From NCBI RefSeq assembly GCF_040364665.1, contig NZ_BAABWX010000008.1, forward strand, positions 10,750 to 74,749: a DNA stretch of 64,000 nucleotides, written 5' to 3'. Position numbers and translations under genes: made by a program. The notes beneath the pieces were generated by a model. It worked only from the letters and a program-made list of their open reading frames with translations, did no database searches and was not told where the DNA came from. This document shows positions 1 through 64,000 of the stretch, piece after piece. The first letter of the stretch is position 1. Every line of letters begins with the position of its first letter. Source of the stretch: Cognatishimia sp. WU-CL00825. Its GTDB lineage: Bacteria > Pseudomonadota > Alphaproteobacteria > Rhodobacterales > Rhodobacteraceae.

Positions 1-1
1 G

Positions 2-154
2 GCCACCGAGGCGGAGCTGGTTGTGAAAGGTGGGGCCACCTTCCTGCAGATCGATGTGGATGGCGAAACCCTGCGTCTGGCCAAGGTGCTGGGCGATGGC
101 ATCGACAGTCTGGCCATCAACCAACAGTCTGATGACATCCTGATCTTTGCCTAA
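2..154 (+). CDS. C-terminal end of a protein, probably RTX-type (5' end outside window)
   Basis: Only the last 50 codons are inside the window; the frame is open from base 2 to the TAA at 152-154. The protein ends in SDDILIFA. An acidic pair followed by a short hydrophobic tail is also how the other RTX proteins of this window end (DDIFLI, AIDLFV, AFDLIL, EVLIFL), and this is the usual look of an uncleaved C-terminal type I secretion signal. The preceding residues (FLQIDVDGETLRLAKVLG) look like the beta-rich end of an RTX domain. The N-terminal function cannot be seen. A terminator at 245-280 follows. Confidence 0.6.
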   Translation, partial: ATEAELVVKGGATFLQIDVDGETLRLAKVLGDGIDSLAINQQSDDILIFA

Positions 155-226
155 AGCGTTTGGAGATTAACTTGAGGCAGCAAGTTGATTTCAAAACGCC
201 CACCCATTAAGAGGCGAAACGCTTTA
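152..226. repeat. Inverted repeats downstream of the partial RTX gene
   Basis: TAAAGCGTTT at 152-161, overlapping the stop codon, is repeated exactly in inverse as AAACGCTTTA at 217-226. Inside it, AACTTG at 169-174 and CAAGTT at 181-186 form a second 6-bp stem with a 6-base loop. The nested arrangement could fold in the 3' end of the mRNA or be a protein-binding site; which one is not known. Confidence 0.4.
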
Positions 227-244
227 AAGGCAGATGATAAAATA

Positions 245-280
245 CCAAAGGCCCGGTCAGCGATCTGACCGGGCCTTTGG
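245..280. terminator. Strong bidirectional terminator-like hairpin
   Basis: A perfect 16-bp stem (CCAAAGGCCCGGTCAG at 245-260 with its complement at 265-280) encloses a 4-base loop CGAT. A short T-run (TTTT, 283-286) follows on the plus strand. It lies between two convergent genes, the partial RTX gene and the sulfotransferase ending at 299, so it probably ends both transcripts. Confidence 0.8.
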
Positions 281-298
281 CGTTTTGGGCGGGGTGAT

Positions 299-1162
299 TT
301 AAGCGGTTTCTGTGGCGCGAAAGCGCTCCCAGGGCACCGGGCGCTTGATCAATGCCTCAAGCTGGGTGACCTCTTTGGCATAATAGTCTGTCAGCGCCGC
401 CTCGGTATCCGCTGCCATCGGGACCACCGCATCGCGCATGGATTCCCGGTTGGCGTTGCGCATTTGTTTGATGCCGGGGGCGGATTTGACGGTTTCCACC
501 AAACGTCCCATGCCGTGACGGCGGGCATAGCTGCCGACCTTCCACAGGGTCTCGCCAACGGCGGCGTTGCGATAGCGCACGCTTTCATTGGCTTTCAGGT
601 CCAGAAAATCATCCAGCGGTTTCAGTCCCAGAATATCGGTGGCCTGACGCGCCATTGTGGCGCGATCCGCCAGGATTTCCTCTTGGAACATCACATGGAT
701 CTGTTCCCGCGGAAAGTGATCCATCCAGCGGCTGAGATGCGTGGCATAGCGGCCCTGGTCGCGGTACAGCGGATTGTTGTCCAGCGCGGTTTCAAAGGTC
801 AGGTTTACGCCGCTGATATGGCCTTTGCGCGCCTCGTGCAGATGGTTTGAAAAGGCGCGTTTGATCGGGTCGCGCAGGGTGACAAACACATGCAAATTCG
901 GATTATAAGCCGCCGCCCGTGCGGGGGCATCCGCGTGGATAAAATAGGATGGCGAGATTTCACCGCGGTGCTGATGCGCGGTCTCAGAGGCAAAATTGCG
1001 TTCATACCACTCATAGCCGCGGTCAAAATAATAGCTGAAGAAATCAACTTCTTTTTCGTCGCTGACAAACACCTCGGGGCATTGTTGCAGGACGCCATAC
1101 AGCCATGTGGAGGCGCATTTTTGCGCCCCAATACCGATAAAACTTGCTTGAAACTGTCTCAT
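299..1162 (-). CDS. Sulfotransferase (PAPS-dependent, glycan type)
   Basis: Predicted to move sulfate from PAPS to a hydroxyl of a sugar, presumably the exopolysaccharide made by this locus. Near the N-terminus (about residues 9-22) the 5'-phosphosulfate-binding loop reads IGIGAQKCASTWLY. The 3'-phosphate-binding region VFVTLRDPIKRAFSNH (about residue 92) has the typical RDP and S residues. The length of 287 aa is normal for the heparan-sulfate-sulfotransferase-like superfamily. The ATG start at 1162 is followed directly by the P-loop strand, so little N-terminal uncertainty remains. It is the first of five sulfotransferase domains in this window. The acceptor sugar cannot be deduced. No PAPS-forming genes are nearby. 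Confidence 0.85.
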   Translation of the reverse strand: MRQFQASFIGIGAQKCASTWLYGVLQQCPEVFVSDEKEVDFFSYYFDRGYEWYERNFASETAHQHRGEISPSYFIHADAPARAAAYNPNLHVFVTLRDPIKRAFSNHLHEARKGHISGVNLTFETALDNNPLYRDQGRYATHLSRWMDHFPREQIHVMFQEEILADRATMARQATDILGLKPLDDFLDLKANESVRYRNAAVGETLWKVGSYARRHGMGRLVETVKSAPGIKQMRNANRESMRDAVVPMAADTEAALTDYYAKEVTQLEALIKRPVPWERFRATETA

Positions 1163-1230
1163 GCCGAATTCCGCTCGTTACCCAAATCCTATCTCTGCTC
1201 TGTATCCGCTGCGGCGCAGAAAATAAAGCA

Positions 1231-3240
1231 TCACGACAGGCCCAGCAGCCGTTTGAGGGTGGCGTGGTCAATATCTTCGACCAGCAGGGATTGATTGTCA
1301 CCAAAATCCACCCGCATGCCCTCGGGATCTGTAAACAACTGCCATTGGTCAGACCGGGCCCGCAATTGTGAGGCAATCGCCAGCCGGTGCCCCGCGCCAA
1401 AGCCGCGCAGACGGTCATGGCCGCCGTTGGCACTGATGTTGACGGTGACAAATTTCGCCGCAGGCGCAATCACATAAAGATCGTTGCCGGTGCCGCCCAC
1501 CAGAAACACTCGGGTGGCTTCGGCCTCCAGACGTTGCCCAAAGGGGCCACCGCCGCGCAGACGGGTGTTGTCGCCCCGGGCGATGGCGCGTTCGATATGT
1601 TGGGGCACGGTGTAATCCACCCAGGTGATCAACGTATCAATGCCGCCTTTTTCGGGCTCGGTGATGCGGGTTTCTCGATGCGAGACAATGAAGCGGTCGG
1701 TGCCCAGGCTGCCGGTGATCTGCACCGGGGCGCTGCGGTCATTCAGCCAGGCCCCGGGGCCTTTGGCCGCCAGCTTGCCATCATTGTCCTGGTCAAATTC
1801 CGGGCGGGTCGCGCGGGCGGCTTCGGCCACCCAGATGTCGCGGCCAATCGGCCAGACCACCTCAAATTGCGCCGCATCAAACCGATCCACCTGGGTGTCG
1901 CGGAAGATCAACGTATGCGGCCAGGCCGGGTCAGCACCGCTGGGCAGCCAGACATCCTCTCCTACTTGGGTCAGGCGCGACAGCGCATCAGCGGCATCCT
2001 CAAAGGGATAGCCTTCCAGCAGCAACCGGTCATCAGGGCCAAAGCCCAGAATGATCTTATTGTGCCGGTCGCGCCGCAGCCGCAGCAGATCCTGACCGCC
2101 AGACAGCGACAGCACGTCAAACCCGCCGCCGGGCACAATCACGTCGTCTCCCTTGGTGTCCAGAATGGTTGTGCCGCGTGGGTCTTTGACCAAATCGCCG
2201 TCCTGCATGCGCAGGGTCACCGCAGGCTGCAAGGCGCGCACGGTGATATTGCGCAGCATAAAGGCATTCTCCGGGTCCAGGGTCTCTTTCAGGGTCTTTT
2301 CATCCGCCCCCCACCAGCCGCCCCGGGCGGTGAACTGATCATTGGCGATCAGAAACATCGGCTCGTGCACATCTTCGGGGGTGGGGGTGCGATAGATTTC
2401 CTGCAGGTCATCGCGGGTTTTGCCAAAATAGAAAATCACATGTTCGGCGGTCCACAGCGCCGCATAGGTGTGAAAATCATCATAGATATTGGCCCCAAAA
2501 TCCGCCCGCGGTTTTTGGATTTGATGGAAGTTATAGATGTTGCGATTGCCGCGTTTGCGCACCTTGGGAGTGCGGCCTTCGGCGGTGGCGGCAAAGGGGT
2601 TTTTGATCCCCACGCTATGGGTGGGATTCTGATCCGCATCAAAGGTGTCAAAAAACACCGCGGTGTTAAAGGTATTGTCCTTTTTGGTGCGCGTGCCGAT
2701 CCCGGCCCCATAGGCCTCAAAGATATCGATCTCGGGGGGCCAGCCAATGCCGGCAAAGGTCATCCAAAAGGCAGGCCAGCGGCCTTTGCCCCGGGGAATA
2801 CGGGCCTGAACCTCAAAATAACCATAGGTCTGGGCCCAGGTATGGGCGGTGGTGATTTCACCGCTGGCAAACCGGATCTTATCGGCGCGTTTGCCCTGAC
2901 CTGTGGCCGTCATATAATGGCGCAGGGCGGGTTTCACGCTGTCAGGCAAGGCCACGGTGCGCAGGGCCAGCCCCTCGTCGGTCACCGCATGCAGCGGTGC
3001 CAGCACCGCATCTTCGGCCGCCCCCAGCACGCCGTAATCCAAAAAGACGGTTTCATCAGCATTGGTCATCAACTGACCGCGCCGGGGCAGGGTGGACCAC
3101 AGGCCAGAGCGCCCGTCATACCGGTTGAGCCCCTGTTGAAAGCTTTCGTCCAGAATGGGCAGCGTGCCGCTCAGGTCAGGGCCTGCCATCGCGGTTTTTG
3201 CCACCAGTGCCAAAAGCACTGCCATCACTTGCATACGCAT
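1231..3240 (-). CDS. Secreted glycoside hydrolase family 16 endo-glycanase with RTX-like tail
   Basis: Likely cleaves beta-1,3/1,4 glucan-type backbones, as ExoK/ExsH do for succinoglycan. The ATG at 3240 gives MRMQVMAVLLALVAKTAMA, a Sec signal peptide; an upstream TTG at 3273 would add 11 residues and is less likely. The GH16 catalytic signature EIDIFE is at about residues 170-175, with the two Glu and the Asp as nucleophile, acid/base and helper. WPAFWM just before it is also typical. The catalytic domain fills about residues 30-340. The rest is beta-rich with RTX-like stretches (TKGDDVIVPGGGFDVLSLSGG), so it may be a carbohydrate- or calcium-binding module. It probably trims or releases the EPS. 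Unlike the other RTX-like proteins here it has a signal peptide. Confidence 0.82.
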   Translation of the reverse strand: MRMQVMAVLLALVAKTAMAGPDLSGTLPILDESFQQGLNRYDGRSGLWSTLPRRGQLMTNADETVFLDYGVLGAAEDAVLAPLHAVTDEGLALRTVALPDSVKPALRHYMTATGQGKRADKIRFASGEITTAHTWAQTYGYFEVQARIPRGKGRWPAFWMTFAGIGWPPEIDIFEAYGAGIGTRTKKDNTFNTAVFFDTFDADQNPTHSVGIKNPFAATAEGRTPKVRKRGNRNIYNFHQIQKPRADFGANIYDDFHTYAALWTAEHVIFYFGKTRDDLQEIYRTPTPEDVHEPMFLIANDQFTARGGWWGADEKTLKETLDPENAFMLRNITVRALQPAVTLRMQDGDLVKDPRGTTILDTKGDDVIVPGGGFDVLSLSGGQDLLRLRRDRHNKIILGFGPDDRLLLEGYPFEDAADALSRLTQVGEDVWLPSGADPAWPHTLIFRDTQVDRFDAAQFEVVWPIGRDIWVAEAARATRPEFDQDNDGKLAAKGPGAWLNDRSAPVQITGSLGTDRFIVSHRETRITEPEKGGIDTLITWVDYTVPQHIERAIARGDNTRLRGGGPFGQRLEAEATRVFLVGGTGNDLYVIAPAAKFVTVNISANGGHDRLRGFGAGHRLAIASQLRARSDQWQLFTDPEGMRVDFGDNQSLLVEDIDHATLKRLLGLS

Positions 3241-3415
3241 AAAGGTTTTCCCCAAAGGTCGGTGACATTTCAAAGGCTGGTCTTACCGCTGTCATTCATT
3301 CTGACTTAGTATATGTAAAGGCGGCACCGTCTCCAAGCATGTCACATTTTTTGCCAAAAGGTTTTGTATGTGAGGCAAAAATCAGACGGCTTTGAAAGGT
3401 AAAATTGGGTTTCGC

Positions 3416-4768
3416 ATGACGTCGCAATCAGAAAAATCGGCTGACTCTTATGGGTCTTCTTCGCTCAAAGGCATCCTGAAAAAGGCGCTGTCGCTGGTGG
3501 GGGGGCGCGTGGGCGGGAACCTGCTGACCCTGGGCTATACTTTGCTGTTGGCGCGGCTTGCGACCCCGGCAGAGTTTGGTCTGGTGATGACGGGTTTTGC
3601 CTGGACCATGCTGTTGTCGATTGGTCTGGCGCTGAATGTGGAATCCGGCTCGATCAAATATCTGGTGCACTATCGCGAGGCCGATAAGCTTGGGCTGATG
3701 GCGGGGTTCATCCGCTTTAACCGCAGCATTATTCTGGCCATGTCGGTGCTGGCGGCGCTGAGCTGTCTGGGGCTTTGGGCCTTGGGGCTGTTGGATCTTG
3801 CCGGGCAAACCGCGCAGGTGTTGATTTTGGCCCTGCTGGCGGCCCCGATTGTGGCGCTGACCCGGGTTTATGCGCGCCATGCCACCGCCCTGGGTCAGGT
3901 GCTGCGCGGCGGCCTGCCAATCATGTTGGCGCGCCCCGGCGTCATTTGTCTGTTGCTGGGCCTGGTCTGGCTGAGCGGCGTGCAGGTGGGCCCCAGCCTG
4001 TTGATGGTTTTATTGCTGCTGGCCTTTGTGCTGACCGCCCTGTTGCAGGCGTTTTTGCTGCGCAAGACCTTTGCGGATGCCACCGAGGCCACCCCCGATT
4101 TCAGCGCGCGGCGCAGCTGGCTGGGCACCGGGGCGATGATGGCCCCGCTTCTGGTGCTGCGGGACAATCTGAAACATGTCATTGTGGCCAGCGCTGGCCT
4201 GGTACTGGGCGCGGCCGAGGTGGGGTATCTGGCCCTGGCGCTGTCGTTGATGAGCCTGGCCTATTTTAGCATGAAGGCGGTGGATATTGCCCTCAGCCCG
4301 CAGCTGTCCAAAGCCTTGCAAAACAAAAATCTGACCCGTGTGGCGCATCTGGTGAAGACCGCCGCCAAGCTAAAGCTGGTGGCGCTGGTGCTGGGCTGTG
4401 GCCTGTTGGCGCTGTTTGGCGAGCCGATTTTGGCGGTGTTTGGGCCGGCCTATCAGGTGGTGTTTGTGCCGCTGTTCATCCTGATGCTGGTGCCGGCGGC
4501 CGAGGCGCTATTTGGCCCGGCCCAGATCGTTTTGAATGTCACTGGCCGGCAGGCGGCGGTGTTTTGGGTGGCGGGCATCAGCGCTGCGGTTCTGGTGGGG
4601 GCCACGGTCCTTGGTGGCTGGATTGGGGCGGTGAACGGCGCCGCAGCCGGGGCCGGGATGAGCTATCTCTTGCAACAGGCTTTGCTGTGGCGAGTCAGTC
4701 TGAAAAATGCCCATGTGGACACCTCTATGGCCAGCTTGTGGGCAACAAAACGCCCAGAAAATAGCTAA
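3416..4768 (+). CDS. Polysaccharide flippase (Wzx/ExoT-like)
   Basis: An integral membrane protein of about 450 aa with roughly a dozen hydrophobic segments. It opens with an amphipathic N-terminus and the pattern GGRVGGNLLTLGYTLLLARL, typical of the oligosaccharide flippase / MVF-type family. It would move lipid-linked repeat units across the inner membrane for polymerisation by the ExoQ-like protein. The ATG at 3416 is preferred over an in-frame TTG at 3392, though neither has a strong ribosome binding site. It heads the plus-strand exo gene run, followed by the ExoP-like gene after a 212-bp gap. In Rhizobium this role is played by ExoT; the assignment is by topology and neighbourhood. Confidence 0.8.
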   Translation: MTSQSEKSADSYGSSSLKGILKKALSLVGGRVGGNLLTLGYTLLLARLATPAEFGLVMTGFAWTMLLSIGLALNVESGSIKYLVHYREADKLGLMAGFIRFNRSIILAMSVLAALSCLGLWALGLLDLAGQTAQVLILALLAAPIVALTRVYARHATALGQVLRGGLPIMLARPGVICLLLGLVWLSGVQVGPSLLMVLLLLAFVLTALLQAFLLRKTFADATEATPDFSARRSWLGTGAMMAPLLVLRDNLKHVIVASAGLVLGAAEVGYLALALSLMSLAYFSMKAVDIALSPQLSKALQNKNLTRVAHLVKTAAKLKLVALVLGCGLLALFGEPILAVFGPAYQVVFVPLFILMLVPAAEALFGPAQIVLNVTGRQAAVFWVAGISAAVLVGATVLGGWIGAVNGAAAGAGMSYLLQQALLWRVSLKNAHVDTSMASLWATKRPENS

Positions 4769-4891
4769 AAAACCGCAATCATACCGTCAATTTGCCCGCT
4801 TTGTGCATGAAACGGGGACAATGACTTGCCTTGGCTGAAATGTGGTTTGGTTTAACTTTGGAAATCGTCTAGAGGGATGCCAATAAGCGTG

Positions 4892-4906
4892 ACATGCAAA
4901 GCATGT
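4892..4906. promoter_or_regulatory. Inverted repeat upstream of exoP (possible operator)
   Basis: ACATGC at 4892-4897 and GCATGT at 4901-4906 form a perfect 6-bp inverted repeat around AAA, about 75 bases before the exoP start. It sits in the 212-bp gap 4769-4980, which otherwise holds nothing recognisable. The size and symmetry fit a dimeric DNA-binding protein, but no promoter boxes could be aligned convincingly. Confidence 0.3.
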
Positions 4907-4980
4907 TATGTCGTTGCCTGTCAGGCGGCGGACTCTTCTGTGTTGGGTCTGCGGTCCGGGCGGGTTATTTTGAGTAACAC

Positions 4981-7278
4981 ATGAATTTGGATCGAGTTCC
5001 GCCCGTGCATCAAGACCCGTCAAACCGCGATAATTTCCTGCCCTCCATTGATCTGGGTGAGGTGCTCCGGGAAATGCTGGCAAAATTACGTCGCCGCTGG
5101 CTGATTGTATTTTCCACCCTGGTGATCTCGGTCTTGCTGGCGATTTTCTATGTGGCGAATGCCACGCCGACCTATACGGCAAATGGCGCGATCCTGATTG
5201 ACCCCCGTGTGGGGCAGAACCCCGAAAGCGGCGGCCAGATGATGCCCGGCCTGTTGATGTCAGATGCGCTGACAGTCGACAGCGAGCTGCGGGTGCTGTC
5301 CTCTCGCGAGGTCACCACCAACACCATGCGCGCCCTGGGGCTGGATGGGGAAACCGTTCTGGTGCCCTCTTTGAAACAAAAGTTGCTGGCCAAATTGGGC
5401 ATTGGCGGCCAAAGCGATGACACCGGGGCGGCCTTGACCGATGCGGCCCGCGAAGAGCGCCGCATCGAAGCGCAGCGTCGCAAATTTGTGCGCAATCTGA
5501 AAGTGCAACGCGCCGGGGACAGCTTTGTTGTCGATATTTCTTATTCTTCCTCCAATCTGGAATTTGCCCCGCGTGCGGTCAATACGCTGATCAAGGAATA
5601 CCTGCACCAATCCGGCAAGCAGAATGTCGAGATGATCGAGCGCAATCAAGTGTGGTTGTCTGACCGTATTGACGAGCTGAGAGATGGGGTGCGCGCGGCG
5701 GAATCCGCGGTGGCCAGCTATCGCCGTGCCAATGATTTGCTGACCCCAGAAGGGGCGTTGTTGCCCACAGAGATTGCTTTGAATGCTGCCATTGGCGAGC
5801 TTGTGAAGCTGCGGGGCCAGGCCTTGACCATCGAAGTGCAGGCCCAGCAGCTGTCAGAACAGATTGCCGCCAATGAAATCGAAGCCGTCCAGGTGCCGCT
5901 TGAAGAGCGCACCAAGGCGCTGGCAGATTTTGAGGCGCGCTTTGCCGAGTTGCAGCAACAGGAACAAGAGCTGCTGTTGATCTGGGACGAGGCCGCGCCC
6001 GCCGTGCGCGGGGTGCGCCAGCAAAAAGACCAGACCCAGGCGCTGATCATTGGCGAATACAGCCAAATTCAATCGCGTCTGCGCGCCCAGGGCGAGGCGA
6101 TGAACCGTCAGGTTCTGGCCACGGAAAAAGTGATTGCCGATCTGCGCGACGCCTATGGTGATGACACCGAAAAGACCCTGGAACTGCGCAATCTGGAACG
6201 CGAAGCCAATGCCAAGCGCGAACTTTATGAGCGGCTGCTGGAAGAATTCAACAGCACCTCGCAGCTTTTGACCTTTGATGCCAGCTCGGCGCGGGTCATT
6301 GGCTGGGCGGTGGTGCCCGGAGCAAAGTCTTCGCCAAAATCCCGTCGGGTGGTGATCTTGGCGGTTTTTGCGGGCTTGGTGATTGCGATCGGGGCGATCT
6401 TTGTGCTGGAAGCGCTGGATCAAAGCTTTCGCACCCATACGGATGTGACCCGCAAACTGGGCCTGCCTTTCCTTGGGGTGATCCCGGCGTTTGAATCAGA
6501 TCAACGCGCCACGCCCCCCACTCAACGCCAGCGGGTCCAACGCGGCAAACGCTGGAAGAAACTCTCAAAAGCCGCCCGGAAACTTGATTTTGCAGCGGTC
6601 TGGCCCACCTCGGTGAGCGCCGAAAGCATGCGCAGCATTCACGTAAAGCTGGCGTTGCAAAAAGAGCAATTCTCCACCAAGGGAGAGGGTATTATTCTGG
6701 GCTTTACCTCTTCGGTGCGCGACGAGGGTAAAACCACAACCGCCTTTAACTTTGCCACCTTCCTGGCGCGGCAGAATGAAAAAGTCGTGCTGGTGGATAT
6801 GGATTTGATCTCGCATGAGATGTCGCGGCTGGTGAACACGGTTTTGCCCAGCAACAACCGTCTGGCGTCTTTCCTGCAGGATCCAGAGGGCGCCCTGAGC
6901 AATCTCAGCGCCATCCCGGAATTCCCTGGTCTGCACCTGATTGGCAATCTGGGAGCGGGCAGCATTCCCCCTCCCACACCACGGGACGCCGAAGGGCTGG
7001 CGGCCTTGTTGCGGTATCTGCGCCAGCATTTTGACTATGTGATTGTTGATCTGCCGCCGGTGCAGGGGGCTGCGGACACGCAATTGCTGGCCCGTCTTTG
7101 TGACCGGGTGATCTATGCGATCAAATGGGGCACCACCCCGCAGGATCAAGTGATGTCATCGCTGAAGAAAAGCGGGTTACACCGGGATGATTTCTTTGGG
7201 GTGCTCTTTACCCGCGCCAATCTAAAGAAATACCGATCTTACAACCGCCACGAGATCGCGGATTACTATTACGCCTAA
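4981..7278 (+). CDS. exoP: ExoP/Wzc-type chain-length regulator with tyrosine-kinase domain
   Basis: An inner-membrane polysaccharide co-polymerase that sets chain length and couples polymerisation to export. Transmembrane helix 1 is at about residues 41-59. A periplasmic coiled-coil/Wzz-GNVR region with many Glu, Gln and Arg follows, and helix 2 is at about 456-476. The C-terminal BY-kinase domain has Walker A GFTSSVRDEGKTTT (574-587), Walker A' VVLVDMDL and Walker B YVIVDLPPV. The tail ends in a tyrosine cluster (Y751, Y754, Y762-764), the usual autophosphorylation site. The Walker A loop has RDEGKT where PGEGKS is common; lysine and Thr are kept, so activity is expected. No low-molecular-weight phosphatase partner is seen nearby. 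The 12-bp hairpin after the stop may modulate expression of the next genes. Confidence 0.92.
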   Translation: MNLDRVPPVHQDPSNRDNFLPSIDLGEVLREMLAKLRRRWLIVFSTLVISVLLAIFYVANATPTYTANGAILIDPRVGQNPESGGQMMPGLLMSDALTVDSELRVLSSREVTTNTMRALGLDGETVLVPSLKQKLLAKLGIGGQSDDTGAALTDAAREERRIEAQRRKFVRNLKVQRAGDSFVVDISYSSSNLEFAPRAVNTLIKEYLHQSGKQNVEMIERNQVWLSDRIDELRDGVRAAESAVASYRRANDLLTPEGALLPTEIALNAAIGELVKLRGQALTIEVQAQQLSEQIAANEIEAVQVPLEERTKALADFEARFAELQQQEQELLLIWDEAAPAVRGVRQQKDQTQALIIGEYSQIQSRLRAQGEAMNRQVLATEKVIADLRDAYGDDTEKTLELRNLEREANAKRELYERLLEEFNSTSQLLTFDASSARVIGWAVVPGAKSSPKSRRVVILAVFAGLVIAIGAIFVLEALDQSFRTHTDVTRKLGLPFLGVIPAFESDQRATPPTQRQRVQRGKRWKKLSKAARKLDFAAVWPTSVSAESMRSIHVKLALQKEQFSTKGEGIILGFTSSVRDEGKTTTAFNFATFLARQNEKVVLVDMDLISHEMSRLVNTVLPSNNRLASFLQDPEGALSNLSAIPEFPGLHLIGNLGAGSIPPPTPRDAEGLAALLRYLRQHFDYVIVDLPPVQGAADTQLLARLCDRVIYAIKWGTTPQDQVMSSLKKSGLHRDDFFGVLFTRANLKKYRSYNRHEIADYYYA

Positions 7279-7285
7279 TGGCACT

Positions 7286-7314
7286 CTGCCCCATTGCACC
7301 GCGCAATGGGGCAG
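7286..7314 (+). other. Intercistronic hairpin after exoP
   Basis: CTGCCCCATTGC at 7286-7297 pairs perfectly with GCAATGGGGCAG at 7303-7314 around a 5-base loop. There is no T-run after it, so it is more likely an mRNA-stabilising or attenuating element between exoP and the acyltransferase than a full terminator. The tip sequence resembles the CCATTGC/GCAATGG repeat at 31357-31373. Confidence 0.5.
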
Positions 7315-7342
7315 CAGATCGTTTGGCACAGCGACCAGGAGC

Positions 7343-8425
7343 ATGGTCAGGACGATGAACCGAGTTTATACAATTCAGTATTTGCGGGCCTTGGCGGCTC
7401 TGGCGGTTGTGGCGCTGCATGCGGGCAAACGCGTGCAAGAGGCGTTGCCTGACATGGTGACAACCGGATTGTCCCTAGGCCATGCGGGTGTGGATCTGTT
7501 TTTTGTGATCAGCGGCTTCATCATGTGGAGCATCAGCCACAACAAACCCTCTGATCCCATCGGCTTTCTGCTGCGCCGCCTCATTCGCATTGCGCCGCCC
7601 TATTGGGTGGCCATTCTGGTCTGGGTCGCGGTGGTCTCGGTGTTAAATTACAATTGGATCACCGTCACCACACCCCATGTGCTGGGGTCGTTGGCGTTTT
7701 TCCCGCATTACAGCCCAACCTTTGAGACCCGGATCTGGCCAGTGTTGGTGCCCGGTTGGACCCTGACCTATGAGATGTTCTTTTATCTGGTCTTTGCCGC
7801 GGCTTTGCTGGTGGCCACAAAACAGCGGCTTGGGCTGCTGGTGGCGTTGTTTTTAGGGCTGGTTGGGGCTGGGTTCTGGCTGGACCCAAACCAGGCCTGG
7901 GCCGTGACCTATACCAGCCCCTTGTTGTTGGAATTTCTGGGCGGCTGTCTGATTGCCGAGCTGTGGAAGCGCCGCCCCGGATCTGTGGCGCGTAATCTGC
8001 TGTTGCTCTTGGCGGGTTTTGGCCTGCTGATAACCTTTGGCACCCATGTGGATGATGCTGATCTGGCCCATCGCGCGCTGGTCTTTGGCGGGCCGGCGGT
8101 GCTGATCACCCTGGGGGCTGTGGGGCTGGGACGCCGCGTGCCACATCTGCCGTGGCTAGAGCGGCTGGGGGATGCCAGCTATGCGATTTATCTGTTCCAT
8201 CTGTTTTTGCTGGTGCCGATGGGAGAGGCCTGGACCCGGCTGCCCGGCCTGCATTCCACCCCGGCGGCGTTTGGCTTTATCGTCCTGACCTTGGTCTTGG
8301 TCTGCTTTATGGGGCTGGCGATTTATAAATATGGCGAACACCCGCTGCAAAAGACTCTGAATAAGCTCTTTTTGCCCAAACCCCCCGTTGCCAAACCTCA
8401 GGAACAGAGCCTTGCAAACCGCTGA
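7343..8425 (+). CDS. Membrane acyltransferase 3 family (ExoZ-like)
   Basis: A multi-pass O-acyltransferase of the acyltransferase-3/OafA family, expected to acetylate the EPS repeat unit. The N-terminus shows the family pattern: IQYLRALAALAVVALHAG with the conserved R and H, then HAGVDLFFVISGFIMW, then LLRRLIRIAPPYWV. About ten hydrophobic segments follow, and 360 aa is usual for ExoZ. Two ATG starts (7343 and 7355) are possible; both have AGGA just upstream at short spacing. The stop at 8423-8425 lies one base before the next start, so the genes are cotranscribed. The donor (acetyl or another acyl group) cannot be told from sequence. Confidence 0.85.
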   Translation: MVRTMNRVYTIQYLRALAALAVVALHAGKRVQEALPDMVTTGLSLGHAGVDLFFVISGFIMWSISHNKPSDPIGFLLRRLIRIAPPYWVAILVWVAVVSVLNYNWITVTTPHVLGSLAFFPHYSPTFETRIWPVLVPGWTLTYEMFFYLVFAAALLVATKQRLGLLVALFLGLVGAGFWLDPNQAWAVTYTSPLLLEFLGGCLIAELWKRRPGSVARNLLLLLAGFGLLITFGTHVDDADLAHRALVFGGPAVLITLGAVGLGRRVPHLPWLERLGDASYAIYLFHLFLLVPMGEAWTRLPGLHSTPAAFGFIVLTLVLVCFMGLAIYKYGEHPLQKTLNKLFLPKPPVAKPQEQSLANR

Positions 8426-8426
8426 T

Positions 8427-9626
8427 ATGCCCCTTTCCACGCCAGAATCCATGCCAGAACAGCCGGCCCAAAGCCCGGCCTTGGCCGCCGCCAAGATCGA
8501 AGTGTTTGGCTTTGACGTGGCCGAGATCTCGCAGATCCGCCGCATCCGGGCGATGGCGGCTTTGGGGCATGATGTGCATAGTTTCACCATGCGGCGCGAC
8601 AATATGAATGCCGATTTTCAACCCGATTGGCCCAACACCCATCTTTACGACACGGAAAACGAAAACCTGCCCAAACGGGTGATGGTGGTGGCAAAATCCA
8701 TCCTGAAAATGGCCCGCCATCGCGCCCGCATCCGTGCGGCAGATATGATCTTTGCGCGCAATATGGATATGCTGGCCATCGCCTGGGCCGCGCGCGCTTT
8801 GGCCGGGGCCAGCCAGACGCCGCTGGTCTATGAATGTCTGGACATCAACGGATCGCTGTGCGGGCAGGGGGGCAAAAGCCGCCTGATGCGCGCGGCTGAA
8901 CGGTTTTTACTGCGGCGCACCCAGATGCTGGTGGTCTCGTCTCCGGGCTTTGTCAGACAGTATTTTGAGCCTCTGCAAGGCTATGACGGCCCCTGGGCCT
9001 TGTGGGAGAACAAACTGGCCGCCGGCGCGGCTTTGCCAGAGCGGCCCAAGGCACGCGCGCCGCGCAGGGCCGATCACCCGATCAGAATTGGCTGGGTTGG
9101 CACCATTCGCTGCGCCCCCAGTTTGAAATTGCTGGCGGCGGTGGCGGATCACTTGGGCGCGCAGGTTGAAATCCATATCCACGGCATTGTGCATCACCAT
9201 GCGCTGGCGGGCTTTGATGAAACCATCAATGCACGCGCCAATATGATCTATCACGGGGCTTATGACTATCCGCAGGATCTGGCGCAGATCTATGGCACCT
9301 GTGATGTGGTCTGGGCGCAAGACCTTTGGCAAAGTGGCAATAATTCTGACTGGCTTTTGCCCAATCGCATCTATGAGGCCAGTTGGGCCGGTTGCCCCAG
9401 CATTGCAGTTGCCAGCACCGAAACCGGGCGTCGCGTGGCCGAGGATGATCTGGGCTGGGCCATTGATGCGCCAGAGCCAGATCAGCTGATTGCGCTGTTA
9501 CAGAGCCTATCCATAGAGACGATTGCGGCCAAGGGCCAAGCTTTGCTCGCGCGGCCGGATCGGGATTTTGTGCAATCAAATGACGACATCCAAGATGTCA
9601 TCACCACCGTACAAGAGGGGCTTTAA
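8427..9626 (+). CDS. exoL: ExoL-like glycosyltransferase (GT-B fold)
   Basis: Probably the third glycosyltransferase of the repeat unit, corresponding to ExoL, a glucosyltransferase of succinoglycan synthesis. It is a soluble protein of about 399 aa from the ATG at 8427; an in-frame TTG at 8388 would overlap the preceding gene. The N-terminal half has FGFDVAEISQIRRIRAMAAL and MIFARNMDMLAIAWAA. The C-terminal half has IRIGWVGTIR, then an SDWLLPNRIYEASWAGCPSI segment, the GT4-like donor site with its conserved acidic/Glu-rich loop. It lies in order acyltransferase-exoL-exoA-exoM with gaps of one base or less, a tight operon. The linkage made is inferred from the ExoA/ExoM neighbours. Confidence 0.75.
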   Translation: MPLSTPESMPEQPAQSPALAAAKIEVFGFDVAEISQIRRIRAMAALGHDVHSFTMRRDNMNADFQPDWPNTHLYDTENENLPKRVMVVAKSILKMARHRARIRAADMIFARNMDMLAIAWAARALAGASQTPLVYECLDINGSLCGQGGKSRLMRAAERFLLRRTQMLVVSSPGFVRQYFEPLQGYDGPWALWENKLAAGAALPERPKARAPRRADHPIRIGWVGTIRCAPSLKLLAAVADHLGAQVEIHIHGIVHHHALAGFDETINARANMIYHGAYDYPQDLAQIYGTCDVVWAQDLWQSGNNSDWLLPNRIYEASWAGCPSIAVASTETGRRVAEDDLGWAIDAPEPDQLIALLQSLSIETIAAKGQALLARPDRDFVQSNDDIQDVITTVQEGL

Positions 9627-9627
9627 G

Positions 9628-10635
9628 ATGGTCTATCACTGCACCCATGCGGCCCCTGAAACCATTTTGGTTGCGATCCCCACATTAAACGAAGCGACCC
9701 ATATTGCCGACACGCTAGAGGCGCTTTTGCGCGATGCGCCACAGATGGCAGAGGTGAAAATTGTGGTGGCGGATGGTGGCAGCACGGATGCCACCTGTGA
9801 CATTGTGCGCGACTATGGCGCGCGGCACCCCAATATTCACCTGATCGACAATCCCGATAAATTACAGGCTGCGGCGGTCAACAAAGTGGTCACGGATTGC
9901 GCCGAGCCGCAGCACCGCATTCTGGTGCGGGTGGATGCGCATTCCCACTATAAGCCGGGCTATGTGCTGCGGGTGGCTGACAGCTTGCTGAAACAGGATG
10001 TGGCGGCGCTGGCCACGGTGATGGATTCCGTGGGCGACAGTTGTTTTCAGCGTGGCTCTGCCTGGTCGCTGGAGACAAAACTTGGCTCTGGTGGATCAGG
10101 CCATCGCGGTGGAACAGTCTCTGGTTATGTGGAACATGGCCATCACGCGGGCTTTGATTTGGACATCTGGCGCAAGACCGGCGGCTATAACACGGGTTTT
10201 GTCGCCAATGAGGACGCCGAGCTGGATCACCGGATTGGCTTGGCCGGCGGCAAGATCTGGCTGGATGCCACGATCCGGCTGGATTACGTGATGCGCCCCA
10301 GCCTGGGCAAGCTGGCCAAGCAATATTGGCGCTATGGCAAGGGCCGCGCCCAGACCATTCAAACCCATGGCATGAGGCCAAAGCTGCGCCAGATGGTGCC
10401 GCCGGTGATTTTATTGGTGAATATGGTCTCGCTGATTTTGGCTCTGTTCTGGCCCAAATTGCTGATTTTGCCGCTGCTTTATCTGGGACTGCTGGCGGCG
10501 ATGTCGCTGCAGTTGCTCTTGAAACATCGCAGCCTATGCGCGCTTTGGGCCGGGCCTGCGCTATTGGCGATGCATCAGGCCTGGGGGGCAGGGTTCTTGA
10601 TCCAGCGTTATCTGACAAAGGGGCCGACATCATGA
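9628..10635 (+). CDS. exoA: ExoA-like GT2 glucosyltransferase
   Basis: Resembles ExoA, the enzyme that adds the first glucose (beta-1,3) to lipid-linked galactose in succinoglycan. The GT2 fold shows at the start: ILVAIPTLNEATHIADTLEA, then VVADGGSTDAT, the DxD-like RVDAHSHY, the acceptor-site NEDAELDHRI, and a final W-R-Y-G-K-G-R segment. Two C-terminal hydrophobic segments (about residues 255-310) would anchor it in the membrane, as in ExoA. ATG 9628 is chosen because it has GAGGGG upstream and starts one base after the exoL stop. The stop overlaps the next start as ATGA (10632-10635), indicating translational coupling. Confidence 0.85.
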   Translation: MVYHCTHAAPETILVAIPTLNEATHIADTLEALLRDAPQMAEVKIVVADGGSTDATCDIVRDYGARHPNIHLIDNPDKLQAAAVNKVVTDCAEPQHRILVRVDAHSHYKPGYVLRVADSLLKQDVAALATVMDSVGDSCFQRGSAWSLETKLGSGGSGHRGGTVSGYVEHGHHAGFDLDIWRKTGGYNTGFVANEDAELDHRIGLAGGKIWLDATIRLDYVMRPSLGKLAKQYWRYGKGRAQTIQTHGMRPKLRQMVPPVILLVNMVSLILALFWPKLLILPLLYLGLLAAMSLQLLLKHRSLCALWAGPALLAMHQAWGAGFLIQRYLTKGPTS

Positions 10636-11519
10636 AGATTGATATTTGCATCTGTACCTTTCGCCGTCCCTTTGTGGTGGAAACCCTGAAATCCATCGAG
10701 GCGGCGGATGTGCCCCAGGGGGCCGAGCTGCGTATCATCGTGATCGACAATGACGATACAGCCACCGCCCAAGAGCGCGTGGAAAGCACGGCCGCGACCA
10801 TGACACGCCCCGTGACCTATAGACATGCGCCCGGAGCCAATATCTCGATTGCCCGCAATGCGGGGCTGGATGCGGCGGATGGCGATTGGATCGCCTTTCT
10901 GGATGACGATGAGGTGGTTGAGCCCACTTGGCTGGTGGCGCTGGTGGACCGTCAGCAAGAGACAAATGCCGATGCGGTCTTTGGCCATAGCCGGGCTAAC
11001 TATGGACCCGACGCGCCGGATTGGATGATCAAAGGCGACTTTCATTCGCAATTTGCCGCGCCGCGCGGCGATGTGGTGGAAACCGGCCATACCTGTAATG
11101 CGCTGCTGCGCTGGGGGGATGCCCCCTGGCGGGACGAACGTTTTGCGCTGGAACGGGGTCGATCTGGCGGCGAAGACACCGAATTCTTTTTCCGCCTGCG
11201 CCAGATGGGCGCCAGCTATGCCATCGCAGATGCCTCTATTGTCAGCGAAGATGTGCCGCCTGCGCGCCTGAGCCTCGGCTGGCTGCTGCGCCGCCGGTTC
11301 CGCATTGGTCAAAGCTATGCGGCCTCGGCCCATGGTCTGCCGGCACGGGCCAAGCTGTTGGTTCTGGCATCGCTGAAATCTGCCTATAGTTTCCTGCGCG
11401 CCGGCCTGGCCTTTGGGGCGCAAGACCGCCGCGCCTTTTGGCTGATGCGCGGCACCATGCACGCCGGCGTCTGTGCGGGCTGTTTGAATGTGCGACAACG
11501 GGCGCTTTATGGCAGTTAA
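10632..11519 (+). CDS. exoM: ExoM-like GT2 glycosyltransferase
   Basis: A GT2 enzyme close in pattern to ExoM, the glucosyltransferase that adds the fourth sugar of the succinoglycan unit. It starts MKIDICICTFRRPFVVETL, has RIIVIDNDDTATA and ANISIARNAGLDAADGDWIA, then the DDD motif FLDDDEV for the metal and nucleotide-sugar, and ERGRSGGEDTEFFFRLRQ for acceptor activation. A hydrophobic C-terminal stretch follows. The start is the ATG overlapping the exoA stop; a longer upstream frame exists but lies inside exoA. It is about 295 aa, like ExoM. Confidence 0.83.
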   Translation: MKIDICICTFRRPFVVETLKSIEAADVPQGAELRIIVIDNDDTATAQERVESTAATMTRPVTYRHAPGANISIARNAGLDAADGDWIAFLDDDEVVEPTWLVALVDRQQETNADAVFGHSRANYGPDAPDWMIKGDFHSQFAAPRGDVVETGHTCNALLRWGDAPWRDERFALERGRSGGEDTEFFFRLRQMGASYAIADASIVSEDVPPARLSLGWLLRRRFRIGQSYAASAHGLPARAKLLVLASLKSAYSFLRAGLAFGAQDRRAFWLMRGTMHAGVCAGCLNVRQRALYGS

Positions 11520-11567
11520 TCCAAAGCGACGGGTAGGTAAGGTAAGCGGTATGACAAGGACAGAGCA

Positions 11568-12596
11568 ATGTTAAACGGATTACAATGCGGCCGTGCCGTT
11601 GCCGCGCTGATGGTGGCGGTGTTTCATGCCAATGTTTTTTTGCTGCCCAAGAACTTTTACAATGGCGAAGGTGCCGGCGTCGGCTTTAACTTTGGCTATG
11701 CCGGGGTTGAGTTTTTCTTTGTCCTCTCTGGTTTCATCATGGCCTTGGTGCATCGGCGCGACTTTGGTCAACCGGCGCAAGCCACGCGGTTTTTGCGCAA
11801 ACGCATCTTGCGGATTTACCCCATCTATTGGGTTGTGTTGACCGCGCTTTTGGCGATTTACTTTGCCGCGCCCGGCCGGGGCCCCGAACATGCCCGCGAA
11901 GGCTTTGCCATTCTGACATCCTATCTGCTGTTTCCCACCATCGATGGGCCGATCATGCAGATCGCCTGGACCCTGCAGCACGAGATGTTGTTTTACGCGG
12001 TGTTTACCCTGCTGATCGTGCATATTCGTTGGGGCATGGTCGCCTTTGGCGGCTGGATGCTGGCCTGTGTGATCTCGCTGCCGTTCTGGCCAGAGATGGC
12101 CTATCCGTTTGAATTTGTCCTAAAGGCGCACAACCTGCTGTTCCTGTTCGGCATCCTTGCCGCATTGGTCTATAAACACCTGTCCCAAAACATGGCGCGG
12201 CTGAGTTTCTGGGCCGGAACCCTGCTGTTTTTGGGGATTGGGCTTACCGAAACCATGGGGGGCATGGCCTTGTCTGAAAATATTCGCCCGCTTGGCTATG
12301 GGCTTGGCGCGGCGCTGGCGGTGATCGGATTGGCCCAGGGCAATCTGCCCGCGCCAAACTGGCTGACCTTTTTGGGCAATGCCTCTTATGCGATCTATCT
12401 CGTGCATTTGCCGGTGATGAACATCGCCGCAGTGCCCCTGCGCAAACTAGAGGTGCATACGATGATCCCGCCGCTGGCCATGCTGGCGCTGATAACTGTG
12501 ATTGTAACCATCGCCGGGTCTTTGGCCCATATCTATCTGGAAAAGCCGTTGATTGCGTTTTTTGCCAAACGCGCCGCCAAGAAATCTGCCGCCTGA
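11568..12596 (+). CDS. Second membrane acyltransferase 3 family protein
   Basis: Another acyltransferase-3 family O-acyltransferase, distinct from the one at 7343. It begins LQCGRAVAALMVAVFHANVF, with the family Arg and His. FGYAGVEFFFVLSGFIMA and FLRKRILRIYPIYWVV follow, then about ten membrane helices; the length of 342 aa is normal. It starts 48 bases after exoM and ends 22 bases before the sulfotransferase, so it belongs to the same operon. Two such enzymes suggest two acylation sites or two acyl groups on the exopolysaccharide. Confidence 0.83.
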   Translation: MLNGLQCGRAVAALMVAVFHANVFLLPKNFYNGEGAGVGFNFGYAGVEFFFVLSGFIMALVHRRDFGQPAQATRFLRKRILRIYPIYWVVLTALLAIYFAAPGRGPEHAREGFAILTSYLLFPTIDGPIMQIAWTLQHEMLFYAVFTLLIVHIRWGMVAFGGWMLACVISLPFWPEMAYPFEFVLKAHNLLFLFGILAALVYKHLSQNMARLSFWAGTLLFLGIGLTETMGGMALSENIRPLGYGLGAALAVIGLAQGNLPAPNWLTFLGNASYAIYLVHLPVMNIAAVPLRKLEVHTMIPPLAMLALITVIVTIAGSLAHIYLEKPLIAFFAKRAAKKSAA

Positions 12597-12618
12597 CCCA
12601 ATTGTAAGAAGACACCCT

Positions 12619-13458
12619 ATGTCCCAAGATCAAAGACTGCCGCATTTTATCATCATCGGCGCGATGAAGTCAGGCACCACCAGCCTGTATCGCTATCTCG
12701 CCGAACACCCCGAGGTGGATATGTCGCGCGACAAGGAAACCGATTTCTTTGTCGCCGAAAAAACCTGGGGCAATGGGCTGTCGTGGTATTCAGATCAATG
12801 GGGAACGAGGCCGTTGATCCGGGGGGAGGCCAGCCCAAATTACACCAAGTCGCGTGACTTTGCCGGCGTGCCAGCACGCATTGCTGAGACCTGCCCGGAT
12901 GTGCGGCTGATCTATATTGTGCGTGATCCGGTCAAACGGGCGGTGTCGCAGTTCAAACACAGCTTTATCATTGGCGATATCGACCCTGATATGGCGGATT
13001 TTACCGAAAGCCATGAATATGCGCATATTCTGGATGCGAGCCTTTATGCCCGCCAGCTAGAGGCGTATTTGGCGCATTTCCCCAAGGAAGCGCTTTTGGT
13101 GCTGGATTTTGACGACATGGTGCAAGACCCCCAAGCGGTGATGGATCAGATCACCACCCATATCGGGGCCTCTGCCCGCCAGATCCAAGACAAAGGTGCC
13201 CAGAACGACAGTGCGGAATTATCCCGGGTGCCAGCGCCTATTTTACGCTTTGCGCAATCGCCGCTGGGACGGCGCATCACCGCGCTGATCAGCCGCGAGA
13301 TGCGCGATAAAATCCGCGGACTGCTGGCCTTTGGCAAAAGCCGCAAACCCCCGGTTTTCCCCGCGGATCTGCTGGCCAAGATACAGGCGGATCTGACAGA
13401 GGACACCACCCGGTTTCGTGAGATAACCGGCAGGTCTTTTTCAAACTGGTCTGTGTGA
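12619..13458 (+). CDS. Sulfotransferase (PAPS-dependent)
   Basis: The second sulfotransferase of the window and the last gene of the plus-strand exo operon. The PAPS 5'-phosphosulfate loop is FIIIGAMKSGTTSLYRYL (residues 12-29) and the 3'-phosphate region is RLIYIVRDPVKRAVSQF (about 97-113). Length is 279 aa from ATG 12619; the frame is open further upstream but that part overlaps the acyltransferase gene. It is convergent with exoF, with only 18 bases between stop codons and no terminator hairpin seen. Its position at the end of the exo run argues for sulfation of the same polymer. Confidence 0.85.
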   Translation: MSQDQRLPHFIIIGAMKSGTTSLYRYLAEHPEVDMSRDKETDFFVAEKTWGNGLSWYSDQWGTRPLIRGEASPNYTKSRDFAGVPARIAETCPDVRLIYIVRDPVKRAVSQFKHSFIIGDIDPDMADFTESHEYAHILDASLYARQLEAYLAHFPKEALLVLDFDDMVQDPQAVMDQITTHIGASARQIQDKGAQNDSAELSRVPAPILRFAQSPLGRRITALISREMRDKIRGLLAFGKSRKPPVFPADLLAKIQADLTEDTTRFREITGRSFSNWSV

Positions 13459-13476
13459 ACCCTGGCGGCAGAGCCT

Positions 13477-14682
13477 TTAGTTCGCGCTGGTTTGCACGTC
13501 GGTTCCCACCACCACAATATCGCCGGGCAACAACACGGTGTTGCTGGTGACGGTTTCATTGGCAAAGCGGGCGGCGCGCGGGCCCAGGATCGAGAATTGC
13601 AGGCCAATGCCGCCATCATCCAGCGCCAGACCATTCACATCCCCATAAAGCAGCGCCAATTCACTCAGCGAAATACGGTAGTTCTGCTGCAGGGTATTTA
13701 ACAGATTGCGCGCATCGCGCAGGGCTTCGAGACGGGTTTGATGCTGATCTGACTCGTATCTTTGACGGTTGCGTTCCGCCAAGGAAATCGCGCGGCGCAC
13801 GTTGATCTTGGCGGTTTCGATCGCCAAGAGATCTTCGCGTTCATCCGCCAGACGCTGCACCAGGCCCGAGGTGCGGGTATTGGTGGCCAGACCCTGAGAT
13901 TGCAGGCTGCGGGCCGCATCCAGATCTTCGGATATGCGGGCAATGGTGCTTTCTTTCAGGCCAAGCCGCTCATCCAGAATGCCAATTTGCAATTGGCCTT
14001 CGGCAATTTCCTTATCCCAGGATTTGATCAATATCGCAGCGGTCAGCCGGGCTCGGTCCAGAACTTTGGCCTCGGCTATCAGGCGGTTTTCCAGACCTGG
14101 CAATTCCGAGCGCGGCACAGCCGCCTGCAGATCTTCGGGCAGAACCACCGGGGCCTCTGGCCCGGCCAAAGCCGCCTCAAGGCGGGAAATCCGCGCAGCG
14201 GTATCGGCAATATCTGTGGCCAGGGTGGTCGACCGGCGCCGCGCCGCCAAAGAGGACAATTCCGAATTGCCGCCGGTGGGCGCATCCAATGTTGCCGCGC
14301 CGCCAGACAGGGCCAAAGCCACGCCCACAGTCATGCCCGGGGCAAAGTCAAAACGGCCCCCGCGTTCAATAAAGCCCGAAACGATGATGGGGGCATATTC
14401 CGAGATTTCCACCGACACAAAGGGAATGCCGCTAAAGCCACCTTTGACCATGGCATCGGTGACATCGGCTTCGACCTCGTCAAAGGTCTTGCCATCCGCG
14501 ACAATACTGCCGATTTCTGACAGGCGAATATTGCCATCCAGATCGATGGTCGCGGTCTTTGGGGTCTGCAAAAAGTTGTAATTCAGGGTGATTTGATCCC
14601 CAACGACCAACCGGTATGGATCCGCAGCAAGCGGGGTGGCGCAGATCAGGCTCAGGCCAAGAAGGGTGGATGTCAGTCGCAT
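13477..14682 (-). CDS. exoF: ExoF-type polysaccharide export protein
   Basis: A periplasmic/outer-membrane polysaccharide export protein with a Wza-like poly-export fold, corresponding to ExoF. A signal peptide (MRLTSTLLGLSLICATPLAA) is followed by the poly-export pattern YRLVVGDQITLNYN ... IDLDGNIRLSEIGSIVADGKT. An SLBB-like segment (PIIVSGFIERGGRFDFAPGM) comes next. A long coiled-coil region occupies roughly residues 170-330, then a final SLBB-like stretch. There is no proper lipobox. The start ATG at 14682 has GGGAGAG upstream. It is the last gene of a four-gene minus-strand run (acyltransferase, sulfotransferase, exoQ, exoF). Confidence 0.85.
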   Translation of the reverse strand: MRLTSTLLGLSLICATPLAADPYRLVVGDQITLNYNFLQTPKTATIDLDGNIRLSEIGSIVADGKTFDEVEADVTDAMVKGGFSGIPFVSVEISEYAPIIVSGFIERGGRFDFAPGMTVGVALALSGGAATLDAPTGGNSELSSLAARRRSTTLATDIADTAARISRLEAALAGPEAPVVLPEDLQAAVPRSELPGLENRLIAEAKVLDRARLTAAILIKSWDKEIAEGQLQIGILDERLGLKESTIARISEDLDAARSLQSQGLATNTRTSGLVQRLADEREDLLAIETAKINVRRAISLAERNRQRYESDQHQTRLEALRDARNLLNTLQQNYRISLSELALLYGDVNGLALDDGGIGLQFSILGPRAARFANETVTSNTVLLPGDIVVVGTDVQTSAN

Positions 14683-14751
14683 AGGGTGTTGCTCTCCCAG
14701 GGGCTATTTAAAGGCGTAAAATACACAGCCGTTTGGCTGATAATAAATCTG

Positions 14752-16155
14752 TCATGCCCTGTCTTTCATAGCCTTATGTTTGTTTTCAGATGAATTTGTG
14801 GCGATATGTGGCGCAGAACGGGCGCGCACCGAGGAAAAAGGATGGGCCAGAAAGTCCTCTGCGGCGCGCGGTTTATCCCCTTGAGGATGCAGGCTGCGCC
14901 AATCTTGCTGGGCGCTGACCGCATACATCACCATGACCACAATCATGAACTCATGGCCCCGATACAGCGATGGCCCCAGCAGCGAGGTCAGAATGCTGGC
15001 AAACAGAAACACCAGCCCACAGGCGGCCGGCACAGAGCCATTGTGCATAAACAGCCGCAGCAGACGTTTGCCCGCGGTGTAGATCAGCCAAAACATCGCC
15101 AGCACGCCAGCCCAGCCGGCCGAGACAAAAATCTCGAGCACAAAATTATGAAAGGACACGCTGGTGACCGCCCCGGCGTGTTGGGTCAAAAGCCGTTCGT
15201 GGGCAAAATCGGGGGCCGACCAAAAGGCCGTATAGCCCACCCCAAGCACCGGGTGTTCAGCGGCCACATCCTGGGCCACATCCCACAGCACCGTGCGCCC
15301 GGTCAGGGTGGCATCTTTGCCCACCCCATCCAGCACAATCTGAATCGGATCTAGCCCGGCCACGGTCAGCAATATCGGTCCTAGGGCGATGGCCATGACG
15401 GTCAAAAAGATCAGGGTTGTGGACACGCTCGAGGGAATGCGCCGCACGCAAAGCACCGCCAAAAGCCCGGCCATGGGGGGCACCAGCAAAACCGAGGTCA
15501 TGGATTGTGATAAAATCAACGCCGCAAAGGTCAGCGCCAGGCTGACAAGCGCGGCCAGTTTTAACTTGATGCTGGCCTCGGATCTATACATCAACAGCAT
15601 GGCCAAAGCGGCGACCACGCAGAACAAGGCGCGTTGCCCCAGCATGTTCTTTTGCGAAAACACCCCCATCAGACCGCCCGCCCGACTGTAAACCCGCCAG
15701 GGAAACAGCCCTGTGGCCCAATGCAGCAGCGACAGGATCACGGCGAGGGTCAGCACAAGAAAGATGGCGCGGGTGATGGCGCTGATCGAATAGCGCCAGC
15801 CAAGATAGGTGGCGATGACAAAGGTCATCATCAACTGCACCCCCGACGAGATGCTGCTGGCCGGGGACAGCGACCAGACAACCGAAGCCAGGCAGACCAC
15901 CGGATAGGCCAGCACCGCTTTGTTATCCAGCATCAGGGCAAAGAAATACGGCCACAGCATAATCACCCGCAGCAGGGTGGTGGCATAACACAACAGCCAG
16001 ACCAGCGATTGGCCAAAGCCCAGATGCACCAGCATGTCAGAGCTGGCAATCACCACCAGAAACAGCAAACCCACATCAACCACAGCCCAAAACTGCCCTT
16101 CGCGGCTGCGATCTGCCGGGGCCGCAGAGGAGGGAAAGAGGGCTGTTGAGGTCAT
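14752..16155 (-). CDS. exoQ: ExoQ-type polysaccharide polymerase (O-antigen ligase/polymerase family)
   Basis: A multi-pass inner-membrane protein of 467 aa with about a dozen hydrophobic helices and one larger periplasmic loop. The loop region HPVLGVGYTAFWSAPDFAHER and the following HNFVLEIFVSAGWAGVLAM are typical of the Wzy_C family (O-antigen ligase, ExoQ). It would join lipid-linked repeat units into polymer. The start ATG at 16155 lies 20 bases after the preceding sulfotransferase stop. No strong ribosome binding site is seen, so it may rely on coupling. Confidence 0.85.
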   Translation of the reverse strand: MTSTALFPSSAAPADRSREGQFWAVVDVGLLFLVVIASSDMLVHLGFGQSLVWLLCYATTLLRVIMLWPYFFALMLDNKAVLAYPVVCLASVVWSLSPASSISSGVQLMMTFVIATYLGWRYSISAITRAIFLVLTLAVILSLLHWATGLFPWRVYSRAGGLMGVFSQKNMLGQRALFCVVAALAMLLMYRSEASIKLKLAALVSLALTFAALILSQSMTSVLLVPPMAGLLAVLCVRRIPSSVSTTLIFLTVMAIALGPILLTVAGLDPIQIVLDGVGKDATLTGRTVLWDVAQDVAAEHPVLGVGYTAFWSAPDFAHERLLTQHAGAVTSVSFHNFVLEIFVSAGWAGVLAMFWLIYTAGKRLLRLFMHNGSVPAACGLVFLFASILTSLLGPSLYRGHEFMIVVMVMYAVSAQQDWRSLHPQGDKPRAAEDFLAHPFSSVRARSAPHIATNSSENKHKAMKDRA

Positions 16156-16175
16156 AGGGGTGGCGCTAGCCCTTC

Positions 16176-17000
16176 TTAGGCAAGGGTTTTGGCAAAATCA
16201 TAAAGCGCGATGTCAGGCGCGCAAAGCTCGGTCAGACGCTGCATTTGTGCCTCGGTGTAATCCGGTTTGCGATCCGGGGCCGAATTCAGCTGCGCCATGC
16301 GCAGCTTCACGCCAAACAGATCACGGTAGCTTTGCATGAAATCTTCGATCTGCTCAAGAAATCCCACCAAAGCAAAGGTCGACAGGCGTGTTTTGGCCAG
16401 TTCAATTGCCGCGGGCAGCTCGGCCTCGGGGATGTCATTGCGTCCGGTCAGATAGCGCAGATAGACCCGCGCGTGGCGGCGGGCCACATCACTTTCCAGA
16501 TAGCTATCCAGATCGCCTTGGGTCACGCCGCTGCGTTGGGTCATGCGGTAATTGGACACCATACGCGCCACCGGATCCCGCATCAGGGTGACATATTTAT
16601 AGGTGTCGCCAAAATGTGCATGGGCTTTTTCAGACCAGAACACATGGCCGTGGATCAAGGCTGTGTCCCAGGCCATATGCTGCAAAAACAGCCCTTCGCG
16701 CAGATCAAAGGTCAGCTGGCCCGTGTCCAGATCCTCGTGGCATAGAAAGGCGTCATCCTTGTCAAATTCCATCATCGCCGCCGCGCGGCGGGTCGAGACC
16801 GCATCAATCACCCCAATGCGTTCATTAAACGGCACTGTGGCATACATCGCCTCTGACAAAGACGTGCCGCCACATTTGGGCATGTGAAAATAGACGCTGC
16901 GATGTTTGGGGGCACCGCCGGGAAGGCTGCGGCGGGCGCGCCCTCCGACAATGGAAAGACGCCGTGTCAGACGTTCTTTGAATGGGGCTTTGCGCGCCAT
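16176..17000 (-). CDS. Sulfotransferase family 2-like protein
   Basis: The third sulfotransferase. It differs from the first two in having the Sulfotransfer_2 type P-loop VYFHMPKCGGTSLSEAM (about residues 33-49) and a 3'-phosphate site YVTLMRDPVARMVSNYRM (about 137-154). The N-terminus is basic (MARKAPFKERLTRRLS) with no membrane helix. ATG at 17000 has CAGGAGAG upstream. It lies between exoQ and a membrane acyltransferase in the minus-strand exo run, so the exopolysaccharide is the likely acceptor. In bacteria such proteins are known to sulfate glycans; the site is unknown. Confidence 0.8.
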   Translation of the reverse strand: MARKAPFKERLTRRLSIVGGRARRSLPGGAPKHRSVYFHMPKCGGTSLSEAMYATVPFNERIGVIDAVSTRRAAAMMEFDKDDAFLCHEDLDTGQLTFDLREGLFLQHMAWDTALIHGHVFWSEKAHAHFGDTYKYVTLMRDPVARMVSNYRMTQRSGVTQGDLDSYLESDVARRHARVYLRYLTGRNDIPEAELPAAIELAKTRLSTFALVGFLEQIEDFMQSYRDLFGVKLRMAQLNSAPDRKPDYTEAQMQRLTELCAPDIALYDFAKTLA

Positions 17001-17077
17001 AGCTGCTCTCCTGTTTCACCCGTTTCACGGGCGCTATCTGGTCCTGTTGTCAACACTGCGGCGCAAACCGCAAAAGA

Positions 17078-19039
17078 TCATGGCGCGGATGTGAGCCATC
17101 CGGCCTTGGCAGCCCGCTGCCCAAAGAGTTTGGCACCCGCAAGCGTCCAATGGGTGTCGTCATACATCGCCTTCAGACGATCCGGGGTCACAATGGTGCA
17201 AGCCTTTGGGCTGTCATCACAGATCAGGCTGCGGCGTGACAGAAAGCCTGCCCCTGCGGCTTCGGCAATCTCTTGAATATCCGCATTGCGCGCCCGGGCC
17301 ACCGGGTCTTCGAACTTGGGGGCCAAAGTGTTTAACTTGCTAAGGGCCGCCGCATCGCCGCTTTGGCGCAGATACCAATCAAACAAAGGCTGGGCGCCGC
17401 CCACATCAAATTCGGCGGTGCTGCCCGCCACAATCAGGGTCTTTCCCTGCCCTTTGAGGGCGCTCAGCATGGTGGCCAAAGCCGTGCGATATTCACGGTA
17501 ATATCTGGGGGCAATCAAGATGGTATCGCTGGCGGCAAAATTGGGCGCAGCGCGCAGCAGTTCCAGATCTGCCTGCAGAGATTTGCGGTGCAGGTTAAAG
17601 CGGGCAAATTCGGTATTGGGGAACTGATCGCTGTTCAGGCTCAGCGCATTAAACAGATCTTTGGAATGGGAATCGCCAATAATCAGCACCTTGCGGGTGT
17701 TTTCACCGGTGAACCAAAGCGCGGTTTTTTCGGTTTCCGAGGCGCGCAAAGCGTTCCACGAGCCGATGTCTTCGTCCGGCGAAAGCGCATCAAGCGGGCC
17801 CCAGCTGGCCTGGGCCAGAACCGTATTGTCGATTTCGTTTTCCCCGTAAAGCGCCGCAAGGTTTTTCAGCTTGCCGGTGGGGGCAATTGTGCCGCTGATG
17901 ATCAGGGCACACAGCAGGCACAGCGGCACCAGCGTCATGGTGACAATGCCCGCAAAAGGCTTGACGGACAGGCGAAAGCGAAAGGGTTTCTCGATCAGAT
18001 AATAGCCGGTGATCGACAGGGCAAAGGTCAGCGCCACCCAGCTCGCCATATCCACAAAACCCGGCGTGCCAATCTCGCGCAGGCGGCCAAAGGCAAAGAT
18101 CGGGAAGTGCCACAGATACAGCGAATATGACAGCTTGCCCACATAGACCACCGGCTTGGCCGACAGGGCCCGCGTGACCGGTTCGCCCGGGGCCATGAAC
18201 CAGATCAAGCCGCTGGTGGCCAAAATAACCGGGATCGTGACAAAGCCCGGATGTTGAATGGACACCAGATCCAGCATGACAATGCAGCCCAACAGCACCG
18301 CCAAAGACAGGCTGGGAATGATTTTATCCAGCAGCCCACCGCGCAGGGCATTGGGCGCAGACCGGGACAAAAACGCCAGCACAGAGCCGGCCAGCATTTC
18401 CCAGGCCCGGCTGGTGGGGGCATAGAATGACAGAGCGGAATGTTCCTGGGTCAGCCATTGCGCCGCCAACAGGCTCAGCACCAGACAGCCCATCAGAATG
18501 AACAACGCGATGCGCTGGCTCCAGCACCGCAACATCACAATCAAAAGCGGCGGAAAGACCAGATAGAACTGTTCTTCGATCGCCAGACTCCAGGTGTGCA
18601 AAAACGGCTGCAGCAATCCAGATTGCGCGCCATATTCGCTAAGTTCAAAGAACCAGAATGCGTTGCTGACAAAGAACAGCGCGCTGAGGATCGAATAGGC
18701 AAAGCGCTCAAGTTCGCTGGGCAAGAGCATAAACCAGGCCACCGGCAGGCTGCAGACCATCACCAACAGCAGGGGGGGCAAGATGCGTTTGGCGCGTCGC
18801 CAGTAAAATTGCAGAATGCTGATCTGGCCGGTCTTGCTGAATTCATCCACCAGAATTTGGGTGATCAGAAAGCCAGACAAAACAAAGAACAGATCCACCC
18901 CCAAAAACCCACCGGCCAGCAGAACCCCACCGCCCAGCTGAAGTTTCAAATGATAGATCATCACCGAGATCACAGCGACGGCACGCATGCCATCAATCTC
19001 TGGGCGGTAGCTCTTGGGTTTTCCGTTCAAATGCGTCAT
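17078..19039 (-). CDS. Acyltransferase 3 / SGNH bifunctional O-acetyltransferase (OafA-like)
   Basis: A 653-aa two-domain enzyme. The N-terminal acyltransferase-3 membrane domain (about residues 10-380) has YRPEIDGMRAVAVISVMIYH, FLGVDLFFVLSGFLITQIL and FYWRRAKRILPPL. The C-terminal extracytoplasmic SGNH domain has the catalytic block VLIIGDSHSKDLF and a C-terminal DDTHWTLAGA with the Asp-His pair. In OafA-type enzymes the membrane part passes the acyl group across the membrane and the SGNH part places it on the sugar. It is the first gene of the minus-strand exo run. The upstream region 19040-19246 holds no gene. Confidence 0.88.
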   Translation of the reverse strand: MTHLNGKPKSYRPEIDGMRAVAVISVMIYHLKLQLGGGVLLAGGFLGVDLFFVLSGFLITQILVDEFSKTGQISILQFYWRRAKRILPPLLLVMVCSLPVAWFMLLPSELERFAYSILSALFFVSNAFWFFELSEYGAQSGLLQPFLHTWSLAIEEQFYLVFPPLLIVMLRCWSQRIALFILMGCLVLSLLAAQWLTQEHSALSFYAPTSRAWEMLAGSVLAFLSRSAPNALRGGLLDKIIPSLSLAVLLGCIVMLDLVSIQHPGFVTIPVILATSGLIWFMAPGEPVTRALSAKPVVYVGKLSYSLYLWHFPIFAFGRLREIGTPGFVDMASWVALTFALSITGYYLIEKPFRFRLSVKPFAGIVTMTLVPLCLLCALIISGTIAPTGKLKNLAALYGENEIDNTVLAQASWGPLDALSPDEDIGSWNALRASETEKTALWFTGENTRKVLIIGDSHSKDLFNALSLNSDQFPNTEFARFNLHRKSLQADLELLRAAPNFAASDTILIAPRYYREYRTALATMLSALKGQGKTLIVAGSTAEFDVGGAQPLFDWYLRQSGDAAALSKLNTLAPKFEDPVARARNADIQEIAEAAGAGFLSRRSLICDDSPKACTIVTPDRLKAMYDDTHWTLAGAKLFGQRAAKAGWLTSAP

Positions 19040-19246
19040 TGAAATTTCTACATTGCCCAGGGGGAAAGGTTTGAGGTTGCCGCGTCAGCCCGACACCGCC
19101 GGTCCTTTGTGACAAGCCGTCAGTCTTCGGCCCCGTGTTTAGTTTTAATGCTCTGGAAAACCAAGTGATTATCGCGGATGCGCGGGGACAGGCCGGGAAT
19201 GGCCCCATATCCTGCACAATGGGCGGCAATTTCCTAAAATGTAGAC

Positions 19247-19281
19247 AAAAAAAATCACCCCCGGAAAACTCCGGAGGTGAT
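19247..19281 (-). terminator. Rho-independent terminator after the small RTX gene
   Basis: On the minus strand a 12-bp stem (19254-19265 with 19270-19281, one mismatch, loop of four) is followed by eight T residues (A-run on plus, 19247-19254). It lies 30 bases after the stop of the small RTX gene and before the exo acyltransferase gene. It therefore separates the two transcription units. Confidence 0.9.
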
Positions 19282-19310
19282 CTCGCCAATAAATTGGCAA
19301 ATGTCTTAGC

Positions 19311-19838
19311 TTAGACGAACAGGTCGATCGCTTCTGCTTCGGTCAGACCTTCAAACAAGATGGACCCACCGGTATCCAGCTGGATCAAAGCACCTTTGGA
19401 TGTTGTGGAAGAACCAGACATGCCAATGCCATCTTCGAGACGCAGCTCGTCGATACCAACTTCGAAGTCTTTGATCTTGCTGTTGCCTGTGGAGTTGTCG
19501 CCAAAGACAAATGTGTCTTCGTCTGCGCCGCCAAACAACATGTCGTTGCCTGTGCCGCCGGACAGTGTGTCGTTGCCGTTACCACCTGCAAGACGGTCAT
19601 TGCCTTCGCCGCCGATCAGACGATCTTCACCGTCACCACCGGACAGTGTGTCGTCGCCGTCGCCGCCAGCCAGGTTGTCATTGCCTGTGCCGCCTTTGAT
19701 TTTGTCATTGCCGGTGCCGCCACGAACATAGTCGTCGCCGCCAGCTGCGATCACAACATCGTCGCCACCAAGGCCACGGACATCGCTGTCATTGTTGTCA
19801 CCCTGAATTAGGTTTGCGCCATTACTAATTACAGTCAT
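19311..19838 (-). CDS. Small RTX calcium-binding secreted protein
   Basis: A 175-aa protein that is almost entirely RTX nonapeptides: about eight GGxGxDxxx units between residues 22 and 105, such as GGTGNDKIKGGTGND. A terminal secretion-signal-like domain (GNSKIKDFEVGIDELRLED ... EAIDLFV) follows. There is no enzymatic domain. It would be secreted by a type I system and fold on calcium outside the cell, perhaps as matrix protein. ATG 19838 has GGAGGG at good spacing. It has its own terminator, and a 935-bp gap lies upstream, so it is probably a single-gene, individually regulated unit inside the exo locus, between exoY and the acyltransferase. Several codons repeat at DNA level. Confidence 0.88.
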   Translation of the reverse strand: MTVISNGANLIQGDNNDSDVRGLGGDDVVIAAGGDDYVRGGTGNDKIKGGTGNDNLAGGDGDDTLSGGDGEDRLIGGEGNDRLAGGNGNDTLSGGTGNDMLFGGADEDTFVFGDNSTGNSKIKDFEVGIDELRLEDGIGMSGSSTTSKGALIQLDTGGSILFEGLTEAEAIDLFV

Positions 19839-20233
19839 TTAATTACCCTCCGTTACATTATGAATTTGATAGTATATGAGACCGGTTCTCTCAACCAGAT
19901 ATTTAACACATTTTCGCCATATTTTCAGAGCAAAATTTTTTGAGAAACCTCCATCAAATCAAACCGCTGCTGTCTCTCTGGCTCAAGTCGCAGGGGTTTT
20001 GATGACTGCATTTGCAGGGTCATAAAATAACCTTCTCGCCTTTAACGGGATATTCGTGAAACATTTCATGCAGAGCGCTGCCCCCGGCTAAAATTCTCTA
20101 TGCAATGCAAACCCATAGCCAATTGCCACCGGCCCTTTCCACAGATCTGGCAGGGGGCGTTTGACCCAAATGCGATCCCACGCAGAGGCCCCGACAGGTA
20201 AATCTACACTCAAAATGAGATAAACCTGCCAAT

Positions 20234-20773
20234 TTATTGATGTTTTTCTAGGGGGTTAACACTTTTTGCACGGATCCATTCTCTGGCCTGTCGGATTTTA
20301 CGCGCACATTCCTGGGTGATCTTGTGCCCCCGGGGCAGATCACCGGGCAGAATCCGGGGGGCAAGCATTTTGGAATTGAAAACCAACCAGTCTGCAATCT
20401 TGCCATAAGACCTTGTCAGGGATATCAATCACAGGTTGAGTCATCCAGCGACCTTCCTGCAAGGCCAGGACAAAGACCAAGGAAAAGGGGCGCGCGGTTT
20501 CGTCACAATCCCGCCGCATTGTTGCCGCAGATAAAACAGAGTGTTTCGCGTCTGACAGGGCGGTTTTACCGGTGATTTCCACCGCTCTGGCCCGGCTCTG
20601 CCAGATATCGATTCCCCGGGACCGAATCGGTGCTGACCACATGTGCTACAGCCGCGCCTGACACCAAAGCCAGAACCGCAAACAGCAAAAAATCCGCCTC
20701 GAGATCGGGGCGGATTTTCAGGAAATATTTAGTGGGTATCTGGTTGAATTCAGCGCGGATTTTCGCGCTTTCC
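20234..20773 (-). pseudogene. Possible decayed gene in the 935-bp gap between small RTX gene and exoY
   Basis: The gap 19839-20774 has no intact gene. On the minus strand three overlapping frames look protein-like but none is complete. One, starting just past the exoY stop, contains a signal-peptide-like FLLFAVLALVSGAAVA and stops at 20566. A second is open from 20642 to 20340 (ending FQFQNACPPDSAR). A third is open from 20428 to 20234 (GKIADWLVFNSKMLAPRILP ... ARKIRQAREWIRAKS). Together they could be a short secreted protein broken by frameshifts, but they may also be chance. No family is recognised. The part 19839-20230 is AT-richer and probably carries the promoter of the RTX gene. Confidence 0.25.
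20689..20718 (-). terminator. Terminator-like hairpin downstream of exoY
   Basis: AAAATCCGCC at 20689-20698 and GGCGGATTTT at 20709-20718 form a perfect 10-bp stem. On the minus strand a T-run follows (A-run 20687-20692 on plus). A smaller perfect hairpin (AGCGCG/CGCGCT, 20752-20769) lies between it and the exoY stop. Together they probably end the exoY transcript. Confidence 0.7.
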
Positions 20774-20774
20774 C

Positions 20775-21443
20775 CTAGCGGCCGGTGCGGTTCAACACGG
20801 CCCCTGCGGTGCGCAGAATGATGCTCATATCACCGGCCACAGACTGGGTGGTGACATATTCCATATCCATCTGCACACGCTCGTCATAGTCGACATCATT
20901 GCGACCAGAGACCTGCCACAGACCGGTGATGCCGGGCTTGGAAGACAGGTAGCACCATTCATAACCTTGGTATTTGCACATCTCTTTGCGGGTCACAGGA
21001 CGCGGGCCAACAAAGCTCATTTCGCCCAGCAAAACGTTCCAGATTTGCGGCAGCTCATCCAGGCTGGTTTCGCGCAGGATACGCCCCAGACGGGTGATGC
21101 GCGGATCATTGGTCAGTTTGAAATCCCGGTTCCATTCTGCGGCGGCTTCCGGATTGGACGCCAGATAGTCTTCCAGCACCGCTTCGGCATTATGCACCAT
21201 GGTGCGGATCTTCCAGCAGCGGAATTCCTTATTGTCTTTGCCCACGCGCACATGGCCAAAAAAGCCCGGGCCGCCATCGCGGCGCGTCAGCACATATAAG
21301 ACCGCAATCACCGGCAGGATCGCTGGCAGGATCACAACAGCCAACACAAGATCCATCACGCGTTTCACGCGGGCTTTTCTTACCTGCACACGTTTTTTCG
21401 CGCGGTCGTTATAGGCTTTCACATGTGCTTCTGAAAAGTCCAT
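20775..21443 (-). CDS. exoY: ExoY-type undecaprenyl-phosphate sugar phosphotransferase
   Basis: The priming enzyme of EPS assembly. It moves a sugar-1-phosphate (galactose in Rhizobium ExoY) from UDP-sugar to undecaprenyl phosphate at the inner membrane. One hydrophobic segment (about residues 28-50, VMDLVLAVVILPAILPVIAV) is followed by the bacterial sugar transferase signature: WKIRTMV, DPRITRLGRILRETSLDELPQ, IWNVLLGEMSFVGPRPV, KPGITGLWQVSGRNDVDYDER. At 222 aa it is the short ExoY form without the N-terminal WbaP-type helices. ATG 21443 has AGGGATAGAG upstream. It is transcribed alone, with terminators downstream and a 520-bp upstream region. Confidence 0.92.
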   Translation of the reverse strand: MDFSEAHVKAYNDRAKKRVQVRKARVKRVMDLVLAVVILPAILPVIAVLYVLTRRDGGPGFFGHVRVGKDNKEFRCWKIRTMVHNAEAVLEDYLASNPEAAAEWNRDFKLTNDPRITRLGRILRETSLDELPQIWNVLLGEMSFVGPRPVTRKEMCKYQGYEWCYLSSKPGITGLWQVSGRNDVDYDERVQMDMEYVTTQSVAGDMSIILRTAGAVLNRTGR

Positions 21444-21522
21444 TCTCTATCCCTTCACGACAGTCAAACACGGGCTCTTAACCCAGTCACAAACCAAATT
21501 CATACAAACTAACTCGATGTCG

Positions 21523-21544
21523 TTGCCATCTCGCTCTATGGCAA
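21523..21544. promoter_or_regulatory. Inverted repeat upstream of exoY (candidate operator)
   Basis: TTGCCAT at 21523-21529 and ATGGCAA at 21538-21544 are a perfect 7-bp inverted repeat with 8 bases between. The spacing suits a dimeric helix-turn-helix regulator, and the site lies about 80 bases before the exoY start. A smaller repeat GCACT/AGTGC (21552-21569) follows. The rest of the gap 21444-21965 holds overlapping short frames on both strands without any recognisable protein; I see no gene there. Confidence 0.35.
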
Positions 21545-21965
21545 GAATGTGGCACTCATATTAAAGTGCAAGTCTTTCAGAGAAAAGGGCTCAGGTGGAT
21601 TAGCCCTAAAGCGTGTTTTTTGTGCAGCTGCAGCAGAAATGCTGCAAATGCAAAAGATGTGCGTTACAAACGATGGTGGCTCAATTTGAGACAAAAACCC
21701 CTTGTTTATTGGTATTTATGGGCCTTCAGCGTGGTGAAAACCCGGCGGACATCTTTTTTGGGGCCGATCTGGAAAACCAGCCAACACCCTTTGAATACAG
21801 AGTGGAAACACATTGTACAAGCTTGGGAAACAAAACAATAAGGCGGAAATTGGGCATATAGTTGCCGATATTTAGACGGCCACGGCACAGCCCTCATCAA
21901 GCACAGTTTAATTCGAATCGTTCACACCTGCTCTTTGCAGCTGCAGCACCCTCGGGCACGGCGCC

Positions 21966-22703
21966 CTATGGGGTTTGTACAAACCGCAGGTCATCGCCGG
22001 CAAAAACCGCCGCCGTCAAACGGCCGGTGGCATAGGCCCCGGTGTCGATGGCAATGCGCTGCTGTTGCACCAGAGGCTGGGTTACAATGGTGTGGCCATG
22101 GATCAGCCAGGCCCCATCGCGGCGCGGCTGTCGCACAAACTCTGGATGTTCCCAGATCAAGCTGGATTCATCTTGGGTTTCAATGTCCTGGCGCGGGTCC
22201 GCCCCGGCATGGGTGACATAAAGCATGCCGTTGCGCGCAAACAGCGGCAGGGCGCGCATCCAATGGATGCTGTCTTCGCCCATGATGTCGATCAGCTGGT
22301 CGCGGGCGCGCAACCGATCATCCTGCTGCACCGCCACCCCATAGCTGGCCAAAGTATCAGCCCCGCCATAGCGCAGCCAGCGCGCGCCATTGCGATTGGG
22401 CTGGTCCAGAAAACTCAGACACATGCGTTCGTGATTGCCCATCAGACAGGTTGCGCCGGGCAGATCCTGCAACAGGCGCAGCACCGCCGCGCTGTCAGGG
22501 CCGCGATCAATATAATCCCCGACAAAGACCAGGGGCAGGCCAGGGGCCTCGGTCTCAAGCTGCCGCAACAGACCTTCCAGCAAATCCGCCCGCCCGTGCA
22601 GGTCGCCAATCACCACAAAATCATGCGCCAGATGCAAAGGCGCAGTCTCTGCCTCTGACGCGGCCCCCGACAGCGCCCCTTGTAACTTTTTGAAAAACAC
22701 CAC
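21966..22703 (-). CDS. Metallophosphoesterase (serine/threonine phosphatase-like)
   Basis: A 245-aa cytosolic calcineurin-like phosphoesterase with all metal-binding blocks: VVIGDLHGRADLL (D34, H36), VFVGDYIDRGPDS (D63), CLMGNHERM (N90, H91), then YVTHAG and WLIHGHTIV. The short size and the sequence around HGRADLL match bacterial PrpA/Ser-Thr phosphatase 1-type proteins, which can act on phosphoproteins or small phosphoesters. The start is GTG at 22703. It lies 78 bases downstream of the large GH16-RTX gene on the same strand. A regulatory role toward the EPS kinase is conceivable but is pure inference. Confidence 0.8.
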   Translation of the reverse strand: MVFFKKLQGALSGAASEAETAPLHLAHDFVVIGDLHGRADLLEGLLRQLETEAPGLPLVFVGDYIDRGPDSAAVLRLLQDLPGATCLMGNHERMCLSFLDQPNRNGARWLRYGGADTLASYGVAVQQDDRLRARDQLIDIMGEDSIHWMRALPLFARNGMLYVTHAGADPRQDIETQDESSLIWEHPEFVRQPRRDGAWLIHGHTIVTQPLVQQQRIAIDTGAYATGRLTAAVFAGDDLRFVQTP

Positions 22704-22781
22704 TGTGCCCCGGCCCCAATTCTTTGCTTTCCAAAAGATATAGCGCAGCTGTGCCCCGGGGGAAATCGGGGGAGATCTGGC

Positions 22782-25634
22782 TTAGATCAGAAAGATATCA
22801 TCCAGGCTGACGCCGGTGCCATAAAACAGGGCGGTCTCTCCGGTCGGCAAAAAGGCGATGCTGATCTTATTGTCCACAATCGACACCGCATAATCAGCCA
22901 GATCCCCGCTTACATCCACCTCGATGCGTTCGCCGGCCTGATAGTCCTGAATGAGATCCCGATCGATTTCTTCAAACACAAACTGAAATACATCTTCGCC
23001 ACTGCCGCCGCGATAGCGGTCACGCCCTGCGCCCCCATCCAGCGTATCCGCGCCTGCGCCGCCAACCAGCAGGTCATTGCCCAGCTCGCCCAGCAGTAAG
23101 TCGTCGTCATTATTGCCGATCAGCTTGTCGTTGCCATCGCCGCCATACAACGTGTCATTGCCATTGCCGCCGATCATCACGTCTTTGCCTGCGCCGCCAG
23201 CCAGCAAGTCATCGCCATGGCTGGCCACAATGCGATCATCGCCCGCGCCACCTTTCAGGGTGTCCGCAGCGCCGCGGCCCACCAGCGTGTCATTGCCCGC
23301 GCCGCCATCCAGAATATCGCCATCATTGCTGGCGCGCAGACTGTCATTGCCCAGCCCGCCAAACAGCGCATCAATGCCCGCACCGCCCATCAGCGTGTCG
23401 TTACCAGCTTCGCCATAAAGCGAGTCACCGCCTTCGCTGCCGCTGTCACTTAGGTAATCATCGCCATTCCAGCCAAAAACATAGTCAACACCCGCGCCGC
23501 CATCCAGGCTGTCATTGCCATCCATGCCCGCCAAAGTATCAGAGCCGCCCGCCCCCAGAATGGTGTCATCAAAGACGGTGCCCGAACTGAGGTTATTCTG
23601 ATCATCGCCGTGCAGGTACAGACCACCGGTCAAATCCCAGACCGTGCCATCGGCAAACATCAGGCGTTCCATATAGCTGCCCACGTCCTGGCCACCGATG
23701 CCCGGGGCCACTTTGATTGAGAAGAATTCGGTGCCGCTCGCGTCCACCAGCACAATGTGCCAGCGCGCCCAATCGATATAGCTGCGGATTTCATGCGCAT
23801 TCACATCAATCAGGTGGATGGTATCAATGCCCTCATCCGGGCGCTCGATGATCAAATCATGGGACGCGGTGATCGCGCCATCGCCGCGGCGCAACACATA
23901 GGTGTCATCCCCCAGACCGCCCACCAGCGTGTCATTGCCCGCGCCGCCATCCAACACATCATTGCCCGCCGCGCCAATCAGGTAATCATCGCCCGCGCCC
24001 CCCAGCAAAGTGTCATCGCCGCCTTGGCCGTTCATCGTGGTGGAGTGCGCGTTGCCTGTCAGGTGGTTGGCAGCGCCATCCCCCACAAGCGTGGCGCTGT
24101 CTTCCGCCCCCAGCACCAGATCGGCGGTGCCCAGGTCGCTGACCCGCCAGATTGTATCGCCATAGAGCTGCAAACGGCCAAACTGGCTGGTGTGCAACAG
24201 CCCGTTTTCAAAATCACCATAGGCGCTCATGTCGCTGGCTCGGGGCAGGGCGGCCAGCCCCGGGATGTCATAAACCCGCACATAATCAATATCAAAAGAC
24301 GCGCCATTTGGCGTGCTGCCATCCGCCCCGCCATCCCAGCCGCCAATCGCCAGGTTCAACCGCAGCGCCATGTCCTGATGCATATTGTCAGGGGTGGCGA
24401 CCTCAAACATCACCCGGCCATCCAGAGTAAAACTGATGGTTTCAGGTGTCCACATCATACCATAGGTGTGAAAATCTGTGCTCAGATCCGGCACCAGCCA
24501 GGACAGAGCTGCCGTCACCTTATCGCCCCAGACCGGCGCATGTACCGCCGCGCGATAGACATCGCTCATGCTGCCCAAGGCCTCGAGAATATCGATCTCG
24601 GGCGGCCATGAAAAATCAGCAGGCGCCAACCAAAAGGCCGGCCACAGCCCTTGGCCTTCGGGGATTTTGGCGCGAATTTCATAATAGCCATAGGTCTGAT
24701 CAAAGGTCCCATGGGTTTCCAGCAGGCCCGAGATCCAGTCTTCGGGGATTTCATCCTGCAAATGATCTGGGGTGCGCTGTGCGGTGATCGACAGCACGCC
24801 ATTATTGACGCTGAACGGATTGACCCCGTAGGGCGTGCCATCAGCTGCAGTCGCATTTTGATCGATATAGCTATGAAAGCGACTGCCGCCCCGCGCCAGG
24901 CTGGCCGCAACCGGATGCCCGTTGCTGGGCGCAGTGTTCCAATCGCCATCGGTCAATGAACGATAGCTGTCAAAATTATCTTCAAACGTCAGAGTGGCCC
25001 CAGCCAGAAAATCCGGGCTGGCAAAATTCAGCAGAAAATCTGCAGCATCCAGATCATCCAACGCCACGCCCTCAAGCGTGATCGACTGGTCGTCTGACAG
25101 GGTGATCACAACCCCTGTGCCCGTGTCCGTCGACAGGGCCAGAATATCAGCAAAGCTGGTGAGGCCTGCGCCCCAGATGGTCAGCACATCCTCGCCGGCC
25201 ACAAAATCCGTGATGATGTCATGGCCATCGCCGACTTCGATATAAAAGCTGTCTTTGCCAGCCCCGCCGGTCAGCGTGTCATTGCCCCCGCCGCCATCAA
25301 TGGCCTGGGTGCCACCGCGCGCAGTGATCTTATTGTCCAGATCATTGCCCTTGATGGTGTGCCAGTTGGAGACCCCTTTGAACAACAGATCCTCGACATT
25401 GTCGGGCATTTCCACCGACCGCCAGGCCCAGATGGTGTCATGGCCGCCGTCTTCTTCCTCGATGATGGTGGCATCGGGTTTGAACAACCGATACTGATCA
25501 TTGCCATCGCCGCCCACCAGGGTCGCGCCATTGGCCTTGCTGAAAATATAATCATTGCCGCCCTGCGCCTCGACCGTGTCATCCGATTGAGTGGCACGCA
25601 GGGTATCTCGGGCGGCGGTTCCGGTGATCAGCAT
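22782..25634 (-). CDS. ExsH-like GH16 endo-glycanase with RTX repeats, type I secreted
   Basis: A 950-aa secreted depolymerase resembling ExsH of Rhizobium, which cuts nascent succinoglycan. Order of parts: RTX-like N-terminal region (residues 1-200), GH16 catalytic domain (about 212-460) with WPAFWLA and the signature EIDILE at 346-351 (E346, D348, E351), a linker, then a long array of GGxGxDxxx repeats (about 530-900) and the C-terminal secretion end LDDIFLI. There is no Sec signal peptide, fitting type I secretion; no transporter is in the window. Upstream, two direct copies of TAATAAGG (25652-25668) and the palindrome TAAGGCCTTA (25644-25653) lie in the leader. Confidence 0.88.
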   Translation of the reverse strand: MLITGTAARDTLRATQSDDTVEAQGGNDYIFSKANGATLVGGDGNDQYRLFKPDATIIEEEDGGHDTIWAWRSVEMPDNVEDLLFKGVSNWHTIKGNDLDNKITARGGTQAIDGGGGNDTLTGGAGKDSFYIEVGDGHDIITDFVAGEDVLTIWGAGLTSFADILALSTDTGTGVVITLSDDQSITLEGVALDDLDAADFLLNFASPDFLAGATLTFEDNFDSYRSLTDGDWNTAPSNGHPVAASLARGGSRFHSYIDQNATAADGTPYGVNPFSVNNGVLSITAQRTPDHLQDEIPEDWISGLLETHGTFDQTYGYYEIRAKIPEGQGLWPAFWLAPADFSWPPEIDILEALGSMSDVYRAAVHAPVWGDKVTAALSWLVPDLSTDFHTYGMMWTPETISFTLDGRVMFEVATPDNMHQDMALRLNLAIGGWDGGADGSTPNGASFDIDYVRVYDIPGLAALPRASDMSAYGDFENGLLHTSQFGRLQLYGDTIWRVSDLGTADLVLGAEDSATLVGDGAANHLTGNAHSTTMNGQGGDDTLLGGAGDDYLIGAAGNDVLDGGAGNDTLVGGLGDDTYVLRRGDGAITASHDLIIERPDEGIDTIHLIDVNAHEIRSYIDWARWHIVLVDASGTEFFSIKVAPGIGGQDVGSYMERLMFADGTVWDLTGGLYLHGDDQNNLSSGTVFDDTILGAGGSDTLAGMDGNDSLDGGAGVDYVFGWNGDDYLSDSGSEGGDSLYGEAGNDTLMGGAGIDALFGGLGNDSLRASNDGDILDGGAGNDTLVGRGAADTLKGGAGDDRIVASHGDDLLAGGAGKDVMIGGNGNDTLYGGDGNDKLIGNNDDDLLLGELGNDLLVGGAGADTLDGGAGRDRYRGGSGEDVFQFVFEEIDRDLIQDYQAGERIEVDVSGDLADYAVSIVDNKISIAFLPTGETALFYGTGVSLDDIFLI

Positions 25635-25723
25635 GGCAATATCTAAGGCCTTAATAAGGGTAATAAGGCATATTAAACCACGTCAGAGCCAGCGATAGAA
25701 GGGGCTGTGAGAAAGTATTTTAT

Positions 25724-26000
25724 TGACACTCATGCATGAATTTTTCGTTTAAAGACAGTATTTTAATAAATCAATCTCGATGCCCCAACCGCGGAGCCAC
25801 CCCAGGTTCACCCGCAGAGGCCACTCTTGTCATACGCGCAGCACCCTAGCCTCAGGCGTGGCCGCAAGCGTGATCTCAGGCGTTGCGCCAAACTCAGAGC
25901 AGAGCGGGCGCAGCGGTCACAAAATATTAGCGCTCTGCGCGGATCTCTTTCTGTGTTTCCGATGCCCTCGGCATCCCATTTCACACGCAAGGAGATCCGC
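25724..26000 (+). promoter_or_regulatory. Leader and possible promoter of the head-spike-like pair
   Basis: The gap 25635-26000 separates divergent units. TTGACA at 25728-25733 is a good -35 box for the plus strand. A weak TTTAAA-type -10 follows at slightly long spacing. A strong ribosome binding site (AAGGAG, 25989-25994) precedes the ATG at 26001. The remaining sequence includes a GCGCTCTGCGC-type GC-rich stretch but no gene. Confidence 0.35.
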
Positions 26001-26261
26001 ATGCCTGACCCCTTTGGCACCCATAGTCCCGGTCTTGAAAGCCCGGCCTCTGATATCTTTTCCATTCTGCCAAACGACGGGGTCGACCTGACAACGGCCA
26101 CCCGCGCCATCAATGTGGCGCAATCGGGCATGGTGCGGATCCAAACCGTTGGCGGCAGCACCGCCACGCTTTATGTGGCCGCAGGCATTGCCTTTCCGGT
26201 GCGGGCCCGCCGCGTTCTGGCCACGGGCACCGATGCCACTGGCATCGTGGGGCTGTTTTAA
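26001..26261 (+). CDS. Head-spike base-like protein (Rcc01079/GhsA family)
   Basis: An 86-aa protein with the pattern of the spike base family named after RCAP_rcc01079 of the Rhodobacter capsulatus gene transfer agent (GTA). It opens DPFGTHSPGLESPASDIF, then TPNDG-like ILPNDGVDLTTATRAINV, and closes FPVRARRVLATGTDATGIV. In the GTA this small protein forms the base that fixes a spike on the capsid and is needed for binding to capsular polysaccharide. ATG 26001 has AAGGAG at ideal spacing; a longer frame to 25827 is rejected. The stop overlaps the next ATG (TAATG), so the two are translated together. The family assignment is from memory of its sequence pattern. Confidence 0.75.
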   Translation: MPDPFGTHSPGLESPASDIFSILPNDGVDLTTATRAINVAQSGMVRIQTVGGSTATLYVAAGIAFPVRARRVLATGTDATGIVGLF

Positions 26262-27577
26262 TGCAGATCACCGTGGGATTGGGGCTGGGCAGCACCGCGC
26301 TGACCGGGCCGGGGGCCGCCCCCAACATGGGCCTGGTCAAACCACAGAACCTTTATACAGCAGCCCAGGCGGATTTTTCTGAAACCGCCCATATCAATCT
26401 GCGCGGCAATTGGACGGTGGCCCAGGGGGATCTGCAACAGATCACCGGCAATGGCAGCATGAATGATGTGCGCATGGATCTGGATACGCCCATTGTGGCG
26501 GGCCATCCCCATATTGCGCTTTGGCAGGCCGTGCCGGGCACCACTGGCACCTATCGCAGTCAATATGGCGGCGATGGCTCTTTATCTGGTGTCACCCTGT
26601 CGGGCGATGATCTGCGCCCCAAGTTTCACTGGACCCCAGCAGGCGATATCACCGGCAATTACACCCGCTATGGCTGGAACCCCACCCATGATGCTCTGGA
26701 TCTGCAGATCACCGATGTGGCGCTTTATGATCTGGCCACGGTAGACCCCAATACGGTGGCTTGTGATGTGGTGCTGTGTTTGGGCGACAGCAATATGGGC
26801 AACGCTGTGTCTGATCTGGTGACTGACGCCAATCTGACCACGGCCTTTGATCCGCGTGTCTGGTATATGCCCAGCCTGCGCATGTCACCCTATGCGTTTA
26901 ACAACACTTATAGTCTGCGCCATGTGCCCCAGCCCTGTATCGAACCGGTGCAGGCCAGCAGCGGGGCCGCACGCATGTCACCCCTGCAAGCCTTTGGCGC
27001 GCAATTTGCCCCCTATGCCACAGAGCGCGGCCGGCCTGTGCTGCTGTTGTCCCTTGGGGATGCGGGCGCGGGATTAAATGGCAGCGAAGACTGGCGCAAA
27101 TCCTCAGGCGTGGCGGTGACCGGTGGGCGCATGTATGGCGAAATGCTGGCCATGGTGGCGGCGCTGCAGGCGCTTGGCCCGGCCCATCAGATCGTTGGGG
27201 CCATTGTGTCGATTGGGGCCAATGACACCACCGGGGCTGATTATAACACGGTCTGGGTGCCGCAAGCGACGCAATTTGTGGCAGATCTGCGGGCTGAACC
27301 GAGCCTAAACAACGCCAACTTGCCAATCGTTTGGCTGACACCAGGCAGTCACTATGAGCCGATTTCCGGCGAAGACCGGGGCGCACGCATGATTGCTGCG
27401 ATTGAAACTTTGGACCAAGACAGCGGGTCCGCCCAGGCCATCACCGGGCTCAAATCTGTCCGGCCGCCCAATGGCAATCAACTGACCCCAGGTGACGCCA
27501 GCGATCCGCATTTCAACGCCACAGGCATGCAGGCCAATGGGACTGTGATGGCAGATATGTTGCGGGGAATGCTATAA
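26261..27577 (+). CDS. Head-spike fibre-like protein with SGNH-esterase signature (GhsB-like)
   Basis: A 438-aa protein coupled to the spike-base gene. The N-terminal 165 residues are beta-rich and lack a signal peptide. From residue 170 an SGNH hydrolase pattern is clear: block I VLCLGDSNMG (Ser177), a Gly block LLLSLGDAGAG, block III SIGANDTTG (Asn321), and block V ASDPHFNATG (Asp415, His417). This predicts a serine esterase able to remove O-acetyl groups from a polysaccharide. In the R. capsulatus GTA the partner of the spike base is the spike fibre GhsB (Rcc01080), a host-polysaccharide-binding protein. Position and coupling suggest the same pair here. No capsid, portal or terminase genes are nearby. 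Confidence 0.7.
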   Translation: MQITVGLGLGSTALTGPGAAPNMGLVKPQNLYTAAQADFSETAHINLRGNWTVAQGDLQQITGNGSMNDVRMDLDTPIVAGHPHIALWQAVPGTTGTYRSQYGGDGSLSGVTLSGDDLRPKFHWTPAGDITGNYTRYGWNPTHDALDLQITDVALYDLATVDPNTVACDVVLCLGDSNMGNAVSDLVTDANLTTAFDPRVWYMPSLRMSPYAFNNTYSLRHVPQPCIEPVQASSGAARMSPLQAFGAQFAPYATERGRPVLLLSLGDAGAGLNGSEDWRKSSGVAVTGGRMYGEMLAMVAALQALGPAHQIVGAIVSIGANDTTGADYNTVWVPQATQFVADLRAEPSLNNANLPIVWLTPGSHYEPISGEDRGARMIAAIETLDQDSGSAQAITGLKSVRPPNGNQLTPGDASDPHFNATGMQANGTVMADMLRGML

Positions 27578-27628
27578 GTAACATAAGATAGATTACGCGC
27601 AACACTATCTGCAGCCTGAAACCGGTGC

Positions 27629-28639
27629 TCAGATCTTAAAATAGTCTCTATACCAGCCCACAAAGGCTGCGACGCCTTCGGGAACCTCGGTGCTGGGCGC
27701 ATAGCCTGTGAGGCTGTTCAACAAAGAGGTATCCGCCCAGGTGGCTGGCACATCGCCGGGCTGCATCGCCATCATATTACATTGGGCTTTGCGCCCCAGC
27801 GCTGTTTCCAAGGCACGGATGAAATCCATCAACTGCGTGGGTTTAGAGTTGCCGATATTCACCACCCGGTGCGGAGCCACAGGCGACAGGCTGTCATACC
27901 CCCCCACACTGTCAGTGCCCGGAGGCACATCCATCAGCTGACGCATGCCCTCGACGATATCATCCACATAGGTGAAATCACGCTGCATATCGCCGCCATT
28001 ATACACGTCAATCGCCTCGCCGTTCAAAATCGCCTTGGTGAATTTAAACAGCGCCATATCGGGCCGTCCCCATGGGCCATAGACCGTGAAAAACCGCAGC
28101 ATGGTGATCGGCAGATCATAGAGATGCGCATAGGAATGGCTCATCGCCTCATTGGCCATTTTGGTGGCCGCATAAAACGACATCTGCGCGCTTGTCTTAT
28201 CGGTCTCGCGATAGGGCATCTGGGTATTGGCCCCATAGGCTGACGAGGTCGAGGCCATCAGCATATGTTTGGGCGGATGGGCGCGGGCGGCCTCGATCAG
28301 CTCAAACACCCCCATCAGATTGGCCTCGGCATAGGCGCGCGGGTTGTCGATCGAATAGCGCACCCCGGCCTGGGCGGCGAGATGGATCACCGCCTCAAAG
28401 CCATGGGTCGCAAACAGATCCAGCAACAGGCCCGGTGTTTCCACCTTGCCGGTGATGGCGGTGAAATCCGCATGTGGGGTCAGTTGATCCAAACGTGCCT
28501 GTTTCAGCGCCGGGTCATAATAGTCATTCAGACTGTCGACCCCCACCACCAAATAGCCATCCGCCAGCAGACGCTGACACATATGAAAACCAATAAACCC
28601 GGCCGCGCCGGTCACCAAGACGGAAGGTTTTTCAGCCAC
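27629..28639 (-). CDS. UDP-glucuronate 4-epimerase
   Basis: Converts UDP-glucuronate to UDP-galacturonate, an acidic building block. An extended short-chain dehydrogenase of 336 aa with the NAD-binding motif VLVTGAAGFIGFHM, the catalytic Ser/Tyr/Lys set (STSSAYGA ... YAATK), and the subfamily hallmark MLRFFTVYGPWGRPDMALFKF of LpsL/GAE-type epimerases. The start is GTG at 28639, supported by AAAAGGAG upstream. It is the last gene of kdsD-kdsB-kdsA-epimerase, so GalA and Kdo are made together, probably for the Kps-type capsule. It is convergent with the spike-like pair. Confidence 0.9.
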   Translation of the reverse strand: MAEKPSVLVTGAAGFIGFHMCQRLLADGYLVVGVDSLNDYYDPALKQARLDQLTPHADFTAITGKVETPGLLLDLFATHGFEAVIHLAAQAGVRYSIDNPRAYAEANLMGVFELIEAARAHPPKHMLMASTSSAYGANTQMPYRETDKTSAQMSFYAATKMANEAMSHSYAHLYDLPITMLRFFTVYGPWGRPDMALFKFTKAILNGEAIDVYNGGDMQRDFTYVDDIVEGMRQLMDVPPGTDSVGGYDSLSPVAPHRVVNIGNSKPTQLMDFIRALETALGRKAQCNMMAMQPGDVPATWADTSLLNSLTGYAPSTEVPEGVAAFVGWYRDYFKI

Positions 28640-28656
28640 GTTAGGCTCCTTTTGAC

Positions 28657-29484
28657 TTACAGCTCCTTGCGCAGCGCATCAAAGGCGCGCAGCTCGCTGA
28701 TCAGATCTGCCATTTGATCCACCGGGATCATATTGGGGCCGTCGCTTGGGGCCTGATCCGGGTCTTGGTGGGTTTCAATAAACAGCGCAGACACGCCCAC
28801 AGCACAGGCCGCCCGCGCCAAAACCGGGGCAAATTCACGTTGCCCGCCCGAGGTTGTCCCCTGACCACCCGGCTGTTGCACCGAATGGGTCACGTCAAAC
28901 ACCACCGGATAGCCGGTGGCGGCCATGGTCGGCAGCCCGCGAAAATCGCTGACCAACGTGTTATAGCCAAAGGATGTGCCGCGATCACACAGCATGATGT
29001 TTTCATTGCCGGTGCTGGCGATTTTTTCCGCCACATTGCCCATGTCCCAAGGGGCCAGAAACTGCCCCTTTTTGACATTGATCGCAGCACCAGTTTGACC
29101 CGCGGCCAGCAGTAAATCGGTCTGGCGGCACAAAAACGCCGGGATCTGGATGACATCACAGACCTCGGCGGCGGGCGCGCACTGATCGGCCGTATGCACA
29201 TCGGTCAGGATCGGGCAGCCAAACTCAGCTTTGATCTGGCCCAAGATCTTAAGACCCTCATCCATGCCCAAACCCCGTTGGGTGGTGATCGAGCTGCGGT
29301 TGGCCTTGTCGTAGCTGGCTTTGAAAATGAACTCTGTGCCAGAGACCGCGCAGGCCTCGGCGATCTTTTCGGCCATCATGCGCGCATGATCCAGACTTTC
29401 CAGCTGGCACGGTCCGGTGATCAGCGCAAAGGGATTGGGGCCGCCAATTGCGATGTCACCGATGGTTACGATTTTCTCTTGCAT
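28657..29484 (-). CDS. kdsA: 3-deoxy-8-phosphooctulonate (Kdo-8-P) synthase
   Basis: Condenses arabinose-5-phosphate with phosphoenolpyruvate to Kdo-8-phosphate in the cytosol. The typical KdsA blocks are present: [101 protein letters not shown]. At about 275 aa it is full length. The ATG at 29484 overlaps the kdsB stop as TGATG; a GTG immediately upstream is possible. A second, chromosomal copy for lipopolysaccharide would be expected, so this one probably serves the capsule. Confidence 0.95.
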
Positions 29485-30275
29485 CACAGATCCTTCAATA
29501 CGCTTTCAATCCGGGGCACGTCCTCGGGGTTATTAAGCTCCCAGAACACCCGGCCTTTGCCCTGCACAATCACGCAGCGCAGCTTGGTGTCATTGACCAG
29601 AAACCGCAGCTGTTCGAGCCCCTCAAGGGTCTCAAGCGCACTCACTGGCCAGCTGGTATAGGCGGCCAAAGCCTCGGGGCGATAGGCATAGACACCGACG
29701 TGATGATAGACCGGAATATCTGTTTCGGGCACTTTATCAGGGTCTATAAAGGGCAAAACCTCTTTGGAAAAATACAGCGCATGGCCCTTGGCGTTAAACA
29801 CCGCTGTGGTGCCGCCGACGCGGCCAGCTTTGCGGTCTTCGGTAAAATGGCCATAGGTCAGCGGGTCACATTGCAACACAGGCGTCGCCACCTGCGCCTC
29901 GGGGTCAGCTTTCATGGCGGCGATCAGATCTTCGACAAACCAAGCCGGTGTCAGCGGCGCATCGCCCTGCAGGTTCACAATCAGATCGGCCTGAATGTCA
30001 GCCCTGGCCAAAGCATCCGCACAGCGCGCAGTGCCGTTTTCACAGGCCTCTGAGGTCATGATGACATCGGCGCCAAAATCCTCGGCCGCCGCTTTGATGC
30101 GCGCATCATCGGTGGCGACATAAACCCCATCGACACCTTTGACGCCCATCGCGGCTTCCCAGCTCATGCGGATCAGGCTTTTGCGGCTGCCATCGGGCAG
30201 GGTCAGTTCTGCCAGAGGTTTGCCGGGATAGCGCGTCGAGGCATAACGCGCGGGAATGATAATAACTGTTTTCAT
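29484..30275 (-). CDS. kdsB: CMP-Kdo synthetase (3-deoxy-manno-octulosonate cytidylyltransferase)
   Basis: Activates Kdo with CTP to CMP-Kdo for glycosyl transfer. Motifs: [17 protein letters not shown] with the nucleotide-binding PAR and [35 protein letters not shown] with the metal-binding Asp, [12 protein letters not shown] and LEQLRFL. The length of 263 aa is normal. In group 2 capsule loci this is KpsU. Its ATG overlaps the kdsD stop (ATGA). Confidence 0.94.
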
Positions 30276-31270
30276 GCGATACCTGCGCGCAAAAGATCAT
30301 GGATATGCAGAATGCCAACGGGGCGGCCTGCGTCATCGGTCACCGCAAGGGCCCCGATTTTACGGTCATTCAGAATGGCCAACGCCTGCGCACCCAACAG
30401 CTCTGGCTGCACGGTTACAGGCTCTGTATTGGCGATTTCACCGGCGGTCTTGCCCATCAACACATCCATGTTGCGGCGCAAATCCCCATCCGAAATCACG
30501 CCTTTCAGCCGCCCGTCTTCCAGCACCAGCGCCACGCCAAAGCCTTTGGAGGTCATGGTCAGCAACACATCCGACATCGGCGCATCTGCGGCGACAATCG
30601 GCAGACGATCCGCCCCATGCATGACGTCTTGCACGCGGGTCAGCTGGCTGCCCAGCTTACCGCCCGGATGAAACACATGAAATTCATCAGCGCTAAAGCC
30701 GCGTTGTTCCATCACCGCCACCGACAGCGCATCCCCCAAAGCCAATGTCAAAGTGGTCGAGGTGGTTGGGGCTTTGCCAATCGTGCAAACCTCGGGAATT
30801 TTCGGCAGAGCCAGGCGGTAATCCGCGGCCTGCATCAAGGTGCTGTCAGGATTGGATGAAATCGCAATCAGCGGAATGTTAAAGCGCCGGGTATAAAGCG
30901 TGATGTCGCGCAGCTCGGCGGTTTCGCCAGAATTTGAGATCAGAATACACAGGTCATGGCGCGTGACCATGCCCAGATCCCCATGGCTGGCCTCGGCCCC
31001 ATGCACAAAATAGCTGGGCGTGCCGGTGCTGGCAAAAGTGGCGGCAATCTTACGGCCAATATGACCGGATTTTCCGACACCCGACACCACAACGCGGCCC
31101 TTGATTTCAAGGATCCGCTGCACCGCTTGGACAAAATCTCCAGGCAAATTCTGCGCCATCTGCTGCAGCGCGGCGGCTTCTTTTTCCAGCACAGATTGTG
31201 CGACCCGGGTCACCGCTTGCGCATTCAGGTGTGCCGAATTTCCCGGCCCTGCTTCACTCAACACAGACAT
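30272..31270 (-). CDS. kdsD: D-arabinose-5-phosphate isomerase (KdsD/KpsF)
   Basis: Makes arabinose-5-phosphate from ribulose-5-phosphate, the entry step to Kdo. It has an N-terminal SIS domain (about residues 45-190: VVVSGVGKSGHIGRKIAATF, SEAS-like GAEASHGDLGM, LILISNSGET-type CILISNSGETAEL). Two CBS domains follow (about 210-333). Length is 332 aa from ATG 31270; a GTG one codon earlier is also possible. It is the first gene of the Kdo operon. No Kdo-8-P phosphatase (kdsC) is present here, so a chromosomal one must complete the pathway. Confidence 0.94.
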   Translation of the reverse strand: MSVLSEAGPGNSAHLNAQAVTRVAQSVLEKEAAALQQMAQNLPGDFVQAVQRILEIKGRVVVSGVGKSGHIGRKIAATFASTGTPSYFVHGAEASHGDLGMVTRHDLCILISNSGETAELRDITLYTRRFNIPLIAISSNPDSTLMQAADYRLALPKIPEVCTIGKAPTTSTTLTLALGDALSVAVMEQRGFSADEFHVFHPGGKLGSQLTRVQDVMHGADRLPIVAADAPMSDVLLTMTSKGFGVALVLEDGRLKGVISDGDLRRNMDVLMGKTAGEIANTEPVTVQPELLGAQALAILNDRKIGALAVTDDAGRPVGILHIHDLLRAGIA

Positions 31271-31356
31271 CACTGACCTCTTTCATCGCTTCTCAGAGTT
31301 CTGCCTCGTGGTAGCAGTCACCAGAAATGACCACAACAAACAATCCAAGCCTTCCC

Positions 31357-31373
31357 CCATTGCCGCGCAATGG
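31357..31373. promoter_or_regulatory. Inverted repeat between kdsD and the export lipoprotein gene
   Basis: CCATTGC (31357-31363) and GCAATGG (31367-31373) are a perfect 7-bp inverted repeat with three bases between. They lie in the 210-bp divergent promoter region of the Kdo operon and the Wza/KpsD-like gene. A shared operator for both directions is plausible. The half-site GCAATG also occurs at the ends of the parS-like palindrome at 57780-57807, probably by chance. Confidence 0.3.
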
Positions 31374-31483
31374 ACCTGAAACCCACACCCCGGCAGATGA
31401 TCTTTTGAAACAGAGTTTTTAGCCTGTCCATGACGCGCCCGCCTCGCTAGAAGGAAGCAAATAACTTTCTTCGGCGGATCCTT

Positions 31484-32590
31484 GTGACGTTCTTTTTCAA
31501 AATCTTTGCACTTTGCATATCCCTTGCAACATTGACCGGATGTGCCATCCCACGCGGGGCGGCATTGTCAGATGAAATCCTGAAAGAACAAGATGCCGCC
31601 GACCCGGCCTATCAGGTTGTCACGGTGTCGCAGGACAATATCCAGCGTCTGATGGCCTGGCCAGAAACCGGCAACAGCTTTCGGTGGATCAACAAAAGAA
31701 ATGGGCCTGCCAGCCCGCTGATCCGCACCGGAGACCGCATCACCGTCTCTATCTGGGACAATCAAAGCAACTCATTGTTGACCGCGCCCTCATCCAAGCA
31801 AGCCACCCTGCCCGATCTGGAAGTCTCCCCCACCGGCAAGATCTTCATCCCCTATCTTGGAGATGTCGAAATCCGCAATATGACACCAGATCAGGCCCGG
31901 CAAAAAATCCAATTTGCCCTAGAGGCCATTGTGCCCTCCGCACAGGTGCAAATGAACCTTGTCGCCGGGCAACAGAACTCGGTTGATCTGATCAGCGGTG
32001 TCGCCCGCCCCGGCACCTATCCACTGCCCAATCGCAATTACGCCCTGCTCAGCCTGATCGCGCAAAGCGGCGGCATTCAATCCACATTGCGCAATCCGGT
32101 TGTCCGGTTGATCCGCCAAGGCAAACGCTATGAAATTCCGGTTGACCAACTGAAGTCAGACCCGAAATTTGACATCACTTTGCGCGGAAACGACAAGGTT
32201 TTGATCGAGCAAGACACCCGCTATTTCACCGCGCTGGGGGCCACTGGCCGAGAAGAGCTGGTCCATTTCCCGCGGGCTAACGTCACCGCACTCGAAGCCA
32301 TGTCGATGATTGGCGGCCTGTCAGATCAACGGGCAAACCTGAATGCTGTTCTGCTGCTGAGAGACTATTCTAAGGCCGATATCAAGCCCAACGGCCCGCA
32401 AAAGCAGCAGGTGGTGTTTGTGTTTGATCTCACCTCGGCAGACGGGCTCTTTGCCGCCCGCAAGTTCCACATCCAACCGCAAGACACGCTCTTGGCGACC
32501 GAAACCGTGATCACATCAGCCCGCACCGTGCTGGGCGTGATTGGGGCGGCGATCGGGGTAAGCAATGCCGCCAGCAATCTGGTGAACTAG
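31484..32590 (+). CDS. Capsule polysaccharide export lipoprotein (Wza/KpsD-like)
   Basis: An outer-membrane polysaccharide export protein of 368 aa. The signal peptide ends in the lipobox LTGC (FKIFALCISLATLTGC), so it is a lipoprotein. The poly-export domain reads LIRTGDRITVSIWDN ... LEVSPTGKIFIPYLGDVEIRN. SLBB domains follow (VDLISGVARPGTYPLPNRNY; ALGATGREELVHFPRANVTAL). The C-terminus is amphipathic, as for the barrel-forming helix. The start is GTG at 31484, and a longer leader with AAGGAAG lies 30 bases upstream. Lying next to the Kdo operon, it is probably the exit channel for the KpsMTE transporter encoded 18 kb away, while ExoF serves the EPS. Confidence 0.88.
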   Translation: MTFFFKIFALCISLATLTGCAIPRGAALSDEILKEQDAADPAYQVVTVSQDNIQRLMAWPETGNSFRWINKRNGPASPLIRTGDRITVSIWDNQSNSLLTAPSSKQATLPDLEVSPTGKIFIPYLGDVEIRNMTPDQARQKIQFALEAIVPSAQVQMNLVAGQQNSVDLISGVARPGTYPLPNRNYALLSLIAQSGGIQSTLRNPVVRLIRQGKRYEIPVDQLKSDPKFDITLRGNDKVLIEQDTRYFTALGATGREELVHFPRANVTALEAMSMIGGLSDQRANLNAVLLLRDYSKADIKPNGPQKQQVVFVFDLTSADGLFAARKFHIQPQDTLLATETVITSARTVLGVIGAAIGVSNAASNLVN

Positions 32591-32627
32591 CGCCGCCCAC
32601 GCCCAGACATCCCGCCAGATGGCCGCC

Positions 32628-33710
32628 TCAGAACCAGCGGCCGATGGCCATATAGTCTGTCGCCACATCAACCGTGGCGCTTGCGGCCCGCCAGAACCGG
32701 GGGGTAAACCCGGTTGCCGTCAGCGCCGCATGCCCGATTGGCAGCGCGTCTGCTGTGCCCAGATCCCCCCCCGACAGTGTCAGCCGCGGTGGGGCTGAAA
32801 ACCCGGTTGCAAACAAGCGGGTCGCGCCGCTGTCTGATCGATAGCCACCGGCAAATCCAACCGTGATATCAACCGCGGCCGCCGTGTATTCTCCGGCACA
32901 GATCTGGGTGCCATCTGCAAAGCGCAAGTAGCTGCCGTTGGCATTGCTGCCGCTTTCCAACAGGGCCCCCGTGGGCACCCCGGCGTTCTCTGACACAGGC
33001 CCCAGAATATTGCCCGGCCCATATCCCCAGTCTGCGCGCATCAATCGTCCGGCGGAAAAATCAGCGGAATCCTGTTGCACCGCGGCCCCAGAAACATGCG
33101 CCGTTGTGGCGTCAAATCGCAGGGCTTCGGTCCAGACGCTGCCATCGGGGCTGATCTTAATGGCCAGATCTTCATTGCCTGCCAGCCCCAGCTCGGCGCG
33201 CCCTGACCAATTGCTTTGAAACACCAAGCTGGCCGTATCCGTTGCCGTGGCTTTATTTAAACGCATGCGATGATCTGACCCCGCATGGGTAAACAGGCTG
33301 CCCGCGGCCCCCACCGCCAGACGGTCCGCCGCGCTGGCCGTGGCATTCACCCCCAATTGGTCAAAGCGATCACGGGGTGCCGCCCAACTGCCCGCCGCAA
33401 AGACCAGCTGTAGCCCCTCGTTTTGCACAAAGACCCGCCAGCCTTCTTGGGGGGGCAGAAACAGCCACCCTGTGCCCTGCCAGACCGCAATGCTATTGTC
33501 TTGCGAAGCCCAGGCTCCCACAGCCCCCACCGCCACAAGATGGCCCGCCCCTGCTGTGGGCGCAGCGGGGGGTTGGGTGCGGTCACGGTCCAACACAACC
33601 GGCTGCACCAAAGCATCCAGCACCTCTAGGGCCGTATTATGGGTCACATGTTTTTGCGCCTGCGCCGGCTGAATGAACGGCAGGGCAAGACGGGGCGAAG
33701 TCTCTGGCAT
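32628..33710 (-). CDS. DUF2793 protein, phage/GTA tail-fibre-like
   Basis: A 360-aa protein whose first 110 residues fit DUF2793: SPRLALPFIQPAQAQKHVTHN, ALEVLDALVQPVVL, then GHLVAVGAVGAWASQDNSIAVWQGTGWLFLPPQEGWR. This module is frequent in Rhodobacterales prophages. In R. capsulatus the GTA tail-fibre gene outside the main cluster (rcc00171) is, as I recall, of this kind. The rest is beta-rich with short repeats like phage fibre shafts, and ends in a small C-terminal domain (ATDYMAIGRWF). ATG 33710 has GGAGA upstream. It is convergent with the export lipoprotein gene. With the spike pair 5 kb away it is the second virion-adsorption-like element in a plasmid without virion genes. Confidence 0.75.
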   Translation of the reverse strand: MPETSPRLALPFIQPAQAQKHVTHNTALEVLDALVQPVVLDRDRTQPPAAPTAGAGHLVAVGAVGAWASQDNSIAVWQGTGWLFLPPQEGWRVFVQNEGLQLVFAAGSWAAPRDRFDQLGVNATASAADRLAVGAAGSLFTHAGSDHRMRLNKATATDTASLVFQSNWSGRAELGLAGNEDLAIKISPDGSVWTEALRFDATTAHVSGAAVQQDSADFSAGRLMRADWGYGPGNILGPVSENAGVPTGALLESGSNANGSYLRFADGTQICAGEYTAAAVDITVGFAGGYRSDSGATRLFATGFSAPPRLTLSGGDLGTADALPIGHAALTATGFTPRFWRAASATVDVATDYMAIGRWF

Positions 33711-33794
33711 GATCTGTCTCCGATAGGGTCCGCATCAGCCTATGAAGAAGGCCCTAACAAGCCCTGAGACCCCCGCACGACCCCGCCGCAACGC

Positions 33795-33819
33795 AAAACA
33801 GGGCCCCGCAGGGCCCTGT
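33795..33819 (-). terminator. Terminator after the RTX protease gene
   Basis: ACAGGGCCC (33798-33806) pairs perfectly with GGGCCCTGT (33811-33819) around CGCA. On the minus strand a short T-run follows (AAAA at 33795-33798). It lies 26 bases after the stop of the protease gene. Confidence 0.75.
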
Positions 33820-33844
33820 CATAGACATTCCATTGGTGGGGGAA

Positions 33845-36800
33845 TTACAGGATCAAATCAAAGGCCGTCAGCGCGCTGCTGGCCTCCACAAAGATCTGCG
33901 CATCCGCCACACCGTCGCCATTCACATCCATCGACAACAGATATCCCGACCGGCCGCCAACGCTATGGGCCGTCTGGATCAATTCCCCTGCGGTATTGGT
34001 GAAGCTGGACCCTCCCAGAGTGAAGGCCTGATCCCCCGCCGAGGTGGTATCTGCGTCAATGCCGCTCAGCACAAGCGTGTCAGATCCCGCGCTGTTGAAG
34101 CCGCGGATTTCATCGGCAGATGCCCCCAGCCCGCTGTCAGACAGTTTGGTGAAGATAAACTCATCAGAGCCAGAGCCGGCCACCAAAGTATCCTGACCCG
34201 CGCCACCATAGACCTGATCATTGCCGCTGTTGCTGAGGATCAGATCATCACCGCTGCCGCCATAAAGCGTATCTGTCCCCGCGCCGCCCAAAAGCGTGTC
34301 GTCGCCATTCAGCCCATAAAGGCGGTCATTGCCATTGCCGCCCTCCAGGCGGTTGCCATGGGCATGGCTGCCATAGATGACATCATTGCCATTGCCGCCG
34401 ATCGCATTCTCGATGCTGATCAAAGTATCGCTGCCCGCGCCGCCCGTGGCGGTGCCAGCCTGCAAATTGATCGTCACGGCACCGGGGGTGCCAACATAGC
34501 TGGCGGTATCTGTGCCCGCACCGCCATCCAAACGATCCGCGCCGCTGCCACCATGCAACAAATCGTTGTTGCCGCCGCCATAGAGGCTGTCATTGCCGGA
34601 CCCACCCAGCAGCGTGTCATTGCCATTCAACCCATAGAGACGGTCATTGCCGCCATTGCCTTGGATACGGTTGGCATAGGCATGGCTGCCATAGACAATA
34701 TCGGCAAATTGCGTGGCATAGATGTTTTCAACCCCAACCAAAGCGTCCGATCCACCACCACCGGTGGCTGTGCCACTGTTCAGGTTCACCACCACCCGCG
34801 CTGTTGTGCCGGTATAAACCGCCTGATCAACCCCAGAGCCGCCGTTCAACGTGTCGTTGCCCGCGCCTCCCAGTAAGGTGTCATTGCCATCCCCCCCACT
34901 CAGCAAGTCGTTGCCGGAACCGCCATCCAAACGGTCGGTGCCCGCATTGCCCAGCAACAGGTCATTGGCAGTGCCGCCATACAGGCTGTCATTGCCTGCA
35001 CCGCCCAAAAGCGTATCACGCCCCGCCAGACCATACAGACGGTCATGGCCAAGGCTGCCGTCCAGGCGGTTGCCATGGGCATTGGTGCCATAGATGATAT
35101 CGTTATGCGCCGAGCCATAAGCGTGCTCAAAGCTGGTCAGGCTGTCGGTGCCACCGCCACCGGTGGCGGTGCCGCTGTTCAGGTTCACCACAACCCGCGA
35201 CGACAGGCCGGTGTACAGCACCTGATCTGCTCCGGATCCGCCGTTCAGCGTATCGTTGCCCAGCCCACCGTGAATGGTGTCACGCCCGCTGCCGCCAGAC
35301 AGAACATTGGCCCCAGAGGACCCAATGATCCGGTCATCTCCGCTGCCAGCCTGCACATTCTCAATCCGGGTGACCGCTGCCGTGCGGGTGCCGCTTTTAA
35401 AGGTTGCCGCCGCCAGATCCACTTTGAAATCCGCATTTTGATTGCCAAAATACAGCGTGTCGTTGCCCTGACCGCCATCAAAGATTTCGCCATGGCTAAA
35501 GCCGCTGAAATGGTTGCCCACCTGCAGGGTGTCATGCCCCCGGCCGCCTTCCAGCGTATCAACGCCGCCATTGGCTGTCAGCGTGTCATTGCCACGTCCG
35601 CCAATCAGGTGGTTGTTCGCGCTTGATCCGTTCAGCGTGTCGTTGCCGTCCCCGGCAAAGAAATTCTCGATGCTGCTGAAGGTCACATTCACCCCATCCA
35701 GCACACCGGTGCCAGCGGCCAGGTCGACCTGGCTGGCACTGTCGCTGACCGCCGCGGCATTGACCGTGTCATCCCCGGTGCCGCCAGCAAAAGAGGTGCG
35801 CCCGGCCAGATGGCTGTAGTCTGAAAATTCATTGGTCACGACAAAGATTTCGTCACCTTGATGGCCGGTGGCCCCGCTGAAGGTGACAGCAACATCAAAC
35901 ACAGTCAGAGAATCCCCCGCCGCATCGTCGATCACCTGCACCGTCCAATTGCCGGTGCTGATCTCGCCCAGAAACGCCGTGGTGCCAAAACTCCAGGTGC
36001 CATTGTAATACCCGCTGTCACCGGTATCAGCGATCAGTTGCACCCGGGTGCCCTGCGCCGAGGTCAAAAACAGTTCCAGATCCGCCAGGTGATAGGCTCT
36101 GAATTGCAATTCCACCGACACATGGCCGATGATCATATCGCTGGGGCCTGCCTGAATAAAGCTGACACCCGACGCATCCCCATCCGGCACAACCGTGGTG
36201 GTGTTGCCATCAAAATCGATGCTGGTGACGGTCTCATTGGCCGAGGTGGATTGCAGGGTCCAGGTCTCTGCCAAACGCACCGCGGCCAAGGCATCCACCA
36301 GACCAAAGCCATAGTCATTTGAAAAATGTGCGCCGCCGCCGTTCCAATAGGTCGAGCCATTCCAGAACCAGCTGGCACCATTGGTCTGGGTGGCCTGTTC
36401 GTGCCCGCCGCCAGACGGCGCGCCACTATTGGCCGCAGAGCCAACATCAGAACCCACATGCCGCGCGCTGGCGGCCAGGATCATCTGCACGTCGCGCCAG
36501 CCCAATTGATCATTGGCCTCCAGCATCAGCGCCACCACGCCGGAAATCTGCGGCGAGGCCGCAGAGGTGCCGCCAAAAGAACTGGTATAAGACGCGTCCC
36601 CATCGGCCGAGGTCGAGCCAATTGCTGTGTTGTTTGAGGTGTCATCAGCCAGGGCTGACACCAACAGGTTGGCACCGGGAGAGGAATAACTTGTCACCCA
36701 GCCATCCGCCCGCAAGGCCGCGACGCTGATGGTGTGCTTTGAGCTGTCCATGGCCTCAGCTGTGGCCTCTTCGCGAGAACTGCTGCCCGCATCAGCCCGG

Positions 36801-37438
36801 CTGTTGCCATTGGATTTCACATGAATTTGCCCAAGGCCCCCACGGCCAAAGGCCGAGGCGGTTTCAAGCGAGGCCAATGTGGAAGACGCAGAGCCAAACA
36901 CATTGGAACCACGCCCAAAGCTCATGGCGACAATATCACCGCCGTTTGCATTGCCGTTGGCATTGCCAAAGCCATTGCCCAGCCCGGCCGCATCCACGAT
37001 CTGTTCGTCAATGCGCAAAAAGCCTTTATAGCCGCGGATGGTCACCCCATGGGCCACGCCCACGCCGCCCACGCCATTGCCCTGCACCCCGGCGATGATC
37101 CCGATGACCGGCGTGCCATGAAAATCACTGGCCGCCGTGGTGATCGTGGGATCATAATCATAGCCCTGGTAATCGTAATCCGTCGCGGAATCATAATTCG
37201 CGGCCAAATCTTGGTGGGTATAGCGGAAGCCATCATCAATCGCGGTCACCAAAACCCCCGCACCGCTATAGTCGTCCCAGACGCTGGTGACATTGATGTC
37301 ATATTGACCCGCGGTTGTATTGCGCAGGTACCATTGCTGCGAAAACAGCGGATCCGAGGGGATCAATTCCCGCATGTCATCTCCGCTTTCGCGCATATCC
37401 TGCGCCTCAAAATCTTGCTGTTCGATATTGTTTTGCAT
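33845..37438 (-). CDS. Subtilisin-like serine protease with P-domain and long RTX array
   Basis: A 1197-aa secreted protease. The S8 catalytic domain covers about residues 30-390, with Asp in LVTAIDDGFRYTHQDL (D68), His in SDFHGTPVIGIIAG (H107) and Ser in FGGTSAASPQISGVVALM (S292). A proprotein-convertase P-domain lies at about 395-530, then many GGxGxDxxx repeats (about 560-1110) and the secretion end LTAFDLIL. The N-terminal segment before the catalytic domain is only about 30 residues, so there is no classical propeptide or Sec signal; type I secretion is likely. It could process matrix proteins or adhesins. The RTX region contains near-identical repeated blocks (e.g. ARVVVNLNSGTATGGGG twice), a sign of internal duplication. 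Confidence 0.88.
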   Translation of the reverse strand: MQNNIEQQDFEAQDMRESGDDMRELIPSDPLFSQQWYLRNTTAGQYDINVTSVWDDYSGAGVLVTAIDDGFRYTHQDLAANYDSATDYDYQGYDYDPTITTAASDFHGTPVIGIIAGVQGNGVGGVGVAHGVTIRGYKGFLRIDEQIVDAAGLGNGFGNANGNANGGDIVAMSFGRGSNVFGSASSTLASLETASAFGRGGLGQIHVKSNGNSRADAGSSSREEATAEAMDSSKHTISVAALRADGWVTSYSSPGANLLVSALADDTSNNTAIGSTSADGDASYTSSFGGTSAASPQISGVVALMLEANDQLGWRDVQMILAASARHVGSDVGSAANSGAPSGGGHEQATQTNGASWFWNGSTYWNGGGAHFSNDYGFGLVDALAAVRLAETWTLQSTSANETVTSIDFDGNTTTVVPDGDASGVSFIQAGPSDMIIGHVSVELQFRAYHLADLELFLTSAQGTRVQLIADTGDSGYYNGTWSFGTTAFLGEISTGNWTVQVIDDAAGDSLTVFDVAVTFSGATGHQGDEIFVVTNEFSDYSHLAGRTSFAGGTGDDTVNAAAVSDSASQVDLAAGTGVLDGVNVTFSSIENFFAGDGNDTLNGSSANNHLIGGRGNDTLTANGGVDTLEGGRGHDTLQVGNHFSGFSHGEIFDGGQGNDTLYFGNQNADFKVDLAAATFKSGTRTAAVTRIENVQAGSGDDRIIGSSGANVLSGGSGRDTIHGGLGNDTLNGGSGADQVLYTGLSSRVVVNLNSGTATGGGGTDSLTSFEHAYGSAHNDIIYGTNAHGNRLDGSLGHDRLYGLAGRDTLLGGAGNDSLYGGTANDLLLGNAGTDRLDGGSGNDLLSGGDGNDTLLGGAGNDTLNGGSGVDQAVYTGTTARVVVNLNSGTATGGGGSDALVGVENIYATQFADIVYGSHAYANRIQGNGGNDRLYGLNGNDTLLGGSGNDSLYGGGNNDLLHGGSGADRLDGGAGTDTASYVGTPGAVTINLQAGTATGGAGSDTLISIENAIGGNGNDVIYGSHAHGNRLEGGNGNDRLYGLNGDDTLLGGAGTDTLYGGSGDDLILSNSGNDQVYGGAGQDTLVAGSGSDEFIFTKLSDSGLGASADEIRGFNSAGSDTLVLSGIDADTTSAGDQAFTLGGSSFTNTAGELIQTAHSVGGRSGYLLSMDVNGDGVADAQIFVEASSALTAFDLIL

Positions 37439-37510
37439 CTAAGAACCTATGAAATCTCGTACTTTAAACCTGGGCAAATGCGCTGCATGCATTTGAAATT
37501 TCTTCTTTTC

Positions 37511-37930
37511 CTAAGGAAAATCCCATGTTTTCGCAACATTATTATCTGCGTCCAAAAGCCGTATGTGTTGCCAGATGAACTCTTGGCCTCGATCACAATT
37601 ACTATAGGCCTCGGGATCAAACCGCCCGACAATCTGAAGGCGATCCCCTTCCTGCAACATATGCGGCGGAAACTTCAACGACAGCTCTGCCCCAGACTCG
37701 CTTTGCACAACCGGGCAAACCAAGCCGGTATCAATCACCCGGCCGGTCAACGTTTCTGTCTGCGCGCCGGCCGGTATCTTGGTTTGCGCCGCCCCGGTCG
37801 CAGGCGCGGCAACCGGTGCCACGGCGGCATGATGTGCACAGGCCCCGCTGGCGCAAATCAACAAGCCCAACGCAGCAGAGCGGATCCAGCCCAGCCCCCC
37901 AAGGCGCATGGCGGTTTTTCTCAAATACAT
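37511..37930 (-). CDS. Small putative lipoprotein (DUF5818-like)
   Basis: A 139-aa protein from ATG 37930. The signal peptide ALGLLICASGAC ends in lipobox SGAC, followed by a low-complexity Ala/Pro/Val linker. A small beta-barrel-like domain comes next: TLTGRVIDTGLVCPVVQSES, FPPHMLQEGDRLQIVGRFD, CDRGQEFIWQHIRLLD, with two Cys that could pair. This resembles the small DUF5818-type periplasmic domains; the assignment is tentative. A longer frame starting at 38080 is rejected because it would bury the signal peptide. It stands alone between the protease and a glycosyltransferase, and its role is unknown. Confidence 0.6.
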   Translation of the reverse strand: MYLRKTAMRLGGLGWIRSAALGLLICASGACAHHAAVAPVAAPATGAAQTKIPAGAQTETLTGRVIDTGLVCPVVQSESGAELSLKFPPHMLQEGDRLQIVGRFDPEAYSNCDRGQEFIWQHIRLLDADNNVAKTWDFP

Positions 37931-38115
37931 CTCTTTTAATCCCAAATCCAAAACGTCAAAAATCCCCAAAAGCTTTGCCTGCCCATACCACAGGCTGGCA
38001 CAGGGCGCTTGACTTTCACTGCCGATGCTCTGAATTTCGCCAATACGGGTCAGGCATTTACGCCTGATGACGCCGCCCATTCAAAGCTTCATCGCATTTC
38101 AAGGTCACATTTATC

Positions 38116-38898
38116 ATGACATCGCCGCAAAACATCCTTGTCCTCTCGGGGGCGTCGCTGATGCGATACCCAACTGTGCTCAATCACCGCGCCTATTGCG
38201 ACCGACATGGATATGAGTATCGGTTTGACTGCAGCCCGCGCAAACATGTGAAGAAATTTTTCTTTCACAAGCTGCACGCCCTGCGCGAAGCCCTGCACAG
38301 CTGTGACTGGCTTTTCTGGCTGGATGATGACGCGGCCTTTATGCAGCTCGACACCCCACTGGAAACCCTTGTGCCCGAGATGACCAACCCAAGCGCTGCA
38401 GAGTCCCCAGACACGATCTTTTGCAAAAGCCCGGTCAATAACGGGGTCTGGACCCATATTTCATCCGGTAATTTTTTGATCCGCAACAGCGCCAGCAGCC
38501 ATGCGCTGCTAGAAGCCTGCCTGGCCACCGAACTGCGCAAAGTGCGCGACTGGTGGGACAAGGAAAAATACGGCTTTTACACAGGCGGTGATCAGGATGC
38601 GCTGGTCTATCAGATTGAAACCACCGCAGCCTGGCGGGCCAAATCCCTGATCTTGCCCTATGACCGTTTCAACTGTCGCAGCTTTCACTTTGAGCAAGCT
38701 GCTGACCACTTTCTGGTGCATTTCACCAATGCCGCCGGAAAAACCAAACTGGATCAGATGATTGAGTTCAGTGCCCGCATGGGACTGGATGATTTTCTAC
38801 TGCCGGCGGGGGCCGCAGATGACTACGCCAAATACCATGATCACCTGCGCCTCAACTGTCGGTTTCCCGCCAAACCCGGGGCCGTACCGGGGCCGTAA
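38116..38898 (+). CDS. Putative glycosyltransferase, GT34-like (galactosyl/mannosyl type)
   Basis: A 260-aa soluble protein with a GT-A-like fold: ILVLSGASLMRYPTVLNHRAYCDRHGYEY at the start, KLHALREALHSCDWLFWLDDDAAFM with the metal-binding DDD, HISSGNFLIRNSASSHALLEA, GGDQDALVYQ and HFTNAAGKTKLDQM. This order (NH...YC, WLDxD, GxFLIRN, DQ, H) resembles the GMA12/MNN10 family of alpha-galactosyl or mannosyltransferases. ATG 38116 has AAGG upstream. It is convergent with the large pyruvyltransferase protein, 40 bases between stops. Donor and acceptor are unknown. Confidence 0.65.
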   Translation: MTSPQNILVLSGASLMRYPTVLNHRAYCDRHGYEYRFDCSPRKHVKKFFFHKLHALREALHSCDWLFWLDDDAAFMQLDTPLETLVPEMTNPSAAESPDTIFCKSPVNNGVWTHISSGNFLIRNSASSHALLEACLATELRKVRDWWDKEKYGFYTGGDQDALVYQIETTAAWRAKSLILPYDRFNCRSFHFEQAADHFLVHFTNAAGKTKLDQMIEFSARMGLDDFLLPAGAADDYAKYHDHLRLNCRFPAKPGAVPGP

Positions 38899-38938
38899 AA
38901 GATGCGAGGGCTTAGCTCCTCCCCGCAGTCTGGTTGAA

Positions 38939-41305
38939 CTATTGGCGGTGCAGCGCCATTGATTTCAAACACAGGGTCAGCTTTTCCGCAATCTGCCCAA
39001 CGCCCAGCGACAACGGGCTGACCGCATGGGTCGCCTGCACACGCAGAGGCAAAAGCCCATGCACCAACATCTCGGCAGACACCGGAACCTGGATGATTTT
39101 GTCGCTCTGATCTCCCCTGCGCCACCGAAGATCCACCACATGCCGCTCGCCCACAATAAGCTTGATTTGCTGGGGCTGCGGCAGCTTTGCCGCATTAAAG
39201 GGCCGCACCACCAGCTCCAGCTGATACTGCGCGCCCTTTGCCAAAGCCAGACGCAGACCACAGCTGGCGTTCTTTTTGTGAAACCAGAAACCTTCACTGC
39301 CAATACGCCCGACCTTGTCATGCACAAGGGCGTCTTTCAGCGTGGCGCTTTGCTCGTGGGTAAAAGCCAGAGTGTCCCCGGGCAAAAGCCCTGAAATGCC
39401 CTGCGCCAAGTCGCACAGGCGGTCCTTGGGGAAAGTCTCTAGGTATTTCGTCGGACGGAATTTTGGCAAGGCCATAGGCGTGCCGGACATGGCCTCTGAC
39501 AGAGACTCAAAACAACGCACATTGTAGCGCCCCGTGCCGTAATAATAGTCAAAGAATTTATAGCTGTCTTCCCCGCCCACCGATTTCAGCCAATAGGCGG
39601 GAATCCCAAGGCTCTCTGCAAAAATGACACCATGCAGCGAGCTGGAATACACCGCCTCGGCCCCCAGCATCCCCAGCACCATGTCCAACGGGGTGCTGTC
39701 CACGGGCAGAAACGCATGATGCACATGTTTGTGCATGCGGCGCATCAAAAGATCATCGCGAAAATGCGGCACAATCCGAAACGGACCCCGGTCCTGGTTT
39801 TGGGCAACATCAAAAGCTTTGATCTGCTTTTTATACAGATATGCCACCAGGCAGCCCGGATCAAAAACCTCGGTTACCTGACCCACGTCAAAGCCCGCTT
39901 CGCGCAGAAAATCCAAGGTCAGCGGGCCACGCACCGCCCGCACATCCAGCGATTTCACACTGGGATGCAGCTTGCGCTCGGTGCCCTTCAGGCCCGCCCC
40001 CCAAATGACATCCCGGTCACGGGCCGTATGCAAGACCGACCCGACAGAAATCAGCTTTGGCACGCCCGCAAGCGGCCTCGCAGCCCGATAGCCGCTGATT
40101 GCCTCGACAATTTCCTTGGCCGCCAGATCGCCAAAGTTACCTGTCTTGAACCGACGTTCCCCAAGGTCGCCGTCAAATTTCTTACCGGCGCTGTCCCACC
40201 AGAACATCGGGATCTCAGCATTTGCCGGCAGCGGCCAATCCGGGATCTTCGGGGCAGAGCTTCCTGGGGGCACATCCGTGATCGACACCCCCCAATCCAA
40301 GACCTCAACCGGCTTTAACACCCGCTCTAAATCAGCGCGATCAAGCTCTGTGATGGCAAGGTTTTCATCATTGATCCCATAAGACACCGCCAGGTCTTCC
40401 AGCGCGGCGCCCCGCAGCTGCGCCCCGCAGGGGTAGACCACAGACATCACTTCGCTGTTTAACTTCTCAAACTCAAACCCCTCATGGCTGTTCATGTTCA
40501 GCTCTATGGGCTGCACCGAACACCGCGTCACCTGAAAGGGGGGCTGGCTGCTAAATTCATAAAGGCAGGCTTCGTATTTGCGCCCCCCCGGCACTTTGTA
40601 ACTGGAATGGGCCACCGAGACGAACCGCGCCTCGCCCTCAACCTGCCATAACAGCGGCTGTGCCCCACCACGCAAAACCCCAAAGATCGTGGAGTATTCA
40701 TTCTGCCAGGCCACATTGGCAACCGGGCGGCACACAATATCTTCGCTGCCGGAGAAATCCACAGCCAGCACCACATGCGGCGAAATCGAATACACGCAAT
40801 AGGTTTGCTCTTGCGCGGTAAAGAACATCCAGTTTTTCTCAACCGTCCGCCGCGCCATCCCCTGCAACCTCAACCGGCGGGCCACCCCTGCAGGGCGCAG
40901 GCCCGAGCTGTCCATCTCCAGCAGAAACTGGTTGTTTTGCGGCCGGTTCTCACCATCATTCCAGGACAGGTAAATCCGGCCCTGCAAAACCTGATAACGG
41001 GGATCCGCATGCCAGTTCAGCGCCCGTTCGTTCAACGCCTCTGGGGCGGCAAACTCAATCAGGTCGCTCAGGGGGGTCACCGTCTCGGGCACAATGTTGA
41101 AATTCTCGTCCAGCAGGCAGGTCGCCATGCCCCGAAAATTGAGATGGGGCTGCACTATCCGGTAACACATTGCATAGCCATTTTCGACCGGCGCAAGCGT
41201 TGGGTTAAAGATCATGCAATTCGCAGAAAGTTTGCTCATCCATGCAGCGGGGATCAAATCACGCCTGTAAAAGCCATATGCCTGGGACAGGGTCAGATCA
41301 TACAT
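38939..41305 (-). CDS. Beta-propeller / polysaccharide pyruvyltransferase fusion
   Basis: A 788-aa multidomain protein. Residues 1-330 have the look of a five-bladed GH43/GH130-type propeller (CMIFNPTLAPVENGYAMCYRIVQP, LNWHADPRYQVLQGRIYLSWND, NWMFFTAQEQTYCVYSISPHVVL). Residues 365-620 carry the pyruvyltransferase pattern: FKTGNFGDLAAKEIVEAISG, VIWGAGLKG, VRAVRGPLTLDFL, DPGCLVAYLY, YSSSLHGVIFAESLGIPAYW. The last 140 residues are a beta-sandwich-like domain. It would add pyruvate ketals, giving acidic sugars, like ExoV. The propeller might recognise or trim the acceptor; no catalytic residues could be assigned. A ribosome site AAAGG precedes ATG 41305. Confidence 0.75.
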   Translation of the reverse strand: MYDLTLSQAYGFYRRDLIPAAWMSKLSANCMIFNPTLAPVENGYAMCYRIVQPHLNFRGMATCLLDENFNIVPETVTPLSDLIEFAAPEALNERALNWHADPRYQVLQGRIYLSWNDGENRPQNNQFLLEMDSSGLRPAGVARRLRLQGMARRTVEKNWMFFTAQEQTYCVYSISPHVVLAVDFSGSEDIVCRPVANVAWQNEYSTIFGVLRGGAQPLLWQVEGEARFVSVAHSSYKVPGGRKYEACLYEFSSQPPFQVTRCSVQPIELNMNSHEGFEFEKLNSEVMSVVYPCGAQLRGAALEDLAVSYGINDENLAITELDRADLERVLKPVEVLDWGVSITDVPPGSSAPKIPDWPLPANAEIPMFWWDSAGKKFDGDLGERRFKTGNFGDLAAKEIVEAISGYRAARPLAGVPKLISVGSVLHTARDRDVIWGAGLKGTERKLHPSVKSLDVRAVRGPLTLDFLREAGFDVGQVTEVFDPGCLVAYLYKKQIKAFDVAQNQDRGPFRIVPHFRDDLLMRRMHKHVHHAFLPVDSTPLDMVLGMLGAEAVYSSSLHGVIFAESLGIPAYWLKSVGGEDSYKFFDYYYGTGRYNVRCFESLSEAMSGTPMALPKFRPTKYLETFPKDRLCDLAQGISGLLPGDTLAFTHEQSATLKDALVHDKVGRIGSEGFWFHKKNASCGLRLALAKGAQYQLELVVRPFNAAKLPQPQQIKLIVGERHVVDLRWRRGDQSDKIIQVPVSAEMLVHGLLPLRVQATHAVSPLSLGVGQIAEKLTLCLKSMALHRQ

Positions 41306-41398
41306 TGGGCAACCTTTAAAATTAAGTTAGAATAGATTTTGCCGTCAAAGCGCCAGATAATCGCATCAAATGCAACCCAAAAGACCAACGCGCCCTGT

Positions 41399-43849
41399 TC
41401 ACAAAAAGATCAGGACCTCTGCCAAGCCGGACATGGAGGCCAGCCCGTCAAATGTCAGGCTATCACTTCCAAAATCCAAAATCACCCGCCCGTTTTCCAC
41501 CCGGCCAAAATCGTCAATCACCGCCAGCCCATCCCTGGCACCAATCCCCAGCATATCCCGATCCAGCGCGACGCGATCCCCATGGGCAAAGCGAAAATCT
41601 TCGATGCGATCATGCCCGGCATTAAACACAAAGGTATCTGCGTGGGTGCCGCCCCGTAAAACATCATTGCCCGGGCCGCCATCCAACCGGTCCTGATGCG
41701 CCCCCCCGTTCAGGTAATCATTGCCCTGCCGGCCAAACAGGCGATCAGCCCCCTCGCGGCCAAACAGCCGATTGGCCTCACGATCGCCAAACAGGCTGTC
41801 CCCATAGGCCCCGCCCGCCAGATCTTCGATGCTGCTATAGCTGTCCCCTGCGGCCTCGCCGGTGTTAAACCTCGGCATCGCCAGGTCCGCAACAATCGCG
41901 GTCAGGCTTTCCGAATATTGCGCCCGATCACGATGGCTTCCACCGATCAGCGTGTCGCGCCCCACGCCGCCAAACAGCACATCATCACCAATGCCCCCCT
42001 CCAGAATATCATCCCCACGGCGGCCAAAAATATAATCAACGTTTCGCCCCCCTGCGATGTAATTGTCCCCAAATGTGCCGCGCAGATTGTCAAACCCTTG
42101 CGACCCAATAATGTTTTCGATGCTAAAATAGGTGTCGCCCGCGGCAACATTTGTATTGATATGGGCAAACAACAAATCTACGCGCAGACTGCCGCGGCTG
42201 TCCTCATAACTGACGGTGTCGCTGCCCGCCCCGCCTCGCAATGTATCTGCCCCCGCAAGCCCGCGCAGGATGTCATCTGCGGCGCTGCCCTGCAGCAGAT
42301 CATTTTGCGCCGTGCCCTCAATCAGAAAATCCTGCGCGCCAAACTGCAAATCTGTGCGGGTGAAATTCTGCATCACCGCGGCGCTCAACTGCGCCACACT
42401 CAACGAAGCCCCATCCGCGGTGCGCACAATCAATCGTTCGTCGCCAAACTCGATGCGCCCGCCGCCGGCCGTGCTGAAAAACTGCAGCAAAGACCGGCCA
42501 TACAGCCCTGACCAGCCGGTCAGATCAATCAGGTCCAGCCCGGCTTCAAAATCCACAATACGATCGTCCTGCCCGTCTCCGGAAAGGATAAAGATATCGC
42601 GCCCATCCCCGCCTTCAAACCGGTCCCGGCCCATACCGCCGATCAGAATATCATCTCCGCCCCAGCCATAAAGCTGCTCATCCCCCGCCGCGTCATACAG
42701 AATATCGCTGCCCGCCCCGCCTGACAGGGCCGCATCAAGCCCAGCGGTCCGTTCCAAGCCAACGCTTGGCAAGGTAACGGTGAAATGCGACACCCCCGCC
42801 TCGTTGGCACTGCCCGCAAAGACCTGCAGCTGCGTGCCGTCATAATGCAATTGCAGCGCCGAGACCTGCGCCAGAGACAGATTGCTCAAATCCTCTTGCA
42901 CATCCAGCATCAACAGTTGCCCCTGTGGCAAAAGCTGAAACAGGGTCAAACCGCCATCCGTGCCCCCGGTCATGACAAAGACCCGCCCGTCGACCTCGAT
43001 GGTTTCTAAAACACTGACCCCCTGAAAGCGGCTGAACTGGTCATCCACCAGATGGTCCACGGGCGTCAGGCTGCCATCTGTGCCCAAACGCAAAACGCTC
43101 AGTGACGAACTGCCAGAGGCCGCCACCAGCAAATAGTGCACACCGCCAACCGCCACCGCTGCCAGCGCCTGAGGCGCGGCAATGCCCAGCCCCTGCTCGG
43201 CCCCCAGACTGCCGCGATACAGCAGCCCGCCCGCAGCCCCCACTTGGTAGCAAGACAGGTGGTGACCCGTGGCCGAGGCCGTCACCAGAAACGGCTGCGC
43301 CCCAAGCGTCACCGTCAATAGGCTGCTGATGTCATCGCCGCCATCTGCCATGCCCAGGTCCGGGGCACGGGTGTTTGTCATGACCCCGGAAGAGGCCAGC
43401 TGATATCGCCCAACCCCCGGCCCGCCCAGGTTGGCGGTAAACACATAGGTCTGCCCCTCCAGCGTAAGGCTTGTCATCGCGGTCAGGCTTGTGTCCAAAT
43501 GCGCCCCGCTCAGCGCCACTCCGCTGCTGGTCAAACGCCCATCCACCAGCTGATAGCTGGGCAGCACATTGCCCGAAGCCACGGTGGAACAGATCAAAAC
43601 ATCCGTCCCAACGGTGAGGCTATGCACCCCCACAGGCCCCAGGCCATTCAGGATCTCTGAGATAAAAGAGCTGCCCAGAAAATCCGTAGAGCCTGGCCCC
43701 AGCAAATAGCTGGTCACCTCTCCGGTTGCCCGGCTGGTTGCCAGCAAAACGTGCCCGGCATCCGTCTCTAGGATGTCCAGATCATCAATCGTCAAAACCG
43801 CGTCCAAAGGCGCGCCCAATTGCGTCGCCCGATGTGTCAGATGTACCAC
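41399..43849 (-). CDS. RTX protein with N-terminal beta-propeller
   Basis: About 816 aa, secreted by type I. Residues 1-360 form repeated blade-like units (VLLATSRATGEVTSYLLGPG, VLICSTVASGNVLPSYQLVDG, YVFTANLGGPGVGRYQLAS, FLVTASATGHHLSCYQVGAA) typical of a WD40/YVTN-like propeller. RTX repeats follow (GGAGSDILYDAAGDEQLYGW, then several sets up to residue 770), and the end is LAEVLIFL. I choose GTG 43849 because GGGAGG lies six bases upstream; a longer frame to 43912 has no ribosome site. Propeller plus RTX suggests a binding protein of the cell surface or matrix rather than an enzyme. Confidence 0.78.
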   Translation of the reverse strand: MVHLTHRATQLGAPLDAVLTIDDLDILETDAGHVLLATSRATGEVTSYLLGPGSTDFLGSSFISEILNGLGPVGVHSLTVGTDVLICSTVASGNVLPSYQLVDGRLTSSGVALSGAHLDTSLTAMTSLTLEGQTYVFTANLGGPGVGRYQLASSGVMTNTRAPDLGMADGGDDISSLLTVTLGAQPFLVTASATGHHLSCYQVGAAGGLLYRGSLGAEQGLGIAAPQALAAVAVGGVHYLLVAASGSSSLSVLRLGTDGSLTPVDHLVDDQFSRFQGVSVLETIEVDGRVFVMTGGTDGGLTLFQLLPQGQLLMLDVQEDLSNLSLAQVSALQLHYDGTQLQVFAGSANEAGVSHFTVTLPSVGLERTAGLDAALSGGAGSDILYDAAGDEQLYGWGGDDILIGGMGRDRFEGGDGRDIFILSGDGQDDRIVDFEAGLDLIDLTGWSGLYGRSLLQFFSTAGGGRIEFGDERLIVRTADGASLSVAQLSAAVMQNFTRTDLQFGAQDFLIEGTAQNDLLQGSAADDILRGLAGADTLRGGAGSDTVSYEDSRGSLRVDLLFAHINTNVAAGDTYFSIENIIGSQGFDNLRGTFGDNYIAGGRNVDYIFGRRGDDILEGGIGDDVLFGGVGRDTLIGGSHRDRAQYSESLTAIVADLAMPRFNTGEAAGDSYSSIEDLAGGAYGDSLFGDREANRLFGREGADRLFGRQGNDYLNGGAHQDRLDGGPGNDVLRGGTHADTFVFNAGHDRIEDFRFAHGDRVALDRDMLGIGARDGLAVIDDFGRVENGRVILDFGSDSLTFDGLASMSGLAEVLIFL

Positions 43850-44126
43850 CCTACACCTCCCATACCCCACTGTCTTCAACTCCGGGATCAGGGTAGCGCT
43901 CGGTCCTTCCACAAAGGGTTACCACTTCGTGGCAAAACCAAGAATTTTCAAAATAACTCGACACAAATACACAACATATAGGCTAAAAACAGGGGATTTT
44001 ACCGTATTTTCAACCAACACGCTATGTTGCAGAAACCCCCTACCTTGTATAACAGAAGAGCACACACCATCCATCAAGCACCGCTTTGCCGCCCTCCCGT
44101 TCCCAGCCACAAGTATATTTCAAATC

Positions 44127-46019
44127 ATGCTCAAATTACTTTCAAAAGCCCTCGGCGCGCCCCAGGCCTCCCCTGTCACAAACGACCCATTTGGTCGGTT
44201 TGTAATCGTTAGTTTTTACACAGCGGGTGGCTATTATGAAGAAAAAGCAAAAGAGCTAAAGGCGCAATGTGACCGCTTTGGTCTTGAACATGAAATCGCC
44301 AAGATCACCATAAAGCCCAACGAAAACTGGGCCGATATCTGTCGGCGAAAAGTGCGCTTTTACCATAAAATGCTGCACAAGCATAAATGTGCGATCATGT
44401 GGCTGGATGTCGACAGCAAATTACAGGCTGACATCGGCACGCTGCATCAGGGCCATTTTGACATGGCCGCCTTTATGCGCAATTTCAAATATCTGCCCCA
44501 GTTCAATCCAGGCAGCTTTGCACGCACCTTCCACCCGGGCTATTTGCTGTTTCGCTACACGCCCAGAACCATCCAGTTTCTCGACGATTGCCTCGAGATT
44601 GACCGCACCCATGAGGGGCCTTTCACCGATGATTACATCCTCGAGGAAGCCCTGCGCACAACCAGCGCACAAATGCGGTTGATGATCCTGTCGCCAGACG
44701 ATCTGCAACGCCCCATTGAACCCGAGAAAGAAGGCGCGTTGTTCCGCCATGGCAACAGCGGAAACGTCAATGAATACAAAGGCAAGGTCAAGCAACACAT
44801 CCCCCGCATCCTGGAACCGGCCACGCAAAAACGCGTGCTGATGGAAGCGGTACAGGCTCTGGCACGCCAAGGCCGCCGCAATGCGATTGTCGTCATGATG
44901 AAGCGCATCCTGCAGGTCGACCCGGCCGATTTTGAATCCTACGTCAAATTACTGGACATGCTGCGCCGCTTTGACAGCCCCAAAGAGCTGGCCGCCGAAT
45001 TGGCCTATGGACGGAAATCCAAGGTGCTGGCCCCCTATGCCATCCGCTTTGAAATGATGCGTGCGCTGGAAGACGGGGCTTGGGAAAAAGCCGATGCGCT
45101 GTTTGAGGAAATCAAACAGACAGGCCACCAAAAGATGATCAATTTTGGCCATTCGCGACTGTTCCGGTTCTCCCTGGACCGCCGAGCCCAGGCTCTGAAT
45201 ATCCCTGACAGTGACCGGGTGTCGCTGTTCTGGTGGGAAGAACCGTTTCCCGGCAACCTCGGCGATATCATCAACCCCTATATCGTCGAAAAACTGACCG
45301 GCACCCCCCCCAAATACGGCCCCAGAGGCAAGGGCATGTGCGCGATCGGATCGATCATCAAATTTGCAAAGACCGATGTGCCGGTCTGGGGCAGCGGTTC
45401 CCCGCATGCCGAAGGTGTGCTGGCCGCAGATGCCGATTATCGCGCCGTGCGCGGCCCGCTGACACGCGACCTGGTGCTGAAGAATGGGGGCAAATGCGCC
45501 AAGGTCTATGGCGACGCCGCTTGGTTCCTGCCGATCCTGCACCCTGCGGCCCAGAAAAAGACCCATAAAACCGGTTTGATCCTGCATTACACCCACGAAG
45601 ACGCGCCGTTGAATGTCGGCTCAGACGTACGCAGAATTGACATTCGCCGCCTGGGCTATGACCAAATCGAAGCCTTCCTGGATGAGGTCACAAGCTGTGA
45701 GCGCATCATCTCGACCTCTTTGCACGGTGTGATTATCGCCCAGGCCTACGGCATACCGGCGGTTCTGGCCACGGCCAGCAACTCGGCCCTGCAGGTGCAT
45801 GGCGATGGGATCAAATTTGATGATTACTTCCTGTCGGTGGGCATCAAACAGAAAATCCGGCCGGTGGATCTCAGCCCGATGGAGGATATCGACGCGATCC
45901 CAGCAGAGGATTTCCTTTTGGCCAAGCAAAAGATCAACCTCACGAAGTTGCTGGATGTGGCCCCCTTTGATGCCCTGCCTGAGCTGCGGGAAAAAGCCGC
46001 CGCATTTGACGCGGACTAA
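44127..46019 (+). CDS. Glycosyltransferase-like / polysaccharide pyruvyltransferase fusion
   Basis: A 630-aa two-enzyme protein. The N-terminal 230 residues resemble a GT-A nucleotide-sugar transferase: RFVIVSFYTAGGYYEEKAKEL, KMLHKHKCAIMWLDVDSKLQ with the DxD, FHPGYLLFRYTPRTIQFLDD and FTDDYILEEAL. A helical, TPR-like middle (about 260-370) follows, then a pyruvyltransferase domain: LFWWEEPFPGNLGDIINPYI, VWGSGSPHAEG, YRAVRGPLTRDL, GDAAWFLP, ISTSLHGVIIAQAYGIPAVL. ATG 44127 is preferred because the upstream extension lies in the divergent gene. It probably makes and pyruvylates one sugar of the capsule repeat. The region 43913-44126 must hold both divergent promoters. Confidence 0.75.
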   Translation: MLKLLSKALGAPQASPVTNDPFGRFVIVSFYTAGGYYEEKAKELKAQCDRFGLEHEIAKITIKPNENWADICRRKVRFYHKMLHKHKCAIMWLDVDSKLQADIGTLHQGHFDMAAFMRNFKYLPQFNPGSFARTFHPGYLLFRYTPRTIQFLDDCLEIDRTHEGPFTDDYILEEALRTTSAQMRLMILSPDDLQRPIEPEKEGALFRHGNSGNVNEYKGKVKQHIPRILEPATQKRVLMEAVQALARQGRRNAIVVMMKRILQVDPADFESYVKLLDMLRRFDSPKELAAELAYGRKSKVLAPYAIRFEMMRALEDGAWEKADALFEEIKQTGHQKMINFGHSRLFRFSLDRRAQALNIPDSDRVSLFWWEEPFPGNLGDIINPYIVEKLTGTPPKYGPRGKGMCAIGSIIKFAKTDVPVWGSGSPHAEGVLAADADYRAVRGPLTRDLVLKNGGKCAKVYGDAAWFLPILHPAAQKKTHKTGLILHYTHEDAPLNVGSDVRRIDIRRLGYDQIEAFLDEVTSCERIISTSLHGVIIAQAYGIPAVLATASNSALQVHGDGIKFDDYFLSVGIKQKIRPVDLSPMEDIDAIPAEDFLLAKQKINLTKLLDVAPFDALPELREKAAAFDAD

Positions 46020-46083
46020 CCCCGCCGTCAAACCTGACTTGCACCAAATACACCAAGCGCTTTAGCTTGGTGTCACACAATAA

Positions 46084-48678
46084 ATGAATCTTCTGATGGC
46101 CAACGCGACACCTTCGATCACCGTTATCACGCCAGCCTATAATTGTGGGCGCTACCTGCAAGACTGTATCACCTCGGTGGCCCGGCAAGCGGATGTTGTG
46201 GTCCAGCATATCCTGATCAATGACGCCTCGACAGATGACACCGCAGAGACATTGGATGCCCTGGCAAAAGACAATCCAACCATCCAGGTGCAGCATCTGA
46301 GTGAAAATCTGGGACAGGCGCGGGTGCGCAATTTGGGTGTGCAGGCAGCCAGCGCAGAATATATTCTCTTCCTGGATGCGGATGATTGCCTGGAAGGCAG
46401 CCACAGTTTGAAAGCGGTGTTAGACAGCGCCCAAAGCAACTCTGCGGATCTGGTGCATTTTCAATACAACCGGATGCTGGAAAGCACCGGCGAAACCACC
46501 CCCGCCCAAAACCGCCTCACCGGCCTCACCAGCGCCGGGGTCACCGCCCAAAGTTTCCCGCAACTGATCAACAACACCTCTTGCTGGCAGATGATGTATC
46601 GCCGGGCCTTTCTAGAGCGCGAAAACATCTTATTCTCTGACCGTCTGCGCCAGCGCGAAGACCGTCCGTTTTTTCTGGAATGCCTGCTCAAGGCGCAAAG
46701 CGTCAACATCATACAGGACCGTGTGGTGCGCTACCGGGTGCGCAGCGGCTCCACCATGGGCACGCTCAATCTGGCCCAGCTCGAGATGTTCACCATCCAT
46801 CTGGAGCTCATTGGCAAGCTGATGCAGGCGCTTGGGGACAGCCCCCAAGAGACCACCTTAAAGCGCGCCAATATGCTGTATTACATGCATGTGATGCTCA
46901 GTTATTGGGGGCCGTTTCTGCTGCGACCCCAGGTGCGCAACAGCCGTCAGGCCAAAGCGTTTTTTGCCGCCTGGCAAGCCTATAGCTGGCCCTCCAGCGA
47001 TCTGTTTTCTGACGATATCATCGGCAATATTCCAACCCGCCACCGGGATTCAGGCCTGTTTGACGCGCTGGCGCATCTGCTGGCCACCGGGCAAACACAG
47101 CTGGCCCTGACGCTTATGCGGGACGAACGTCTCAGCGTGCGCGAGGTCGAAGAGCTCAGCCACAGCGCGCAGCAGGCCGCAACAGGCTTTGCCTTCAGCA
47201 AAGATGCCTTTGCGCTTTTCGCCTCTAACATCCGCTTGCGCCTGGACAAAAAACCCCTGCTGCGTCCCCGGTCCAAACGGCCACGGCTCATCCTGCACAT
47301 CGGCAGCACCAAGACCGGCTCTTCTGCGCTGCAAAAATTCATGGAAGTGAACCGGTTTGCGCTCTTGCGCGACCATGGGCTGTATTATCCGATGTCCGGG
47401 CTGGAAAACGGCCGCGGCGCGCGCAGCCACCGCACCTCTGGCCACGCCACATTGGTGGCAAATCTGATTGCGGGCCATGCGGATGCGTTAGACAAATTGA
47501 TGCTGGAACTCGGCGGGCTCAGCCGGTCCCCGAAAACCGTCTTTCTGTCTTGTGAGAACATTCTATCCAGCCGGTTTTGGAACAAGGGCGCGGTCGCAGC
47601 CCAACTTGCCCCCTTGCTGTCTGGCTTTGATCTGACGCTGCTGGCCTATCTGCGCAATCCGGTGGATTGGCTTGAATCCATGTATGCCGAAAGCGTGGCC
47701 AGCCCCGGGGTGCGCCTGACCCAAAGCCCCCGCGATTTTTATGAAGCGCAAAACGCCCAGGGCTTGCTGAATTGCCAGGAAATTGCAGACTGCCTGCAGG
47801 AAAACCTGCCCCAGGCCAAGCTGATCCTGCGTTCTTATGATCAGCTGCGCGCCACAAAAACCAGCATCACCACCGATGTGCTCGCCGCGTTAGATCTGTC
47901 TGACATTGACCCGTCCGCCTATGCGATGCCCGCAAAAAAATTCAACAATATCTCTATTCCCAAACAAGCGGTCTGCCTGATCCGAACCGCAAACAATGTG
48001 GCCCTGCAACGCGAGGCGGTGTTGCCGCTGAATGCGGCCCTGATCGCCCATATGCAAAGCCAGCCAGACCTGGCAAAGACCCCCGGGTATTTTTATGACA
48101 CCGCGCTGGCGACAGAGATTGCCGACCGCCATCAAGCGCAATTCTCCGCATTCTTTGCCCCCGATACGCCTGCGGCTAAATCTCTGCAAGATCGCCCCAA
48201 TATCGACCAGAACCTGCAGTTCACCCCGGCAGACCTCGAGATGCTGGGCGACGAAATTGCCAAAGCAAAGGCTTGGAAGCTTGCCGCCGAAGATGTCGAG
48301 CTGCCCGCCCCCACCCAGGTGGATGCCGCTTTCAACGATACCTTTCAGGCCTATGTGAATTCAGACACGTTTCTCCGCCGCCTCCGCCGCAGCCGGCCTG
48401 AAAAAAACCGCCTCAAGATGGCCCATGCCCTGCGCGAGTCCGGCCTGTTTGATGATCTGTTTTACGTCTCGCAATTGCCCAAAGCCGCCGACTATCAGGG
48501 CGGGCCACTGTTTCACTATCTGGATCACTGGGAAGACCTGCTGCTGGACCCGCATCGGCATTTTTCCACCCGCGATTATCTGATGATAAACACCGATGTG
48601 GCCGAAAGCGGCCTGAATCCGTTTTACCATTACATCGCATTTGGAAGGGCCGAAGGGCGTAAGACCATAGATGTCTGA
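46084..48678 (+). CDS. GT2 glycosyltransferase / sulfotransferase-like fusion
   Basis: An 864-aa protein. The N-terminal GT2 domain (about residues 10-235) shows ITVITPAYNCGRYLQDCITS, ILINDASTDDTAETLDAL, NLGQARVRNLGVQAASAEYI, FLDADDCL and a later REDRPFFLECL. After a helical linker, a P-loop domain (about 405-700) has LILHIGSTKTGSSALQKFM and LTLLAYLRNPVDWLESMY, the two PAPS-site motifs of sulfotransferases, though less canonical. The last 90 residues contain the FDDLFYVSQLP ... DPHRHFSTRDYLMINTDV ... NPFYHYIAFGRAEGR repeat common at the ends of large glycosyltransferases. One protein may therefore add a sugar and sulfate it. Its stop overlaps the next gene by 8 bases. Confidence 0.75.
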   Translation: MNLLMANATPSITVITPAYNCGRYLQDCITSVARQADVVVQHILINDASTDDTAETLDALAKDNPTIQVQHLSENLGQARVRNLGVQAASAEYILFLDADDCLEGSHSLKAVLDSAQSNSADLVHFQYNRMLESTGETTPAQNRLTGLTSAGVTAQSFPQLINNTSCWQMMYRRAFLERENILFSDRLRQREDRPFFLECLLKAQSVNIIQDRVVRYRVRSGSTMGTLNLAQLEMFTIHLELIGKLMQALGDSPQETTLKRANMLYYMHVMLSYWGPFLLRPQVRNSRQAKAFFAAWQAYSWPSSDLFSDDIIGNIPTRHRDSGLFDALAHLLATGQTQLALTLMRDERLSVREVEELSHSAQQAATGFAFSKDAFALFASNIRLRLDKKPLLRPRSKRPRLILHIGSTKTGSSALQKFMEVNRFALLRDHGLYYPMSGLENGRGARSHRTSGHATLVANLIAGHADALDKLMLELGGLSRSPKTVFLSCENILSSRFWNKGAVAAQLAPLLSGFDLTLLAYLRNPVDWLESMYAESVASPGVRLTQSPRDFYEAQNAQGLLNCQEIADCLQENLPQAKLILRSYDQLRATKTSITTDVLAALDLSDIDPSAYAMPAKKFNNISIPKQAVCLIRTANNVALQREAVLPLNAALIAHMQSQPDLAKTPGYFYDTALATEIADRHQAQFSAFFAPDTPAAKSLQDRPNIDQNLQFTPADLEMLGDEIAKAKAWKLAAEDVELPAPTQVDAAFNDTFQAYVNSDTFLRRLRRSRPEKNRLKMAHALRESGLFDDLFYVSQLPKAADYQGGPLFHYLDHWEDLLLDPHRHFSTRDYLMINTDVAESGLNPFYHYIAFGRAEGRKTIDV

Positions 48679-49819
48679 CACCACACAGCCAGCTGCTGAC
48701 ATAAATGTTCTGATCCGGGCACATGATCCGGGCAAACTCGCCGTGTTGCGCCGCGCTGTGAATTCGGTTGCCACCCAGGAACTTGACGGGCGGGTCGATA
48801 TTTTGCTGGAAACCTCCGGCTTCCCCCAAATCTTGCAGCTGTCAGATTTTATCGAAGGTCCCCTGCCCGCACATATCAGCCTGCAACACCACAATATCGA
48901 TTACAACTTTGACAGCCGCACGCTTCTGCTGCGCCGGGGCATTCGACGCGCCCAGGCGAAATATCTCTATTTCTTAGATTTTGATGACACGCTGCTGCCC
49001 GCCGGGCTCAGCACATTGCTCAGCTCGGCCCGGCTGTGGAACAACGTTCTGCAAATTGGCAACGTAGAGCTTGTCCGCAAAACCGGCTCTGTCACCGAGC
49101 ACCATCCCTACCGGTCCTTTGAACCAAATCTCTCGGATGTGCTGCATGACAATTGCATTCCGTTTAATTCATATCTGGTGGATCGCACACTCGCCCAATC
49201 GGTGATCGACCAAGTGCCCAACCTGAGCCTCTATGAGGATTATGCCTTTTTGCTGCTGCTGCTCAGCAAGGCACCCATGCATTTTCTGCCCACCGACATC
49301 TGTGTCGCGACCTATAATGTCTCTGAAGAGGACGTCGGCAAATACAACGCGCATAAACCATTGGCCGACCGCTGCATCAACCGCCTCAGGCAACGGCTGA
49401 CCTTTCCGCTTTCCGGCCAGGATATCCTGCGATTGCGCCGCCAACGCCGCACCGATGACAGCGCCCCGCTGCGCGCCTTGATCTCCGGCTACCCCAAGGT
49501 CAAAAAAACCAGCCTGCGCGGCTATGTGGAAACCCAGGAGCCTCTGCAGGAAGGCACCTTTGTCACCGGTTGGTGCTATGATCCCCAACTGTCCAAGAAG
49601 CAGACATTGGTGATCATAGCAGAAACAAAAACCGGCCATTACACCATCCTGTCAGAACGCCATCCGCGTTCAGATGTCTGCCCGCCAACAGACCCCGGAG
49701 GGGCGACTCCGGGATTTTCCGGCCTGGTGCCAAATGGAAAGCTGCGTCATATCTGGGTGATCACCCCGCAGGGGCGACAAATTTTGCCGCATGTGCCACA
49801 ACGCGCAAAACGGCGCTGA
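48671..49819 (+). CDS. GT2-like glycosyltransferase with C-terminal beta-sandwich module
   Basis: A 382-aa protein whose first 260 residues follow GT2 layout: INVLIRAHDPGKLAVLRRAV, KYLYFLDFDDTLLPAGL with the DxD, LSLYEDYAFLLLLLSKAP with acidic residues at the acceptor site. Motifs are weaker than in ExoA/ExoM, so the domain is divergent. The C-terminus (about 290-370) has GYVETQEPLQEGTFVTGWCYD ... RHPRSDVCPP ... GFSGLV, the same pattern as the N-terminus of the protein at 55050-57593. ATG 48671 overlaps the preceding gene, so the two are translationally coupled. It is convergent with kpsT. Confidence 0.65.
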   Translation: MSDTTQPAADINVLIRAHDPGKLAVLRRAVNSVATQELDGRVDILLETSGFPQILQLSDFIEGPLPAHISLQHHNIDYNFDSRTLLLRRGIRRAQAKYLYFLDFDDTLLPAGLSTLLSSARLWNNVLQIGNVELVRKTGSVTEHHPYRSFEPNLSDVLHDNCIPFNSYLVDRTLAQSVIDQVPNLSLYEDYAFLLLLLSKAPMHFLPTDICVATYNVSEEDVGKYNAHKPLADRCINRLRQRLTFPLSGQDILRLRRQRRTDDSAPLRALISGYPKVKKTSLRGYVETQEPLQEGTFVTGWCYDPQLSKKQTLVIIAETKTGHYTILSERHPRSDVCPPTDPGGATPGFSGLVPNGKLRHIWVITPQGRQILPHVPQRAKRR

Positions 49820-49854
49820 CCCGGCCTGACACCTCCGCCCGGCTTTGATGCGGC

Positions 49855-50517
49855 CTATTTGCCCGGCACCATATTGCGCTGGTGATGGGCTATCGCTTCT
49901 TCCAGATCTTCGTAATAGGTCGCCTGGCCATCTTCCAAGACCACCCCGGTGTCACATAGCCCACGTATCATGCCCAGGGAATGGCTCACCACAAAAGCCC
50001 CGGCATTTTCCATGCGGGCTTTGAACAGCGCGCTGGATTTGGCGCGAAACGACGCATCCCCCACCGATGTCACCTCATCCACCAGATAGGTATCAAAGGG
50101 CACCGCCATGCTGACCCCAAAGGCCAATCGGGATTTCATGCCCGCAGAATAGGTGCGAAATGGCAGATGAAAATGCGCGCCCAGACCGGCAAAGTCCTGC
50201 ACAAAATCCACCATTTCTTCGGTGTCCATCCCATAGATGCGCGAGATGAATTTTGTATTCTGCGCCCCGGTTAACTCACCGTGAAACGACCCTGCAAACC
50301 CCACAGGCCAGGAAATGCGCCCATCGCTGATCACCTCCCCGGATGTCGGATCCATCGTGCCGGAAATAATTTTCAGCAATGTGCTTTTGCCTGCGCCATT
50401 GCGCCCCAGCAACGCCACCGAGGTCTTGGACGGAAACACCACATTCAGATTGTTGCACACCACTTTCTCCCGCCCGCGCAGGCGAAAGACTTTGGAAAGA
50501 TTGCGCAGTTCAATCAT
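49855..50517 (-). CDS. kpsT: Capsule ABC transporter ATP-binding protein (KpsT)
   Basis: ATPase subunit that drives export of finished capsule polymer through KpsM. About 220 aa from ATG 50517 (MIELRNLSKVF). Walker A is ALLGRNGAGKSTLLK, the signature loop is the KpsT/Wzt form FRTYSAGMKSRLAFGVSM, Walker B is TYLVDEVTSVGDASF and the switch His is in VVSHSLG. A longer frame to 50550 would overlap kpsE and is rejected. It lies 10 bases after the kpsE stop. Confidence 0.92.
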   Translation of the reverse strand: MIELRNLSKVFRLRGREKVVCNNLNVVFPSKTSVALLGRNGAGKSTLLKIISGTMDPTSGEVISDGRISWPVGFAGSFHGELTGAQNTKFISRIYGMDTEEMVDFVQDFAGLGAHFHLPFRTYSAGMKSRLAFGVSMAVPFDTYLVDEVTSVGDASFRAKSSALFKARMENAGAFVVSHSLGMIRGLCDTGVVLEDGQATYYEDLEEAIAHHQRNMVPGK

Positions 50518-50527
50518 CGCCCTGCCC

Positions 50528-51745
50528 TTAGCGCCGGTCGCGCAATGCATAGGCCATCAGCACGCTGACCGCCCAGCCCAGAAACAAGAACAATGTGATC
50601 AACACAAACAGAATTTCCCGTTCCGGATATTCCGCTTTTTCCGCCTTGGTGGGGGCCACATGCGCCGCCAGATACCGGCTTTGGCGCCGCGCATCATTGC
50701 GCGCTGTGTCAAAGGCCACCCGGGTGGCCGTATAGGCCTGTTGCGCAAATTCCAACTCCACCGACAGGGCCTCAAATTCCCCGACCATTGTGGCCACCGA
50801 CGTATCGGCCTGGGCATTGGACAGGCCCAATTTGGCCCGCTCTTTGGCGATCTGATCTTGGATCACCCTGATCCGCCGTTCGACCTCGACAACCCGCGGG
50901 TCACCGGCCTGTGTGGTCTCCTGCAACAGGGCGCGGTTGATCTGCGCGTCTGCAAGCTGGGTTTCCAGCGCCCCGATCAAACCAGATTGGGTCTGCGTCT
51001 GAATGGTGGGGTCGATAATCTGGGTGCGGTTGCGAAAGCTCAGCAGCGCCAAACGCGCCGCTTTCAGCCGGTCTTCGGCCTGCGCCAACTCGTCACGCGC
51101 ATAGCTCACCGCATCTTCGCGGGCAATGGCGGACAGCTTGTTGATCATCAGGCTGCTTTTTTCATAGATCAATTCATTGATGACCCGTGAATCCTCGGGA
51201 TCAAAAGTCAGCACCCGAATATCTATCAAACCGGTGCCACTGTCATAATAGACTTTGACCTTACGCTGCCAGTGGCGCAACAGATCCTCGATGGTGCCTG
51301 TCGGATCATAGGCAAAGATCGGGTCGATATCCGGGTCTGCCTTGGCCCAGATCGTCTGTAGGTCCAGCGCGTCATCCACCTCTTGAACCAGTTCTTGGCT
51401 TTGCAAATATTCATATAAGATATCTGTGTCTGACGAACTGGATCCCGACAGCTGCGCAATCCCCACAATTGATTCAATCGCAGAGCCGGCTTCTTCGGTG
51501 CGCACCGAAAACCCCACCCGGCTGGCATATTGATCCGCCGCGCGCGTCCAAAGGTACCAGGCGGTCAGGGCCGCAGGCAGCAGGACAAAACACAAGAAGC
51601 TGAGAATCACCATCCCATGGCGACGTTTGAGTCGCGCGGTGTTGACCGGCGGGCGTTGGCTGGGCGTTGCCGCCGCGGGTTTGCTGGGAACAGGCACAGG
51701 TTTTGTGGGACTCTGTGGCGATTTTGAAGCTGAAGGCGTGGTCAA
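50528..51745 (-). CDS. kpsE: Capsule export inner-membrane protein (KpsE-type co-polymerase)
   Basis: A 405-aa PCP-3 family protein spanning the periplasm between KpsM/KpsT and the outer-membrane exporter. A cytoplasmic Pro/Ser-rich N-terminus is followed by helix 1 at about 47-68 (VILSFLCFVLLPAALTAWYL), then DQYASRVGFSVRTEEAG. A long coiled-coil periplasmic part (about 190-330: LAQAEDRLKAARLALLSF, VVEVERRIRVIQDQIAKE) and helix 2 at about 378-400 follow. It is divergent from kpsM, with the shared promoter region at 51746-51830. Confidence 0.92.
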   Translation of the reverse strand: MTTPSASKSPQSPTKPVPVPSKPAAATPSQRPPVNTARLKRRHGMVILSFLCFVLLPAALTAWYLWTRAADQYASRVGFSVRTEEAGSAIESIVGIAQLSGSSSSDTDILYEYLQSQELVQEVDDALDLQTIWAKADPDIDPIFAYDPTGTIEDLLRHWQRKVKVYYDSGTGLIDIRVLTFDPEDSRVINELIYEKSSLMINKLSAIAREDAVSYARDELAQAEDRLKAARLALLSFRNRTQIIDPTIQTQTQSGLIGALETQLADAQINRALLQETTQAGDPRVVEVERRIRVIQDQIAKERAKLGLSNAQADTSVATMVGEFEALSVELEFAQQAYTATRVAFDTARNDARRQSRYLAAHVAPTKAEKAEYPEREILFVLITLFLFLGWAVSVLMAYALRDRR

Positions 51746-51773
51746 AATGGACTCGCATCATATAAAGTGTTTG

Positions 51774-51794
51774 GCTACTTTGTAGCTATATAAT
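51774..51794 (+). promoter_or_regulatory. Promoter -10 and overlapping inverted repeat of kpsM
   Basis: TATAAT at 51789-51794 is a perfect -10 box, 37 bases before the chosen kpsM ATG. Immediately upstream GCTAC/GTAGC (51774-51786, three bases between) forms an inverted repeat where the spacer and -35 region would be; no good -35 box is visible. This fits an operator or an activator-dependent promoter controlling the capsule transporter genes. Confidence 0.45.
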
Positions 51795-51830
51795 CTGACA
51801 GTGATTTACCAGAATAGATGGGGCCCTCCA

Positions 51831-52652
51831 ATGCCGGGCGATATTGTTTTTCCAGCCACCTCGACCCCGCCAAGCAAGCATCCGCGCAGGAAGTTTGCCT
51901 CTCTGCGCGCGGTTCTTGCGCTGATCCTGCGCGAAATGACCACCGCCTATGGGCGGTCCCCCGGGGGCTATATGTGGTCTATCGTGGAACCCGCCGCCGC
52001 CATCACCCTGCTGACCATCATCTTCTCTCTGGGGTTCCGCTCTCCGCCCCTTGGCAATAACTTTGCGATCTTTTACGCCAGCGGCATGTTGCCTTTCATG
52101 GCCTATAACAACGTCAGCGGCACCGTCGCCTCAGCCATCAATTATTCCAAATCGCTGCTCGCCTATCCCAGCGTCACCTATATCGATGCTATTTTCGGAC
52201 GGTTCCTGCTGAACATGATGACCCAAATGCTGGTGTCGCTGATCCTGATCACCGGTATTTTGTGGTTTTTTGAGACCCGAACAACGCTGGAATTACTCAA
52301 AATCCTCCTGGCCTTTTCCCTCACCGCCAGCCTGGCTTTGGGCATTGGCACCCTCAATTGCTTTCTGGCCTCCATGTATCCGGTGTGGCAACGCATCTGG
52401 TCCGTTGTCACCCGCCCCTTGTTCTTGATCTCCGGGATCATTTTTCTACTGGAAACCGTGCCACAGCCCTTTCGGGACTTTCTATGGTACAACCCGCTGG
52501 TGCATATCATCGCCATCATGCGCTCTGCCTTTTACACAAGTTATGATGCGCCCTGGGCCAGCCCGCTTTATGTCATGATCATCAGCAGCGTCAGCTTCAC
52601 AGTGGGGCTGGTTTTCCTACACCGCTATCACCGGGAAATTTTGCACAGGTGA
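51831..52652 (+). CDS. kpsM: Capsule ABC transporter permease (KpsM)
   Basis: An ABC-2 type permease of 273 aa with six hydrophobic helices: AAAITLLTIIFSLGF, MLVSLILITGILWFF, ILLAFSLTASLALGIGTLNC, LFLISGIIFLLETVP, MIISSVSFTVGLVFL among others. The N-terminal amphipathic stretch LRAVLALILREMTTAYGRSPGGYMW is typical of KpsM. ATG 51831 is favoured; a GTG at 51801 lies too close to the -10 box. The stop overlaps the next start as GTGA (52649-52652). It forms the inner-membrane channel with the divergently encoded KpsE and KpsT. Confidence 0.92.
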   Translation: MPGDIVFPATSTPPSKHPRRKFASLRAVLALILREMTTAYGRSPGGYMWSIVEPAAAITLLTIIFSLGFRSPPLGNNFAIFYASGMLPFMAYNNVSGTVASAINYSKSLLAYPSVTYIDAIFGRFLLNMMTQMLVSLILITGILWFFETRTTLELLKILLAFSLTASLALGIGTLNCFLASMYPVWQRIWSVVTRPLFLISGIIFLLETVPQPFRDFLWYNPLVHIIAIMRSAFYTSYDAPWASPLYVMIISSVSFTVGLVFLHRYHREILHR

Positions 52653-53548
52653 CCCATGTTCATATCTTATTGGCCGCCTACAACGGGGCAGCCTACCTGC
52701 AAGACCAGCTGGAGTCTTACCTGCAACAAAACCATCAGGACTGGTCGCTTTGGGTCAGTGATGACGGCTCACATGACGCAACACGCAAAATCCTAAAACA
52801 GTTTCAGCAGACCCACCCGGACCGCAACATCCAAGTGATACCTGGCCCCAAACAGGGGCTGTTTGCCAATTTCATGCATCTTCTGCGCCACCCAGCGTTG
52901 CCAGCCGGCTATGTGGCCCTGTCAGATCAAGATGACGTCTGGCTGCCCCATCATCTGGAGAACGCAGTACAACAGTTGCAAGGCATTGAAAACAAAGCGT
53001 TCTACTGCGCCACCACCGTTTTGACCGATGCCCAGCTCCAGCCCTTGCGCCCGGTGCCCCCCCCCTTGCCCGCCACGTCCTTTCACAATGCCATGGTGCA
53101 GAATGTCGTGGCCGGGAACACCATTGTGCTCAACCCGCAAGCCCTGCAGCTTATCCGCAATGATCCGCCGCCACCAAGCACCTTGCCCTATCATGATTGG
53201 TGGCTGTATTTGCGCCTCACTGCAGCGGGGGCTGATCTGATATGTGACCCTAATCCAAGCCTTTTGTACCGTCAGCACGGGGGCAACAGCCTGGGCAACA
53301 ACAAGACCGGACGGCTGCGACGGCTGCGCACCTTGTTCAACGGCACCTACGGCCGATGGGTCTCCAGCAACCTTATGGCCCTTATGGCCCTGCCCCCCCA
53401 CACGCTTTTGCCGGAATACCGCCAGGCCGCAGAAACGCTGCTGCACCGTCACCCCAGATATCAGGCGCTGCGCCAAAGCCGCGCCCGGCGCAGTGACACC
53501 GCCGGACAACTGTTGTTGCCGATCCTCGCGTTGATAAAACGGATCTAG
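52649..53548 (+). CDS. GT2 glycosyltransferase (rhamnosyltransferase-like)
   Basis: A 299-aa GT2 enzyme: THVHILLAAYNGAAYLQDQL, WSLWVSDDGSHDATRKIL, ALSDQDDVWLPHHLENAV with the DxD, and LPYHDWWLYLRLTAAG. The pair SDDGS ... SDQDDVW is typical of WbbL/RfbF-like rhamnosyltransferases. Rhamnose donor genes are on this replicon (61.9-64 kb), which supports but does not prove that donor. The GTG start overlaps the kpsM stop, so it is coupled with capsule export and is presumably a capsule assembly enzyme. Convergent with the sulfotransferase gene. Confidence 0.8.
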   Translation: MTHVHILLAAYNGAAYLQDQLESYLQQNHQDWSLWVSDDGSHDATRKILKQFQQTHPDRNIQVIPGPKQGLFANFMHLLRHPALPAGYVALSDQDDVWLPHHLENAVQQLQGIENKAFYCATTVLTDAQLQPLRPVPPPLPATSFHNAMVQNVVAGNTIVLNPQALQLIRNDPPPPSTLPYHDWWLYLRLTAAGADLICDPNPSLLYRQHGGNSLGNNKTGRLRRLRTLFNGTYGRWVSSNLMALMALPPHTLLPEYRQAAETLLHRHPRYQALRQSRARRSDTAGQLLLPILALIKRI

Positions 53549-53551
53549 CGG

Positions 53552-54328
53552 CTAAACCTGCAAGCCGATTTTTTCGATCAAAGCGTCATCTGCAGCAGCA
53601 AATGCATCCAGCCGGGCCCGGTCCTTGTCACCGTCCAACAGCGCCAACAGCCGGGGCCAGCGGGTTTCCCCCTGAGGCAGGCTGCCCACATTTGCAAAAG
53701 TATTCACAACATTCAACTGGCGCCCAAGAAGCGCACTCAGATCATCCTCCAGAGCAGCCAGATTCAAGGTGGAATAGACCCGATCTAGCTGCCTGATATT
53801 CTGATGTGCCAAATGCACCCGCTCGGCCTGATCTTGCTGTGCCAACTCTCCCCAGCCCCGCATTTTACGCGTCGCAAAATAGCTGCAATAGAAATTGTCA
53901 TAATGGTCGTGGATAAAGCGTTGCCACCAGGGGCCTCCGCCAAAGAAATAGGCGCTTGCGGATTTCTGCAACACCATTCGCTTGCCAATATTATGCGGCT
54001 CGGCCAGCTCCGCCTCGGTCAATTGCCCGGCCTGTTTTAACAGGAAAAAGTAAAACGACGCGATACGCTCACGCGGGTCCCGCAGCACCGAAAAGGTAAA
54101 CGGGTCCGGCAGAGTTTCCAGCACATCCCAGTCAATATGGCCTGAATAGAGCCTATATCCGGCTGGCATTTGCGCCGCACCCTCTGCGGCTTGGGTATGC
54201 ACGCGCACCGGGGAAACATGCCGCGCGCCAATCACGCGCTGCAATTCATTATGGATTGTCTGACCTGCGGTTTTTGGGATGTGCAAAAAAACGACAGGCC
54301 GCGTGGGGCGGGTCATGGGATTGCGCAT
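53552..54328 (-). CDS. Sulfotransferase family 2-like protein
   Basis: A 258-aa protein with P-loop VVFLHIPKTAGQTIHNEL (about residues 12-29) and 3'-phosphate site FTFSVLRDPRERIASFYFF (about 77-95). IDWDVLETLPDPF precedes it. The IPKTAG form of the loop is that of the Sulfotransfer_2 and related families. It follows the hexapeptide acyltransferase without any gap (start 54328, previous stop 54329-54331) and is the third gene of a glycosyltransferase-acyltransferase-sulfotransferase operon, so all three probably decorate one glycan. Confidence 0.78.
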   Translation of the reverse strand: MRNPMTRPTRPVVFLHIPKTAGQTIHNELQRVIGARHVSPVRVHTQAAEGAAQMPAGYRLYSGHIDWDVLETLPDPFTFSVLRDPRERIASFYFFLLKQAGQLTEAELAEPHNIGKRMVLQKSASAYFFGGGPWWQRFIHDHYDNFYCSYFATRKMRGWGELAQQDQAERVHLAHQNIRQLDRVYSTLNLAALEDDLSALLGRQLNVVNTFANVGSLPQGETRWPRLLALLDGDKDRARLDAFAAADDALIEKIGLQV

Positions 54329-55057
54329 TTAATCTTTTCGCAGGTCTAAAACATCAGGCTTAAAATCTGGCACATTTTTCATCGCATAGACCCCGCGCAC
54401 AAAGTCATGCGGGTTGGACGGATCCAGATGCTGCAATTGCCAAGGGGCAAAGCGCCACCAGCGCGAATTCAACATCGACGACATCAAAAACGACGGCACC
54501 CGCATTTTTTTGATCACCGCCGGATTGCCCGCGACCACCGCATAGGCCGGCACATCTTTGGTCACCACCGCATGGGCCGCCACAACCGCGCCGGTGCCAA
54601 TGGTAACGCCTGCCGCAATATAGGCCCCGTGCCCAATCCAAACATCGTTGCCGATCTTTGTCACTTTCACACGGGTGGGCGGACCGGTGTAATCAAATTT
54701 ATAGCTGTGATACTCCGCAGCCTGCTCAAAGCCATCCCCCAGCGAGAACAGCTTGTCTCCCAGATAAAAGGCCGGCGAGGTCGACACCCAATCCATGGGA
54801 TGATTTTGGCGGCCAATTTGAACATTTTCGCCAAACGAACAATACCGCCCAATGCGCGCTGCAAAACAATACCCCGATACCTGATAGGAAAAAGCCCCAA
54901 GCTCGATGGAATGCTCATATTCCGTCCATTTCAAACTGCAGGGTGCTTCAAACACACTGTGCGTGGGCAAGGCCACGGAATGCCCCAAGCCGCCGCGGCG
55001 CAATGTTTCAATACCCGCTTCACGCAAGCGCTTTTCAGAAACCTGTTGTCTACTCAT
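54329..55057 (-). CDS. Hexapeptide-repeat O-acetyltransferase (XAT/CatB-like)
   Basis: A 242-aa left-handed beta-helix acetyltransferase of the xenobiotic-acyltransferase type, in practice often acting on polysaccharides. It has an N-terminal segment ([20 protein letters not shown]), hexapeptide coils ([20 protein letters not shown]), the catalytic His in [15 protein letters not shown], and a second coil set [54 protein letters not shown] 55057 overlaps the stop of the upstream gene by 8 bases. Acetyl-CoA dependent and cytosolic, unlike the membrane acyltransferases of the exo locus. Confidence 0.85.
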
Positions 55058-57593
55058 TTACTTTCATTTCCAGACCCAATCGGTCCTCTTCGTTCGCTAC
55101 TCTCTGTGCCAAAATGGCTTGCTGCATGCTTTGCGCCAGGCCCATATCCCCAAAATAGGGGATCAAATGTCCATTGTCTGCTTGCCCAACCGCATCTCCC
55201 TGCCCGCCAATGTCAAACGCATAGGTTGGCATGCCCGTCGCCAAGGCTTCGTGGGTGGTATAGGAGAACGTTTCAGGCCAAATCGAAGGGATCAGCCAGT
55301 CCGTAATCTGGAACCGTGCGACAAGCGCTTCTAGATCCTCCAGCGCATATGCGCCATGCACATAAACGCTTTTGGGCAAAACATAACTGGGATCCACATC
55401 GCCCAACACCATCAGGGAAATATTCTTTTCGGATTTCAGCAGCTCGGCCAACTCACAAAGCACGGCTGCCCCTTTGTGAAACCCGATGTTCCCCAGCACC
55501 GCCACCACCCGCACCTGATCAGCCAGATCAGCCAGATCAGCCTGCGCCGGGGGCCCGATGTGCGGCACATCCACAATAAGCTGATGAGGTTTGAGCAACA
55601 TTTTGGCGGCGCTCTCAGGATATGTGGCCAAGAACAGGTCCTGACTGCTCTGAGAGAACACCGTCACCTGATCAGCATGATCAACCAGCTGCCCCCATTG
55701 CGCCTGCCAGGTCTGCAAAGACGTGCCCGCCACATCCCCGCCTTGGGGCTTTCCGCGGAGGCCATGAAAAACCCCATTGTCATCCAGCAGAGTATAAGAG
55801 GGGGAAATCATAAAATAATCATGCACCAGAATCTCAAAACGACAGGCCTCTGACACCCTGAGCGACAATAGATCTTGCGGCAACGTCAGAGGGCTATGGT
55901 CCCCAACGCCGCAGGAATAGACAATCGCGCGCCGCCCAATCGGGGCCAGAACCCGCTGCACATCCTCGATGTAATCCAGCGTGCCGCTGCATCTGCTTTC
56001 GCCGCATATGATTTCAATCTGCCAGCGTCGATCGCCGCCGACCCGCAAGATAACCGAGGCAAGCCCGTCCTCAGACCAGCTGTTCTGAATTTTCTGTTCC
56101 AGATAGATATCCGCACCACCGCCCATGCTATGGGCCAGATAGATCGGCACCGCGCGGCCTGCGGCCAGTTCATGGACCCAGGCAATGGCCAAGACCATCC
56201 GCGCTGTGCCAAGCGGATCCGCTTTGATGAACCGTTGCACATCCAGGTCGTAATCCGGATAACGACTGGCGACAATTTCATTGTTCTTCTGAATAAGCTT
56301 GCGCTTTTCAAAGCTGCCAAAACTTGCGCCGCCACGGTGCTCGACAAACAGGTTGGGCACCGCCACGTGCCGCCCGCCAAGCGCCCGCACCTTTTGGCAC
56401 CAATCAACTTCTTCCCCATACCCCCGGCCAAAGGCGGTATCCAAATGCGGGATCTTTTTCAGGAACCTGCGGTTGATGGCCATGCAAAACCCTACGCCAG
56501 TTGGCACTTGGATCGCGGTTTTGGCAGGCGGCAGGTTGCGCGCCACCTTATCAATGGCATCCGCCTGGCCCGGCTGCAGGTCCCGGCGTTCACAAATGAC
56601 TGGAACTGAAAATATTTCGGCGTCATTTGACATGGGCGTGGTTGTTGCCACCCCCGCATCCTGCACAATCGGCGCGATCAACCGACCAGCCCAACCCGCA
56701 GGAACCAAGGCATCTGAATTGAGCAAAACCACATGCTGCCCATTGGGCCTTGCGTGATCCAACCCCCGATTAACCGATTTAATGAACCCAAGGTTTTCTG
56801 CATTTTCCAGCACATCAACCACGGCACTGTCATCCCCTTGAACCGCCGCGTGATCCGCTGCCCATTGCCGCAACCAGGGCCGCACAGCTTGATCCGTCGA
56901 ACAGTCTTCGATCACGACCAGCCGCCAGGGCACATCCGTATGGGCCACCACCCGCTCCAGCACTTCCGGCAGCAAATCAAACGCATTATAGACCGGCAGG
57001 ATAATGGTGATCGGCTCTGCCACCGTCGCCACAGGTTGCCCCCCATGGGGCACCTGTTGTGGATCCAGTGGGCTGGCAGTGTGGATCGGCTGTAACCCCA
57101 GAATGGTCTTCACCCGATGCCGCGCGGCAAAATCTTTGAACAGCGCCCATTTGGCAATCGCCGGCAAAGCGGCAGAGAGTGCTGTCACAAACCGGAGTTT
57201 CATCACCGTCAAAGACCAAAGCCGCCGCCAGCGCGCAATCGGTCTGACATGCAAAGCAATATCAGCCTCTGAATGGCGCAGGCTTAGGGTGAAGCTCCCA
57301 TTGCCGTAGGCTTCGGTCAGGCAAAACCCCACATGCGGCGAGCCGCCAAAAGCCGCGCGCACATCTTTGCGAAACAGGCTGGGTACCGTGCTGGTTTGGC
57401 CAACGCGCGAAATCAGGGAAATCCGCTCGGACCGACTCCAGCCGTGAAATTCCACAGCCCTCCCCTTTAGTATAACGGAATCCACATTGCCGATCAGCGT
57501 CCCATCAGCGTCCACAAGTTGAAACCCAGAAACACGCAGCTCCAGATGTTTGTCTTCATAGCGCAAATACAAATTTCGAATACGATTTAGCAC
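55050..57593 (-). CDS. Large bifunctional GT2-GT4 glycosyltransferase
   Basis: An 847-aa protein with three parts. Residues 1-130 are a beta-sandwich-like module ([20 protein letters not shown] ... [17 protein letters not shown]). A GT2 domain lies at about 195-440: [44 protein letters not shown] with the DxD, and [17 protein letters not shown]. The last 360 residues are a GT4-type GT-B domain: [20 protein letters not shown] at its start, [20 protein letters not shown], and the donor site [21 protein letters not shown]. Two sugar transfers could be made by one chain. The start is GTG 57593. First gene of a three-gene minus-strand operon. Confidence 0.83.
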
Positions 57594-57736
57594 GCGGGCT
57601 TCCCTAAAACCGGATCATCCTGAAAAACGACAACCTGGATAAAATTTACATCAACTGAAACATTCATAGTCGAAACAATCCTAAGGTTCATTTAACTTTC
57701 AACTGCAGGAAAGCCAAACAAAAGAACCGGTCAGGG

Positions 57737-57762
57737 CCCGCATCAAAAGCCCGCATCAAAAG
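57737..57762. repeat. Tandem 13-bp direct repeat beside the partition locus
   Basis: CCCGCATCAAAAG occurs twice head to tail (57737-57749 and 57750-57762), 18 bases from the parS-like palindrome. It lies in the 256-bp gap 57594-57849, which has no gene. It may be part of the centromere. Confidence 0.5.
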
Positions 57763-57779
57763 AAAGACCAATGGTTATG

Positions 57780-57807
57780 CGCAATGTTTCGCGCGCGAAA
57801 CATTGCG
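57780..57807. other. parS-like centromere palindrome
   Basis: A perfect 28-bp palindrome with half-site CGCAATGTTTCGCG. Its arms contain TGTTTC and GAAACA, the arms of the bacterial parS site (TGTTTCACGTGAAACA), but separated by GCGCGC instead of ACGT. It lies 43 bases downstream of the parB stop, a usual place for a plasmid centromere. Binding by the ParB encoded next door is inferred. Confidence 0.7.
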
Positions 57808-57849
57808 GCAAAGCAAGCCCTGTGAAAGTCAAGAAACCGGTGGCCGATT

Positions 57850-58863
57850 TTAAGACTGGTCTTTCAACCACTCCAGCAACGCCGCGCGCAGTTTGGGGGT
57901 CAGAGCTTTGCCGGATAATTCCAACCGATCACCGGCCGCATAAGACCGTAATGTCAGGCCGGGGCGCAGTTCATCATCGGTGAATTTCGCCTGTTTAGAC
58001 TCTGATTTTTTGGCAGGTGCCGCCGGTGTGGCCCTTTGCAACGCCGCCATCAGAACCTCTTGTTCGGCCTCTGGGGTTTGCGCTTTGGCGGCGGTCAGCT
58101 GGCGGCGCAGCTCTGGGGCAAAATCAGCATCCTCGTCCAATTGCTTGGCCAGCATCAGCCCCATGCGTTCGCCAATCGCCTGCGGAAATGTCAGCACGTC
58201 ATCCAGCGCCTCGACCACGGTCAAGAACGACCGGATTTTGGATCGTTTTGTACGCGATGCGGATCTAAACAGGCTGAGTAGAGCCTTTTTAGAGGTTTCA
58301 AACACCCCTTGCTCTACGGATTTGGCGGCAATGCGCGCCCGCTCAAAATAGCTAAGACCCACGCGGATTTCGTTTTCTTCCACCATCGCCAGATAGGCAT
58401 CAGAGGCGGTCTCTGGTCGGCGCAGCAAGGCCTGTACAGTCTCCGGTCCCTCGCCCAGCTCTTGCAGCTGGCGAATGGCCTCGCAGCGCCGCCAGCCCGA
58501 GATCAGCCCGTAAAACCCCAGACCTGTCGCCACCACTTCGATTGGGGTTTGCTGACCACGATCCCGGATCGAATCCATCAAGGCCTGCATCTCTGCGTCA
58601 TCCACCACCACCCGGTCGCGCACCAAATGATCCAATGTGATGTTTTTCAGTGCGATGTTCTGGATCATGCGGCCGTTTTTGCGCGCATCCTCCAGCTCTT
58701 GGCTCATCTCTTCCATCGCCGCCATGGCAGCAGCATCCGAGGCCACATCCGCAATTGGGGCCCGCCGGCCCAGAACCTCGGCAGCGGCCGCTTCGGCCAA
58801 GGGCTCAACCGCCGGGTTGGCAAAGGTCACGATCGACGGGTTCAGGCGCTTACGTTTTGCCAT
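57850..58863 (-). CDS. parB: Plasmid partition protein ParB
   Basis: Centromere-binding partner of ParA, 337 aa. The ParB/Spo0J-like N-terminal nuclease-fold domain is visible at about residues 70-170: MQALMDSIRDRGQQTPIEVV, YGLISGWRRCEAIRQLQELG with the GxRR box, and YLAMVEENEIRVGLSYFERA. A helix-turn-helix region follows (about 180-260: KKALLSLFRSASRTKRSKIR), then a C-terminal region with a final basic/helical segment LTPKLRAALLEWLKDQ. ATG 58863 has AGGAGA upstream. It lies 120 bases downstream of parA on the same strand. Confidence 0.92.
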   Translation of the reverse strand: MAKRKRLNPSIVTFANPAVEPLAEAAAAEVLGRRAPIADVASDAAAMAAMEEMSQELEDARKNGRMIQNIALKNITLDHLVRDRVVVDDAEMQALMDSIRDRGQQTPIEVVATGLGFYGLISGWRRCEAIRQLQELGEGPETVQALLRRPETASDAYLAMVEENEIRVGLSYFERARIAAKSVEQGVFETSKKALLSLFRSASRTKRSKIRSFLTVVEALDDVLTFPQAIGERMGLMLAKQLDEDADFAPELRRQLTAAKAQTPEAEQEVLMAALQRATPAAPAKKSESKQAKFTDDELRPGLTLRSYAAGDRLELSGKALTPKLRAALLEWLKDQS

Positions 58864-58958
58864 GGGTCTTCTCCTGTATTAGAGCCACATTCAGAGCCAA
58901 TTTAAGCCCCAACGCCAGATGCACATTATCAAGGCGGAATTTGATAAAGATGCCGTCA

Positions 58959-58976
58959 GCGCGGCGTACGCTGCGC
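58959..58976. other. Near-palindrome between parA and parB
   Basis: GCGCGGCGTACGCTGCGC is an 18-bp palindrome with a single mismatched pair, placed just after the parA stop in the 120-bp gap to parB. Rhodobacterales plasmids often carry palindromes between or next to partition genes as centromere anchors, so this is a second candidate site. Confidence 0.4.
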
Positions 58977-58983
58977 ATACCGA

Positions 58984-60375
58984 TCATTCGGCGGCCTGCT
59001 GCATATCCAGCTCGTCCCGCCGCCAGCTGCCAATCAGCAATTGTTTAAAGGCCGCATAGGTCGCATCAAATGTTTCGCGCCCCCGCACATAGGTCTCGCG
59101 GTTGAAATCCCGGTAATCCGCCTCGTAAATTCCCTGAACCTGCTCGCCCGCCTGTCCGATCAAGGCGGTGAAATCCTGCCGGTGCGGCGACAGGGTTTGC
59201 CCCAAATAGGCCTGCATCAGAGCCGCAAGTTCCGCCTGTTGCGTGCCATCATAGCGCGTGACCACCGTACGCACCGCGTCCCATTGAAAGGCCAGCTCAT
59301 CGCGCCCCAGGGCCCGGGCCGCCATATTCTCGGCGTCCTCGATGCTGCCAAAGGTCGAATGCAGCATGTCAAAAAACCGCCCCGTGCTGTCAAATTCCAG
59401 AAACGACGCCCCCATCGGCACCAGCAGGATGTCAGCGGCGGCCAATCCGTTGATCGTCAGATAGCCAAGCGCCGGGGGGGTATCGAGGAAAATCACATCG
59501 TAGTCCTCCAGAATACCGTCGGCCTCAAAGCTTTCGGTCAAGGCATCCCACAGCTTCCAGCCGCGCGCCTGCATGCGCCAGACCGGGATCTGGAATTCCG
59601 CCCAATAGAGATTGAGCTGGGCGCCAATCAGATCAATGTTGGGCCAATGGGTTTTCTGCACCAGCCCCTGCGCCTTGATGTCCAGCGCCTCGGTCAAAGT
59701 GTCATCCAGCGGATGCGGTGTGTCACCCCGATCCAGCCGGCGCTGATTTTCCAGCCGTAAATGTTGCGCATAGTGGCGGGCCATCAAAGGAAAGACCGTC
59801 TGCCATTCATCCTCGACCTTGCCGCCAAAGACCGAGGTCATAGACCCCTGGCTGTCCAGGTCCACCACCAGCACCTTATAGCCGTCCAGCGCGGCGCTCA
59901 TGGCCAGATGGGCGGCTGTGCTGGTCTTACCCACCCCACCTTTGAAATTGGCCACAGAGACCATCTTGGCGGGCTGCCCCTTGGGGCGATAGGGCAGGTA
60001 TTCTTTGGCCTTTGATCCCTCTTGGCCAAAATGCGCCCGCAGCCGCAGCACCTCATCCAGGGTAAACCACTTGGCCCCCCCGGCGGTCTCGCTGGTGCCC
60101 TGGGGCAAATCTGGGTTTTGTTTGAGCACGCGGCGGAAATGGCCGGTGGCCACAGGGATCAGATATTTGGTGATCTCCCAGGTGGAAAACAGCCGCAGGT
60201 GACGGCTGCCGTCGGCCTCTAGGCCCCGGCTTGCCAGATCGCTGCGCCCGGCCTCACAGGCCTTGGCAATGCTTCCAAAGCCGGCTGTGGTGGTGGGATC
60301 GCCCAGGGTTTTTAGCGCCTGATCGGGATCAATATTGAAGTAAGGAGGCAGATCGCCTCGGCCTTCGGTTTTCAT
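58984..60375 (-). CDS. parA: Plasmid partition ATPase ParA
   Basis: A 463-aa type Ia ParA with an N-terminal DNA-binding region (about residues 10-110, including a winged-helix/MerR-like stretch FSTWEITKYLIPVATGHFRR ... KWFTLDEVLRLR) and the deviant Walker A KMVSVANFKGGVGKTSTAAHL. Walker A' is KVLVVDLDSQGSMTSVFGG, and Walker B is DVIFLDTPPALGYLTINGLA. The long N-terminus suggests self-repression of the parAB promoter. ATG 60375 is preferred; the open frame extends to 60495 but would run through the promoter. Divergent from repA. Confidence 0.93.
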   Translation of the reverse strand: MKTEGRGDLPPYFNIDPDQALKTLGDPTTTAGFGSIAKACEAGRSDLASRGLEADGSRHLRLFSTWEITKYLIPVATGHFRRVLKQNPDLPQGTSETAGGAKWFTLDEVLRLRAHFGQEGSKAKEYLPYRPKGQPAKMVSVANFKGGVGKTSTAAHLAMSAALDGYKVLVVDLDSQGSMTSVFGGKVEDEWQTVFPLMARHYAQHLRLENQRRLDRGDTPHPLDDTLTEALDIKAQGLVQKTHWPNIDLIGAQLNLYWAEFQIPVWRMQARGWKLWDALTESFEADGILEDYDVIFLDTPPALGYLTINGLAAADILLVPMGASFLEFDSTGRFFDMLHSTFGSIEDAENMAARALGRDELAFQWDAVRTVVTRYDGTQQAELAALMQAYLGQTLSPHRQDFTALIGQAGEQVQGIYEADYRDFNRETYVRGRETFDATYAAFKQLLIGSWRRDELDMQQAAE

Positions 60376-60427
60376 CTGCTTGCCCTCAAATGTACCTGTA
60401 TCCGCATCAATGTGCGCGGTTTTGATC

Positions 60428-60455
60428 AGTATAGCAAAAAAATGCGAACATGCAA
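60428..60455 (-). promoter_or_regulatory. Promoter of parA-parB
   Basis: On the minus strand TTGCAT (-35, 60450-60455) and TATACT (-10, 60428-60433) are 16 bases apart, giving a leader of about 45 bases to the parA ATG. The sequence just upstream (60456-60475) has short repeated GCAAA/GCAC elements that may be ParA operator sites. Confidence 0.55.
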
Positions 60456-60495
60456 TAAAAGTGCAAACAAGCACTGGTTTTTCTAAGCAAATCAA

Positions 60496-60812
60496 CAGGA
60501 AACACTGGGAATTTGGCTTGGGGTTTTGCCAATCAGATCTTTTTTAGTGTTATTTACTGTTATTAAAACGTTACGGGAATTTTGCTTTGACGCAAAGCCC
60601 AATGATTCAAGGCATTTGCGGGGTGTATTTTTACGCTTCGTGACTCTGAAACCCCGATCTTGCGACTCTGATCCCACGAGGCGGTGACTCTGATCCTCCG
60701 AAAGCAGGCTGGACGCTGCCTGTGGATAACTTTAGGGTGAGCGTCACTGAAACCCCGAAAAATCGGGGGCAGGATTCGCGCACCACGAGCAGGGCGCAGG
60801 AGAGACAGGCAG
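60496..60812. other. Origin of replication region (iterons, DnaA box, AT-rich stretch)
   Basis: The gene-free gap between parA and repA has the parts of an iteron origin. Three copies of G[T/C]GACTCTGA begin at 60640, 60662 and 60684, exactly 22 bases apart, so they face the same side of the helix. A degenerate fourth copy (TCACTGAAACCCCG) starts near 60744. TGTGGATAA at 60721-60729 is the complement of a perfect DnaA box TTATCCACA. An AT-rich stretch at about 60537-60569, with TGTTATT twice, could be the unwinding element. A 6-bp hairpin GCTTTG/CAAAGC (60584-60598) separates them. Confidence 0.75.
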
Positions 60813-61838
60813 ATGGCACAACTGGTTTCCAGCGGGGCAGGGGCTATGGCCCTTCAGACCACCCGCGGCAAAGCGGGCGATTTTTTCGTTTGCGATATTT
60901 TTGATGCAAGCCCCAAGGATGATCTGGGCACGATGGAACATCCGATTTTTTCGCTGTCCACTCGGCCAGACCGGCGCATTCTCAGCTATGCCCATAATGG
61001 CACCACCATCGAGGTCACCCCCAGCGTCAAGGGCCGCGCCACCATCCATGACAAAGACATTCTGATTTACTGCATCAGCCAGTTGATGGCGGCGGCCAAT
61101 GCGGGCCGCGAGATTTCGCGCACGTTGCAATTGAAAGCCCATGATCTGCTGATCGCCACCAATCGCGACACATCCGGCGATGGCTATACCCGCCTGCGCG
61201 AGGCGTTTGAGCGTTTGGCTGGCACGCGGATTACCACCAATATGACCACCGGCGGCGCCGAGATCACCAGCGGCTTTGGTCTGATCGAAAGCTGGGAGAT
61301 CGTGCGCAAGGCCAAAAGGGGCCGCATGGTCAGCGTGATGGTGACCCTGTCGGAATGGCTGTTCCGGGCGGTGCAATCCAAATCGGTTCTGACGCTCAGC
61401 CGTGATTACTTTGGCCTGCGCAAGCCACTGGAACGGCGCCTCTATGAATTGGCGCGCAAACATTGTGGCCGCCAGCCCGAATGGCGCGCCAGCGTGACCA
61501 CCCTGCATAAGAAATCAGGCTCTACTGCGCCCCTAAGGGTGTTTCGCGCCGCGCTCCGCAAGATGATAACCGAGGGCAACCTGCCCGATTATGACCTGAC
61601 CGAAGAGCCCGGAGATCTGATTGTGGTGACCCGCCGCGGTCAGGTGGTGCTGCCGACCGAGGCTCCGATGCTGACGCCCGAGGCCCATGCGGCCGCCCGC
61701 GCCCTGATCCCCGGTGTCGACGTCTATGCGCTCCAAGCGGACTGGCACAGTTTCTGGGCGGACAGCGGCAAACCGCGTTTGATGAATGCCGACAAAGCCT
61801 TTCTGGGCTGGGTCAAAACGCGGGTTGGCACGGTATAG
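60813..61838 (+). CDS. repA: RepA-type replication initiator (RPA family)
   Basis: A 341-aa initiator of the RPA type (plasmid RepA family, PF10134), one of the main replicase types of Rhodobacterales plasmids. Characteristic segments: NGTTIEVTPSVKGRATIHDKD, ILIYCISQLMAAANAGREIS, YTRLREAFERLAGTRITTNM, the winged-helix portion SVMVTLSEWLFRAVQSKSVL, and YFGLRKPLERRLYELARKHC. It should bind the iterons just upstream. ATG 60813 has GGAGAGA nearby. Its orientation away from parAB, with the origin between, is typical for this replicon type. Confidence 0.92.
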   Translation: MAQLVSSGAGAMALQTTRGKAGDFFVCDIFDASPKDDLGTMEHPIFSLSTRPDRRILSYAHNGTTIEVTPSVKGRATIHDKDILIYCISQLMAAANAGREISRTLQLKAHDLLIATNRDTSGDGYTRLREAFERLAGTRITTNMTTGGAEITSGFGLIESWEIVRKAKRGRMVSVMVTLSEWLFRAVQSKSVLTLSRDYFGLRKPLERRLYELARKHCGRQPEWRASVTTLHKKSGSTAPLRVFRAALRKMITEGNLPDYDLTEEPGDLIVVTRRGQVVLPTEAPMLTPEAHAAARALIPGVDVYALQADWHSFWADSGKPRLMNADKAFLGWVKTRVGTV

Positions 61839-61927
61839 GCCTGGATAGGCCTGGTTTTGTGTTACTGGCTTCTCCTGTCGGGGAGGGCGTTGTATGCAGG
61901 CTTAAACAATTTATTTGAGACAATAAA

Positions 61928-62491
61928 ATGATGCATGTTGAACAGACCGCCCTCTCTGGTGTCCTTATTTTAACCCCCCAACGCTTTGGCGATGCGCGTG
62001 GCTTTTTTAGCGAAAGTTGGAATCAACAGCGCATGATGGATGCCGGGCTGGATTTTGACTTTGTGCAGGACAATCATTCGATGTCAGCCGAGGTTGGCAC
62101 CATACGTGGGCTGCATTTTCAGGCCCCGCCCCATGCCCAAGATAAATTGGTGCGCTGTGGGCAAGGCGCTTTGTTGGATGTCGCGGTGGATATTCGCAAA
62201 GGTGCGCCCACCTATGGGCAAAGCGTGGCCGTCGAGCTGAGCGCAGAAAACGGCAAGCAGCTTTTGGTGCCCAAAGGGTTTTTACATGGGTTTATCACGC
62301 TTAAGCCTGACACCGAAATCATCTATAAATGTTCTGACTATTATGCCCCTGATTGTGATGGGGCCGTGCGGTGGGACAGTTGTGGGATTAACTGGAATTT
62401 TGCCGGCACGCCTGTTTTGTCTGAAAAAGACGCAGTTGCCCCCGCCTTGGTTGATTTTGACAGCCCCTTTGTCTGGGAGGGTTCATCATGA
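61928..62491 (+). CDS. rfbC: dTDP-4-dehydrorhamnose 3,5-epimerase
   Basis: Third step of dTDP-L-rhamnose synthesis: epimerises dTDP-4-keto-6-deoxyglucose at C3 and C5. A 187-aa cupin with [33 protein letters not shown] containing the catalytic His, and [40 protein letters not shown] and the substrate-binding tail [14 protein letters not shown] complete it. An ATG pair at 61928/61931 begins it. It is 89 bases after repA, and overlaps rfbB by four bases, starting the rhamnose operon. Confidence 0.95.
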
Positions 62492-63534
62492 AAATTCTTG
62501 TCACAGGCGGCGCGGGATTCATCGGCTCTGCGGTGGTGCGCCACGCCATTTGCGACGGCCATGAGGTGGTGAATCTCGATGCGCTGACCTATGCGGCTTG
62601 TCTGGAAAACGTCGCAGGGGTTGCCAATGCGCCGGGTTATCACTTTGTGCAGGCTGATATTCGAGATCGCGCTGCATTAGATACTGTTTTTGACACATAT
62701 AACCCGGATGCTGTCATGCATCTGGCCGCCGAAAGCCATGTGGATCGGTCGATTGATGGGCCGGGTGATTTTATCGAAACCAACATCACCGGCACCTTTA
62801 ATATGCTTGAGGCCGCGCGCAAATATTGGCTGGCTCAGGACAGGCCCGAGGGCTTTCGGTTTCACCATATTTCCACCGACGAGGTCTATGGGTCGCTTGG
62901 AGCCACCGGGCAGTTTACCGAGGACACCGCCTATGATCCGCGCAGTCCCTATTCTGCCTCCAAAGCCGCCTCTGACCATCTGGTGCGCGCCTGGGCAGAA
63001 ACCTATGGGCTGCCGGTGGTGCTGACCAATTGTTCCAACAACTACGGCCCCTATCATTTCCCCGAAAAGCTGATCCCGGTGATCATCATCAACGCCCTCG
63101 CAGGCAAGCCCCTGCCAATCTATGGCGATGGCAGCAATATCCGTGATTGGCTGTATGTCGAAGACCACGCCGACGCGCTTTTGCTGGTGCTGCAACAGGG
63201 ACAGCTGGGCCGCAGCTATAATATCGGCGGCGAAAACGAACGTAGCAATTTGGAACTGGTGCAAACACTTTGCGATATTTTAGACCGGTTGCAACCGCGT
63301 CCCGATGGCAAAGCCTATGGTGATCAGATCAGTTTTGTGGCTGATCGCCCGGGCCACGATGCGCGCTATGCGATTGACCCCAGCCGTATGCGTGACGAAT
63401 TGGGCTGGCGGCCTTCGGTGACGGTCGAAGAAGGTCTGGAAAAAACCGTGCGTTGGTACCTGGACAATCAGGACTGGTGGCAGGCCTTGCAAAATCGTCA
63501 GGGCGTTGGCCAACGTTTGGGCGTCAAAACATGA
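62488..63534 (+). CDS. rfbB: dTDP-glucose 4,6-dehydratase
   Basis: Second step of dTDP-rhamnose synthesis, NAD-dependent. A 348-aa extended SDR with [47 protein letters not shown] (active-site Thr-Asp-Glu), [16 protein letters not shown] (Tyr and Lys), [17 protein letters not shown] and [14 protein letters not shown]. Full length for RmlB. The stop overlaps the rfbD start as ATGA. Confidence 0.96.
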
Positions 63535-64000
63535 TTTTGGTGTTTGGAAAAACCGGGCAGGTGGCCCAAGAGTTGGCCACCTATCCAGACGTCTTGTGTT
63601 TGGATCGCGCAGCGGCAGACTTAAGCGACCCAGTGGCCTGCGCTGCAGCCATTCACCACCATGCCCCCAGTGCCGTGATCAATGCTGCCGCCTATACGGC
63701 GGTGGATCGCGCCGAAGACGAAGAGGCGCGGGCCACGGTCATCAATGGCGACAGCCCCGGTGCAATGGCGATGGCCTGTGCAGAACGCCACATTCCCTTT
63801 CTGCATGTCTCTACCGATTACGTCTTTGACGGGCAGGGCACAACGCCTTGGACCCCCACGGATGCCATCGCCCCCCTCAACGCCTATGGCCGCAGCAAGG
63901 CCGCCGGAGAGGCCGTCATACGGGCCGCCGGTGGGCAATGGGCCATCCTGCGCACGTCATGGGTGTTTTCCGCCCATGGGGCGAATTTTGTGAAAACCAT
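63531..64000 (+). CDS. rfbD: dTDP-4-dehydrorhamnose reductase (3' end outside window)
   Basis: The last step of dTDP-L-rhamnose synthesis. The first 156 codons are present, starting with the ATG that overlaps the rfbB stop. Visible motifs: [15 protein letters not shown] (nucleotide binding), [30 protein letters not shown], and the catalytic YGRSKAAGE. The glucose-1-phosphate thymidylyltransferase gene (rfbA) is absent here and would be expected just beyond the window. Confidence 0.93.

Follow-up and report, generated by a model that had tools for sequence, protein, structure and literature searches.

A probable GTA head spike with an esterase-like fibre encoded among polysaccharide genes on a RepA-type replicon of Cognatishimia sp. 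WU-CL00825

We found that two coupled genes on a RepA-type polysaccharide replicon quite probably encode the head spike of a chromosomally encoded GTA, carried on a plasmid, co-regulated with the GTA and fitted to the polysaccharide of the same replicon. They lie in the stretch of 64,000 nucleotides analysed here (the window), which is C8:10750-74749 of a 3.62-Mb assembly, contig C8 having 74,749 bases. That the pair belongs to a host-encoded GTA spike rather than being a phage gene is the part of this reading that we hold with the greatest confidence. The original prediction of a GTA spike is supported by the match of the base protein, a GTA capsid gene elsewhere in the genome, the polysaccharide genes in the neighbourhood and a shared promoter-like motif. 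The features are listed in Table 1.

Table 1. Features of the window (positions count from its first nucleotide; an empty strand cell means that no strand was assigned)
Feature	Positions	Strand	Details
Head-spike base gene (GhsA / Rcc01079-like)	26001..26261	+	86 aa; RBS aaggag
Predicted head-spike fibre gene (GhsB-like by position and anchor)	26261..27577	+	438 aa; esterase domain
Disordered "star" anchor peptide, fibre residues 1-19, MQITVGLGLG...	26261..26317	+	pLDDT <50
Predicted beta-sandwich, CBM16/CBM29-like, fibre residues 51-157	26411..26731	+	Foldseek 2zew E 1.7e-5, 1w8t E 4.1e-4
Predicted SGNH/SASA O-acetylesterase-like domain, fibre residues 169-437	26765..27571	+	Pfam SASA 169-432
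Promoter-like motif GCGGGCGCAGCGGTCACAAAATATTAGC	25904..25931	+	starts 97 nt before spike-base ATG; 19.4 bits
Same promoter-like motif	33753..33780	-	starts 70 nt before DUF2793 ATG; 15.1 bits, outside training set
DUF2793 protein, candidate GTA tail fibre (Rcc00171-like)	32628..33710	-	360 aa; PF10983
EPS module: sulfotransferase, Wzz/kinase, two AT3 acyltransferases, two GT2	299..12596		
AT3-SGNH acyltransferase	17078..19039	-	PF01757 and PF19040
Capsule-type module: epimerase, DAHP_synth_1 protein (KdsA-like), KdsB-like, SIS-CBS isomerase (KpsF-like), Poly_export	27629..32590		
Two pyruvyl-transferase-domain proteins, GT2, ABC ATPase, ABC-2 permease	38939..52652		
Replication/partition module	57850..61838		RepA PF10134 332 bits; AAA_31/CbiA
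Gene in ParB position	57850-58863	-	no Pfam match
ParA	58984-60474	-	AAA_31/CbiA
RepA	60846-61838	+	PF10134 332 bits
Rhamnose genes beside repA: rmlC, rmlB-like	61928..63998	+	PF00908, PF16363

Residues 3-82 of the 86-aa base protein align with the RcGTA head-spike base Rcc01079 (PDB 6tb9 chain E3, E 7.5e-13), and the protein also matches phrog_12296 (E 3.3e-22); the profile comparison thus bears out its earlier assignment to the Rcc01079 type. Chance is ruled out as the source of this match. By homology, the base is expected to adopt a jellyroll fold. Both open reading frames of the pair were confirmed, overlapping as TAATG in the way originally described. No second clear spike base was found in the genome; the next match, at C1:267930 (E 0.28), sits within a 292-aa gene call on the opposite strand and was rejected. 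Contig C1 (2.14 Mb), which we took as the chromosome, has a GTA cluster with a GTA_TIM gene at 1131256-1144935 (gene calls), and the capsid protein of this cluster matches Rcc01687 (E 9.8e-178); the host therefore encodes an RcGTA-type capsid. The remaining genes of the cluster were recognised by eye only. The sole clear spike base and the sole DUF2793 match of the genome are both on C8. The PF10983 score of the DUF2793 protein is 97.6 bits against a cut-off of 27. This protein also resembles 8gtc chain S (E 5e-12), for which the database gives the molecule name "Ribonuclease III" and which we take to be part of a Dinoroseobacter phage baseplate-tail complex.

With a RepA replicase and adjoining rml genes, the window has the make-up of a RepA-type polysaccharide plasmid; the sequence from 63531 onward was read by eye as rmlD. 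In the capsule-type module, the KdsB-like assignment was made by eye, and the kds and kps names are those that we presume to apply. A putative flippase at 3416 in the EPS module was likewise picked out by eye and has no Pfam match.

With each genus of the family represented by a single genome, 98 of 295 genomes had relatives of the spike base. Further relatives occurred in 28 plasmid records, none of them reaching 60% identity, in 31 phage records (RcapNL at 46%) and on 15 viral contigs. Of the 98 genomes with a spike base, 94 also have GTA_TIM, as do 165 of the 197 that lack one (Fisher p 0.002). Three of the 94 have a weak GTA_TIM match only, and GTA_TIM is also seen in apparent prophages. 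Among the four genomes with a spike base and without GTA_TIM, three score 14.9-17.1 for the motif described below. DUF2793 was found in 237 of the 295 genomes, and it accompanies the spike base on at least four plasmids (Palleronia NZ_CP136763, Limimaricola NZ_CP139694, Tritonibacter NZ_CP110387 and Leisingera NZ_CP083559), the DUF2793 matches listed covering 50 of 156 records.

The surroundings of these spike bases are rich in polysaccharide genes. As polysaccharide markers we used 24 proteins, some encoded in the window and the others on three annotated plasmids. At least one marker was found near 59 of 106 further spike sites (each with up to 8 kb on either side), compared with 2 of 30 control stretches; each control came from a different one of these genomes, at a place of our choosing on a long contig, not a small replicon. 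Such markers were also near 11 of 20 DUF2793 sites (about 5 kb on either side), hand-picked among the matches listed and away from GTA_TIM. In a Pfam search of 110 neighbour genes, drawn at random from 369 and covering 75 of the 106 spike sites, glycosyltransferase families came first in the count: Glycos_transf_1 (9), Glyco_transf_4 (7), Glycos_transf_2 (5), NTP_transferase (4), and Bac_transf, Wzy_C and Polysacc_synt (3 each). In 110 control genes, none of these seven ranks among the 25 commonest of 159 families. Polysaccharide genes were near the spike base in 11 of the 13 annotated plasmid regions read (of 28), and none were seen in the regions of Cereibacter pORIO5 and Thioclava FTW29. 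A location mainly beside a secretion system would have spoken against the original prediction; in the regions read, the relatives adjoin polysaccharide genes, and they occur also in phages, and the 25 commonest Pfam families of the 110 neighbour genes include none that belongs to a secretion system.

The spike-base and DUF2793 genes of the window are preceded by the same 28-nt promoter-like motif, roughly SCGYRCGSWSS-N2-TAA-N6-gTTAAc, with -35/-10-like spacing. Its matrix was learned by EM on 114 spike-base upstream regions, the window's own included. In-sample, 70 of the 114 reached at least 12 bits, compared with 21 of 641 background regions, which lie upstream of other genes at these loci. 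In a two-fold test the motif was found in 34 of 57 and 29 of 57 held-out regions, compared with 19 and 16 of the 641 background regions, figures that rest on a seed informed by the full set, because the one seed from which the motif was found (sigma70-like spacing) did not recover it on half of the data (3 and 2 of 57 at 12 bits). Most other EM seeds gave low-information G+C motifs only, and in a dyad search of the spike upstreams the best p was 1.3e-3 among 123,387 dyads, none surviving correction. Full CtrA sites (TTAA-N7-TTAA) showed no real enrichment in the spike upstreams (5/114 versus 17/641); CtrA half-sites were present in 62/114 versus 210/641.

Four further sets are free of the seed caveat because they were scored with the fixed matrix. 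DUF2793 genes of 20 genomes of other genera reached at least 12 bits in 11 cases, and in 16 of the 20 the best match starts 68-80 nt before the ATG. Named genomes gave 134 spike-base loci, of which the best 80 were kept; after removal of one that was too short and of eight duplicates of training sequences, the motif was present in 20 of 30 non-duplicate Rhodobacterales, some of them close relatives of one another, compared with 2 of 41 from other or unassigned orders. On six further plasmids, three spike bases scored at least 12 bits and two more 10.3 and 11.7. At the viral-contig spike bases the motif was found in 0 of 15 (best 9.1 bits); three of the 15 are identical in sequence, and in three cases the match starts within the protein, so that the true upstream was possibly missed. 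An IUPAC version, composed to match both sites of the window, gave with one mismatch 12 matches genome-wide against 6 for a reversed control. Another of the 12 is on C1, 106 nt ahead of a gene for a tailspike-like beta-helix protein, and for the other nine no link to GTA was seen. By eye, this tailspike-like gene adjoins a class-I lysS, which looks like the position reported for tspA (PMC13420450).

The upstream region of this genome's own GTA operon scores 7.8 bits only. Of 20 hand-picked GTA operons and this one, 19 could be scored in 700-nt windows with no matched background, and 5 of the 19 show a score of at least 12.0, including two whose match falls in apparent coding sequence. The R. 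capsulatus SP108 spike promoter scores 5.9 bits, as against 19.4 in the window. Because the matches at the GTA operons and in R. capsulatus are poor, the motif may be an accessory-gene form of the GafA promoter or may belong to another regulator. GafA and CtrA are reported to control the late genes of R. capsulatus, with putative GafA sites in two of three promoters (PMC9638019). Furthermore, GafA is reported to bind 76-125 bp upstream of RcGTA g1 and to have a sigma-factor-like region (PMC6363796), a position that fits that of our motif and falls short of proof. At the tspA gene of R. capsulatus, GafA is reported to bind 50-100 bp ahead of the start (PMC13420450). GafA is probably the reader of the motif. 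Judging from the motif, which is weak at the GTA operon itself, the spike and tail-fibre genes are likely to be co-regulated with the GTA.

The occurrence of base relatives in phage records and on viral contigs leads to one alternative, namely that the pair is a remnant or cargo, tailed-phage (RcapNL-like) spike genes left on the plasmid and serving phages, not the GTA. However, DUF2793 is the one phage structural domain found in the 30 window genes scanned with Pfam, the motif separates the Rhodobacterales genome copies from the viral ones, and many genera have a spike base next to polysaccharide genes. We therefore regard the phage explanation as improbable; the shared motif points to the GTA.

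The original prediction further suggested that the spikes could fit the polysaccharide of the same replicon. Similar neighbouring genes were shared by 14 of 51 fibre-similar pairs of loci against 26 of 2952 other pairs, and, when only pairs with similar bases were taken, by 5 of 26 against 10 of 334. Thirteen of the 14 positive pairs belong to one fibre family (L066, L067, L077, L084, L116, L344 and L345), and in its seven loci the fibre and its flanking genes for the most part travel as a unit, 13 of the 21 pairs having at least two neighbour genes in common. Clear support for the fit thus comes from one fibre family, together with the precedent in R. capsulatus (PMC10218006); the other families gave no clear support. 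For 43 of 78 fibres there is no similar fibre in the set, the base being conserved; such diversity on a conserved base is as expected for a swappable receptor-binding part. These solitary fibres, and the 47 of 106 spike sites without a polysaccharide marker, could also mean that the pair is a non-functional hitch-hiker, the spike and polysaccharide genes merely both residing in variable and often exchanged DNA. The intact frames, the translational coupling, the star peptide and the motif argue instead for selection, and this is the least probable of the explanations that we considered, with very little weight in our judgement. Returning to the GTA head spike, we give about even chances that its fibre acts on the polysaccharide of the same replicon.

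The AlphaFold2 model of the fibre (18 sequences; mean pLDDT 86) has residues 1-19 disordered, followed by a sandwich and an SGNH domain. The N-terminus resembles the star-anchor pattern described for residues 2-10 of the RcGTA fibre (PMC7296036), a peptide that plugs into five pockets of the base: the window fibre has hydrophobic residues at 1, 3, 5, 7 and 9, five only when Met1 is included, and the R. capsulatus SP108 fibre begins with MSALGLGLGL. A three-step pattern, defined as three alternating hydrophobics with G/S/A/T between them within the first 14 residues, was found in 35 of 76 genes coupled to a spike base versus 26 of 1274 other genes of the same loci; a four-step pattern without the small-residue rule gave 31 of 76 versus 97 of 1274. 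By the coupling rule, a coupled gene is present at 76 of the 114 spike-base sites and absent at the other 38. At two sites lacking one (L124 and L125), a star-like gene adjoins on the other strand. Beyond its N-terminus the fibre has no sequence match in the PDB, where only residues 2-10 of Rcc01080 are resolved, and tblastn found no relatives of the fibre on plasmids. In Limimaricola, Cereibacter and Thioclava, the gene downstream of the spike base bears an esterase annotation (SGNH/GDSL or sialate O-acetylesterase).

The SASA score of the fibre is 28.9 bits against the Pfam cut-off of 24.8. Foldseek listed CE2 esterases (2waa, 1.9e-9), an acetylxylan esterase, the Pan3 tailspike (9vyh, 6.3e-9) and NanS (3pt5, 1.7e-6) together with 1zmb (2.3e-9, TM 0.67 by target) for the esterase domain, and CBM16/CBM29 modules; all of these matches have low sequence identity and a whole-query TM-score of at most 0.45. 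BFVD holds many phage SGNH proteins resembling the fibre. The catalytic motifs are GDSN (175-178), GAND (319-322) and PHFN (His417). In an alignment of 18 rows (the query and 17 relatives, one of them truncated), GDSN does not vary, GAND and the His hardly do, and the Ser, Asn and His of what we take to be blocks I, III and V are conserved. An Asp precedes "PH" in 13 of the 17 rows that cover this position, and it stands two residues ahead of the His rather than the expected three. Consequently, the earlier statement that the fibre carries all four SGNH blocks holds except for block V, where the Asp is non-conserved and one residue closer to the His; another acid could stand in for it. Given the AlphaFold2 domains and the Foldseek matches, the fibre is best read as a predicted anchor, a sugar-binding module and an O-acetylesterase, and we consider activity of the esterase somewhat more probable than inactivity. 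The spike and the O-acetylesterase, which the original prediction had offered as two options, look like two halves of one protein.

The predicted esterase fold, the AT3 acyltransferases on the same replicon and the relatives P0011-P0013 suggest another possibility, a cell-surface or secreted esterase pair that trims the cell's own O-acetylated polysaccharide and is no longer part of any particle. In P0011-P0013, the same esterase module is carried on Ig-type N-termini instead of the star anchor. However, the base has no evident enzymatic role and is nevertheless coupled to the fibre, the fibre retains the capsid-base anchor pattern, no secretion signal was apparent in it by eye, and the motif is common to the spike and tail-fibre genes. 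A free esterase is thus unlikely, about as unlikely as a phage remnant.

For the preferred GTA head spike, we propose the following mechanism. The base would form a pentamer on the capsid vertices, and the N-terminal MQITVGLGLG of the fibre would plug into hydrophobic pockets of the base. The flexible fibre, with its carbohydrate-binding sandwich and its SGNH O-acetylesterase, would bind and deacetylate polysaccharide, stripping O-acetyl groups possibly added by the AT3 enzymes of the replicon; the AT3-SGNH acyltransferase is a possible source of such groups. Particles could thereby bind, or release and move inwards, ahead of the action of the DUF2793 tail fibre. The spike and DUF2793 genes would be switched on with the GTA through the shared promoter type, probably in a GafA-dependent manner, and carriers of the replicon would therefore release particles fitted to cells that display its polysaccharide.

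We tentatively extend this to a lock-and-key arrangement, which we put slightly below even: polysaccharide replicons of Rhodobacterales would carry the genes for a coat together with GTA receptor-binding proteins that recognise it, wired by a shared promoter to the chromosomal GTA. If this is true, a cell that gains such a replicon would turn its GTA towards fellow carriers of it, and DNA sharing, an altruistic act, would pass through a greenbeard-like kin filter. Production of GTA kills the producer, which raises the question of how the benefit is kept within the kin group. If receptor-binding proteins travel with plasmid polysaccharide genes, the host range of GTA would be modular and horizontally mobile. 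The promoter-like motif offers a handle for finding GTA accessory genes across genomes.

RepA polysaccharide plasmids were reportedly described in 2016 as having a RepA replicase with adjoining rml genes and EPS genes, which the window resembles; GTA adhesin genes are not known to be part of that description. A close known counterpart of the pair is GhsA/GhsB (Rcc01079/Rcc01080) of RcGTA, with a homologous base, a fibre gene directly downstream and an alternating-hydrophobic fibre N-terminus. In R. capsulatus the spike genes are reported to adjoin capsule genes, at a distance from the GTA cluster (PMC10218006, PMC7296036), as in the window; the adjacency of capsule and spike genes is thus already in print for that species (PMC10218006). 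The window pair differs in lying on a RepA replicon with polysaccharide modules, and its fibre has 438 aa with a CBM-like sandwich and an SGNH esterase, compared with 325 aa for the published RcGTA fibre. In a full-text literature search, the titles and abstracts listed described no spike-capsule linkage on plasmids or across genera, no esterase-bearing spike fibre and no such motif.

The RcGTA tail fibre Rcc00171 (DUF2793) is reported to co-evolve with GTA genes (PMC10883770) and to bind the capsule (PMC10218006). The window protein shares the DUF2793 domain, has its own promoter-like motif and is the sole copy in the genome; it differs in being encoded on a polysaccharide replicon, with the spike genes about 5 kb away. 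TspA is reported to be a biofilm-degrading GTA tailspike (PMC13420450). Like TspA, the window fibre is predicted to be a virion-associated enzyme acting on matrix sugars; TspA is a beta-helix tailspike encoded elsewhere, whereas the window fibre is a predicted esterase that would sit on the head. Such a head spike would add a second matrix-active enzyme to the GTA, besides TspA. Finally, the Pan3 tailspike, the CE2 esterases and NanS have the SGNH esterase fold predicted for the fibre, in CE2 with a joined beta-sandwich. These are free enzymes or tail proteins, whereas the esterase of the window lies behind a head-spike anchor peptide.

Four plasmids of Sulfitobacter, Roseivivax and Marinovum (NZ_CP020699, NZ_CP083567, NZ_CP045361 and CP010864) carry two partition genes followed immediately by the spike pair, and then by similar flippase, acyltransferase and sulfotransferase genes. 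This arrangement is a cassette common to plasmids of the three genera. In the window, two inverted GCGTACGC motifs lie at 58944-58991, between the gene in the parB position and parA; these are probably partition-site palindromes, despite their scores of 17.9 and 14.9 bits with the promoter matrix.

Spike bases were also found in Rhizobiales, Sphingomonadales and Caulobacterales (L262-L339), many with star-like fibres, and the promoter-like motif was mostly absent from them (matches at 2 of the 41 spike bases of other or unassigned orders). A Magnetovibrio MAG (L303, contig PBKU01000006) has the spike pair with a motif of 17.8 bits and a fibre N-terminus near to that of Sulfitobacter; the presence of the pair there reflects either transfer or mis-binning. 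Furthermore, in three proteins of 608-618 aa (P0011-P0013, one from Salipiger), the sandwich-esterase module of the window's fibre stands behind an Ig-like N-terminus that replaces the star peptide, an architecture that may represent module exchange between adhesins.

RTX-repeat genes adjoin the spike genes and the DUF2793 gene, a candidate for the tail fibre, and the protein with the GH16 domain is possibly a secreted glycanase acting on the replicon's own polysaccharide.

RTX-repeat genes of the window, identified by domain search
Product	Position	Strand	Neighbour
RTX-repeat protein with GH16 domain	22782-25634	-	adjoins spike genes
RTX-repeat subtilase (S8) with P-domain	33845-37438	-	immediate neighbour of DUF2793 gene

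In R. capsulatus, an RTX-like protein is reported to repress GTA production (PMC10218006). On the 2.14-Mb contig C1 of the genome that holds the window, a tailspike-like beta-helix gene (G000:C1:144352; loci L251 and L340) has the same promoter-like motif 106 nt upstream, and its position looks like that of tspA, the GTA tailspike gene of R. capsulatus.
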